A DNA stretch of 38,058 nt, from positions 1 to 38,058 of IMG/VR virus record IMGVR_UViG_3300003702_000003; one strand, given 5' to 3'. Made by a program: the position numbers and the translations under genes. Positions 1 to 38,058 of this stretch are shown here, one piece after another; the stretch's first letter is position 1, and every line of letters begins with the position of its first letter. The notes under the pieces were generated by a model. That model had not been told where the DNA came from. It saw only the letters and a list, made by a program, of their open reading frames with translations, and did not search any database. This stretch comes from a virus.

Positions 1-49
1 CACCCCGATGGCGGGGACGGTCACGAACGTCACGGGCACACTGGCGTAA
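1..49 (+). CDS. C-terminal end of decoration protein (duplicate of 37384-38016)
   Basis: These bases encode the last residues and TAA stop of the decoration protein whose full gene lies at 37384-38016. It is a partial copy created by the 91-base end overlap, not a separate gene. Confidence 0.9.
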   Translation, partial: TPMAGTVTNVTGTLA

Positions 50-57
50 CACCACGC

Positions 58-91
58 AGAGGGGGGTCACCCTGTGGCCCTCCTCTCTTTT
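58..91 (+). terminator. Rho-independent terminator after the coat/decoration genes
   Basis: Bases 58-70 pair with 74-86 in a 13-bp stem with two G.U wobbles and a 3-base loop, followed by a short T run (88-91). It sits between the decoration gene and the AT-hook gene, where it would cut expression of downstream late genes relative to the abundant coat and decoration proteins. The identical copy at the other end is 38025-38058. Confidence 0.8.
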
Positions 92-104
92 CCACGAGGT
101 ACCC

Positions 105-587
105 ATGGCAATTGTGCACAACCCCGACTCGGACTACGCCCGAGAGCTGGAGAAGTGGAACCAGCCGACGAACAACGGCGGATTCGGAGCGGCACGATTC
201 GAGGAATACCCGCTCATGGTCTTCAAGGCCTTCAAGCGGGACAACGGGCGCGTGATGTGCGGTGATCCACTCGCCACAGTGGGTGATGCCGAAGGCGAAG
301 CCTTTTCTCGGTCGTGTCAGCTCATCGTCAGGAACAACGACGAGCGCGTCCGGGCGATGGCCGATGGCTGGTCTGCCGCACCGGACAAGGCCATCGAGGA
401 TTTCGAGCACGACATGCGGTCGATAGCCGAGGTCACCGCGCAGCGCCACTTTGCCGATCAGGGACTCAGCGATCTCGCCAAGGCCGAGGCCACGCAGGCA
501 GATGCGGCGACCCATGAACAGGTGCCGGCCGTCCCGGTCACCCCGATCAAGCGGAAGCGTGGGCGTCCGCGCAAGACGAGGGTATAA
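105..587 (+). CDS. Virion-region protein with C-terminal AT-hook-like tail
   Basis: 160 aa, start chosen for a GAGG ribosome site 8 bases upstream. The body is soluble and alpha-helical with no family I can name. The last 12 residues are strongly basic and contain a KRGRPRK core, the hallmark of an AT-hook that binds the minor groove of AT-rich DNA. It is the first gene after the coat/decoration terminator and 3 bases from the spike-base gene, so a head-completion or packaged-DNA role is plausible but unproven. The AT-hook call rests only on the short motif. Confidence 0.7.
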   Translation: MAIVHNPDSDYARELEKWNQPTNNGGFGAARFEEYPLMVFKAFKRDNGRVMCGDPLATVGDAEGEAFSRSCQLIVRNNDERVRAMADGWSAAPDKAIEDFEHDMRSIAEVTAQRHFADQGLSDLAKAEATQADAATHEQVPAVPVTPIKRKRGRPRKTRV

Positions 588-590
588 CGC

Positions 591-869
591 ATGGCCCAAA
601 CCAGCGGGACGTACAACCGGTCGGTCGTGATCACCAAAAGCGACACCGTCAACTTCGATGGAAGCACGTATGCGGCCAATGCCTCAACAAAGGCTCTGCC
701 GGCGGATGCCATTTTTTGCGGGGGAGCTGGTGTCGTGGTGGCGATTTTCGAGGATGGGAGTCTCGCGCCCTTTACGGTGCTCGCCGGCACGGTGCTGCCG
801 CTCACGTGTATTCGGGTGAATAGCACGAGTACCACGGCCACATTGATGAATGCGCTCTATCAAGTCTGA
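591..869 (+). CDS. Head spike base-like protein (RCAP_Rcc01079-type)
   Basis: 92 aa, small beta-rich virion protein. The pattern of an N-terminal DTVNFDGSTY stretch, a central CGGAGVVVAIFEDG turn (43-56), an AGTVLPL segment and the ending NSTSTTATLMNALY matches a widespread phage/GTA family that includes the gene transfer agent head-spike base Rcc01079. The stop overlaps the start of the gp4-like gene (TGATG), so translation is probably coupled. In the virion it would sit on the capsid and anchor a spike or fibre. The family match is from memory of the pattern. Confidence 0.6.
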   Translation: MAQTSGTYNRSVVITKSDTVNFDGSTYAANASTKALPADAIFCGGAGVVVAIFEDGSLAPFTVLAGTVLPLTCIRVNSTSTTATLMNALYQV

Positions 870-1603
870 TGACCGTCAGCGATCTCATCACCGCGGCCCT
901 GCAAGACTTGCGGGTGCTGCAGGTCGGAGAGACGGCGTCAGCCAATGATGCGGCGTATGGATTGGATCGGCTCAATGACTGGGTCGACAGCCTCGCGACC
1001 GAAGGCTTGACGGTCTATAGCCGAGCGCGAACGACCTGGACGATCTCAGGAGCCACCAGTTACACGATCGGCACCGGAGCGACCATCAACTGTGCGCGTC
1101 CCACGGGTCCCCTGGCTATCGACAATGTGGGGTTTCAGGACACCTCGGTCTCTCCGACGATGGAGTACAACCTGGGTCCGGTCCTCACGGAGGACGCCTA
1201 CGACGGCATCGCGCAGAAGGATCTCACATCCGTCTATCCGCAGGCCGTGTATTACAACCCCACGTATGATGCGGGGTTTGGGCTCCTTCGCCTGTGGCCG
1301 CTCTCCACGAGCAGCACCCTGGAAGGCGTCATCTACACCCTGGTGCCCGTGAGCGAATTCTCGGCCATCAGTGACACCGTGGCGTTGCCGCCGGGGTATC
1401 GACGTTTTCTGCGGACCAATCTCGCCAAGGAGCTTGCGAGCGCCTTTGACTCGCCTCTGACGCCGAATATCCAGCAGGCCGCGATGGAGAGCAAAGCCGA
1501 TGTGAAGCGCGCCAACGAGCGGTTGATGGACCTCTCCAGTGGTGTGGCAGGGATGATCTTTGGTGGCGGCGGCCCCCATTACAATATCTACTCGGACACG
1601 TAG
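869..1603 (+). CDS. Head-to-tail adaptor, P22 gp4-like tail accessory factor
   Basis: 244 aa. The N-terminus (DLITAALQDLRVLQVGETAS, then DAAYGLDRLNDWVDSLATEGLTVY at about 26-50) is the classic signature of the P22 gp4 family. That protein binds the portal after packaging and forms the ring joining portal to tail hub. The length is near that of gp4-like homologues. It follows directly on the spike-base gene and precedes the gp10-like gene, the same order as in P22-like phages. Some gp4 proteins have peptidoglycan-hydrolysing activity; I see nothing that proves it here. Confidence 0.88.
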   Translation: MTVSDLITAALQDLRVLQVGETASANDAAYGLDRLNDWVDSLATEGLTVYSRARTTWTISGATSYTIGTGATINCARPTGPLAIDNVGFQDTSVSPTMEYNLGPVLTEDAYDGIAQKDLTSVYPQAVYYNPTYDAGFGLLRLWPLSTSSTLEGVIYTLVPVSEFSAISDTVALPPGYRRFLRTNLAKELASAFDSPLTPNIQQAAMESKADVKRANERLMDLSSGVAGMIFGGGGPHYNIYSDT

Positions 1604-1605
1604 AG

Positions 1606-3084
1606 ATGGCGCAATATTCCGGCTTTGTGTACGGGTCGAACGAAGCGCAGAGCCCGTGGGCCGACTGTGAGCGCACGGTTAACTGGTATCCCGAGCCGAC
1701 CCAGGCGTCCGCCTCACCGCACGTCGCCGCGCTCTACCCGTGTCCCGGCCAGCAAGAGTACGTCACGGTCGCGGACATCAATGGACGTGCCCTGTTTGCC
1801 ATGGCGGATCGGTGCTTCGCCGTCATTGGGCCAAGCGTCTACAAGGTGCTGGAGACGGCGTCCGCATCGATTGTAACGGACGGGACCGTCACGAATGACC
1901 CCAATCCCGCGTCCATCGCGAGTAACGGTGCTGCCGGAGGCCAACTCCTGATCGGCTCTGGGACGAACGCCTACCTGCTGACCATCGCGACCAATACGCT
2001 CAGTGCATCCATCAGTGCGCTGGCCGGCAAATGCACCATGGTCGGCATGATCGACGGATACTTTCTGTCGTTCGACAGTGCCGACTCGAAGTTCTACATC
2101 AGCGGCCTGAACGACGGCACGACCTGGGACGCGACACAGTACGCCCAGCGCTCCATTGCCCCCGACCCCTGGAGGGCCATGGTCGTAGACGGCAATCGCC
2201 AGATCTGGCTGATTGGCGAGCAGACGGGCGAGGTCTGGTACGACGCAGGGACGAGCCCGTTCCCGTTTGCGCCCGTACCAGGATCGGTCTTCTCGTATGG
2301 CACGACTGCGCCGTATTCGGTCAAGCTCGCTGGCGATAAGATGGTCTGGCTCTCCCAGACGGCAGAGGGGGCCGGGGTGGTCGTCGCCGCCACCGGCTTG
2401 GTCCCACAACGGGTCAGTTCCTACGCCGTCGAGACCGCCATTGCCGGATACGCCAGGACCAGCACGATTACCGACGCTGAAGCCGTCGTCTACAGCGACC
2501 AGGGCCATCTTTTCTACTGCTTGACGTTTCCCGCAGCCAAGGCGACCTGGGTCTTCGACCTCTCGACGGGTCTCTGGCACGAGCGAGGCGTCTGGGATGT
2601 GAGTAGTGGCAGTTATACGTTCTGGGGACCGAGGAGCCACTGTTATGCGTTCGGACAGCACCTGGTCTCGTACCGCGAGACGGGCCTGATCTGTTCGATG
2701 GACACCGCATTCACGACAGAATGTACCGGCGACATCATTCGTCGGCTGCGCGTGCCACCACCGCTCTGGCTGCACGCGGGAGCCTCACGTCGCCTGTTTG
2801 TCTCCCGTCTTGAGCTATTACTCGAACCGGGTCTCGGCACGTCCTCTGGGCAGGGCGTCGACCCCCAGGTGATGATGCGGACGAGTACCGACCTGAAAAC
2901 CTGGAGCAATACGCAACTCGCCGCAGCCGGCGCACAGGGAACCTTTGGGACGCGGGTGTATTGGACCCGACTCGCGAGTGCCGACCGTGTCTGGGTGCCC
3001 GAGGTGACCGTTACTGATCCGATTCCCTGGCGGATCGTCGGGGCTGACGTGGAAGGCCGAAACATCCAAGGGCAGGGCGCATGA
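1606..3084 (+). CDS. Packaged-DNA stabilization protein, P22 gp10-like tail hub
   Basis: 492 aa. The opening (FVYGSNEAQSPWADCERTVNWYPEP) is typical of the P22 gp10 / phage stabilisation family, and the rest is beta-rich with recurring W/G/D turns as expected for its propeller fold. gp10 binds the gp4 ring and plugs the vertex to hold the DNA in the filled head. The start is 3 bases after the gp4-like stop, and its TGA overlaps an ATG at 3081. Order and length support the assignment. No gp26-like needle gene is recognisable next to it. Confidence 0.88.
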   Translation: MAQYSGFVYGSNEAQSPWADCERTVNWYPEPTQASASPHVAALYPCPGQQEYVTVADINGRALFAMADRCFAVIGPSVYKVLETASASIVTDGTVTNDPNPASIASNGAAGGQLLIGSGTNAYLLTIATNTLSASISALAGKCTMVGMIDGYFLSFDSADSKFYISGLNDGTTWDATQYAQRSIAPDPWRAMVVDGNRQIWLIGEQTGEVWYDAGTSPFPFAPVPGSVFSYGTTAPYSVKLAGDKMVWLSQTAEGAGVVVAATGLVPQRVSSYAVETAIAGYARTSTITDAEAVVYSDQGHLFYCLTFPAAKATWVFDLSTGLWHERGVWDVSSGSYTFWGPRSHCYAFGQHLVSYRETGLICSMDTAFTTECTGDIIRRLRVPPPLWLHAGASRRLFVSRLELLLEPGLGTSSGQGVDPQVMMRTSTDLKTWSNTQLAAAGAQGTFGTRVYWTRLASADRVWVPEVTVTDPIPWRIVGADVEGRNIQGQGA

Positions 3085-3087
3085 CCG

Positions 3088-3573
3088 ATGCTCAGTATAG
3101 CTCCGACACCGGAAGTCGTGGTCGAACCGGCCGTCGTGGAGAGCCGGATCACCGGGCGCGTCACACGGGTGATGCGCTACTGGCTCCTGTCGCTGGTGGA
3201 CCGGCTGAATGGGACTCCGCAGACGCTGGACACCGTGCAGGCGTCCACGCAAGAGGCGAGCATCAGCGCGACCAGTTTCGCGATTCTCTCGGTGTCGCCG
3301 GGCATGTATCGGCTCTCGATGGGGGCCAGGATTTCCCGAGCGGCGACCACCAGCTCGTCGCTGATCGTGACGTTCGGGTGGGTCTCATCGGGCGTCAGTT
3401 GCACGACGAGCAGCACGGCGATGACCGGGAACACGACCGCGACGGTGGGAAGCCTGACAGTGCTGGTGCGCGTGGACGAGGCCACGGCGATCACCTATGC
3501 GACGACACGTGCGACTGTGGGGGGCACGACGATGCAATACAGCCTGGACCTGTCGTGCGAACAACTCGTGTAA
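3088..3573 (+). CDS. Hypothetical beta-rich virion protein
   Basis: 161 aa. Residues 1-45 are predicted helical with a charged VESRITGRVTRVMRYW stretch; the rest is Ser/Thr/Val-rich and beta-like, as in small head or tail decoration proteins. A purine-rich AGGGCAGGGC site precedes the ATG. An ATG at 3081 in another frame opens the long frame that contains the GNAT gene, but its first 158 codons have an out-of-frame look (D/G/R/H-rich), so I prefer 3088 as the real gene here. No family recognised; it occupies the slot where P22-like phages keep tail needle or small structural genes. Confidence 0.65.
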   Translation: MLSIAPTPEVVVEPAVVESRITGRVTRVMRYWLLSLVDRLNGTPQTLDTVQASTQEASISATSFAILSVSPGMYRLSMGARISRAATTSSSLIVTFGWVSSGVSCTTSSTAMTGNTTATVGSLTVLVRVDEATAITYATTRATVGGTTMQYSLDLSCEQLV

Positions 3574-4007
3574 TCCGACCGGCGACCCGTGCAGATGTAC
3601 CGGCCCTGGTGGTGATGGGGCAGCAATTTGCCCAGACAGAGATGTATCGTGATGTGCTGCATGAGAACCCCGAGCAGATGGCGGTTGTCGCGACGAACCT
3701 CATTGAGCACGAGAGCGGGACGGTCCTGGTCCTTGAGCGCGAAGGCGTCCTGGTGGGCATGATCGGGATCGTCTGCACTCTGCATTTCCTCTCTGGAGAA
3801 ATGTATGCCGGCGAGGTGTTCTGGTGGGTCACGCCGGGGCAGCGTGGTGACGGGGTCCGACTCCTGCGTGCGGCTGAATCGTGGGCCATCGAGCATGGGG
3901 CCAAGACGCTACAAATGATCGCCCCCACCGAGCGCGTCGGACAGTTCTACGACCGGATGGGGTTTGCACGCATGGAAACGAGCTACCAGAAAGAGTTAGG
4001 CGCATGA
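3555..4007 (+). CDS. GNAT-family N-acetyltransferase
   Basis: 150 aa from a GTG start, overlapping the preceding gene by 19 bases. The N-terminal VIRPATRADVPAL, the acetyl-CoA loop PGQRGDGVRLLRAAESWA (about 94-111, the Q/R-x-x-G-x-G/A motif) and the C-terminal FYDRMGFARMETSY are typical of GNAT enzymes, which move an acetyl group from acetyl-CoA to an amine. The substrate is unknown. The next gene is coupled by an ATGA overlap, and both enzymes lie inside the tail module. The start is uncertain; the frame is open far upstream. Confidence 0.82.
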   Translation: MRTTRVIRPATRADVPALVVMGQQFAQTEMYRDVLHENPEQMAVVATNLIEHESGTVLVLEREGVLVGMIGIVCTLHFLSGEMYAGEVFWWVTPGQRGDGVRLLRAAESWAIEHGAKTLQMIAPTERVGQFYDRMGFARMETSYQKELGA

Positions 4008-4678
4008 AGTCGGCGGCTCTCGCAGCGGAAGAATTGACCGAGCAGGTCTCACATCGTCTGATGGCGCTTGCGGATGAACACCTGGTGTCGAATGCGTTAT
4101 CCGAGGGCACCGAGGTGGTTCCTGATATCCACATCTACGATGATGTCTTGCCGGACCCCGAGGGCTATCGAGCATTGGCGTTGGTGCATTCATTCCAGAC
4201 GTTTGTCATCGGAAACGTGGAGTGGCATGGGTTCGCTGAGTGTGAGCCATCCGGCCTGACGGACTGGCTACAGGACACGCGCCCAGACCTGACGGCGACG
4301 TTATCGTTGTTGAGGCAGAGCCCTGATGGTCAAGAGGAGCCTCATTACATCCACACAGACCGAAGCATGGGAGACTGGAGCGCCATCTTGTATTTGACGC
4401 CGTCTCCCAAAGCAGGAGATGGCACGGACTTTTGGCGGCACCGATGGTCAGGCGTCACCGAAAGCTGTGCTGAATCCGCGACTGAAATGGCGCAGGAGGC
4501 CCAGGCATGGAGTGACCAGGATCAATGGTCCCTGCGGCAACACGTCGCGTCCAGGTTCAATCGTGTGGTCCTGTTCCCGGCGGAGTATTTCCATTCTCGG
4601 TCCCTGCATGAGAATTATGGGTCTGGCGAAACGGCACGATTGACGCAGATTGTCTTCTGCGAGAAGAAGGACACATAA
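4004..4678 (+). CDS. 2-oxoglutarate/Fe(II) oxygenase-like protein (DUF6445-type)
   Basis: 224 aa. It has the double-stranded beta-helix signature: HTD at 117-119 (first iron ligands), H197 in EYFHSR (third ligand) and R212 in ARLTQIVF at the 2-oxoglutarate position. ILYLTP and GTDFWRHR between them fit the small family often labelled DUF6445. Such enzymes hydroxylate or otherwise oxidise a substrate using O2 and 2-oxoglutarate; the substrate is unknown. Start by ATGA overlap with the GNAT gene. Linkage with GNAT suggests virion- or host-modifying enzymes carried with the tail genes. Confidence 0.72.
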   Translation: MKSAALAAEELTEQVSHRLMALADEHLVSNALSEGTEVVPDIHIYDDVLPDPEGYRALALVHSFQTFVIGNVEWHGFAECEPSGLTDWLQDTRPDLTATLSLLRQSPDGQEEPHYIHTDRSMGDWSAILYLTPSPKAGDGTDFWRHRWSGVTESCAESATEMAQEAQAWSDQDQWSLRQHVASRFNRVVLFPAEYFHSRSLHENYGSGETARLTQIVFCEKKDT

Positions 4679-4679
4679 T

Positions 4680-5222
4680 ATGTCTGTCACAATGACAACG
4701 GGACTCTTGATTGGCTCAAGTATCGCTACTGGCGTTGGAGGATTAGGCGCTGCCAAGATACGGAGTGGTGCTGCCGGTCGAGCCGCACAACTCCAGACCG
4801 ACGCCCTTCTTCGGGGGGCTGAAATAGATCGTCAGACGGCGGCTGACAAACTGGACTATGTCAAAAACCAAGCACGCATGGACCGAGAGTCCGAACGATG
4901 GGCGTCTCGACAGCAATACGGGTTGTCGAGAGCCGAGGACATGAATGTGTTTAATCGATTCGGAGACACCGAGACCAACCGGCGAGCGGAGCTTGTATCG
5001 GCTGGCCTCAGCGGGGACAAGCGGTATGGGGCCACGCAGCAACAACTCAACACGATGCGTGCGCTTATGGGTATGCCGAATAAGGCTCTCTCTGCGTATG
5101 TCCGGCCCGACGCGTTGCGCCTGACCGCACCGACGCTGCCGGAATACGTGGAAGACCCCACGCAGTATACCGTCGATAATGTGGACGTAGACCCGCTGAA
5201 CAACACCCGCCGCCGGGTATAA
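4680..5222 (+). CDS. Internal virion / DNA-ejection protein candidate 1
   Basis: 180 aa, start 2 bases after the previous stop. Residues 5-28 are Gly/Ala/Ile-rich and hydrophobic (GLLIGSSIATGVGGLGAAKI), a glycine-zipper-like membrane helix. A long charged helical segment (about 30-105) follows and then a Pro-rich tail. This small-protein design and the position just ahead of larger Gln/Ala-rich proteins match the first of the ejection proteins (gp7-like slot) in P22-type phages. No sequence family is recognised, so the role is inferred from context. Confidence 0.7.
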   Translation: MSVTMTTGLLIGSSIATGVGGLGAAKIRSGAAGRAAQLQTDALLRGAEIDRQTAADKLDYVKNQARMDRESERWASRQQYGLSRAEDMNVFNRFGDTETNRRAELVSAGLSGDKRYGATQQQLNTMRALMGMPNKALSAYVRPDALRLTAPTLPEYVEDPTQYTVDNVDVDPLNNTRRRV

Positions 5223-5235
5223 ACACGAGAAGACT

Positions 5236-6807
5236 ATGGCTATTTTCCGCGACGTGTTGCCGACTGATTTCACTGGAGACCCGAAGGATCGCCCCGAAGA
5301 CATAGCCTATGTGCGCGAAGGGGCGAAAGAGAACCAGCAGCTCCGGGCTCGGCGCGTATTGAAGGCTGCGTACGTCGAACATCAAGGTCGAGAGATGACC
5401 GATGCGGACTTTGATGGCTGGTGGTCGGGAGCGTACGGCTGGGGACCACCCGGGATCGAGGGCCTTGACGACTGGGTGCGTGGCATCAAGCACGAAGGAG
5501 ACCGGCTGAAAGCGGTCGCCGCACAGAAACAGAATGGGACGACACCGGGTGTACCGCCTCGAACAGGTCAAGCCCCGCCTGGGTGGGACCAGAGTAAATG
5601 GGCCGACCCTGAGCATGGCACCGCGAAGTACGACGCGGCCGCGTTCCTGTACGGTCTCACCAAACCGTCTGACATTGCCGCGAGGGTGCAAAGTGACGCG
5701 TTTCAGGAGCGGTTCCCCGGCGCGACCTTCAACGACAAGGATAAGATCGATTTCGGAAACGTGACCGAAGGCGGCAATCGGGTCGGCGTGATTGACGTGC
5801 TCAGGGGGGCGGATCAGAGCAGGAACACATCTGGTGGATTGTATTGGAATCCCTCGGGAGTGGACAGTACAGGCAGGGACTATACAGAAAGGGACGATAC
5901 AGAAAGGGACGGTACAGAAAGGGACGGTACAGAAAGGGACGGTACAGAAAGGGACGATAAGACCCTCCCATGGACTCCGCCTCTTGGTAGCCCGTTATTC
6001 AACCCACCCTTGACACAGGGACCGCCCAGTATGGGCTACGGCATGGGACCGGGCGGTGGCGGCGGCGGCACGATGGGGCAGATGATCACCCCCTACAATC
6101 CGCTCGCGACCTACAGCCCCGTGCCGTATACCACGCCGGACCCATTCCGACCACCGGCCTATGAGGGCGCGACACCGTTCGGCCAAGACCCCTACGCGGC
6201 GGCGGTCCCGTTTGCGGGTCCAACGGCCGCGGACATGACCGCGGACCCTGGCTACCAGTTCCGGCTGCGTCAAGGACAAGAGGCGCTGGAGCGCAGCGGT
6301 GCGGCCCGCGGAGTCACGAATACCGGGGGCACCCTGCGGGACATTCTGGACTACGGGCAGCAAGCCGCGTCCCAGGAATACGGCAACGTGTTCGGACGGC
6401 AGCGGGACGTGTATGACCTGAACGAGCGCAATCGTTTCAACGCCTACCAGGCCAACTACGGCAACGCCATGGACGCCTACGCAATGAACGAGCGCAACCG
6501 AGCGGGGGCGTTCGCCACCAACGTCGGGACCGCACGCGACGCCTACGCGATGAATGTGGCGAATCGCTTCCAGGGATATCAGACTAACGAACTGGCGCGG
6601 TGGCAAGAGAACCAGGAAGCCGAGGCGCGTCGGTCTGGTGCGTATGGCGCGAACCTGGGTGCCTACGAGCGACAGCAACAGTACGGGCTGCGAGCGCAGG
6701 GGCAGGGGTTCGATCAGTCATTCCGTAACTGGCAAGAGCAGTACAACCAGGGTCGGCTGAGCGCCACCGATACCTACAACCGGATGTACGGATTGGCGAC
6801 CACATAA
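5236..6807 (+). CDS. DNA transfer / ejection protein candidate 2, with TERDG repeats
   Basis: 523 aa. The N-terminal 180 residues are soluble and charged. Residues 211-240 are a pentapeptide repeat (T-E-R-D-G). A Gly/Pro-rich linker follows (about 250-310). The C-terminal 200 residues (from DPGYQFRLRQGQEALERSGAARG) match the phage 'DNA transfer protein p32'-type domain, with long Gln/Asn/Ala helices and repeated DAYAMNERNR-like blocks. Such proteins are packed in the head and ejected with the DNA. Start after a GAGAAG site; the stop overlaps the next ATG (TAATG). Confidence 0.75.
   Translation: MAIFRDVLPTDFTGDPKDRPEDIAYVREGAKENQQLRARRVLKAAYVEHQGREMTDADFDGWWSGAYGWGPPGIEGLDDWVRGIKHEGDRLKAVAAQKQNGTTPGVPPRTGQAPPGWDQSKWADPEHGTAKYDAAAFLYGLTKPSDIAARVQSDAFQERFPGATFNDKDKIDFGNVTEGGNRVGVIDVLRGADQSRNTSGGLYWNPSGVDSTGRDYTERDDTERDGTERDGTERDGTERDDKTLPWTPPLGSPLFNPPLTQGPPSMGYGMGPGGGGGGTMGQMITPYNPLATYSPVPYTTPDPFRPPAYEGATPFGQDPYAAAVPFAGPTAADMTADPGYQFRLRQGQEALERSGAARGVTNTGGTLRDILDYGQQAASQEYGNVFGRQRDVYDLNERNRFNAYQANYGNAMDAYAMNERNRAGAFATNVGTARDAYAMNVANRFQGYQTNELARWQENQEAEARRSGAYGANLGAYERQQQYGLRAQGQGFDQSFRNWQEQYNQGRLSATDTYNRMYGLATT
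5866..5955 (+). repeat. 15-bp minisatellite, six units, inside the ejection gene
   Basis: Unit ggtacagaaagggac repeats every 15 bases. The three copies at 5911-5955 are identical, 5896-5910 and 5881-5895 differ by one or two bases, and 5866-5880 is degenerate. Each unit encodes GTERD, so changes in copy number keep the frame. The identical last units suggest recent slippage. Confidence 0.95.
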
Positions 6808-8297
6808 TGCCGTTTCAATATAGGTCCTACCAGAACCGACATGTCGGGACCATTGCCGACCTGATGGGTCGTGGACGTGACGCCGAGGCCCAAGCCCTGA
6901 TCGCGGCTGCGAACGCGCAGGCCCAAGCGGCCCAGATCAGTGGGCAGGCGTGGGGCGGGGCGGTCCAGGGCATTGGGAATACCATCGCGGCGATTCCGGG
7001 GCAGATCCAGGCGCAGCAGGACCGTGAGTTGGTGCTGGAGGACCGCGAACTGCTACGGAAGCAGCGAGAGGGGTCCATGGCCTTAACCGACGCGAGGACC
7101 GCGTCGATGGCCGCAGAAGACCAACGTCGGATCACGGCGGCGGCGCAGGCAGACGAGCGGGACATCCGGCTTAGCGCCGTGCTGGCGAATCCTAAGCGGA
7201 CCACAGCGGATTTCGTCCGTATCCTGGGGGCGCAGGATGGCATCACCTTCGCGGCCGGCCTCCATAAGTTAGGGGATGATTCGGTGGAGCTGTTAAGCCC
7301 CTCTGATCGGGCTGAGCACCTACGTGCTATCGCTCGGTCCATGCACATACTCTCACCCGCGTTGCAGGCTGAATACTGGCCCGTGACGCGTGCGCGCTTA
7401 CTGGACGACAAGCGTCTAGGACTCAGACCGGAAGATATCCCTGAGCAGCCTAACCAAGCGTTCCTCGATGGGATCAGGAATTACGACGTTGAGCCGACAG
7501 CTCCGGTCGCTCCTGGTACTCCATGGACCGGGACACTGGACGGAGTGCCAACGGTCTTTGAACGCGGTCCTGAGGGTAGGATGCAGCCCGTGGGTGGGGG
7601 AATAGGACCGCCGCTGAGTGCCCCAAGCTCTCTCACGGAAGACGAAAGAAATCGGGCAGAATATGCTGCGCTAAAGGCACAAGGATTCATACCTGAGGGC
7701 CAGACATTCCCCCGGTGGTTAAAGAACGAACAGACGCTCCCGGAGGTTGTCGAGCCGGATGTTCAATCTCGACTTGTCACCAATGATCAAGGTGTCGTCA
7801 ACATTCAGGAGTCCCTGAGGGCACTTGATTTAACTCCAATTGATGAAGCGAATAAGTTGTGGGACAGAATAGATGGATACGTGACTGGTCCGATTTCTGC
7901 GTTCGGACGAGCTACTGATAACATATTTGCGAATGCTCCCGAAGCAAGAGCGACTAGGACAGCTCTTGGTCTTGCGAAGAATAGCATCGTACGGGCAATG
8001 CACGCGAATGACAGGTTCCCAGAGGGAGAAAGACGGGCTCTTATCAATAGCATTGACCTGGAGACTTCGTCATGGCGTGCAGCGGGCGTAGTGAAGACTA
8101 AAATTCATGAGATAGAGAAAACATTGAGACGGATGCTTGATCGAAAAAATGAGATTGACGATATCGGGGCCATCCTGCAAGCGATAGACGAGCTTGGAGT
8201 ACCCGTGGGATCAGACGGGTTTACTCTCGCTGAGCCAGAGATCGTAATTAGATTCGACGCTCAAGGCAACGAGATGATAAGCCCAGAGACGAGATAA
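6807..8297 (+). CDS. Internal virion / ejection protein candidate 3
   Basis: 496 aa. The N-terminal 160 residues are almost pure Ala/Gln/Arg helix (AEAQALIAAANAQAQAAQIS...) broken by a glycine-rich hydrophobic patch near 45-65 (GGAVQGIGNTIAAIPGQI), like other ejection proteins. The rest is mixed helical with no recognised enzyme motif. Start and stop are coupled to both neighbours by TAATG overlaps, so these ejection-type genes are translated as a block. Base composition becomes more AT-rich and AGA/AGG arginine codons become common from about 7.25 kb onward. Confidence 0.72.
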   Translation: MPFQYRSYQNRHVGTIADLMGRGRDAEAQALIAAANAQAQAAQISGQAWGGAVQGIGNTIAAIPGQIQAQQDRELVLEDRELLRKQREGSMALTDARTASMAAEDQRRITAAAQADERDIRLSAVLANPKRTTADFVRILGAQDGITFAAGLHKLGDDSVELLSPSDRAEHLRAIARSMHILSPALQAEYWPVTRARLLDDKRLGLRPEDIPEQPNQAFLDGIRNYDVEPTAPVAPGTPWTGTLDGVPTVFERGPEGRMQPVGGGIGPPLSAPSSLTEDERNRAEYAALKAQGFIPEGQTFPRWLKNEQTLPEVVEPDVQSRLVTNDQGVVNIQESLRALDLTPIDEANKLWDRIDGYVTGPISAFGRATDNIFANAPEARATRTALGLAKNSIVRAMHANDRFPEGERRALINSIDLETSSWRAAGVVKTKIHEIEKTLRRMLDRKNEIDDIGAILQAIDELGVPVGSDGFTLAEPEIVIRFDAQGNEMISPETR

Positions 8298-11260
8298 TGC
8301 CTCCACAGAGACCACGGACGCTTGATGAGGCGAGAGAGAATCCTGACTGGACCGTCGAATCTCGTCCAGATGGAACCTGGGACGTAACTTACAATCCTCA
8401 GGCGGCAGCGGCCCCAGAGCCTCCATCGACGCCCTCACAGGCGAGAGCGCAAGGCCTTGCTGTGCGGAAGGCTCCCGATGGAACGTATAACGTATACGAC
8501 AATCCCCCACCCAACACGGGAGGCTTTTTAGGCCCTGAAGGCTGGATGGCGTTTACGAATAAGGGGATTGAAAGCACAGCGACGGCTGGGCTCGGAGAGG
8601 ATTGGCTTAATAAAATCTCTCGCAATATAGGCATTAATATCCCTGAACGGGAGCCGGAGGGGTTCGGAGAGGTAGTGCCTCACGCAATAGGGCAGGCAGC
8701 CGGGGTTATCCCTTTGCTTGTCGGCGGCGTCGGCACCCTCGCAAGATATGGAGCGGCAAAAACAGGACTGGGTCAATACTTGCCGGCGATTTCCCGTGCC
8801 ATACGAGCGCCTTTCATCGAGGCTCCTGGGACAGCAATCGCCACAGAAGTGGCAGCAGGGGCCGGGGCTGGGGCCGGACAACAAATAGCCTCGGACGTGC
8901 TTCCTCCGGGATATGAGGAGTTGGGCAATATCGTGGGGGGCGGTGTTGCAGGCATAGGCAGTAGCCTTTTGTCTCAATCGCCTCTGATGAACCCTCGGAG
9001 GCTCTACGACACGGCAAGAGGGGGCGCTTATACCATGAGGGACATGCTAATGGAGGGCTTTGCCCCATACACCAGGGAAGGGGCCAGACAAGCAGCGGGC
9101 ACGCAATTGAGAATGAGAGTAGCTGACCCTGAGGCGGTAGTGCAAGCCGTTGCCCGGGGTGCGAGGGAACAGATGCCCGGTGGGTCAAATTTATCCCCCG
9201 CGCAGTCTGCGGGGGATCCGAATCTTCTCGCCATGGAAAGGCACCAAGCTTCCCAGACTCCCGTCTCACTCGCAGCCCTGGATGAACAAATAAATACCAC
9301 ACAGAGGAATATTGGGGCTCGCGTGGAGAGGCAAGTGGATGCTCAGAACGTTGAATCACTCATCAACAACGCAAGGGCCAGGGCCGACGCTCGGATTGAA
9401 GAAATGGGCGTGGCGACACGGGGGGAATCCTCTGCCATTTACGATGAAGAATTTACGTCATCGTATAATGCGGCGAAGAAAGAGCAGACGAGATTATGGA
9501 CAGCGGCTGACGACGATCCGATCCCAACCGAGAATTTGCATGCGGCATGGAAGGAATTACTAGAATCAACGTCAGCGGTCAATGAGGCCGACCTTCCCGC
9601 ACCAGCGCGTCGATTCCTGGGCGACCAGAAAAAACAAGCAGGCCCACAGGCTGATCTGGAGATGGACCCTGTTGACGCAGGCGATGTATTCGGTGAATAC
9701 GAGAATCAGAAATTGATTCATGATTTCGTCTCCAAAATGGGCGACATAGAGTTCGCCGCCGCTCAATCTCAGAACAGGCCACTCGCGAGAGCTGCCGGGA
9801 TATTGCGAGAGGCGGGATGGAGGGATCTACTGGGGCCAGATGATGCCCCAACTACGGTCTCGACGGCACTAAGGGCAGCAAGGGCATATTCAAGGGACTT
9901 GAACCAAACATTCCGAACGGGGTCAATGTCTCGCATCTCTAACACGGGACGCACGACGACGCCCATAGAAACGCTGGGAGAGACACTAGGCACTCAAGGA
10001 CGCGAGAGGGGGATCGCGAGAAACAACGCATTGAACAGGGCTATCGAATTCGGAGAGCACGACCCCACTCGGGGATCGCAGGCCATCGATGATTATCTGA
10101 TGGATAGATTCTTGACTGCCGCTACTGCGAACGGCACCTATAGCGCAAATCAGGCAAGTGGGTTCATTCGACGTAATCGGGATCTGTTGCGTGAGCGACC
10201 GCACTTGCTTGAACAGATGAATCAGGCCACGCAGGGTCTCACAAGCGCGGAAGCCCTGGGCAATGCGAAAAAAACCATCTCTGCGGTCATGGGGTCGGAC
10301 ACACCGCTCGCCAGATTAACTCGGGAGTCAGAGCTTGCCAATGGGGTAGATCCACGAGTTGCGAATGCTGGTGAGTCACTTGATAGGCCTGATATTGCAG
10401 CCCAGATTAAAGATTACGATCAGCGTGTCGAAGAATGGAATCAAGCGTCACGCTCTTCCCTGATGGATTTTGCCGCATACGGGAATCAAGCGTTGGATGA
10501 ATTGGGTAATCGGATCCCGAACGGGAAGCGGTTGCTTGGGCTGATCAACCAGCCTAAAACAAGAGCGGTCTTCGAGAGATTCTTTGATGTTGAAGATTTG
10601 GACCGACTCGCGATTCTGTCAGATGAGTTAAAAAAGATTCAAATGGCGGCTGGCCCGCTAAGCCCCAGTATTGCCGGCGGTGAGAGACCGCTCCCGAAGG
10701 GGGTGGCAGCTATACGTGGAGCTACTACGCTTTTTGCGAGACTTGGGGGAATGAAGGCAGGGGCGTACGCAGCCTCTGGAACAACAGGAGCGACATTGTC
10801 AGGGGCAAGCAAAGGGTCTGAGGCGGCTGGATTTCTCGTGCAGCAAGCATTGCACCAGCATGCCGACAAGCTCCTCTTGGAAGCCATGTCTGACCCAGTG
10901 CTGTTCAATGAGTTAATGTCGCAATCAGATGAAGCTATCCCGGACCTAGGGGCCGAAGGATCTCGCCTGTGGGCATGGGCAAAGCGGTTCGGAGAGCGAC
11001 GTGTATCAGAGGTGGGACGTGGAATAATCCCAACATTGGCTGGGACCGGAGCTTCCATGGTCCCAGCTACGGAGCAATATCTCCCCGGAGACGAAGAACG
11101 CACGGGGACCATGGCTGACATACTCCCCCCCCTTGGAGACCGCATCCAGCGCGGCCAGACGCTCACCGGGCAACCCCTGGCTCCAGCCGCCGTCTACAAC
11201 CCCGACACGACGCCGAGAGGGTCGGTCCTGCTCCCCCCCGATCTCACGCGGCGTTACTAG
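8297..11260 (+). CDS. Large internal virion / ejection protein candidate 4 (gp16-like slot)
   Basis: 987 aa, the second longest-lived slot of the virion block and the largest protein in the genome. Residues 1-70 contain two similar short PDGTWDV / PDGTYNV blocks. Three Gly/Ala-rich hydrophobic segments follow (about 128-150, 177-198, 209-227), suitable for membrane insertion, then long charged helices and another Gly/Ala-rich segment near 800-845. That is the design of P22 gp16-type proteins that form the trans-envelope channel. I see no lysozyme or transglycosylase motif. AGA/AGG codons are frequent, unlike the capsid genes. A strong hairpin lies inside the gene at 9193-9217. Confidence 0.72.
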   Translation: MPPQRPRTLDEARENPDWTVESRPDGTWDVTYNPQAAAAPEPPSTPSQARAQGLAVRKAPDGTYNVYDNPPPNTGGFLGPEGWMAFTNKGIESTATAGLGEDWLNKISRNIGINIPEREPEGFGEVVPHAIGQAAGVIPLLVGGVGTLARYGAAKTGLGQYLPAISRAIRAPFIEAPGTAIATEVAAGAGAGAGQQIASDVLPPGYEELGNIVGGGVAGIGSSLLSQSPLMNPRRLYDTARGGAYTMRDMLMEGFAPYTREGARQAAGTQLRMRVADPEAVVQAVARGAREQMPGGSNLSPAQSAGDPNLLAMERHQASQTPVSLAALDEQINTTQRNIGARVERQVDAQNVESLINNARARADARIEEMGVATRGESSAIYDEEFTSSYNAAKKEQTRLWTAADDDPIPTENLHAAWKELLESTSAVNEADLPAPARRFLGDQKKQAGPQADLEMDPVDAGDVFGEYENQKLIHDFVSKMGDIEFAAAQSQNRPLARAAGILREAGWRDLLGPDDAPTTVSTALRAARAYSRDLNQTFRTGSMSRISNTGRTTTPIETLGETLGTQGRERGIARNNALNRAIEFGEHDPTRGSQAIDDYLMDRFLTAATANGTYSANQASGFIRRNRDLLRERPHLLEQMNQATQGLTSAEALGNAKKTISAVMGSDTPLARLTRESELANGVDPRVANAGESLDRPDIAAQIKDYDQRVEEWNQASRSSLMDFAAYGNQALDELGNRIPNGKRLLGLINQPKTRAVFERFFDVEDLDRLAILSDELKKIQMAAGPLSPSIAGGERPLPKGVAAIRGATTLFARLGGMKAGAYAASGTTGATLSGASKGSEAAGFLVQQALHQHADKLLLEAMSDPVLFNELMSQSDEAIPDLGAEGSRLWAWAKRFGERRVSEVGRGIIPTLAGTGASMVPATEQYLPGDEERTGTMADILPPLGDRIQRGQTLTGQPLAPAAVYNPDTTPRGSVLLPPDLTRRY

Positions 11261-11280
11261 AGGAATCGTAGGAGACACAC

Positions 11281-13386
11281 ATGGCAGGCACACTGACCCC
11301 GACCCCGTATCAGACTGTCCTGGACGGCGATGGCGTCGCCGTGTCCGGGGCGCTGATTAACACCTACGATGCGGGCACGACAGACAGAGCGACGACGTAT
11401 ACGACCTCGGATCTGTCCGTGGCGAACGCCAATCCGATTGTGGCGGACTCGGCGGGTCGGTATGTGGCGTACCTCTCGGCGGGGGCGAACCTCCGGTTCA
11501 TCATCAAGACCAGCGCCGATGTCACCATTGATGACCAGGACAATGTCCAGTCCGTGCCGGGAGCAGCCGTCAACCTCGACGTGGAGGGCACGGTCGGAGA
11601 GGCGGTCACGGCCGGCCAAGTGCTCTATCTGTCCAGCGCGGCCGAGTCCACGCCATTGACGGCTGGGCTCTGGTATCTCGCGCAAGCCGACGCGGCACCG
11701 ACCAGTACGACCCCGCAGGCCATCGGCGTGGCCGTGAGTGCCATTGCGATCAATACCGCCGGGACCATCCGTCTCGCCGGGCTCGTCACGACGGCGGGGG
11801 CTGTCCTGACTGGGACGACCTACTACGTGGATGCCTCCACGGCAGGCGCGATCACCTCGTCGGCCCCTGTATTAAGCCGGCAGGTGGGCGTGGCGATGAC
11901 GACCTCGTCCCTGCTGCTCGCGGCGACGACAGCAATCGTGTCAGCGATCCCCAACCCCATCACGCAGGATCTGCTCTTCACTGACGCGACCTACGACATC
12001 GGCAAGTCCGGGGCGACCCGTCCGAGGGATGTCTTCGCGTCACGCAATGCGGTGATCGGCGGGACACTCGGCGTGAGCGGCATCTCGACGTTCACCGCTG
12101 ATCTGGTCGCGACCACCGCGAGCATGTCGTTTCAAGACGACGAGGGCATCACGCTGGGCACGGGCGATGACGCCACGGTGAAATACGACGGGACCGACCT
12201 CGTCATTGCTCCTGCCGCTGTAGGCGCTGGCGATGTCCATGTGTCTGGTGGCAGCGTCGAGGTGGATGACAGTGAGTCGTTCACGCTGGGCACCGGCAAG
12301 GACGCGACTATCATCTACGACGGCACCGACCTGACGATATCGCCGGCAGCGGTCGGGTCGGGCGACCTCGTCATCGCTGGGGCGAGTGCGGAGTTTGCCG
12401 ACGACGAAGGCGTGACACTCGGCACCGGCAAAGACGCGACCCTGCAATACGACGGGACCAACGTCTCTCTGGACACCCAAGCCGTGGGCAGCGGCCTGCT
12501 GATCGTCACCGGAAGCTCGGCCATCAGCGGTGTCGAGATCGACAACACGGCCACAGACGGCGATCCGACCCTGGCGTTCACGTTGTCGGGCACGTCACTG
12601 TTTACGATGGGCGTGGACGACGGCGACAGCGACAAGTTCAAGATCGGAACGACGGCGATTGGGACGAGTACGTCGCTGACGATTGACGGGAGCCAGAACG
12701 TGGGTCTCAGCACGGCAGCGCCGGTCAGTTTGCTCGACGTGCGCGGGCCGACAGGCACGGGTGCGGCATCCGCCGGACTCCTGACGCTCGCCACGAATGA
12801 GTTGACAATTGTCGATAACGACCAACTAGGCCGGATCGATTTCCGATCACCCATTGCCACGGCAGGCACCGATGCTATCGTCTCCGCCGCGTCGATCCAT
12901 GCCGAAGCAAACGCGACGTTCTCGTCCTCGGTGAACTCGGCTGATCTGGTCTTTGCCACATCGACCAGCGGGGCACCGACTGAGGCGATGCGGATCGACT
13001 CTGGCGGCGACGTATACTCGACCGCGTGGACCGACTACTACTCGTCATCGACCATCGTCGGCTGGTCGTCTCTGACTGCCAGTCGGCGTCAGATCATGTA
13101 CCGGACACTCGGTGACATGGTCTGGGTGTCCTTCCACCTGGAAGGCACAAGTAATGCGACCACCGCCACATTCACGGTTCCGTACACAGCCGTGTCGTTC
13201 GCGACCGGGCACTCTTTCAGTAGCGGTCTTGGCTTTACCTATGACAACGGTTCGACCGTTGCTACCGGGTATTTCCGTCTCGGCAATAACGAGTCCGTAG
13301 TTTTTTGCTTCAGGAGTGCCGGAACCGCGTGGACGGCGAGCGGAACTAAAACTGTTGAAGGAGAGTTTTGGTACATGAAGGCGTAA
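11281..13386 (+). CDS. Tail fibre / receptor-binding protein
   Basis: 701 aa, start after an AGGAG site. Residues 1-100 (YQTVLDGDGVAVSGALINTYDAGTTDRATTYT, then ANPIVADSAGRYVAYL) are the head/tail-attachment domain common to many phage spikes and fibres. The middle is Thr/Ala/Gly-rich and beta-like with three tandem repeats of 43-45 aa carrying the core LGTGKDATxxYDGT. The C-terminal 120 residues are rich in aromatic and Ser/Thr residues and are the likely tip. No Ser74-type chaperone or lyase motif is visible. It is the only good adsorption candidate in the genome. Confidence 0.85.
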   Translation: MAGTLTPTPYQTVLDGDGVAVSGALINTYDAGTTDRATTYTTSDLSVANANPIVADSAGRYVAYLSAGANLRFIIKTSADVTIDDQDNVQSVPGAAVNLDVEGTVGEAVTAGQVLYLSSAAESTPLTAGLWYLAQADAAPTSTTPQAIGVAVSAIAINTAGTIRLAGLVTTAGAVLTGTTYYVDASTAGAITSSAPVLSRQVGVAMTTSSLLLAATTAIVSAIPNPITQDLLFTDATYDIGKSGATRPRDVFASRNAVIGGTLGVSGISTFTADLVATTASMSFQDDEGITLGTGDDATVKYDGTDLVIAPAAVGAGDVHVSGGSVEVDDSESFTLGTGKDATIIYDGTDLTISPAAVGSGDLVIAGASAEFADDEGVTLGTGKDATLQYDGTNVSLDTQAVGSGLLIVTGSSAISGVEIDNTATDGDPTLAFTLSGTSLFTMGVDDGDSDKFKIGTTAIGTSTSLTIDGSQNVGLSTAAPVSLLDVRGPTGTGAASAGLLTLATNELTIVDNDQLGRIDFRSPIATAGTDAIVSAASIHAEANATFSSSVNSADLVFATSTSGAPTEAMRIDSGGDVYSTAWTDYYSSSTIVGWSSLTASRRQIMYRTLGDMVWVSFHLEGTSNATTATFTVPYTAVSFATGHSFSSGLGFTYDNGSTVATGYFRLGNNESVVFCFRSAGTAWTASGTKTVEGEFWYMKA
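12136..12525 (+). repeat. Three tandem 43-45 aa fibre repeats
   Basis: Units start at 12136, 12265 and 12400, each opening with two Asp codons and reading D-D-E-G-(I/V)-T-L-G-T-G-(K/D)-D-A-T, then YDGT, then a Val/Gly-rich strand. They form repeated beta units of the fibre shaft. Confidence 0.85.
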
Positions 13387-13401
13387 GAGGAGAAAGACAC
13401 C

Positions 13402-13683
13402 ATGCACCTACAAGATCCCTATGTCGCCACGCCGGCTGATCATCTCGGGTATGTCACGCTGAATATAGATGATCCTGACGGGACAGAGCCGCATATCACG
13501 GTGCGCGCCGAGATTCGACTGATGAATGATGACCAAAATGAAGTCGCCGCCCGTAAAGGCGATCCCCATTACATGCCAGCGGACTGGCAGGAACGGGCGA
13601 TATCCTTGATCGAGGAGTTCCGAGCTGCGACAGCCCTTATTCACGATGTCTCGGCAGCACCGCCGCCAGACCCGGAGGGCTAA
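13402..13683 (+). CDS. Hypothetical 93-aa protein downstream of the fibre
   Basis: 93 aa, acidic, start after GAGGAGAAAG. A beta-like N-terminal half (HLGYVTLNIDDPDGTEPHITVRAEIRL) is followed by a helix (DWQERAISLIEEFRAATALIHDV) and a Pro-rich end. No family recognised. Its place right after the fibre would suit a fibre chaperone or assembly factor, but nothing in the sequence proves that. It ends one base before the next short gene's start region. Confidence 0.65.
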   Translation: MHLQDPYVATPADHLGYVTLNIDDPDGTEPHITVRAEIRLMNDDQNEVAARKGDPHYMPADWQERAISLIEEFRAATALIHDVSAAPPPDPEG

Positions 13684-13684
13684 C

Positions 13685-13885
13685 ATGTCTACGCCGCAGC
13701 CGCCACCGTCCACGAGCGTCACCACAGCAAGCCTGCTCACCCTGATAGGGAGCCAGACCGTGACCATCGCACGACAGGCCGCAACCATCACGAGCCAGGC
13801 CGCACGTATCGCTGAGCTTGATGCAGCCACGGCGAGTCGAGTCACCACGACGGCGTACATGACAGGCGAGGGCGTTGTTGATTGA
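13685..13885 (+). CDS. Small coiled-coil protein at the head of the lysis cassette
   Basis: 66 aa, starting 1 base after the previous stop. A Pro/Ser/Thr leader precedes a heptad-like helix (SLLTLIGSQTVTIARQAATITSQAARIAELDAA). There is no membrane segment. The end overlaps the possible TTG start of the holin candidate. Function unknown; a lysis-timing or fibre-associated role is possible from position only. Confidence 0.55.
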   Translation: MSTPQPPPSTSVTTASLLTLIGSQTVTIARQAATITSQAARIAELDAATASRVTTTAYMTGEGVVD

Positions 13886-14156
13886 TCCCTTTTGGAAGGT
13901 GGACCCTAGCGAGGTGATGGCCGTGAACGGGATGCCCCTGTGGATGAAGTTTACCTCCCTGGTGGGTGTGCCATCCAGTATCGCCCTGTTTTTAATCTAC
14001 TTCTTGGCCGCCACGGTGATGGGGGCCATCACCAGCCACAACGACAACCACGCAGAGGAGATGCGGGTGCTGACCTCGGTGATGCAGCAGATCTGTGCGA
14101 ACACGGCGTCCACTACTGCGGACCGGGCACGGTGTTTCCCCGCTACGCCCAGGTAA
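13875..14156 (+). CDS. Holin-like single-span membrane protein
   Basis: 93 aa from TTG at 13875, after a GGCGAGGGCG site. An in-frame ATG at 13917 is an alternative start. One clear membrane helix (FTSLVGVPSSIALFLIYFLAATVMGAI, about 27-52) is followed by a charged helix with HNDNHAEEMRVLTSVMQQIC. Small phage proteins of this layout beside endolysins are usually holins or lysis accessory proteins. It lies three genes upstream of the other membrane protein at 14828 and two upstream of the endolysin. Confidence 0.62.
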   Translation: MLIDPFWKVDPSEVMAVNGMPLWMKFTSLVGVPSSIALFLIYFLAATVMGAITSHNDNHAEEMRVLTSVMQQICANTASTTADRARCFPATPR

Positions 14157-14157
14157 G

Positions 14158-14331
14158 ATGCGATTGCTGCGCTGGCTGCTGTCGTGGTTCCTGCCGTTGT
14201 TGCCGAGGTCGGCCATCCTCCTCGACTATCCCTCGCCCGTGGTGGGACCCTCACCACCCGTGGCTGAACCACCTCTGCCCGTGGTTGACCCATCACCAGT
14301 TCTCCCCGCCATCACCACCACCACCAGGTAG
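14158..14331 (+). CDS. Small Pro-rich protein with N-terminal hydrophobic segment (spanin-like?)
   Basis: 57 aa, start right after the holin-candidate stop. An Arg/Leu/Trp-rich hydrophobic start (MRLLRWLLSWFLPLLP) is followed by an exported-looking Pro/Val-rich region (SPVVGPSPPVAEPPLPVV). The layout recalls small spanin subunits, but there is no lipobox cysteine, so an Rz1-type lipoprotein is not supported. The low-complexity composition leaves open that it is a chance frame. Confidence 0.4.
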   Translation: MRLLRWLLSWFLPLLPRSAILLDYPSPVVGPSPPVAEPPLPVVDPSPVLPAITTTTR

Positions 14332-14333
14332 TC

Positions 14334-14690
14334 ATGCCCCTGGCCTACAAGTCCGGTGTTCGAGTGCAGCGGCGTACGCTGGCGTTGTCCCACATGGAAT
14401 CCTGCGCCCTCGCCACGCAGGCTGAGCTGGGCTATCCCAACGTGCTGATGGTCACGTCGGTGCACGATAGCCGGCACGTCACCGGGTCGCGGCATTACAG
14501 CGACGAGGCCATCGACTGGCGCACGAAGGGCGCGTTCGAGAACACCATGCGGTCTCGGGCGCGCAAGCTACGCTTTCGCAGGCGGTTCGCTGCGATCCTG
14601 GGCGACCGGTTCACGGTGATCCTGGAAGGCAACGGGAAACCATACGAGCATTTGCACTCGCAAGTCAAAAAGGGGGAACACTATCCATGA
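14334..14690 (+). CDS. Endolysin, peptidase M15-type (L-Ala-D-Glu / D-Ala-D-Ala peptidase)
   Basis: 118 aa, the usual size of T5-endolysin/VanY-like M15 peptidases. The zinc site reads H54-x6-D61 (SRHYSDEAIDWR) and H108 in the EHLHSQ segment, with E105 as likely catalytic base. It would cut peptide cross-links of peptidoglycan. There is no signal peptide, so it needs the holin. Its TGA overlaps the start of the next small gene. The flanking membrane proteins define the lysis cassette. Confidence 0.82.
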   Translation: MPLAYKSGVRVQRRTLALSHMESCALATQAELGYPNVLMVTSVHDSRHVTGSRHYSDEAIDWRTKGAFENTMRSRARKLRFRRRFAAILGDRFTVILEGNGKPYEHLHSQVKKGEHYP

Positions 14691-14818
14691 TCAAGAAGAC
14701 CAAGGGCGGCTTCAAGGTCGTCTCCAAGTCGGGCAAGAACCTGAGCAAACCAGGACTGAGCAAGGCCGCTGCAGCCAAACGCCTCGCCCAGGTGGAGCAC
14801 TTCAAGCGGAAGGGCTGA
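14687..14818 (+). CDS. Small basic conserved phage protein
   Basis: 43 aa, start by ATGA overlap with the endolysin and a strong AGGGGGAA site. Very Lys-rich: a beta-like KGGFKVVSKSGKNLS and then a helix KAAAAKRLAQVEHFKRKG. The pattern 'VVSKSGK.LSKPGLSK...A.KRL.QVE.FK' recurs in many phages next to lysis or structural genes. Function unknown; the charge suggests nucleic-acid or envelope contact. Confidence 0.72.
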   Translation: MIKKTKGGFKVVSKSGKNLSKPGLSKAAAAKRLAQVEHFKRKG

Positions 14819-14827
14819 CCGGTCGTG

Positions 14828-15130
14828 ATGAATCCGTTGAAACTCTTGCGGCTCTACGGACGCGTGAGTCGCGTGCTGACGTTGCTCCAGTCGGCGTCAG
14901 CGTCCTACAACGAGGGAGGCTCTATGAGTCGCAGTTTATTTGTGAGCAAGACGTTCTGGCTGAATGTCCTGACCGCCTCGGTCGAGGTCACGGGTGCCCT
15001 GTCGGGGATCATCCCTCCTGGTGCGCTCACGCTGGTACTCGCTGGCTTGAACGTGGGGATTCGACTCCTCACGAAAGGACCGGTGCATGTGCTGACGCAG
15101 GCGGGTGGGAGCGACGACGAGGAGACGTGA
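14828..15130 (+). CDS. Holin-like membrane protein with possible internal start
   Basis: 100 aa from ATG 14828 (GTG at 14825 is also possible). An amphipathic N-terminal helix (LKLLRLYGRVSRVLTLLQ) is followed by two hydrophobic helices, FWLNVLTASVEVTGALSGII and ALTLVLAGLNVGIRLLT, a pattern shared by small phage membrane proteins of the holin class. An in-frame ATG at 14924 has a near-perfect GAGGGAGG site and would make a 67-aa form lacking the basic N-terminus, as in dual-start holins. The rival holin candidate is at 13875. Confidence 0.65.
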   Translation: MNPLKLLRLYGRVSRVLTLLQSASASYNEGGSMSRSLFVSKTFWLNVLTASVEVTGALSGIIPPGALTLVLAGLNVGIRLLTKGPVHVLTQAGGSDDEET

Positions 15131-15158
15131 ACCTCAACGAGCCACAGGAGGAGTGACG

Positions 15159-15281
15159 ATGCCCAAGGTGACGACGGCAAAAGGGTCCAAGGTCTTCAAG
15201 TCTACGTCCGCAGCGAAGACGTATTCAAAGAAGACCGGGGGCAAAGTGTCTCGGGTGCCAGGGAAGAAATATACTAAGTGA
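15159..15281 (+). CDS. Small basic protein
   Basis: 40 aa, with a strong AGGAGGAG site 5 bases upstream. Lys/Ser/Thr-rich throughout (KGSKVFKSTSAAKTYSKKTGGKVSRV), resembling the 43-aa protein at 14687. Last gene of the late rightward set; its final 8 bases overlap the end of the leftward zinc-ribbon gene, with no terminator between. Confidence 0.6.
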   Translation: MPKVTTAKGSKVFKSTSAAKTYSKKTGGKVSRVPGKKYTK

Positions 15282-15420
15282 CCCGTGGCGGGTCTGGCAC
15301 CCAGGCATAGCTGCAAACCGAGCAATAGAATGACCGCTGGTCCCCTGTGATGATCACGTCGATGCCCCTGGACTCGTGACACTTGGGGCACTCAGGGACG
15401 GGCGGCAGGACGGGAGTCAT
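15274..15420 (-). CDS. Small zinc-ribbon peptide
   Basis: 48 aa with two CxxC knuckles (CPKC at 11-14, CSVC at 33-36) spaced as in a zinc ribbon, with YAWVPDPP after the second. A CAGGAGAT ribosome site lies 7 bases upstream of the ATG. Last gene of the leftward methyltransferase cluster. Its start lies within the end of the longer C5 methyltransferase frame, and its stop overlaps the 15159-15281 gene tail to tail. Partner unknown. Confidence 0.65.
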   Translation of the reverse strand: MTPVLPPVPECPKCHESRGIDVIITGDQRSFYCSVCSYAWVPDPPRVT

Positions 15421-16423
15421 GGGCATCTCCTGTGTGCGTGTGGCGCAGTTCCTCTATCGCAAGTCCGAGTGCATCCGCGCAAGCGCGGAACGCGAACGCC
15501 GCAGCCAGTGGCACCACGCCGTTGCCGAGGAGTCTGAGTCGCTGCGTGCGGTGCTCCAGTGCTCCAGCCACCCCATCAGCCACTCCACGAAGAGCGGATT
15601 GAGCCGCATCCCCTTTGGTTGTCCCCCGTGTCTCGCCCCCTGACCCGGAGGTCCGTGCGGACCCACCCGCGGGGTCTGCCATTGCTTCGCTGCGTCCGTG
15701 ATCGTGGCTGGTTGCGTCCAGTTCGCTCCATTCGCTGACCCAAACATCTGCGCGTCTGGCGACGGCCAAAGCCGGTGCGAGTTCGGGGCGCTCGGCAAGG
15801 ATGGCGGCCCAGGCGTCGGTGTCTCCGGGTCCAGGTGGAAAGTCTCGGCCTGTCCTTTGGCCCACCGGTCTGCCTGTGTCCGCAGATCCGTCCGACCAGG
15901 GCACGCCCCGGTTGTGTCTGAGACTACTGGCGTAACCCAGGATGAAGATCCGCTCTCGCTGATGTGGTGCCCCCACATCCGATGCGCGGACGAGCGTCTC
16001 CGTAACTCGATAACCCAGTCGCTCCAGCTCGTTTCGGACCACCATGTAGGCCGGTCGCCCGTCCCGTTGTCGAGTTGAAATAAGTGCTCCGACGTTCTCC
16101 AGAAAGACGAGAGCCGGTCGCGCCCCGTTGATAACCCGCCGCACATGCGGCCAGAGGTGTCGGTCGTCGGTGTCGGCCTGTCGCTTCCCGGCTGCGGAGA
16201 AGGACTGACACGGGAAGCCCGCAGAGAGGAGATCCACGCAGCCACGCCAGCGTCGGATGGGATGAAAGTGAAAGCCGACTTGCTCTAGAGAAAGAGGACG
16301 AGGCGTCGAAGAAGGAGACAAGAACCGGCGTCGCCTCGAAGCGCCCTCAAAGGATGGAGCTCTCGAGCTAACCGGACTGCTTTCGAAAGAAGAGGAGTTC
16401 CTCTGTCCCCATCTTATTCGCAC
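15392..16423 (-). CDS. C5 cytosine DNA methyltransferase, N-terminally incomplete
   Basis: 343-aa frame. Motif IV GFPCQSF (catalytic Cys72), motif VI ENV (109-111), motif VIII QRERIF (155-160) and motif X RLRLLGNGVVP (295-305) are all present. The enzyme would transfer a methyl group from SAM to cytosine C5. Motif I (F-x-G-x-G) is missing: only about 50 codons separate the upstream methyltransferase stop from motif IV, and none of the three frames there encodes it. A second frame over 15771-15452 also reads as methyltransferase target-recognition sequence, so a frameshift history is likely. Activity is doubtful. The true start is unclear; it may be a remnant. Confidence 0.7.
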   Translation of the reverse strand: MRIRWGQRNSSSFESSPVSSRAPSFEGASRRRRFLSPSSTPRPLSLEQVGFHFHPIRRWRGCVDLLSAGFPCQSFSAAGKRQADTDDRHLWPHVRRVINGARPALVFLENVGALISTRQRDGRPAYMVVRNELERLGYRVTETLVRASDVGAPHQRERIFILGYASSLRHNRGVPWSDGSADTGRPVGQRTGRDFPPGPGDTDAWAAILAERPELAPALAVARRADVWVSEWSELDATSHDHGRSEAMADPAGGSARTSGSGGETRGTTKGDAAQSALRGVADGVAGALEHRTQRLRLLGNGVVPLAAAFAFRACADALGLAIEELRHTHTGDAHDSRPAARP

Positions 16424-17687
16424 GTCGATTCATTCCCTGTCGTGTGGTCTTCGCCACGAGCCTAAAGCCTTCGCCAATGGCCAATGCCAGCGACATGGCG
16501 CCCAAGTCAACAGAAACGCCGCGAACGACCGGATTCCCAACCATGGCGAAGACGCGGCCGTTCGGTCGCAAGACTCGACTGCTCTCCCTCCACATCTCGC
16601 CGTAGTCCGCCTGAAAACGTTGGACTACGTCACTTGACTGTCTCCGTCCTCCCGTTAGCGACCGGTCGAGGACCTTCGGATCAGCTCCCAACCATTTCAG
16701 ACTAAGCATCTGATACTCTGCATAGGGAATGGATCCGACATAGGGAGGATGGGTGACGATGGCATCGACCGAGCCTCGGCTCAGTGGCATGTTCGATGCC
16801 GACCCAAGTATCACGCTAGCTCGCTCCAGATCTGCTGCCACCGAGACCAAGGAACCCACCATCTGACACACGCGATTCAACGCATTAAAGAACGCCGGTC
16901 CCGGAGCGGGTCGTGAAGGGGCAGCCTTGTCGAACATCACGTTGGGATACCCGGAGTGAGCCCGGCTCGACTTCCTCAGGATATCGCTGAACGCCACGAC
17001 TGCTACACGTCTGAGCCGATCGTCCGCTATACGTCCGACCGCGTGGTCGATAGTCAATAGTTGCTGCAGGACCCTTGGCTCGAACCACTTGACATACCAC
17101 TCGTCAGTCGATCTCGGGTCTCCGGCCACAGCGTCGCTCAGCAAGTTGTCTTGGACTTGACCTCCGAACAAGGGCAGGTCGTCCTGTGGCATCAGGTAAG
17201 ATAACTCGTCACGGAGCGCCCCTGCGAGCGATGTGAGTTGGACAGGTGGGATCGGTGTAGTCTTGACCTTCGAGATCAATACCGCGACCGGGTTAAGGTC
17301 GATTCCGATTGCCCTGCGGCCGAGCAACACTGTTTCTAGAAGGGTCGTGCCAGAGCCACAGAACGGATCAAGGACAATTTCGCCAGGTTCTGTCAACAGC
17401 GATACGGTTCTTGAAGCGATTTGAGGGATAAACTTCCCTGAGTACCTGTGGATATTGTGGGTAAGCTGCCGGGTGTCGGCATCCTGGTAATCCCAAGACT
17501 CATCAGACACCGCTTCGGACAAGCCCACGTCCGCCCACGCGGCCATCTTCGCCAGCAGATGGCGCGTCTCGGCTTCATGCCCCTGCATCGCTGCGAGGTA
17601 GCCAGCCCGCTGCGACTGCACTTCTGCAAGAATCCCGGCTACCGACCGCCGTCCGTTGGTCTCCTGAACGTCTGCATCGCTGCCCAT
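16368..17687 (-). CDS. Beta-class DNA methyltransferase (N4-cytosine or N6-adenine)
   Basis: 439 aa. The SAM-binding motif DPFCGSGTT is at 107-115, followed by GIDLNP (acidic residue D130). The catalytic motif THPPY is at 312-316. An HNIHRYSGKFIPQ block at 77-89 resembles the HxIHxYPAKF segment of type II-like N4 enzymes. Motif I comes before motif IV. The long spacer with helices near 200-300 is the likely recognition region. Probable role: marking phage DNA against host restriction. Start ATG at 17687, adjacent to the DUF1064 gene stop; the C5 frame overlaps its 3' end. Confidence 0.82.
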   Translation of the reverse strand: MGSDADVQETNGRRSVAGILAEVQSQRAGYLAAMQGHEAETRHLLAKMAAWADVGLSEAVSDESWDYQDADTRQLTHNIHRYSGKFIPQIASRTVSLLTEPGEIVLDPFCGSGTTLLETVLLGRRAIGIDLNPVAVLISKVKTTPIPPVQLTSLAGALRDELSYLMPQDDLPLFGGQVQDNLLSDAVAGDPRSTDEWYVKWFEPRVLQQLLTIDHAVGRIADDRLRRVAVVAFSDILRKSSRAHSGYPNVMFDKAAPSRPAPGPAFFNALNRVCQMVGSLVSVAADLERASVILGSASNMPLSRGSVDAIVTHPPYVGSIPYAEYQMLSLKWLGADPKVLDRSLTGGRRQSSDVVQRFQADYGEMWRESSRVLRPNGRVFAMVGNPVVRGVSVDLGAMSLALAIGEGFRLVAKTTRQGMNRRANKMGTEELLFFRKQSG

Positions 17688-18017
17688 TTATACCTCCGTG
17701 ATCGTAATGCCGTACTGGGCCTCAACCCAGCGTTTCTTGAGTTTGTAGACCGGGGTCCGTACGCCCTTGACATCCTCGACCACGGTGTCCCCGCTCGGGA
17801 TGTCCAGGTACCGGAAGTCGGCGATATACTTCGCGGTCGAGACCAGCGAGCCATCGGGTGTCGGCGTGAGCAGGGGGTAGGTCGGCTGAAGTTCGATGTC
17901 GGTGATCTCCCCGGCTGACTCCAGCAACAGCAACTCGGTGTAGCGACGGGCTTCGCGTTTCGAGGCGAACCAATGCCCACTCCTCCATGTACGAACCGCG
18001 TTGTATTTATGTATCAT
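17688..18017 (-). CDS. DUF1064-type PD-(D/E)XK nuclease
   Basis: 109 aa. KYNAVRTWRSGHWFASKREARRY at the start, then E22, D67 in YIADFRY and the E81-D-V-K84 catalytic block with VYKLKKRWVEAQYG, match the phage DUF1064 family, small Mg-dependent endonucleases of the PD-(D/E)XK fold often placed in recombination or replication modules. Probably acts on branched or damaged DNA; the substrate is not known from sequence. Start is ATGA-coupled to the upstream 72-aa gene and the stop abuts the methyltransferase start. Confidence 0.8.
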   Translation of the reverse strand: MIHKYNAVRTWRSGHWFASKREARRYTELLLLESAGEITDIELQPTYPLLTPTPDGSLVSTAKYIADFRYLDIPSGDTVVEDVKGVRTPVYKLKKRWVEAQYGITITEV

Positions 18018-18232
18018 GCAGTAGCCGTCGTCGTGAGGCTCATGCGGCCGGGGGGAGGGCCATCGTCCCGCTCAATTCGGACATACGCGAGAAACGCGGT
18101 GGCGAGGAAGTGCCATCGCTTGTGTCGATCCGGGGCACCGGCTTGAGTCACCCTGGAGCCTCGGCGATAGCCATCATCGGGCTGTCGCGAGACGATCTGG
18201 CGATAGGCGTCGAGTCGATCAGCGGCCGACAT
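18014..18232 (-). CDS. Hypothetical small basic protein
   Basis: 72 aa, Arg-rich, no recognised domain. A GAAAGG site precedes the ATG. It overlaps the HTH gene by 14 bases upstream and the DUF1064 start by ATGA downstream, which supports it as a real coupled gene. A weakly hydrophobic LATAFLAYV stretch at about 43-51 is too short for a convincing membrane helix. Confidence 0.55.
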   Translation of the reverse strand: MSAADRLDAYRQIVSRQPDDGYRRGSRVTQAGAPDRHKRWHFLATAFLAYVRIERDDGPPPGRMSLTTTATA

Positions 18233-18431
18233 GGCGGGCCTTTCTGCGGGTGGTCACGATCACGCGCTTGAGCTGTAACTTTGCGAGAATACGGTCGGAG
18301 CAGTCGCGCCGGCCGTTGATCAGGTCCGACATATAGTTGACTGAGATCCCCAGCCCCGCCGCCGCGGCACGCTGGGTTCCCAGCGTCTTGACCAGACAAC
18401 GCAACGCCTTGACGGGATCAGCGATCATCAT
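18219..18431 (-). CDS. Cro/CI-like helix-turn-helix regulator
   Basis: 70 aa from ATG 18431 (ATG 18428 also possible). The HTH reads VKALRCLVKTLGTQRAAAAGLGISVNYMSDLINGRRD (about 7-45), with 'isvnYMSDLINGRR' as recognition helix, as in XRE/Cro proteins. There is no C-terminal peptidase or dimer domain, so it is Cro-sized. A promoter just upstream would give a leaderless or nearly leaderless mRNA. First gene of the leftward cluster and next to the rightward early promoter, which it probably represses. Confidence 0.78.
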   Translation of the reverse strand: MMIADPVKALRCLVKTLGTQRAAAAGLGISVNYMSDLINGRRDCSDRILAKLQLKRVIVTTRRKARHVGR

Positions 18432-18438
18432 GCCCGGT

Positions 18439-18447
18439 AGTATAGCA
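18439..18447 (-). promoter_or_regulatory. Extended -10 promoter for the HTH repressor
   Basis: On the minus strand TGCTATACT (18447-18439) is an extended -10 element (TG-N-TATACT). Only 7 bases separate it from ATG 18431, so transcription should begin at or next to the start codon. No good -35 is needed or seen. Confidence 0.6.
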
Positions 18448-18466
18448 CAAGCATCGCGCATCCGCT

Positions 18467-18502
18467 GATACGCGCTTGACCGGATACGTGGGAGTGTGTA
18501 TC
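18467..18502. promoter_or_regulatory. Candidate operator half-sites (GATAC x3)
   Basis: GATAC occurs at 18467-18471 and 18483-18487, and its complement GTATC at 18498-18502. The last two form an inverted pair with a 10-base spacer inside the early promoter. Likely binding sites for the HTH protein; inferred from placement only. Confidence 0.35.
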
Positions 18503-18504
18503 AT
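18476..18504 (+). promoter_or_regulatory. Early rightward sigma70-type promoter
   Basis: -35 TTGACC (18476-18481), a 17-base spacer, and -10 TATCAT (18499-18504). It lies 45 bases before the SSB-like gene and faces away from the HTH gene. The best sigma70-type promoter in the window. Confidence 0.72.
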
Positions 18505-18549
18505 CGTCACTCATGCACTCGTACACATTCCCTATTCGAGGAGGCACAC

Positions 18550-18933
18550 ATGCCAGTCATCAGCACGGGAAAATATCTCAAACGTGAATCCGTCAGCGCC
18601 GAGGGTGAAGTCCACACGGTCGTTAAGTGCGTCGAGGAGGAGATCAATTCCGCAGACGGCGGGTCGGAAACGAAGTGGATTCTGTACCTGTCGGATCTGA
18701 AACCGCTCATCATGAACGCCACGAACATCCGCCGTGCGGTCGCCGCGTTCTCGGGGGACTCCGAGACCGACAACTGGCCGGGGAAGAAAATCGTGGTCTA
18801 TGACGACGATTCCATCGAGTTTGGCGGCAAGGTCGTCGGCGGCGTGCGCCTGCGGGCCGTGCCCACGAAGGCCAAGTCCAAGTCCAAGTCCAAGGCCACC
18901 AAGCCGACAGACGTGGACGAGATCCCCTTCTAG
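18550..18933 (+). CDS. SSB-like single-stranded DNA-binding protein
   Basis: 127 aa, start after GAGGAGG. The last residues DVDEIPF are the acidic, Phe-ended tail by which SSB proteins recruit partners, preceded by a flexible Lys/Ser linker (KAKSKSKSKATKPT). The body (LSDLKPLIMNATNIRRAVAAFSGDSETDNWPGKKIVVYDDDSIEFGG) fits a small beta-barrel family common in phages. First gene of the early right operon and followed at once by a terminator-like hairpin, consistent with high expression. I cannot confirm a canonical OB fold. Confidence 0.68.
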   Translation: MPVISTGKYLKRESVSAEGEVHTVVKCVEEEINSADGGSETKWILYLSDLKPLIMNATNIRRAVAAFSGDSETDNWPGKKIVVYDDDSIEFGGKVVGGVRLRAVPTKAKSKSKSKATKPTDVDEIPF

Positions 18934-18947
18934 GTCGTTCCCGTCCT

Positions 18948-18986
18948 GGGATCGGTTGTGCTGCCCAGCATGGCCGGTCCCTTTTT
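18948..18986 (+). terminator. Terminator/attenuator after the SSB-like gene
   Basis: 18948-18955 pairs with 18974-18981 (8 bp, one wobble), and an inner stem TGCTG/CAGCA is followed by TTTTT at 18982-18986. It sits between the first and second early genes, so it should let the SSB-like protein be made in excess of the enzymes behind it. Confidence 0.7.
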
Positions 18987-19009
18987 CCTGAAGGCCAGAG
19001 GAGAGACGC

Positions 19010-19687
19010 ATGGCTGCGATCCACTTTGATCCCGAGACGCATGTCTATACGACCGACTATGGCACAGAAGTCCCCTCCGTCACGCAACGCATCAGGCGGG
19101 CGGGCCTGCTTGGGCCAGCCGTTCAGTTCTACTCCGCTGAGAGCGCAGATCTGGGGACGGCCATTCATCTTGCCTGTGAACACCGCGACCAGGGCCGAGA
19201 CGTGGCGGCGTTCCTCAGGGGCGAACACGGAGGGTATCTGACCAGTTATATCAAGTGGTGCGACGTGATGGAGCCCGTCTGGGCCTCTATCGAAACACCC
19301 CAGTACTCCCCGCGCTACCAGACGGCTGGAACCCCAGACCGGGTGGGGACGATCAATGGACGCCCTGTTGTCCTCGACTTGAAGAGTGGGAGTGGTGGCA
19401 AAGCCAGTTGGCACGGCGTACAACTGGCGCTCTATTCTTTGATTCAAGACAGCGATATTCCCCCCCAAGAGCGCCGTCGCATTGCCCTCTATCTTCGCGC
19501 CAACGGCCGAATGGCCCAGAGCGTCGAGTTCAGTTCACCCTACGACTACACCCAGGCGCTCGCATTGATCGCCAATCAAGAGGAGACACCAGATGCCCCA
19601 GATCACGACATCACCCCCCCCCGCGACACAACAGATGATGACGATGGACCTCCGTCAGCGACCGGGACTGGAAAAGCAAGCGACTGA
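19010..19687 (+). CDS. RecB-like PD-(D/E)XK exonuclease
   Basis: 225 aa, start after GAGGAGAG. GTAIHLACEH (49-57) is the first conserved His block, GTPDRV (107-112) and VVLDLKSG (120-127) supply the catalytic Asp and D-x-K, and the QLALY motif (138-142) follows. This is the RecB/Cas4-like nuclease layout used in phage recombination and end processing. The C-terminal 40 residues are acidic and disordered. It overlaps the next gene by 95 bases. Confidence 0.78.
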   Translation: MAAIHFDPETHVYTTDYGTEVPSVTQRIRRAGLLGPAVQFYSAESADLGTAIHLACEHRDQGRDVAAFLRGEHGGYLTSYIKWCDVMEPVWASIETPQYSPRYQTAGTPDRVGTINGRPVVLDLKSGSGGKASWHGVQLALYSLIQDSDIPPQERRRIALYLRANGRMAQSVEFSSPYDYTQALALIANQEETPDAPDHDITPPRDTTDDDDGPPSATGTGKASD

Positions 19688-20309
19688 TCTCTTGGCACCG
19701 GCTGATGCCATGCTCGTGACATCCGAGAGCGAATCGTTCGCCGCCAGTCTGTATCTGGAGCGCGTGCAGAAATTGAGACGCTGGATACGCTCCATTTACA
19801 CCGACGCGAAGCAGCCGCTCGCCGTGGCGAAGAAGACCCTGGACACGCAGGAGCGGGCGCTGCTGGACCCCATCAAGCACGTAGAAAAACAGATTATGGG
19901 CCGCATTCTTGCGTTCACCACGGCCCAGGCGGATCGCGAGTCGCAGCGCGTTGCCGCCGAGGTCGATCAGGGTCTCAACGCTGAGACGATCATCCCGGTT
20001 GCTGCGTCCCCGCCTCCTGCGCCGACCGTGGTGCCGGGGATGCAGCGGCGGTCCACGTACAGCGCCACGGTGACAGACATGGAGGCACTGGTGCTGGCTG
20101 TTGCCGGTCAGATTCTCTGCGACAGGCCGGGATCGACAAAAGTCACACAGCGGTGGCTCATCCAGGTCTGCCGCCCGTCTCCGCAAGCCTCACTGGGGCT
20201 CCTGACGGCGTCTGCCCCGGCCTTGAATGCCCTCGCACGGGCCTTGAAGCATGATCTGCGCGTGCCCGGGACGACGCTCTCGGAGACCACGACGCTCGTC
20301 TCGGCGTGA
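19593..20309 (+). CDS. Recombination-module accessory protein (Gam-like pattern)
   Basis: 238 aa. Start chosen for AGGAG 8 bases upstream. A long coiled-coil helix at about 30-115 (ESFAASLYLERVQKLRRWIRSIYTDAK...) is followed by a Pro-rich linker and a C-terminal domain RRSTYSATVTDMEALVLAVAGQ. This two-part design recurs in phage proteins placed next to exonucleases and SSBs, sometimes compared with the host-nuclease inhibitor Gam. The comparison is from layout only. Located between the exonuclease and the origin. Confidence 0.6.
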   Translation: MPQITTSPPPATQQMMTMDLRQRPGLEKQATDLLAPADAMLVTSESESFAASLYLERVQKLRRWIRSIYTDAKQPLAVAKKTLDTQERALLDPIKHVEKQIMGRILAFTTAQADRESQRVAAEVDQGLNAETIIPVAASPPPAPTVVPGMQRRSTYSATVTDMEALVLAVAGQILCDRPGSTKVTQRWLIQVCRPSPQASLGLLTASAPALNALARALKHDLRVPGTTLSETTTLVSA

Positions 20310-20329
20310 CACAGAAACGCCCGTTCGAC

Positions 20330-20415
20330 TGCGTCCGCTGCGTCCGCATCGTCCGTAGCGGTCTACACACGCTCAAACACGCTAAAAAACACGCTAGAAC
20401 ACGCTACAACACGCA
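20330..20415 (+). repeat. Iteron-type candidate replication origin
   Basis: Three 9-bp direct repeats of TGCGTCCGC (20330-20338, 20339-20347, 20348-20356, the last diverged) are followed by five ACACGCT/A heptamers at 20367, 20377, 20389, 20399 and 20409, spaced 10, 12, 10 and 10 bases so that they face one side of the helix. An A-run lies between copies 2 and 3. The array lies directly before the primase-helicase gene, where iteron origins are usually found. The function is inferred. Confidence 0.65.
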
Positions 20416-20427
20416 TAGGCCCACCGC

Positions 20428-22470
20428 ATGACATTTGAGGATCTCCTCTCTCGCTTCGACACTGTTCGCAGCACGGGGTCAGGGTATAGCGCCAAATGCC
20501 CCGTCCATGAAGACCGCGTTTCCAGTCTGAGCATCTCTCGCGGCCAGGAGGATCGGGTGCTCATCCACTGTCATGCGGGTTGCCCGCTCGATGACATCTT
20601 GCTCGACCGCAACCTCACGCTCTCGGACCTGTTTCCCGATGACCCGGTCCCGGTGCCCACCCCGGCTCCAGTTCTGACCTCTGCGTCTACACAGATCCTG
20701 TACGACTACCACGACCTCGATGGCACGCTCCTGCACCAAGTCGTCAAAGGCGCTGGCAAGCAATTCCGGCAGCGCCACCCGACCCCGGACGGCTGGGTCT
20801 GGAAAGCGTCAGGTCGCCGCGTGCCATATCGCTGGCCTGAACTGGTGGGTCAGGACGAGGTGTTTATCTGTGAGGGCGAGAAGGACGTAGATTGTCTCTT
20901 CGACCACGGTCTCACGGCAACGTGCAACCTGGGGGGTGCGAGCAAGTGGCGAGCCGAGGAGACCGCCGCGCTCCTGGATCTGCACCCGGCCCAGGTCTAC
21001 GTCATCCCAGATAACGATACGCCCGGGCACAAACACGCCGACAGCGTGGTCGAGCAACTCACTACCGCAGGGCTCACGGCTTTCCTGGTGCCGCTCCCTG
21101 GACTGCCCGCCCACGGCGATACGAGCGACTGGTTTGCGGCCGGGGGCACGGCTGCGTCTCTCAGGGCGCTGGCTGAGCACCCCGAGACGGTCCTTCCCCC
21201 GGCCATCGAGGCGGTGGACATGCTGACCGCCCCGCAAGCGTTCACTCGGGAGGGGGAAGACGCCTATCGCCTGGATTACCCCACGCTGGGGGTGTCTTTC
21301 GCGGTGGCCCATCTCCACCGCCATCATGACGACCTGAAGTGTGAGCTGACTGTGAGCACCACGTTGCCGCAGGCCCGCACGGTCAATGGGACGCTCCTGT
21401 GGACCGCGACCAATCTGAGCGCGGCCAGGACGCGGGCGGGGCTTGCCAAAGGTCTCGCCGCACGGTCTGGCGAGGCGAAGTGGGACTGGCTGGGCGCACT
21501 TGAAACCCTCTCGGTGCGGGTCGCCCGTGCCGAGGCCGAGGGGTCCAGTGAGATCAAACCGCTCGCAGATTATGCCCTCCCGACAGACGATCCGGCCTGG
21601 ACGATTGTCGGTCTGCCGATCCTCAAGGCGCACCCCACTATTCTGTTTGGTGACGGCGCGTCAGGGAAGTCCATGCTGGCGCTTTTCATCGCGGGCACGA
21701 TCGCTCGTGACGTGCCGGTCCTTTTCTGTGACTTCGAATTCGAGGCTGAGGCCCATCGTGACCGGTTGCAACGGCTGTTCGGGACGGGGATGCCACGAGA
21801 CCTCCACTACGTGCGATGCTCGCAGCCGCTCGTCAACGAGGTGGGCAGATTACAGCGATGGATTCTTGAGCATGACTGTCGATTCTGCATCGTCGATTCG
21901 GTGGCCTTCAGCGTCGATGGCCCACCGGAATCGGCTGAAGTGGCGGCGGGGTTCTTCCGATCACTGCGTAGTTTGAACGTGGGGTCCCTGAGTATTGCCC
22001 ACACGACCAAAGGGGAAAACTCTGAGCAAAAGCCCTTCGGGAGCACCTTTTTTAGCAATGGCGCTCGCAGCGTCTGGCACGTCAAGCGCAACGACGACGA
22101 AGGGGCCGGGTCGTCCACCGTCGAGTTGGCCTTATCCCATCGCAAGTCGAACACGGGCCAGCGACTGTCCACGCGGGGGATCAAGTTGGGGTTCACGGGC
22201 AACATGACCACGGTCGCGCCATTCGACCTCGCGGGGAGCGCCGACCTGGCGACCTCGCTGCCGATCTGGCAGCGGGTCAAATCCCTGGTGTCCACGAGGC
22301 CGATGTCTCTTGCAGATCTTGCCAGTGAACTGGACGCTAAACCGCAGTCGATTGCTCGGATTGTGCGCCGGATGGAGCTATTCAGCAGGGACGCTGACGA
22401 CAACATCTGCCTCGCCACGGCCACGCTGACCGCGTCAGCACCCACTGAGACCGACGAGGCGTGGTTCTAA
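20428..22470 (+). CDS. Primase-helicase (Zn-finger/TOPRIM primase fused to RecA-like ATPase)
   Basis: 680 aa. Zinc-binding primase domain: C24-x2-H27 and C48-x3-C52. TOPRIM: EGE at 149-151 and DND at 195-197. RecA-like helicase/RepA domain: Walker A GDGASGKS (408-415), Walker B FCIVD (486-490) and IAHTTKG as motif 3. The C-terminal 80 residues contain a winged-helix-like segment (LADLASELDAKPQSIARIVRRM). It would unwind DNA and lay primers at the origin directly upstream. There is no DNA polymerase gene, so the host enzyme must be used. Confidence 0.85.
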   Translation: MTFEDLLSRFDTVRSTGSGYSAKCPVHEDRVSSLSISRGQEDRVLIHCHAGCPLDDILLDRNLTLSDLFPDDPVPVPTPAPVLTSASTQILYDYHDLDGTLLHQVVKGAGKQFRQRHPTPDGWVWKASGRRVPYRWPELVGQDEVFICEGEKDVDCLFDHGLTATCNLGGASKWRAEETAALLDLHPAQVYVIPDNDTPGHKHADSVVEQLTTAGLTAFLVPLPGLPAHGDTSDWFAAGGTAASLRALAEHPETVLPPAIEAVDMLTAPQAFTREGEDAYRLDYPTLGVSFAVAHLHRHHDDLKCELTVSTTLPQARTVNGTLLWTATNLSAARTRAGLAKGLAARSGEAKWDWLGALETLSVRVARAEAEGSSEIKPLADYALPTDDPAWTIVGLPILKAHPTILFGDGASGKSMLALFIAGTIARDVPVLFCDFEFEAEAHRDRLQRLFGTGMPRDLHYVRCSQPLVNEVGRLQRWILEHDCRFCIVDSVAFSVDGPPESAEVAAGFFRSLRSLNVGSLSIAHTTKGENSEQKPFGSTFFSNGARSVWHVKRNDDEGAGSSTVELALSHRKSNTGQRLSTRGIKLGFTGNMTTVAPFDLAGSADLATSLPIWQRVKSLVSTRPMSLADLASELDAKPQSIARIVRRMELFSRDADDNICLATATLTASAPTETDEAWF

Positions 22471-22495
22471 CGCACGATAGACACAGGAGGGGACC

Positions 22496-22675
22496 ATGGC
22501 TGACACCGAATGCGACCGATGCGCTGGAGTGACCACGACGGAGTCTCTGGTGGAAGTGACGCCCGCCACATGGCGTGATCCACCGGAACATCTCGTCATC
22601 TGCGAGGCGTGCCAGGCACAGGACGAGATCGGCCGAGAACCCGCCTGCGATGCCCCGTCGTGGCCGTATTCCTAA
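22496..22675 (+). CDS. Small zinc-finger protein
   Basis: 59 aa with CDRC (6-9) and CEAC (37-40) knuckles and an acidic tail. Strong AGGAGGGG site. Follows the primase by 25 bases, so it is probably co-expressed. Function unknown. Confidence 0.6.
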   Translation: MADTECDRCAGVTTTESLVEVTPATWRDPPEHLVICEACQAQDEIGREPACDAPSWPYS

Positions 22676-22718
22676 TACATTGCTGGTAGGTATACAATGA
22701 TACGAGCGTGGAACCTAC

Positions 22719-22763
22719 GTATGGAAGTCGGCAATTCTGGAATGGAAATGCTGACTTCCGTAC
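22719..22763 (+). promoter_or_regulatory. 14-bp inverted repeat upstream of the RHH gene
   Basis: 22719-22732 pairs with 22750-22763 (14 bp with two G.U pairs) around a 17-base loop. There is no T run, so it is more likely a leader hairpin or an operator than a terminator. It begins 67 bases before the RHH regulator ATG. A promoter-like TATACAAT lies just ahead at 22691-22698, without a clear -35. Confidence 0.5.
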
Positions 22764-22785
22764 CACACAGGAAAGGTCATGAGAT

Positions 22786-23130
22786 ATGGGTATCGACGTA
22801 GCACCGATCAACGTGGGCTCGATCAGTGTGTTTCTTTCGTCGGCGATGGCGTCCCGGGTCGCCGCCTATGCCACTCTGCACGGCCAGGACGTGACCGACG
22901 CTGTGGAGGCGTTGCTGGTCATCGCACTGGCTCGTATCGGCGCGTCATCTGCGGGGGGACAAAAGCGGTGGAAAGGCGTCTCTCCCGAGGCCCGATCCGA
23001 CGCGGCACGACACGCGGTCACGGCGCGATGGGAGCAGTATCGTTTAAGCCGAGCAGGGCTTGATGACCAGGCGGACAAGGGGCGGACAACCCCCCGGACA
23101 GATGCCGTTGATGACGTAAAAAGTCAATGA
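22786..23130 (+). CDS. Ribbon-helix-helix-like regulator
   Basis: 114 aa, start after GGAAAGG. Residues 12-47 (SISVFLSSAMASRVAAYATLHGQDVTDAVEALLVIALARIG) show a strand followed by two helices, as in RHH/CopG DNA-binding proteins. KGVSPEARSDAARHAVTARW (about 63-82) is a second block found in other phage proteins. The tail is acidic. It may control the hairpin region in front of it or the repeats behind it. Confidence 0.6.
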   Translation: MGIDVAPINVGSISVFLSSAMASRVAAYATLHGQDVTDAVEALLVIALARIGASSAGGQKRWKGVSPEARSDAARHAVTARWEQYRLSRAGLDDQADKGRTTPRTDAVDDVKSQ

Positions 23131-23230
23131 AACCGGGGGCGGACAACTCTTTCTGGTCGTTTTTTTGACGTGATGGATAACCCCTGATAATGGAAGGGTT
23201 TACGCTGTTTTCACCCCCCGGACGGACAAC
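23072..23230 (+). repeat. CGGACAAC direct repeats around the RHH gene end
   Basis: CGGACAA followed by C or G occurs at 23072, 23083, 23140 and 23223. The copies straddle the end of the RHH gene and the 143-base gap after it. They may be operators or recognition sites; no function is proven. Confidence 0.5.
23131..23166 (+). terminator. Weak terminator-like element after the RHH gene
   Basis: ACCGG near 23132 can pair with CTGGT at 23153-23157, and seven T follow at 23160-23166. The stem is short and the loop long, so the call is tentative. Confidence 0.3.
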
Positions 23231-23258
23231 CTCCTCCCCTTTAGGGGGAGTCGGTTGT
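23226..23258 (+). other. Imperfect leader hairpin before the 71-aa gene
   Basis: ACAAC (23226-23230) pairs with GTTGT (23254-23258), and CTCCCC (23234-23239) with GGGGAG (23245-23250), across a 3x3 internal loop. It sits 15 bases before the start codon, with the GGAGGAGAGG ribosome site between. Possibly a translation-control hairpin. Confidence 0.45.
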
Positions 23259-23273
23259 CGGAGGAGAGGTAGG

Positions 23274-23489
23274 ATGCGATTCACGCCCATGTTCGGTGCA
23301 CTGGTACCAGATCCGGCACTTCATCTCCTCTGGTCTCTTGAGGAGCGTGGGGTTGATATTCGACTCGACGGTGACGACACGCTGGTCATGAAACCGATGT
23401 CGAAGATCCCAGAACCTGATCGGGTCTTGATCCGCCGATACAAAGCCCATCTCTTGTTACTCGTGCGCGGATGCAACGATGTGGCATGA
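23274..23489 (+). CDS. Small protein resembling a TubC-type N-terminal domain
   Basis: 71 aa. The pattern 'LLWSLEERGVDIRLDGDDTLVMKPMSKIPEPDRVLIRRYKAHLLLLV' (about 14-61) matches the short helix-strand-helix domain of TubC docking modules, which also occurs alone in phages and mobile elements next to primases. Protein-protein contact is the likely role. Very good GGAGGAGAGG site. Overlaps the next gene by 11 bases. Confidence 0.6.
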   Translation: MRFTPMFGALVPDPALHLLWSLEERGVDIRLDGDDTLVMKPMSKIPEPDRVLIRRYKAHLLLLVRGCNDVA

Positions 23490-23940
23490 ACTCGACGTAG
23501 GCCCGCCAGAGCCAGACTGGGGGCAGCGCCATGACGGGCCGCGTCCTGAGCCAGAACCAGAACCGGACGTGACGTTTCACGTCGCTGAGCCAGACCCAGA
23601 TCCCGACCCGGAACCGGACGTGACGTTTCGCGTCACTGAGCCAGAGCCCGACCCAGAGCCAGACTGGGATCGCCTCCGGGGTGACGAGCCACAGGTGGAC
23701 GAGCCACCAGTGGACGAGCCGGACCCAGACCCGGCCCCACGGGGCGTCCGTCACACGACATCGACCCGGCACGTCTTTAGCGACCCGGCCATCGACACAC
23801 CGGGTGGTCTGATCCTCCGTCCCAGGCAACGGCTCGGATCGCACCGCGGCGATCTTGAGACCATCGAGCTGGGTGCGTATTACAAGGAGCCAAAGTGGGT
23901 GCTGGTGATGACGCGTCGGAACAACGCCCATTGGAGGTAG
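23479..23940 (+). CDS. Acidic Asp/Glu/Pro-repeat protein
   Basis: 153 aa. Residues 8-92 are low-complexity and rich in Asp, Glu and Pro, with two copies of EPEPDVTFxVxEP and a DEPxVDEP pair. The C-terminal 60 residues are mixed, with GAYYKEPKWVLVMTRRNNAHW. The N-terminal half is strongly negative, as in DNA-mimic or highly disordered proteins. No family recognised. The DNA repeat includes a palindromic GACGTGA-N4-TCACGTC. Overlaps the previous gene. Confidence 0.65.
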   Translation: MWHELDVGPPEPDWGQRHDGPRPEPEPEPDVTFHVAEPDPDPDPEPDVTFRVTEPEPDPEPDWDRLRGDEPQVDEPPVDEPDPDPAPRGVRHTTSTRHVFSDPAIDTPGGLILRPRQRLGSHRGDLETIELGAYYKEPKWVLVMTRRNNAHWR

Positions 23941-24036
23941 GTCACATGACCTACTAAAGCAACACCCCATCACCCGTCGGGATGTGTCCCGCTATCCAAA
24001 GTCCCGACCAGTCCCGACAGTCCCGAGAGGCACATC

Positions 24037-24387
24037 ATGAATCGATACTTGTTCGACCTGCTGAACCCCGCAGCCGTAGACGACCCCTCGCCGCACAGGA
24101 CGTATGTGTCGGGCGCGACCCGTGAGACCAGAGCTACATCGGACGCGGCACATCGGTCGCTCAGTGGGCGGGCTGGCACGATGCGACGAGCGGTCTACGA
24201 GATCATTCAGCGGGACGGCCCACTGGATGACAAGGCGATTCAGGCCGGCCTGGGGATGGCGGGCAGTACGGAGCGGCCGAGACGCCGAGAGCTACAGCAG
24301 GCGGGCCTGATCGAGTCGGCTCCAGGCACGGGTCGTACGGTGCGGTGGCGGGTCACGGCCGACTGGCCCGGCGCCAAGACTGGCTAA
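24037..24387 (+). CDS. Winged-helix DNA-binding protein
   Basis: 116 aa. TMRRAVYEIIQRDGPLDDKAIQAGLGM...STERPRRRELQQAGLIESAPGTGRTVRWRVT (about 48-107) is a standard winged helix as found in many phage replication-region proteins. The N-terminal 45 residues are probably disordered. Last gene of the early right operon. Its TAA (24385-24387) overlaps the stop of the convergent membrane-protein gene. Confidence 0.72.
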   Translation: MNRYLFDLLNPAAVDDPSPHRTYVSGATRETRATSDAAHRSLSGRAGTMRRAVYEIIQRDGPLDDKAIQAGLGMAGSTERPRRRELQQAGLIESAPGTGRTVRWRVTADWPGAKTG

Positions 24388-24539
24388 GGGGGCTGCCGGT
24401 GCGCTTGCACGTCGAAGCGCATCAGCAGGCCAGACACATAGCCGCAGAGTACGGCAATCGCGGTGGTGATCATCGAGGGCCACCACAGCCCGAGCACCAG
24501 CCCGAGCATAGCCAGGGGCACCGCAGCGAGCACGCTCAT
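24384..24539 (-). CDS. Small membrane protein
   Basis: 51 aa with two hydrophobic helices (VLAAVPLAMLGLVLGLWW and MITTAIAVLCGYVSGLLM) and a short polar tail. Start by ATGA overlap with the upstream zinc protein. Last gene of the leftward small-gene array. Could be a superinfection-exclusion or other inner-membrane factor; nothing in the sequence decides. Confidence 0.6.
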   Translation of the reverse strand: MSVLAAVPLAMLGLVLGLWWPSMITTAIAVLCGYVSGLLMRFDVQAHRQPP

Positions 24540-24685
24540 GGTGACGTGTCCTCCAGCCGGACGAGCACCCTCACCTCGATGCGTTCGCACTCGCAGCCAT
24601 GCGAGTCCCCAATCGGCGACCGACAGTCTGGGCAGAAGGTCGGTGGCTCGTCGTCGTCCGGTGGATCGATAGGGGGTTCAGGCAT
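24536..24685 (-). CDS. Small zinc-binding protein
   Basis: 49 aa. An acidic Pro-rich start (PEPPIDPPDDDEPP) precedes FCPDC and a later HGCEC, a plausible zinc site. GGAGGACAACA before ATG 24685 fixes the start; longer upstream frames lack a site. ATGA-coupled to the membrane protein. Confidence 0.55.
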   Translation of the reverse strand: MPEPPIDPPDDDEPPTFCPDCRSPIGDSHGCECERIEVRVLVRLEDTSP

Positions 24686-24698
24686 TGTTGTCCTCCAA

Positions 24699-24902
24699 TT
24701 AGGTGGCATGGGATGACGGGCGGCGCGTAATGTCTGGCAGGACCCCGTCGCGTAATGCCCGGAGCGCCTCGATCTTCGCCACGATGATCTGTTCACGGGA
24801 TTCTTCCTCAGCGAGTTCGAGTTCATAGGTCGAGATGGTCGCGGCGATGTCGGCCAGCATGGATTTTACACTGCGTCGTGGTCGTGGTCGTGGTGCTGTC
24901 AT
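24699..24902 (-). CDS. Small coiled-coil protein with basic start
   Basis: 67 aa. An Arg/Pro-rich N-terminus (APRPRPRRS) is followed by a long heptad-like helix (MLADIAATISTYELELAEEESREQIIVAKIEALRALRD). Start by ATGA overlap with the preceding gene. Possibly a dimeric nucleic-acid-binding protein; no family recognised. Confidence 0.55.
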   Translation of the reverse strand: MTAPRPRPRRSVKSMLADIAATISTYELELAEEESREQIIVAKIEALRALRDGVLPDITRRPSSHAT

Positions 24903-25252
24903 GTCTTCTCCTGTGCCTTCCTCGCAACTCTGTCGCAGGCATCGATATCATGCGATAGCGAAATATCGGCAATATCCGGATCGTCGGGGTCTCCGATCCA
25001 CAGAGCGCAGTGCGGACAGTGCAGGTCGGGGTAGCCTGTGATCGCACTGGCTAGTCCCCACTCGTCGTTCTCAAGCCAGCGACACCCCGCTGGAAGATCG
25101 TCAATATTCACCGTCTTCGGGTCGAGTCCATCTGGGCCTGCAATCGCCCAGAGGGTGGAGGCGAGCGGATCAAGATCGTAGATCCGCTCCCCGCTGCGTG
25201 TGCGTAGATCAGTCGTCTCAGCCTGACTCGCTCGCCTGGTCGTGTCTGTCAT
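24899..25252 (-). CDS. Hypothetical acidic protein with CPHC knuckle
   Basis: 117 aa from ATG 25252, chosen because AGGAG lies 7 bases upstream (a TTG at 25267 is weaker). Acidic; LHCPHCALWIGDPDDPDIADISLSHDIDAC (about 78-107) could bind a metal through Cys and His. Last residues KAQEKT. Stop coupled to the coiled-coil gene. Confidence 0.6.
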   Translation of the reverse strand: MTDTTRRASQAETTDLRTRSGERIYDLDPLASTLWAIAGPDGLDPKTVNIDDLPAGCRWLENDEWGLASAITGYPDLHCPHCALWIGDPDDPDIADISLSHDIDACDRVARKAQEKT

Positions 25253-25253
25253 G

Positions 25254-25385
25254 TCATCTCCTGTCAAGTCGGGACCGGTGTGTTAGGACGCACGCTGTGT
25301 GTACCGGCGCTGGAGTGCCTCGCGTCGGCGTGTCGCCTCGGCCCGTTGCGCGTCCTCGCGGGCCTGCGCCGACTGCCCGCTTCAT
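25254..25385 (-). CDS. Doubtful 43-aa frame between coupled genes
   Basis: An ATG overlapping the upstream TGA (ATGA) opens 43 codons to a stop just before the next ribosome site. The product is Arg/Gly/Thr/Pro-rich and looks like an out-of-frame translation. The alternative in this stretch is the 32-codon helical extension of the 25382-25615 frame. I cannot decide between them. Confidence 0.2.
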   Translation of the reverse strand: MKRAVGAGPRGRATGRGDTPTRGTPAPVHTACVLTHRSRLDRR

Positions 25386-25615
25386 GCGGGGGTATCCTCG
25401 TCTGTAATGCGACCGACAGAACGGAGCGTCACGGTCAGGCCGTCACCCTCAATGCCCGCGATCAGCGCCTCAAGAAAACGCAACCCCACCGTCAGCCCCT
25501 TGCCGAACCACGGTGTATCAGAAGACACATGCTCCGACAACCACGCACGAGCCTCTGCCGTTTCCGGCGTCACGAGCGAGATGCTCTCATCGACGAACAC
25601 GCGAAAGTCAGTCAT
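25382..25615 (-). CDS. Hypothetical small acidic protein
   Basis: 77 aa, start after AGGAGGCAGAC. Beta-like FRVFVDESISLVTPETAEARAWLSEHV followed by a second half GLTVGLRFLEALIAGIEGDGLTVTLRSVG. No family recognised. The leader has two overlapping CTCGAACT motifs shared with other genes of this array. After its TGA the same frame stays open for 32 codons to 25283 with helix-forming Glu/Arg/Ala/Gln composition. Confidence 0.65.
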   Translation of the reverse strand: MTDFRVFVDESISLVTPETAEARAWLSEHVSSDTPWFGKGLTVGLRFLEALIAGIEGDGLTVTLRSVGRITDEDTPA

Positions 25616-25691
25616 GTCTGCCTCCTGGTTGTGAGTTCGAGTTCGAGTGTGTTACCACCTGTGTACGTGCCCGGTCGACCCGCGGGTGCCA

Positions 25692-25982
25692 TCATGCGTG
25701 GTCTCCCTCGACCACGAGGGTGTAGATGCCGTCTTCGTATTCGGCGGCCAGGGCCTCTTCGGGGATCGCGAAATGGTCAGTCACGCCCTCGCTGACCCCC
25801 AGGCAGTGCAACGTGTAGTGGGACGTGATTGTTTCGGCAAGATGCAGTGCGCGCTCCTCGTCGGTCAGTGCTATCCGGTCAGTATGCGAGAGGACGCGCT
25901 CACGCACGATGATCACCCCGTGGCCGAGATAGGTGCGCTCGGCGCCGTTCAGGGGGTTGAGCTGGAACGTCAGTCCGGTCAT
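25692..25982 (-). CDS. Hypothetical 96-aa protein
   Basis: 96 aa from ATG 25982 with a strong ACAGGAGGGC site 4-5 bases upstream. The frame is also open upstream into the zinc-ribbon gene at 26237, giving a 181-aa fusion as sequenced, but the ribosome site argues for this internal start. Acidic; GAERTYLGHGVIIVRERVL then a helix TDEERALHLAETITSHYTLHCLG. No family recognised. Confidence 0.6.
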   Translation of the reverse strand: MTGLTFQLNPLNGAERTYLGHGVIIVRERVLSHTDRIALTDEERALHLAETITSHYTLHCLGVSEGVTDHFAIPEEALAAEYEDGIYTLVVEGDHA

Positions 25983-26237
25983 GTGCCCTCCTGTGTATGC
26001 GGTCTGTGTGATGTGTCCTTGTCCCTCGCCCCCCCCGTGCAGGTAGCAGCCCCGGCACTTCCAAAGGCGTGGTAGGACAGCCATGTGCCGGGGTGCGGGG
26101 CAATAATAGAGCCGGAGCCAGACGGCGCTGCCGCACCCGGCGCACCTCCGCCCCCAGCCCCACTGTTTGCTCGCATAGTGTGTCTGGAACGCAGCCAGCC
26201 TCGCGCGACGTTGGGCCGTGTGCTGATCGAAGTTCAT
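25979..26237 (-). CDS. Zinc-ribbon protein, probably frameshifted at a C8/G8 run
   Basis: From ATG 26237: a basic helix (HTAQRRARLAAFQTHYASKQW), then CAGCGSAVWLRLYYC (33-47) and CRGC (62-65), a four-Cys ribbon. As sequenced, the frame runs on to 25692. At a run of eight C on the plus strand (26029-26036) a shift of one base instead gives a stop at 25979-25981 that overlaps the ATG of the next gene as ATGA, the coupling used throughout this array. Sequencing error, recoding and true fusion are all possible. Confidence 0.5.
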
Positions 26238-26608
26238 AATACCGATCCCCCGAATGCCGATCCTCCGATACGCAGCCCGCGGTCGAATCGAGCGGCCTCG
26301 CCACGGCCGTGTTTCTCGTCTTGGGCCAGTTGGCGTTGGGACTCATCCGGCCACGCCATACGGCGCGTGCCGTTCCGGTAGAGGTTGCGGCCCTTGATCC
26401 GAAACGTCCGACCGCCAGCGGTTTGCAGGGTGAACGTATGCTGCTGGCGGTCAGCGCCGTAGGAGTCTTTCATGATCTGCGCGTGGATGGTTTCGTTTTC
26501 GACAAAGACGGGCCGACGATAACTCCCTTCAAAGACGGCCCGCTCGAACATGACATGGTCACCGACAACGGCGTCCCCGGTGCAATCGATGGGATATTGA
26601 GCGGTCAT
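26234..26608 (-). CDS. Hypothetical conserved phage protein
   Basis: 124 aa, ATGA-coupled at both ends. GDAVVGDHVMFERAVFEG, then DSYGADRQQHTFTLQ, IKGRNLYRNGTRRM and DEKHGRGEAARF form a pattern I associate with small phage proteins of unknown role; the first block looks like an SH3/KOW-type barrel. The C-terminal 15 residues are Gly/Ser-rich. Confidence 0.6.
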   Translation of the reverse strand: MTAQYPIDCTGDAVVGDHVMFERAVFEGSYRRPVFVENETIHAQIMKDSYGADRQQHTFTLQTAGGRTFRIKGRNLYRNGTRRMAWPDESQRQLAQDEKHGRGEAARFDRGLRIGGSAFGGSVL

Positions 26609-26850
26609 GATGTGGCCTCGGTGTCACAGTTCACGAGTACCACGGCGGCGGCTTTCAGCGTCTCAAGGTCTTGTTCGGTGAGCGGGCTCCTATGGTAGAT
26701 GTCACAGACGATCCCGGTGGCTTTCTCGGCTCGCGTATCATCGGGCGCAGTCAGTGCGAGTGTGAGCCCGTACAGGACCGCCAGCGCATCGTTTGGTTCG
26801 TTCAGAAAACCAAAGTCGGCTGTCGAGGGTGTATACGTGGGTGTAGGCAT
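26605..26850 (-). CDS. Hypothetical small acidic helical protein
   Basis: 81 aa with a CAGGAGAAAACC site. Thr/Pro-rich start, then helices (NEPNDALAVLYGLTLALTAPDDTRAEKATGIVCDIYH and EQDLETLKAAAVVLVN). Its stop overlaps the next start (ATGA). No family recognised. Confidence 0.6.
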   Translation of the reverse strand: MPTPTYTPSTADFGFLNEPNDALAVLYGLTLALTAPDDTRAEKATGIVCDIYHRSPLTEQDLETLKAAAVVLVNCDTEATS

Positions 26851-26899
26851 GTGGTTTTCTCCTGTTGTGGGTATACGTGCTGTTTCGGTTTGTAGTCAA

Positions 26900-27343
26900 T
26901 TACAGCCATTCATGCGTCAACGCATAGCCGCCGTCTCTATGGCGATGCGTGGTCCGGTCGCGGTCGCCGTTACTGTGATCATTCGACCGGCACCGGTCCC
27001 CAAGACAGGCAAACCCGTCCGGCCAGAGCGTGGCGCTCAGGGTGTAGACCAACTGAAACCCCATATCCATGCCGCTCCCGCTCATCACCACGCCGTCTCC
27101 GCGGGACGAAAAGGGCCGCTGTTTCGCCTGCCGCGTCCCCAGTGCCGTGGCGACGTGCCAGTTCGGGTGGAGATGGTACGTCCGGCCGTCGTCATCCGTA
27201 CGAGCGATAACGACTCGGATGTGGTGCGTCATCCCACTGCTGGAACAGTGATCCAGGATGGTATACACCGTGTCGCCGGGGTGCAACAGCTCGCGGAGAT
27301 GATCGATAGAGTCCCTCTGGGCTTGTTTTTGGGCTCGTGTCAT
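26900..27343 (-). CDS. Conserved phage protein of unknown function (SGM...GMDMGF pattern)
   Basis: 147 aa; start at ATG 27343 with GGAGGGACAAC. The string LRELLHPGDTVYTILDHCSSSGMTHHIRVVI, GSGMDMGFQLVYTLSATLWPDGFACLGDRC, NDHSNGDRDRT and HRDGGYALTHEWL recurs in phages of many hosts. Conserved Cys/His/Asp residues could be catalytic or metal-binding, but no function is known to me. A CCCGAACT leader motif precedes the ribosome site. Confidence 0.68.
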   Translation of the reverse strand: MTRAQKQAQRDSIDHLRELLHPGDTVYTILDHCSSSGMTHHIRVVIARTDDDGRTYHLHPNWHVATALGTRQAKQRPFSSRGDGVVMSGSGMDMGFQLVYTLSATLWPDGFACLGDRCRSNDHSNGDRDRTTHRHRDGGYALTHEWL

Positions 27344-27374
27344 GTTGTCCCTCCAGGTGAGTTCGGGTTTAGGT

Positions 27375-27650
27375 TTAGTTGTCAATACGCTTAACGGCCG
27401 CTCGCAGCGTGGCGACGGGATATCCGCTCTGTGCTGCAACATGCGCCAATGTCCGGCAATGGACGAGATATGAATACGGCCATGATCGGCTGGGCGTCCG
27501 AATCGAGCCGCAGCAGGTGAGCGCCTCGGTGGGATACCAGCGACCCCCGGTGTCGAATGTCCCCTCAGGGTCGGCGTGTCTATCGCGCAAGTCGAGGTAC
27601 CGCCGCGCAGCGGTGCGGAGTTTTTGCGTCAAGCGCACAGTTTTCGTCAT
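27375..27650 (-). CDS. Hypothetical basic protein
   Basis: 91 aa, start after TGGAGGAGACGATCAAT. A basic helix (VRLTQKLRTAARRYLDLRDRHADPEG) is followed by Cys/Trp/Tyr-containing sequence and a helix-turn-helix-like end (LAHVAAQSGYPVATLRAAVKRID). DNA binding is possible. The leader carries two CGAAC motifs and, further out, the 42-bp hairpin repeat copy B. Confidence 0.55.
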   Translation of the reverse strand: MTKTVRLTQKLRTAARRYLDLRDRHADPEGTFDTGGRWYPTEALTCCGSIRTPSRSWPYSYLVHCRTLAHVAAQSGYPVATLRAAVKRIDN

Positions 27651-27691
27651 ATTGATCGTCTCCTCCAGGTTCGTGTTCGGTGTCGAGCGTG

Positions 27692-27733
27692 TCCAGCGAT
27701 ATCCACCGACACGGGGCCGGTGGACACCGCAAG
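27692..27733. repeat. 42-bp leader hairpin repeat, copy B
   Basis: 37 of 42 bases match copy A at 28673-28714. The internal inverted repeat TCCACCG/CGGTGGA is a perfect 7-bp stem with a 9-base loop. It lies upstream of the gene starting at 27650 on the minus strand. Confidence 0.8.
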
Positions 27734-27771
27734 GCCAGCGACGTTATCTGTGCGAGTCTGGTTCGAGTGCT

Positions 27772-27960
27772 CTACCGTTGACGCCCCTTGCGGATGGCGT
27801 CCCGGTGCGAGCTGTTTATGGCGTAACCTAGTACTGTATAGACTGGCGATCCCCATGCTGTGCCGTAATCGCGCCACGCCTCAACCTTGCCGTTTTGGAA
27901 CTTGACAATCACCCAATCTTTCCCCACACGGCGTTTAGCCGTTTTCACAGTAGGCGTCAT
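27772..27960 (-). CDS. Hypothetical small basic protein
   Basis: 62 aa, ATGA-coupled to the gene upstream. Beta-like RRVGKDWVIVKFQNGKVEAWRDYG then VYTVLGYAINSSHRDAIRKGRQR. No family recognised; the composition suits a small nucleic-acid-binding domain. Confidence 0.58.
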   Translation of the reverse strand: MTPTVKTAKRRVGKDWVIVKFQNGKVEAWRDYGTAWGSPVYTVLGYAINSSHRDAIRKGRQR

Positions 27961-28424
27961 GATGTACACCCGTTTGGTACCGTTGCGTGGCGAGCCGCGA
28001 AGACGCTTAGACCGTTCTCAAGGCAAAACGGGATACGGTCTGCTACGCTCAGATCCGCGTAACAGGCGGCACAGATAATCTCACCGTGTCGCACAGCGTA
28101 ACTCGGTCGCCAGACGTACGAGTCTGCGACAGTTCGCATCGCCTGCCCGCATTCGCAGACGTACCACTCGTCGGACCACTCGACGGCGTACCCCGCACGG
28201 TCAAGCAGGTCCGCGAACCTGGATCGGAACGTCGAGACTGTTGGCCAGTGTTCACCGGCCGCGCGTTCGGCGTCCGTGCCATGGCGCGTCTCATTGTTCC
28301 AATCCGCAAGATACACCCCGTGTCGGGGCGTGGCGTACCCGGGTTCGGCGTACCCGTCGGCGTAGTCAATGTTCCACGTTCCGTCAGATCTCACGTCGTC
28401 CAAAATCCCGCGTAGCGTTCTCAT
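27957..28424 (-). CDS. Hypothetical protein with zinc-ribbon
   Basis: 155 aa; ATG 28424 follows CAGGGGGTACGC and the shared CTCGAACC motif. The N-terminal half (LRGILDDVRSDGTWNIDYADGYAEPGY) is acidic and aromatic. YVCECGQAM and IICAACYADL (about 89-127) supply C-x-C and C-x2-C pairs for a zinc ribbon. Function unknown. Confidence 0.6.
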   Translation of the reverse strand: MRTLRGILDDVRSDGTWNIDYADGYAEPGYATPRHGVYLADWNNETRHGTDAERAAGEHWPTVSTFRSRFADLLDRAGYAVEWSDEWYVCECGQAMRTVADSYVWRPSYAVRHGEIICAACYADLSVADRIPFCLENGLSVFAARHATVPNGCTS

Positions 28425-28455
28425 GCGTACCCCCTGGTTCGAGTTTTTGTCTCGC

Positions 28456-28650
28456 TCATCGGCCCCAGTTCTCGCCACGATCAGCCGCCACTATGGCTGC
28501 GGCCCGCTTGCACTCCCAACAATCAACGCCGTTTTCTGATTGCCACTCCACAGTGCGGCGCAATGCCGCCAACGAACGCACGCCCGCGTCAGACTTGACG
28601 TGGTGGCGAATGCCCTCCGGTAACGTGTCCCACCATGTTTTGCGTTTCAT
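28456..28650 (-). CDS. Hypothetical small protein
   Basis: 64 aa, start after AAGGAGGCAACG. Basic and aromatic (KRKTWWDTLPEGIRHHV) with a CWEC pair near 44-47 and a helical end. No family recognised. Preceded by the shared CTCGAACC motif and hairpin repeat copy A. Confidence 0.55.
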   Translation of the reverse strand: MKRKTWWDTLPEGIRHHVKSDAGVRSLAALRRTVEWQSENGVDCWECKRAAAIVAADRGENWGR

Positions 28651-28672
28651 CGTTGCCTCCTTGGTTCGAGTA

Positions 28673-28714
28673 TCCAGCGATATCAACCGACACGGGTCCG
28701 GCTGATACCGCAAG
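28673..28714. repeat. 42-bp leader hairpin repeat, copy A
   Basis: Same element, stem TCAACCG/CGGCTGA with one A:C mismatch. The third stem pair changes from C-G in copy B to A-T here, and an extra outer A-T pair forms, so pairing is largely kept while the sequence drifts. It lies upstream of the gene starting at 28650. Confidence 0.8.
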
Positions 28715-28726
28715 ACAATCGAGCCG

Positions 28727-28978
28727 CTAAACGCGCCGAAACGTGTCTTCGCTGCCGCTGATTTTTCGGCCAGTCCTGTCGATCCTGACAATCACGCGGT
28801 CATTTGGCGTGAGACGCATCCCGATCACGTCCCCATATCGCGCTCCACGCATCCATAGGTCCGTACCAGGATGCAACTCCACGCGGTCGCCGACGGTGTA
28901 CCCGTTCCCGTCGTATCCGTGGCATGGTGCGATCCCTCTGTCCGCGGCTTCGCTTGGTGTGTATATGATTTTGGCCAT
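28727..28978 (-). CDS. Small SH3-like domain protein
   Basis: 83 aa, start after AAGGAGAACCAGATC. From residue 27 (GYTVGDRVELHPGTDLWMRGARYGDVIGMRLTPNDRVIVRID) the alternating strands and GDRVELH start match small SH3-barrel proteins seen in phages. Partner unknown. The 19 bases ending in its ATG are identical to those of the 29416 gene. Confidence 0.6.
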   Translation of the reverse strand: MAKIIYTPSEAADRGIAPCHGYDGNGYTVGDRVELHPGTDLWMRGARYGDVIGMRLTPNDRVIVRIDRTGRKISGSEDTFRRV

Positions 28979-28993
28979 GATCTGGTTCTCCTT

Positions 28994-29416
28994 CTAATTC
29001 TGTGTCCAGTATCCGTAGACGCAGCGCGTCCCGTTCCGACTCGGATCGTGCGTATCGTGGATGATCCCGTCAACCATGCAGGTGTAATGCTTGCTGAGCC
29101 GCACGATGATGCGACCAGATGGCAGTTCGGCCGGCCGCAAGTGGACGGTGCAACCCGATCCGATCTGCATTGTGGGTACCCACGTCCAGCCCAGATCCTG
29201 CAGGACTGTTCGCATGGTGGTCCCGTAGATGCCACCCCGGGCACTCGAACGGCTCCGTCGGCGCGCCGTGACACGTTCGCGTGCCGCTGCCGCGTTGATG
29301 ATGTGGTACGCAGCTTGGTACGGCAGTTGGGCGGCTACGGCTATCGCTCGACACGCGCAGTCTCCCGCGTTGCCGCGATACCCTGCTGCCTGTCTGCCGC
29401 CGTCGGTGTAGATCAT
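28994..29416 (-). CDS. Papain-like cysteine peptidase/amidase-type protein
   Basis: 140 aa. GDCACRAIAVA (catalytic Cys20 in a helix start), SKHYTCMVDG (His110) and IHDTHDPS (Asp121 or Asp124) occur in the order and spacing of papain-fold enzymes, as in a family common in phage early regions. The substrate is unknown; cleavage of a host protein, ubiquitin-like tag or amide is possible. Start after AAGGAGAACCAGATC, next to the CCCGAACC leader motif. No signal peptide, so it acts in the cytoplasm. Confidence 0.65.
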   Translation of the reverse strand: MIYTDGGRQAAGYRGNAGDCACRAIAVAAQLPYQAAYHIINAAAARERVTARRRSRSSARGGIYGTTMRTVLQDLGWTWVPTMQIGSGCTVHLRPAELPSGRIIVRLSKHYTCMVDGIIHDTHDPSRNGTRCVYGYWTQN

Positions 29417-29438
29417 GATCTGGTTCTCCTTCTGGGTG

Positions 29439-29454
29439 GGTTCGGGTGCGTGCC
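29439..29454. repeat. 16-bp direct repeat, copy 1 (GGTTCGGGTGCGTGCC)
   Basis: Identical 16 bases recur at 29949-29964. This copy lies in the leader of the 29416 gene, the other in the 683-base gene-free region. Confidence 0.8.
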
Positions 29455-29512
29455 TACCTTGTTGTTTTGGAGTTTTCTGTCTTGCGGGCTGCCGGTTATG
29501 ATCTAGCCAGTG

Positions 29513-29791
29513 CTACAGCTCTGTGATCATCTTGTCTAAGGCGATAACGTCAAGGCCGCTATCGTTCCAGGACACTCCGTCCGGTGTTTCGAGGGTGATA
29601 CGGTACGCGGCCCGGCGTGAAGCCCAAGTGTCGTAGTTGCGCGGGTCAGCCCGGTCGTGCAACAGGTCACAGAAGCGTGCATACGTGCCGGCTTCTTTCG
29701 CGCTTTCGTACAGCTCCTCGTCATTGCCGATCCACAGTGAGACGTTCCAAGTCTCATAGTTGGCCCATCCGTTATACTTGGTGCCTGTCAT
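29513..29791 (-). CDS. DUF7249-like small protein
   Basis: 92 aa from ATG 29791 (AAAGG about 10 bases upstream; GTG at 29797 possible). KYNGWANYETWNVSLWIGNDEELY at the start is the signature of a widespread phage/plasmid protein family of unknown role. Trp-rich, soluble, acidic. First gene of the leftward array. Confidence 0.72.
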   Translation of the reverse strand: MTGTKYNGWANYETWNVSLWIGNDEELYESAKEAGTYARFCDLLHDRADPRNYDTWASRRAAYRITLETPDGVSWNDSGLDVIALDKMITEL

Positions 29792-29948
29792 GGTCACTGC
29801 CTTTCTTGGCCGTCATCGACCCTTGATATCCTTAAGAGTAGCATACAAGCCTGGCATATACAATAGGAATATGGAGATTGGTGGCGATTATTCGCGCCTG
29901 CTACGTAATAGGTCATCCGGCCGCATTAGTTGGGCGTGTGCCTGTACT

Positions 29949-29964
29949 GGTTCGGGTGCGTGCC
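29949..29964. repeat. 16-bp direct repeat, copy 2 (GGTTCGGGTGCGTGCC)
   Basis: Second identical copy, about 158 bases upstream of the first gene of the leftward array. Confidence 0.8.
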
Positions 29965-30189
29965 CTAGGACAATATGGACGGCCAGGTCATGCGCCTGGA
30001 AACCTTGGGCGCTTGACCTAAAACCCTCCGAAACCGGATTCTTTTTCAAACCAAATTCAATTCAGATCCGAAAGCACTTCGCGATCCCAATATCACTAGT
30101 ACACCCATGCCCTCATCGCGAATGCCCAGACCCACCCCGGAGCAAGCGGGGCTCGTATCCACTCACACCCTGCTCCCCAGTCGTCCTGG

Positions 30190-30417
30190 TTGCCTTGGGG
30201 GGGTGGCACCTACTGGGTCTACTGGGTCTACTGGGTCTACTGGAGGCAGCGACCCACAACGGTGCAGATTGGGGCGAAATCTCGTCCTGGTGCAACGAAA
30301 TCTCGTCCTGGTGCAACGAAATGTCGTCCGAATCTGAGAAAAGCGGGAAAACGGCGAGAACGTCTTATAGATGAGCGAGTTAGGAGACTTTTCGGAGAAG
30401 GTGTCGCCGAAAAGTAG
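30190..30417 (+). CDS. Doubtful 75-aa frame with tandem repeats
   Basis: The frame reads YWV x3, then KSRPGAT x2, then a basic end (NLRKAGKRRERLIDERVRRLFGEG). It has no good ribosome site and an odd composition. The region may instead be non-coding repeats used in packaging. Confidence 0.25.
   Translation: MPWGGGTYWVYWVYWVYWRQRPTTVQIGAKSRPGATKSRPGATKCRPNLRKAGKRRERLIDERVRRLFGEGVAEK
30211..30243 (+). repeat. 9-bp tandem repeat (TACTGGGTC, 3.7 units)
   Basis: Perfect copies at 30211, 30220 and 30229, partial at 30238. Confidence 0.9.
30275..30330 (+). repeat. 21-bp tandem repeat (2.7 units)
   Basis: Units at 30275-30295 and 30296-30316 are identical; 30317-30330 is a partial third copy with one change. 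Begins with CGAAATCTCGTCC. Confidence 0.9.
30387..30415. other. 9-bp inverted repeat upstream of terS
   Basis: ACTTTTCGG (30387-30395) and CCGAAAAGT (30407-30415) form a perfect stem with an 11-base loop. No T run on either side, so an operator or a protein-binding hairpin is more likely than a terminator. Confidence 0.55.
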
Positions 30418-30474
30418 ACGAAAGAAGGGCGAACCCTGACTGACAGGTGTATGGACGATGACTCGTCGTGATAA

Positions 30475-31002
30475 ATGTGTGGTACAGTGTCTCGCATGAT
30501 GAAGAACGGAAAGCTGCCATCGGCGGGAGGCCGTCCGAAGGGCACGACACTGGCGAATGGCCGGTGTAAGGTGTCGAAACCGACGGCTGAGCGGGCCGAG
30601 TTATTGAGTCTCTGGCGTGCGGAGGTGAGCAAGCAGTTTAAGACGCTGGTACAGGCGCAACTGGCGTCGGCACAGGGCGTGACGCATATGGTGGCCCGAG
30701 ACGATCAGGGTCGGTGGACGACGGTAACGGACCCGGACGTGATGGTGGAGCGCCTGAATGCGGGAGATCAGGCGTATCGGTTGTCGGCGGTCGCGCCGAA
30801 TGCGACCCTGATCGGACAGATCATGGATCGGATGTTTGGGCAGGCGCGTCAGAGTCTGGAGATTGACGTAGTGACGACACCGTCGCAGTTGTCCGATTCG
30901 GAATTGTCGGCCTCGCTTGCGGGATTGCTGGAGAAGTTGAAACCGACGGAATCGTACGAGGAACCGTCCGAGACACCGAGTGATCCCAAGCGGGTCATGT
31001 AG
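30475..31002 (+). CDS. terS: Terminase small subunit candidate
   Basis: 175 aa from ATG 30475; ATG 30496/30499 are alternatives and none has a good ribosome site. A basic GGRPKGTT start is followed by helices and the segment NATLIGQIMDRMFGQARQSLEIDV, a pattern near the end of many phage small terminases. The C-terminus is acidic. Directly upstream of TerL, the usual TerS place. It would bind the packaging site and load TerL. Confidence 0.7.
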   Translation: MCGTVSRMMKNGKLPSAGGRPKGTTLANGRCKVSKPTAERAELLSLWRAEVSKQFKTLVQAQLASAQGVTHMVARDDQGRWTTVTDPDVMVERLNAGDQAYRLSAVAPNATLIGQIMDRMFGQARQSLEIDVVTTPSQLSDSELSASLAGLLEKLKPTESYEEPSETPSDPKRVM

Positions 31003-31003
31003 A

Positions 31004-32440
31004 GTGTCGGAATTAACGCTGGACGAGCGGCTGCGTCTGGACGACTTACGGGACGAAGCGACACGGCGCACCACGTCACGGTTCAATCAGTTCTACCCGG
31101 ACGGCGACGGGCCGCTGTCGCGGTCGAAGTACCAGAAACATCTCGATTTCTTCGCGGCGGGGCATACCAAGGAGCGGCTGTTCATGGCCGCGAACCGGGT
31201 GGGGAAATCTGAGGCGGGATCGTACGAACTGACGTGTCACCTGACGGGGGTGTACCCGCACTGGTGGACCGGGCGACGGTTTGACGAGCCCGTGGAGTGC
31301 TGGGCGGTGGGGACGAACTCGCAGACGACGCGAGACATTGTCCAGGCGAAACTGCTGGGGAGTGTCCAGGCTCCAGGGACGGGGATGATTCCGGCCCACC
31401 TGATCAAGAAGACCATCAACGCGAGAGGACTGGCCGGTGCCCTGGAAGGGGCACAGGTGCGGCACGTCAGCGGCGGGCTAAGTCTCGTCGGATTGAAGAG
31501 TTACGAGCAGGGCCGGCAGTCGTTCGAGGGGACCGCGAAGCACGTCATCTGGTGCGACGAGGAGCCGCCGCAAGATTCCTATACGGAGATGCTGTATCGG
31601 ACGATCACCACGCAGGGCATCATCATGGTGACGTTCACGCCGCTCCAGGGGATGAGCGCGGTCGTGAAGGGCTTTCTGGAGCCGGAATCGCCTGAGTCGG
31701 CCAAGTTCAAGACGTTTATCCAGGCCGGGTGGCGTGATGTGCCGCACCTGGACCCCGCTGAGCGTGAGGCGTTGATGGCGACGACGCCGCCGTATCAGAT
31801 TGCCGCGAGAACCGAGGGCGAGCCGAGTTTGGGGTCGGGCGCGATTTACCCGATTGCCGAGCGGGAGATTCTCGTGCCGACCGCGACGATTCCCGAGAGC
31901 TGGCCGCGTGCCTACGCCATGGATGTCGGCTGGAACCGGACGGCGGCGCTGTGGGGCGCGACAGATCCCGGATCGGGACGGATTGTGCTCTATGATGAGC
32001 ACTACCGGGGTCAGGGGGAACCGGCGAGTCACGCCGAGGCGATCAAGTCCCGCGGTGCGTGGATACGCGGCGTCATCGACCCGGCAAGCTCGGGGAGCAG
32101 TCAGATCGACGGGCGTGCCCTGATCGATATCTACGGACGGATGGGCCTACGACTGGAGCCGGCCCAGAACGCCGTCGAGGCCGGGTTGACCGAGACGTGG
32201 AATCTGCTGGTCTCGGGGCGACTCGTCGTGCAGGAACATCTCAGCAACTGGCGGAGTGAGTTTCGGAAGTATCATCGCGACGAACAAGGGCGTATTGTGA
32301 AGGTCGCCGACCACCTCATGGATGCCACGCGCTATCTCGTGATCAGCGGACGACATGCGATGCAACCACCGCCACGACCCGCGCAACGGTCGCGTCTCTC
32401 ACGAGGGACGGCCGCGTTAACCGATTGGATGGGCGCATGA
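31004..32440 (+). CDS. terL: Terminase large subunit
   Basis: 478 aa from GTG 31004, 1 base after terS (GTG 30980 would add 8 residues). ATPase: Walker A-like AANRVGKS (62-69), Walker B VIWCDEE (181-187), coupling motif TFTP (210-213). Nuclease: D307 in AMDVGW, D359 in VIDPASSG, and D436/D440 in VADHLMD. It powers DNA packaging and cuts the concatemer. The portal start overlaps its stop (ATGA). Confidence 0.9.
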   Translation: MSELTLDERLRLDDLRDEATRRTTSRFNQFYPDGDGPLSRSKYQKHLDFFAAGHTKERLFMAANRVGKSEAGSYELTCHLTGVYPHWWTGRRFDEPVECWAVGTNSQTTRDIVQAKLLGSVQAPGTGMIPAHLIKKTINARGLAGALEGAQVRHVSGGLSLVGLKSYEQGRQSFEGTAKHVIWCDEEPPQDSYTEMLYRTITTQGIIMVTFTPLQGMSAVVKGFLEPESPESAKFKTFIQAGWRDVPHLDPAEREALMATTPPYQIAARTEGEPSLGSGAIYPIAEREILVPTATIPESWPRAYAMDVGWNRTAALWGATDPGSGRIVLYDEHYRGQGEPASHAEAIKSRGAWIRGVIDPASSGSSQIDGRALIDIYGRMGLRLEPAQNAVEAGLTETWNLLVSGRLVVQEHLSNWRSEFRKYHRDEQGRIVKVADHLMDATRYLVISGRHAMQPPPRPAQRSRLSRGTAALTDWMGA

Positions 32441-34953
32441 CGACTGACATGCAACAGGCGTTGGACCGGTTCAAGTTTGGATCGGATGCCGATGCGGACC
32501 AGCGGACACGCGAGGTCGAGGCGTTGCGGTTTCAGGTACCCGAGTTCTGCTGGCCGACCGAAGTGAAAAACCAGCGACAACCGCAAGTTATCGGCGGGGT
32601 GACGATTCCGCAGCGGCCGATGTTGAGTATTCCCAGCCTCGACCATCCCATCCAGTTGGTACTGAACGCCGAAAAATCCGCGCATCTGGGCGTGGCTATT
32701 CACCCGTTGAGCGATGACGCCGAGGAAGAGACCGCCGAAGTCCTCCAGGGGCTCTATCGGCGCATCGAGGTGCAGAGCCGTGCCGGTTTGGCGCGGTCCT
32801 GGGCCTTTGAACGGGCCGTGAAGGCCGGGCGCGGGTATTACCGCGTCATCACCGAGCCCGACCCGGACAGCGACGACCCCTACGACCAGAAGATCACGAT
32901 CAAGCGCATTCTCCAGCAGGGCAGCGTCGTCCTGGACCCGTTTGCCCAGGAAGCGGACTGCTCAGACGGTGAGTGGGCCTTCGTGGTCAACGATATGCCG
33001 TGGGAGACCTATAAACGGCGATTCCCCAAGAGCAAGATGGCCGCCTACAGCGAGGAAGAACTCTCGGCGGTCGGGATCTCGACACCGAGTTGGGTCTCTG
33101 GCGACGAGGGCGCATCCCGTGCCGTGCGCGTGGCCGAATACTACCGTTTGGAATACACCACCTCGAAAAAAGTGCTCCTGGACGACGGGTCGGAGTCGAA
33201 TGAGGACGACATTCCCGAGGAACGCACCGCACGCGAGGGGGCTGAGGCGAGACAGCGGGTCGAGAGCACCCCGACCCTCTACTGGAGCACGATTAACGCC
33301 GTCGAGGAACTGGAACCGAAACAGGAGATGGACGGACGGTATATCCCGATTATTCCCGTGATCGGACGCGAGTTGATCCCGTTTGAGCAGGAACGCCGCT
33401 ACGTCGGCATGATCGAGCCGAATAAAGACGCGGTCAGATTGCTGAATTACAGCGCGTCGTCAGCCGTCGAGATGTCCAGCCTGGAGACCAAGGCGCCGTA
33501 CATGATGGTCGAGGGCCAGGAAGAGGGCCACGAGCAGGAATGGCAGTTGTCGAACGTGCGGAACTTCCCCTACATGCGATACCGCAACGTCTCGCTGAAC
33601 GGGACCGCCGCACCCCCGCCACAGCGGACGCAAGTCGATGCGTCCCGACTGGGACCGAGCATGTTGCTCTTGCAGCAGGCCCGCGAGTTTATCCACGAAG
33701 GGACCGGGGCCTTCGAGTCGGCCCTCGGACAACAAACGACCTCGGCCAAGAGCGGCAAAGCCATTCTCGCGCTCCAGAATCAGCATGACAGCGGAAGCAG
33801 TCATTTTATTGATAATCTGGCCGAGATCAGCCTGACGTACGAGGCGCGGGTGATCTTGGACCTCATCCCTCACATTTACGACCGCCCAGGGCGGATTGCC
33901 AGGATTCTCGACCTGGAAGATGAACCGAAAACGGTCATGCTGAACGCGCCGTTCCGGCGTGACCCGCAGACACAACGCCCGATCTCCGTACCGGGACCGC
34001 CGTCGATGGGTCCTGGCGGTCCCATGGGCGGTGGCGGGCCACCGATGGGTCCGGGTGGACCCCCGATGAACCCCGGCGCTGCGCTTCTTCTGCCTTCTGG
34101 CGCGCCGCCGATGGGTCCGGGCGGTCTCCCCATGGCTCCCGGTGGTCCGCCACTGCCGCCTGGGGCACCCCCGATGCCGCTCGGTGCATCCCCGATGGGA
34201 CCGGGTGGTCCCCCGATGGGCCAGATGCCGCCACCACCGGCCGAGAAGCCCATTGAACTCTACGACCTGAGAAAAGGCCGGTACGGGATTACCGTCAGTA
34301 TCGGACGCAGCTACAAGAGCCGACGCGAAGAGGGTGCGGACGAGATGGGCCAGTTGTTCGAGGCGAATCCGAGCCTGTTCCCGATTTTGGGCGATATTTA
34401 CCTGAAATTCCGTGATTTCCCCGGACATCTCGAAGCCGCAGAGCGTGTCAAGAAGATGTTGCCGCCGCCGCTCCAGGACCAGGACGATGGTCCCGACCCC
34501 CAGATGCTCCAGCAGCAGATCCAAGAGTCGGGGCAAATGGTCGAGCAACTGACGAAGGCGCTGGACGAGAAAACCCAATTGCTCGCGACCGACGCGCAGA
34601 AACTCCAGGCCCAGACACAACAGACACAAATGGACAATCAGGCGAAGCTCGATATCGAGCGGATGCGGATCGAAATCGAACGGATGCGGAACGAGACCGA
34701 ACTGACCATCACGGCGATGAAAATCAAAGCCGATGAGGCCGAGGCGACGCTGAAATCAGACACGCGGCTCGTGGAATCCGAGCAGTCGAGTGCGACCAAG
34801 ATGATGCACGACGTGACCGAGCATCAGCACCGCGAGGAAATGGCGGTGATCGACGGGCTCCAAAAAGAATCGGCCTCGGCCCAGTCTGCGGAGCAAGATG
34901 AGCACGCATCCGTGCTCGCGATTGAGTTGACGCCACCCGACGAAGGACGGTGA
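32437..34953 (+). CDS. P22-like portal protein with collagen-like insert
   Basis: 838 aa, start by ATGA overlap with terL. Conserved P22-portal segments: FQVPEFCWPTEVKNQRQ near 33-49, the VVLDPFAQEADCSDGEW region, NKDAVRLLNYSASSAVE, and YDLRKGRYGITVSIGRSYKSRREEGADEM with ILGDIYLKFRDFPGHLEAAERVKKMLP. Residues about 518-602 are a Gly/Pro/Met-rich collagen-like insert (GPPMGPGG type) placed just before the YDLRKGRY block. The C-terminal 150 residues are Gln/Glu/Met-rich coiled coil, as in barrel-bearing portals. It forms the dodecameric packaging ring. Confidence 0.88.
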   Translation: MTTDMQQALDRFKFGSDADADQRTREVEALRFQVPEFCWPTEVKNQRQPQVIGGVTIPQRPMLSIPSLDHPIQLVLNAEKSAHLGVAIHPLSDDAEEETAEVLQGLYRRIEVQSRAGLARSWAFERAVKAGRGYYRVITEPDPDSDDPYDQKITIKRILQQGSVVLDPFAQEADCSDGEWAFVVNDMPWETYKRRFPKSKMAAYSEEELSAVGISTPSWVSGDEGASRAVRVAEYYRLEYTTSKKVLLDDGSESNEDDIPEERTAREGAEARQRVESTPTLYWSTINAVEELEPKQEMDGRYIPIIPVIGRELIPFEQERRYVGMIEPNKDAVRLLNYSASSAVEMSSLETKAPYMMVEGQEEGHEQEWQLSNVRNFPYMRYRNVSLNGTAAPPPQRTQVDASRLGPSMLLLQQAREFIHEGTGAFESALGQQTTSAKSGKAILALQNQHDSGSSHFIDNLAEISLTYEARVILDLIPHIYDRPGRIARILDLEDEPKTVMLNAPFRRDPQTQRPISVPGPPSMGPGGPMGGGGPPMGPGGPPMNPGAALLLPSGAPPMGPGGLPMAPGGPPLPPGAPPMPLGASPMGPGGPPMGQMPPPPAEKPIELYDLRKGRYGITVSIGRSYKSRREEGADEMGQLFEANPSLFPILGDIYLKFRDFPGHLEAAERVKKMLPPPLQDQDDGPDPQMLQQQIQESGQMVEQLTKALDEKTQLLATDAQKLQAQTQQTQMDNQAKLDIERMRIEIERMRNETELTITAMKIKADEAEATLKSDTRLVESEQSSATKMMHDVTEHQHREEMAVIDGLQKESASAQSAEQDEHASVLAIELTPPDEGR

Positions 34954-34973
34954 TAGTCGCGTCACGACCGGTA

Positions 34974-35001
34974 TTGACTTATTTCGGAAATATATGATAT
35001 T
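34974..35001 (+). promoter_or_regulatory. Promoter for scaffold/coat genes
   Basis: -35 TTGACT (34974-34979) and candidate -10 GATATT (34996-35001, spacer 16) or TATTTC (34998-35003, spacer 18), in an AT-rich patch unusual for this genome. It would give the head-protein genes their own strong transcript. Confidence 0.5.
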
Positions 35002-35003
35002 TC
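34987..35003. promoter_or_regulatory. 17-bp palindrome over the -10 region
   Basis: GAAATAT-ATG-ATATTTC is a perfect 7-bp inverted repeat that covers the -10. Candidate operator. Confidence 0.5.
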
Positions 35004-35020
35004 TATTTCACGAGAGACTG

Positions 35021-35083
35021 ACGTTTTCACTCGGGCACGGCTGATTCCCGTGCCGACACCCGCTCCCCGGCGGGGTGAAAACG
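35021..35083 (+). ncRNA. Candidate three-way-junction RNA leader of the scaffold/coat genes
   Basis: An outer stem CGTTTTCAC/GTGAAAACG (35022-35030 with 35075-35083, 9 perfect pairs) encloses two hairpins: GGCACGG/CCGTGCC (35034-35040 with 35048-35054) and CCCGC/GCGGG (35059-35063 with 35070-35074). The element lies between the promoter and the scaffold gene in a gene-free leader. Not a tRNA or a riboswitch class I recognise. Confidence 0.5.
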
Positions 35084-35101
35084 ACAAGGGGACACACGAT
35101 T

Positions 35102-35145
35102 CGGGGGCGTGTTTTTTGGGCTTGATGCGGCCCAGGACGCGCCCT
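35102..35145 (+). other. Second leader hairpin before the scaffold gene
   Basis: A GGGCG...CGCCC outer pairing with an inner GGGC/GCCC stem, followed within about 20 bases by CCCCCCTTTTT. It may be an attenuator. Pairing is weaker than in the element before it. Confidence 0.35.
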
Positions 35146-35181
35146 TTGTGTTGTGGTCCCCCCTTTTTCGATGCGAGTGCT

Positions 35182-36126
35182 ATGAAGACTGACGCAGGGC
35201 AGGTCACCGACGGCGACATCACCATCGACTCGAACCACGAGACGGTGGAGCAAATCGCCATCGCCTTTCAGGATGATCCACCGCCGCCGTCTGAGGACGC
35301 TCCCGCTGTCGAGGCTGTCGAGGCTGTCGAGGCGGGTGACGAGGCGGTGCCTGCGCCACCGAAAAAGCGGACACGTCGCAATGACCCGACCGAGGCCGTC
35401 AAATCTGCCATCGCCAAACAGCGCGAGGCCGAGCGACGCGCCGATGCCGCCGAGTCGAAAGTCCAGGCATTATCTACGGCTGTAGCGCCGACAGAGCCAG
35501 AGACACAGGCGGCACCGGAGCCTGAGCCTCCGAGTTGGTCGCGCTTCAAGCAGATGCCGGGTGTGCCGCGGCCGGACCAGTTTACGGCCTATGAAGACTA
35601 CAGCATGGCGCTGGCTGAATTTATCTCGGATGCCAAGCACACCGAGCACACGGCGGCACAACAGCACGCCTACGAGCAACAGCAGATCGCGCAGCAGCAG
35701 CAAGTGCAGCTCGACCGCTGGTCGAAAACGCTCGATGAGGCCCGTCAGCACGACCCGAAATTTGATGAGACCTTGAATCTTGACACGCCGATGTCGATGC
35801 CGATGCAACACCTCGCCATGGAGAGCCCACAGGGGATTGAAATCCTGAAATGGCTCTCGGCACACCCAGATGACGCTCAGCGCCTCTCCACGCTGCACCC
35901 GGCAGAAACCTACCGGGAGATGGGGAAACTGGAAGCCCGACTCGAAGCTGCCTCGTCCACTGTGAGTAGCGGCCCAGCCCGAGTCGTCAGCTCTGCGAAA
36001 GCCCCGATCAAGCCGCTCGGGACTTCGCCACCCGTAGAGGACCCGTTTGAGATCACCGACGATCTGTCGATGGATGAGCATTTCCGTCGTATGAACGCGG
36101 CAGATCGGCAAGCGGGTCGTCTGTAA
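35182..36126 (+). CDS. Scaffolding protein
   Basis: 314 aa. Acidic, Pro/Glu/Ala-rich N-terminus with a VEAVEAVEA run, a basic KKRTRRNDPTEAVKSAIAKQREAERRADAAESKV helix (about 60-95), a Gln-rich coiled coil (HTAAQQHAYEQQQIAQQQQVQ) and a C-terminal helix-turn-helix-like end (DLSMDEHFRRMNAADRQAGRL), matching the design of P22 gp8-type scaffolds. Its place between portal and coat is as expected. Start at ATG 35182 despite a weak ribosome site; upstream starts would lie inside the structured leader. Confidence 0.8.
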   Translation: MKTDAGQVTDGDITIDSNHETVEQIAIAFQDDPPPPSEDAPAVEAVEAVEAGDEAVPAPPKKRTRRNDPTEAVKSAIAKQREAERRADAAESKVQALSTAVAPTEPETQAAPEPEPPSWSRFKQMPGVPRPDQFTAYEDYSMALAEFISDAKHTEHTAAQQHAYEQQQIAQQQQVQLDRWSKTLDEARQHDPKFDETLNLDTPMSMPMQHLAMESPQGIEILKWLSAHPDDAQRLSTLHPAETYREMGKLEARLEAASSTVSSGPARVVSSAKAPIKPLGTSPPVEDPFEITDDLSMDEHFRRMNAADRQAGRL

Positions 36127-36145
36127 CCGAGGTAAAGGATGATCG

Positions 36146-37381
36146 ATGGCGAATACCTTAGCAACACCGTCCTGGACGACGAAGGAAGTCGCACGCGGCT
36201 TTATCAACAAGCTGGTGTTTCTAGCCAACGTCAACAGGACGTATGACTCGCAGTACGAAATTGCCGGAGCCAAAGTCGGCAATACCGTCAACGCCCGACT
36301 GCCCCAGCGGTTTACCGTCACGGACGGTCAGGCGCTGCAATTGCAGAACCTGTATGACCAGACCGTCCCGATCTCGCTGACGAATCAGAAGAACGTGGCG
36401 TTTGGGTACTCCAGCCAGCAGGCCACGACTGAACTCGACAACATCCGCACGCGTTACATCAATCCGGGGTCGGAAGCCCTGGCGAATGCGGCTGAAGTGC
36501 TCGCGTTCAACGCGGTCTATCGGGACATCTACTCGTCTGTCGGCACGCCAGGGACCACGCCCAGCACGACCCTGACGTATCTCCAGGCGGGGGTGAAACT
36601 GACCGATCTCTCGACCCCGTTGAAGGGCCGCGTGGCGGTGCTGGACCCGCTGGCGATGAGTACGCTGGCGAACACCACGAGTTCGCTCTTCAACCCGACT
36701 GCCGTCATTGCCGAGAATTATGAAGAGGGCATGTTTGGTCGTCGGCAGCTTGGGGTGGATAAGTGGCTGCAAGACCCGGTGCGTCCGACGCATACCACCG
36801 GCACCTTTACGTCGTCCACGCCGCTGGTCGATGGTGCGTCACAGACGGGCAGCACGATCAGCACGGATGGCTGGGCCTCGGGCGCGTCGTCGCTGAAAAA
36901 GGGCGATGTGTTCACCATGGCGGGTGTCAACTCGGTCAACCCGCTGTCGTATTCGTCCACGGGTCGGTTGCAGCAATTCGTCGTGACGGCCGACACCTCA
37001 GACGTGTCAGGCGACATGGCCACGCTGCCGATCAGCCCCAGTATCATCACCTCGGGTCAACTCCAGACCGTGGATGCGAGCCCGGCCAACAATGCGGCGA
37101 TCCTGGTCCTGGGCGCGACGGGTGCCACGGGTACCTTGTCGACCACGACCAGTCCACAGTCGTTTGTCTATCACCCCGATGCGTTTGCGTTCGTGATGGC
37201 CGACCTGATGAAGCCCGGTGCGGGCGCAGAGTCCACCACGGTACGATCCAAGGCACTCGGATTCTCCATTCGCATGGTCGAGCAGTACCAGATCGGCACG
37301 GACCAGAATCCCAGCCGTCTGGACATCCTGATCGGCGCGGCCACCATTCAGGCGCGTCTCGCCTCCAGAGTGTGGGGTTAA
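36146..37381 (+). CDS. Major capsid protein, P22 coat (gp5) family
   Basis: 411 aa, start after AGGTAAAGGATG. The order PSWTTKEVARGFINKLVFLANVNRTYDSQYEIAGAKVGNTVNARLPQRFTVTDGQ..., then ISLTNQKNVAFGYSSQQATTELDNIRTRYINPGSEALANAAE, an inserted domain near 215-330, and DLMKPGAGAE...SIRMVEQYQIGTDQNPSRLDILIGAATIQARLASRVWG, is diagnostic of P22-like HK97-fold coat proteins. It builds the T=7-type shell around the scaffold. Confidence 0.9.
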   Translation: MANTLATPSWTTKEVARGFINKLVFLANVNRTYDSQYEIAGAKVGNTVNARLPQRFTVTDGQALQLQNLYDQTVPISLTNQKNVAFGYSSQQATTELDNIRTRYINPGSEALANAAEVLAFNAVYRDIYSSVGTPGTTPSTTLTYLQAGVKLTDLSTPLKGRVAVLDPLAMSTLANTTSSLFNPTAVIAENYEEGMFGRRQLGVDKWLQDPVRPTHTTGTFTSSTPLVDGASQTGSTISTDGWASGASSLKKGDVFTMAGVNSVNPLSYSSTGRLQQFVVTADTSDVSGDMATLPISPSIITSGQLQTVDASPANNAAILVLGATGATGTLSTTTSPQSFVYHPDAFAFVMADLMKPGAGAESTTVRSKALGFSIRMVEQYQIGTDQNPSRLDILIGAATIQARLASRVWG

Positions 37382-37383
37382 CT

Positions 37384-38016
37384 ATGGCACTAGCAACAAC
37401 GACGCTCTCGTCAGCGGTCGCCGTCGATGACACGTCTGTCGTCGTCGCCTCCGCGACCTCATTCGATGCGGGACGCCTCGTCCTGGTAGACCAGGAGGTG
37501 ATGCAGGTCGCCCAGAACTACACGTCCGGCACCACGGTTGATGTCCTCCGGGGTCAAAACGGTACAGCGACCACAACCCATGTTGTCACGAGCAATGTGT
37601 CGCATGGAGATGCGGCCGATTTCTCGACGCCTGCCGCGCAGGAGATCATCGGCTACCAAGCGTCACGGGCGACTGTGGTCACGAGCATCACAGCCACCGG
37701 CACATTGGCGTTGCCGAAAGCCGGGACCGATGCTCGGGTGATCCTGAACGGGACGAGCGTGATCGCGCTGACCATTCCTGTGCCCACCAAGGACATGGAT
37801 GGGACGCTGCTGACGATTGTGGGGAACGGGGCCGCGGCCCATACGCTTACCTTCACAGGAGGGTTATCTGGCGCTGGCACGTCTTATGACGTGGTGACGA
37901 CGAACTCCACGGCTCCGATTGCCTTCACCGCGATTGCCTGTAACGGACTGTGGACCTCGTTTGTGACCACCCCGATGGCGGGGACGGTCACGAACGTCAC
38001 GGGCACACTGGCGTAA
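37384..38016 (+). CDS. Capsid decoration / head fibre protein
   Basis: 210 aa, start 2 bases after the coat stop. An N-terminal domain VDDTSVVVASATSFDAGRLVLVDQEVMQVAQNYTSGTTVDVLRGQNGTATTTH is common in phage head decoration proteins encoded just after coat genes. The C-terminal half is Thr/Ala/Gly-rich and beta-like. The strong terminator behind it fits high expression with coat. The last 49 bases are repeated at 1-49. Confidence 0.75.
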   Translation: MALATTTLSSAVAVDDTSVVVASATSFDAGRLVLVDQEVMQVAQNYTSGTTVDVLRGQNGTATTTHVVTSNVSHGDAADFSTPAAQEIIGYQASRATVVTSITATGTLALPKAGTDARVILNGTSVIALTIPVPTKDMDGTLLTIVGNGAAAHTLTFTGGLSGAGTSYDVVTTNSTAPIAFTAIACNGLWTSFVTTPMAGTVTNVTGTLA

Positions 38017-38058
38017 CACCACGCAGAGGGGGGTCACCCTGTGGCCCTCCTCTCTTTT
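37968..38058. repeat. Terminal direct repeat, right copy
   Basis: Exact copy of positions 1-91. It closes the map: the gene ending at 38016 and the terminator at 38025-38058 are the same loci as 1-49 and 58-91. Confidence 0.95.
38025..38058 (+). terminator. Rho-independent terminator (copy at right end)
   Basis: Same hairpin and T run as 58-91, repeated because of the terminal overlap. Confidence 0.75.

Follow-up and report, generated by a model that had tools for sequence, protein, structure and literature searches.

A probable fast-changing accessory operon of small phage genes, with conserved stem-loop linkers at some of its joints

The window (the whole 38,058-nucleotide stretch of viral DNA analysed here) carries a leftward run of small genes, and the question is whether these genes form one undescribed system, as the original prediction proposed, or a set of independent modules that share a location. 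Our reading is that a podovirus-like phage probably carries these genes as a fast-changing accessory operon, likely early, made of separate swappable modules with conserved linkers as some of the joints. The exchange of single small genes in phage operons without loss of expression is mostly unexplained beyond T4-type phages; an RNA linker common to unrelated genes, with clean gene gain or loss at its copies, opens the question to direct tests in a small genome.

Gene content of the array

The array spans 24384–29791 on the reverse strand, in a slot flanked by the replication operon, with which it is convergent, and by the terminase genes. It is modelled as 17 genes of 43–155 aa; gene g reaches 181 aa when both of its parts are counted together (Table 1). 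A gene caller places 15 leftward and no rightward genes on the block, about 80% of its length; 60 dinucleotide shuffles average 0.5 leftward calls and never give more than 2. This confirms that the array is real. Across six measurable gene pairs (n, m, q, k, g and l), dN/dS lies between 0.11 and 0.31, and purifying selection acts on all six genes; the individual values include 0.13 for q against contig L083, 0.20 for m, 0.31 for the 96-aa part of g and 0.11 for k, where dS is saturated. The earlier description of about 16 small coupled leftward genes, mostly without known function, thus stands with slight adjustment of the count and of the smallest product (43 aa). The ATGA overlaps said to link them, each of 4 nt, are found at 6 of the 16 junctions (m/l, i/h, h/g, f/e, d/c and b/a); the other 10 are spacers, most with their own Shine–Dalgarno sequence. 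A nucleotide search of the array region against phage records gave no match.

Table 1 Features of the array and its linkers
Feature	Coordinates	Strand	Description
Promoter	29835–29863	−	putative sigma70-like, TTGTAT-N17-TACTCT; head of array
Gene q	29513–29791	−	92 aa, DUF7249; Pfam PF23907 E 1.6e-16; phrog_871
Gene p	28994–29416	−	140 aa, cysteine-peptidase-like; phrog_3754 E 2.3e-10
Gene o	28727–28978	−	83 aa; phrog_5546 E 1.4e-11; possibly SH3-like, putative
Stem-loop linker copy 1	28656–28729	−	between o and n; CM R1/R2 matches, covariation
Gene n	28456–28650	−	64 aa, no function assigned; L082 homologue 95% identical, dN/dS 0.14
Short linker n|m	28425–28455	−	two versions around an extra gene in L082; one in the window
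Gene m	27957–28424	−	155 aa, two cysteine pairs; phrog_35561 E 1.2e-14; L082 homologue
Gene l	27772–27960	−	62 aa, no function assigned; ATGA overlap with m; homologue in L082
Stem-loop linker copy 2	27675–27748	−	upstream of k; CM R1/R2 matches
Gene k	27375–27650	−	91 aa, no function assigned; homologue in L052
Gene j	26900–27343	−	147 aa; phrog_12365; homologue in Microbacterium phage Shocker
Gene i	26605–26850	−	81 aa; most widely shared array family (L032, L053 twice, L059, L071)
Gene h	26234–26608	−	124 aa, DUF7699; Pfam PF24766 E 1.4e-14
Gene g	25692–26237	−	181 aa; zinc-ribbon-like N-terminal part and 96-aa part, fused in frame
Gene f	25382–25615	−	77 aa, no function assigned
Gene e	25254–25385	−	43 aa, weakest gene call; ORF with ATGA overlap
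Gene d	24899–25252	−	117 aa, no function assigned
Gene c	24699–24902	−	67 aa, no function assigned
Gene b	24536–24685	−	49 aa, cysteine-rich PPxDPPxDxE protein near array end
Gene a	24384–24539	−	51 aa, small membrane-type protein, last in array

Profile searches, proposed with the original prediction, identify two domain families. The DUF7249-like protein that it named is borne out as gene q, which scores 61.5 bits against a Pfam curated cut-off of 27 and has tblastn homologues in 232 phage records, mainly of cyanophages; the predicted structure is all-helical, with no fold match in the PDB, and no paper on the family turned up among those searched. Gene h, overlooked earlier together with the two structured linker copies, matches DUF7699 at 54.8 bits (cut-off 27), and no relative of it appears in phage records. 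For the cysteine-peptidase-like gene p, with homologues in the jumbo phages Tunturi_5 and Phosso and also in Mx1, the assignment holds in part: C20, H110 and D121 are invariant across 5 homologues, in the Cys-His-Asp/Asn order of clan CA, but the model (pLDDT 73) resembles known folds only weakly, the best matches being to staphopain (E 0.12, probability 0.63) and C39 peptidases, and a PDB sequence search returned nothing. A putative papain-like (clan CA) cysteine peptidase is therefore a plausible but weak assignment. The 96-aa part of gene g is a separate gene in L052 and L083, and g has an internal start at 25982 with a good Shine–Dalgarno sequence. Relatives of gene b in L013, L082 and L083 lie at the array end or close by; a pattern scan of viral contigs with gene m found no relative.

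Stem-loop linkers between unrelated genes

A stem-loop of about 74 nt recurs between unrelated genes, with two copies in the window, at 2 of its 16 junctions, and six in relatives. Conserved outer arms enclose a variable inner stem, forming about 26 pairs, and the 3′ arm abuts the ribosome-binding site of the next gene; copy 1 ends at the Shine–Dalgarno sequence of n. Covariation is strong: ten of the 26 pairs are changed on both sides, a number reached in 0 of 500 shuffles. CM R1 recovered four divergent copies absent from its building set. There is no Rfam match. Pattern scans of IMG/VR found the stem-loop in this phage group alone, plus chance matches in L137, L138 and L139, and in the whole records of 23 related contigs copies occur in that of L013 alone, besides a single short, partial match (19 bits). 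A similar weak palindrome in L039, L040 and L044 lies in the structural region, scores no better than chance in the CM search and was set aside. More widely, 21 of 1567 upstream pairs from unrelated genes align at a score of at least 16, part of them through shared ends of uncalled upstream genes, whereas three controls gave 0, 1 and 0. Once these gene ends are rejected as linkers, three types are left: the stem-loop, the GACACTCGAACC type and the CACACACACAACACGCA type.

Does the stem-loop work as RNA, as DNA or as both? A purely DNA-level element, for instance a palindrome bound by a protein or a small mobile one, would fit its position between unrelated genes, and compensatory changes could also stem from DNA-level constraint or template switching because the stem-loop is an inverted repeat. 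We regard this as unlikely, given that the sense strand folds better than the antisense in all eight copies, by 5–15 kcal/mol (−35.1 versus −26.6 kcal/mol for copy 1), that the pairing cells hold 30 G-U against 5 A-C, that orientation always follows the genes and that no target-site duplication or terminal signature was noticed.

Hairpins between genes are familiar from other phages. The early genes of T7 have RNase III processing hairpins in between; these too are long, interrupted hairpins between operon genes, but here one sequence family moves between genes and processing is only putative, the stem being long enough for a putative RNase III site. T4-type phages carry PeSL cassettes, which combine an early promoter with a stem-loop, in their hyperplastic regions (Arbiol et al. 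2010, Comeau et al. 2014, as described in passages of PMC4503421 and PMC3950731), and the same passages describe similar motifs in the archaeal virus HGTV-1. Like PeSLs, the present linkers are conserved stem-loops that separate unrelated small genes within a variable region and coincide with module breakpoints, of which there are few cases here; the virus of the array, however, is unrelated to T4-type phages, and in its linker, which ends at the next ribosome-binding site, the outer arms are conserved and the inner stem varies. The same placement and the same tie to module exchange would favour reading the linkers as promoter or terminator cassettes of this type. Such a role is distinctly improbable: neither window copy contains a sigma70-like site (the only promoter type searched) or a terminator-like site on the array strand, and the stem is followed not by a T run but by a ribosome-binding site. 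The stem-loop linkers are the unexpected part of the array, and by their placement and the module exchange at them they appear PeSL-like in working, without the PeSL promoter and terminator.

Integron cassettes with attC sites offer another likeness, with a head promoter, single-gene modules and imperfect hairpins in which the arms are conserved and the inner stem varies, although the linkers here stand at few junctions. The attC reading was rejected, as none of the eight copies has GTTRRRY or RYYYAAC end boxes and Pfam scans found no integrase family among the window's genes.

Linkers as breakpoints

Homology blocks between relatives are bounded by linkers. The homology between the window and L082 begins at the stop codon that precedes the stem-loop and stops inside the n|m linker, and genes are gained or lost at linkers in two cases, n|m itself and a gene that in L008 lies between two identical 30-nt repeats where L060 has a single repeat; these rearrangements, few in number, are comparisons between assembled metagenome contigs. 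In the swappable-module reading, linkers would provide, at the DNA level, short stretches of common sequence through which recombination can insert, remove or replace a single gene. At the RNA level, the hairpin probably shields the mRNA or directs its processing, for instance as an RNase III site, which would keep each gene functional whatever its neighbour. That the stem-loop combines the two, insulating expression from neighbours as RNA and serving as the DNA joint for single-gene exchange, an integrase-free counterpart of integron cassettes, is a tentative and somewhat doubtful proposal.

Gene turnover in the slot

In our reading, every relative would fill the slot anew with small genes of its own. 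Across 14 contigs (the window and 13 related contigs), the 129 proteins of the slot fall into 91 families, of which 64 are singletons, and the gene set differs in nearly every relative. For 8 of the 17 window genes there is a relative in the slot of the other 13 contigs, and for 9 there is none. Synteny, which the original prediction had put forward as a check, thus extends to the slot and the leftward direction but not to gene content. A single undescribed system acting as a whole, such as a multi-protein anti-defence complex, would account for the single direction, tight spacing and single promoter, and the order n-m-l is common to the window and L082; yet no other set of at least three genes recurs, and the order of q, b and g is lost in L083. 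The proposal of a single system is contradicted by these differing gene sets and is very unlikely. Genes that do not travel together point to separate accessory modules, and because relatives fill the slot with different genes, some at linker joints, the array resembles a toolkit for host interaction that changes fast, and not a single new machine.

What the modules do is suggested mainly by the relatives. The slot of L052 contains an ArdC antirestriction gene (Pfam ArdcN E 1.3e-30, phrog anti-restriction E 1.6e-76, PDB ArdC E 3e-57), and that of L031 a relative of it, so that ArdC-type genes occur in only 2 of the 13 relatives; the relatives' arrays also include DNA methyltransferase and ADP-ribosyltransferase matches. 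In the window, PADLOC and NCBIfam gave nothing convincing for the array genes, and none of the profile searches matched any of them to an anti-defence or defence family. The suggestion that this is a position for host-takeover and anti-defence genes therefore gains from the ArdC genes but not from the window's own. As in phage accessory (ORFan) regions and anti-defence islands, small fast-changing genes mostly without known function are clustered here, with ArdC in relatives, although, unlike such islands, the window's array has no recognized inhibitor. The array is likely to be an early, fast-changing accessory operon for anti-defence or host takeover, whose products most likely counter the defences of the host or redirect it. 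For counter-defence searches, the slot is a rich, largely uncharacterized pool, with ArdC in relatives as a positive control.

Promoter and expression

The pattern TTGYAT-N16/17-TANNNT, defined after viewing these sites, has a single occurrence in the window, at the head of the array, and one each in L013, L082 (TTGTAT-N16-TATAAT) and L083, every time immediately before the array and in its sense; it was not found in L052. The pattern in the window and these three relatives supports a block driven from one end. Host RNA polymerase would start near 29863 and produce one leftward mRNA, from which about 17 small proteins would be translated from closely spaced starts. In the distant relatives L050, L045, L053, L059 and L032, the leftward array runs on into recombination genes (exonuclease and annealing-type protein), as early operons do, and this synteny, with the promoter pattern, makes early expression most likely. 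Unrelated late structural or lysis genes are scarcely tenable as an alternative: the last gene, a, encodes a small membrane protein with a Phage_holin_3_6 match below cut-off (E 0.0012), but terL, portal, capsid and connector genes sit outside the array, and the distant relatives' array shares its direction with recombination genes. The closest annotated phage by terL (52%), EBPR podovirus 1 (JF412294), has the same head gene order and, just before the terminase genes, small genes of no assigned function; instead of forming a leftward array, these run rightward into the terminase genes.

Array genes as independent modules

The 38,058 bases of the window (an IMG/VR virus record, GC 61%) encode a terminase large subunit, portal, capsid, connector and primase/helicase. 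By terminase, the nearest annotated phage is EBPR podovirus 1 (52%); bacterial genome bins hold weak terminase relatives of mixed origin. Anchoring on the terminase, we collected 80 related loci, hereafter labelled by L-numbers.

The array comprises 17 leftward genes, labelled q to a in transcription order, and is convergent with the rightward replication operon. The original prediction of a leftward small-gene array is borne out: a purpose-written gene caller found 15 leftward and no rightward genes covering 80% of the block, as against at most 2 leftward genes in each of 60 dinucleotide shuffles. In the six genes with a close enough relative, dN/dS is 0.11–0.31 (rough for k, g and l, where dS exceeds 1), so these six are real and maintained by selection. 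The predicted ATGA coupling occurs at six junctions and fails at the others, which are spacers, most with a Shine–Dalgarno sequence. Gene q is DUF7249, as anticipated, and h is DUF7699. C20, H110 and D121 are invariant in p, whose predicted model has papain-like peptidases as top, weak PDB matches.

The array had also been proposed to be one undescribed system. Across the equivalent slot of the window and the 13 relatives with enough sequence, 129 array proteins fall into 91 families, 64 of them found once, and of the window's 17 array genes, only 8 are related to a protein in the other 13 slots. A leftward array is absent from another branch (L008, L060, L009, L012, L007, L025, L026 and L014) and from EBPR podovirus 1; both have rightward genes beside the terminase in its place. 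The array genes are therefore independent modules filling a variable slot, and the array is a phage accessory region of a typical kind, not a single new system.

A family of stem-loop linkers

The new element is the family of linkers between unrelated genes. A repeat search identified 53 nt shared by the regions preceding n and k, two unrelated genes. The repeat belongs to a 74-nt stem-loop; in L082 a further copy precedes n, and in L083 another precedes a different gene. A covariance model built from these four copies recovered four divergent copies outside its training set, one each in L060 and L008 and two in L013, the second weakly (E 0.03). In the eight copies, which represent about four independent groups and hence not eight independent tests, 92% of cells are paired and both sides changed in 10 of 26 pairs, a covariation reached by none of 500 shuffles. 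Because an inverted repeat may covary for DNA reasons, we ran a strand test: G–U exceed A–C cells by 30 to 5 (10 to 4 by columns, alone not significant), and each of the eight copies folds better as sense than as antisense strand, by 5–15 kcal/mol. We infer an RNA role for the linker. The family has no match in Rfam and, in IMG/VR searches, occurs only in the window's phage group; in the near-complete records (window and L013), every copy lies within the array.

Gene exchange coincides with linkers. Window–L082 homology starts at the stop codon before the stem-loop, spans n, breaks off in the linker between n and m and picks up again there, into m; exactly at this junction L082 has an additional gene flanked by two linker versions, where the window has one linker. 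In the branch without a leftward array, a gene of L008 has an identical 30-nt linker copy on either side, and what looks like a stem-loop 3′ half precedes the second; at this site L060 has the stem-loop and a single 30-nt copy. Comparison of the regions upstream of unrelated genes gave 21 pairs sharing sequence, part of them due to shared upstream genes left uncalled, versus 0, 1 and 0 in coding/shuffled controls.

The linkers act like the PeSL (early promoter plus stem-loop) cassettes of T4-type phages, tied to modular shuffling in work cited in PMC4503421 and PMC3950731. We rejected classing them as PeSL because two defining features, promoter and terminator, fail: the window copies have neither a predicted sigma70 site nor a predicted terminator on the array strand.

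Expression and possible roles of the array

The pattern TTGYAT-N16/17-TANNNT matches once in the window, directly upstream of the first array gene and in its direction, and once each in L013, L082 (TTGTAT-N16-TATAAT) and L083, likewise at the array head in array direction. As the pattern was picked after inspection of these very sites, they are only suggestive of a promoter. In distant relatives (L050, L045, L053, L059 and L032), the leftward array continues into a same-strand exonuclease and other recombination-type genes, which fits expectation for an early operon and suggests early expression. Most likely, the array is early and directed at the host.

In L013, L082 and L083, operator-like imperfect palindromes of the GTGAGTAAGCGCTCAC type lie in the interval separating the small terminase gene from the array promoter; none is obvious in the window. 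Tandem 9-nt and 21-nt repeats occupy the window's gap between array and small terminase gene, and in L082 and L083 the small terminase's C-terminal region contains similar words.

Profile and family searches of the window array genes gave no match to a known defence or anti-defence family. Among relatives, the L052 array encodes an ArdC antirestriction protein (Pfam 1.3e-30, PHROG 1.6e-76, solved ArdC 3e-57) with a relative in the L031 array. During conjugation, ArdC acts against a type I restriction system (PMC7213743). Relatives' arrays further contain DNA methyltransferases, a Gp88 protein, DUF7227, DUF3846 and an ADP-ribosyltransferase domain. Array products may serve in anti-defence.

Positions of features in the window and related loci
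Position	Strand	Feature	Remark
3615-4007	+	Possible GNAT acetyltransferase	Pfam match assigned by eye; amid structural genes
15392-17687	-	Two DNA methyltransferases, one C5-cytosine and one N6/N4 type (Pfam scan)	Adjoin Holliday junction resolvase; possible restriction protection
18550-24387	+	Replication operon	
24037-24387	+	Possible winged-helix protein (phrog_1123)	Convergent at array end; similarly placed gene in L052, L082, L013
24384-29791	-	Array	
25692-26237	-	Fused array gene	
26605-26850	-	Array family with widest spread among distant relatives	Two copies in L053
27675-27748		Stem-loop linker	
28425-28455		Short linker, n to m	
28656-28729		Stem-loop linker	
29863	-	Promoter pattern	
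30210-30316		Tandem repeats	
L013 8840-9277		Palindromes	
L082 1372-1725		Palindromes	
L083 2238-2600		Palindromes	
L052:7603-8451	-	ArdC-type antirestriction gene	Full-length
L031:3980-4819	-	ArdC-type antirestriction gene	Full-length

One array gene carries an in-frame fusion of a zinc-ribbon-like part with a protein that L052 and L083 each encode separately. Inside the gene, the joint bears a good ribosome-binding site; the gene may be a dual-start gene or a module fusion.
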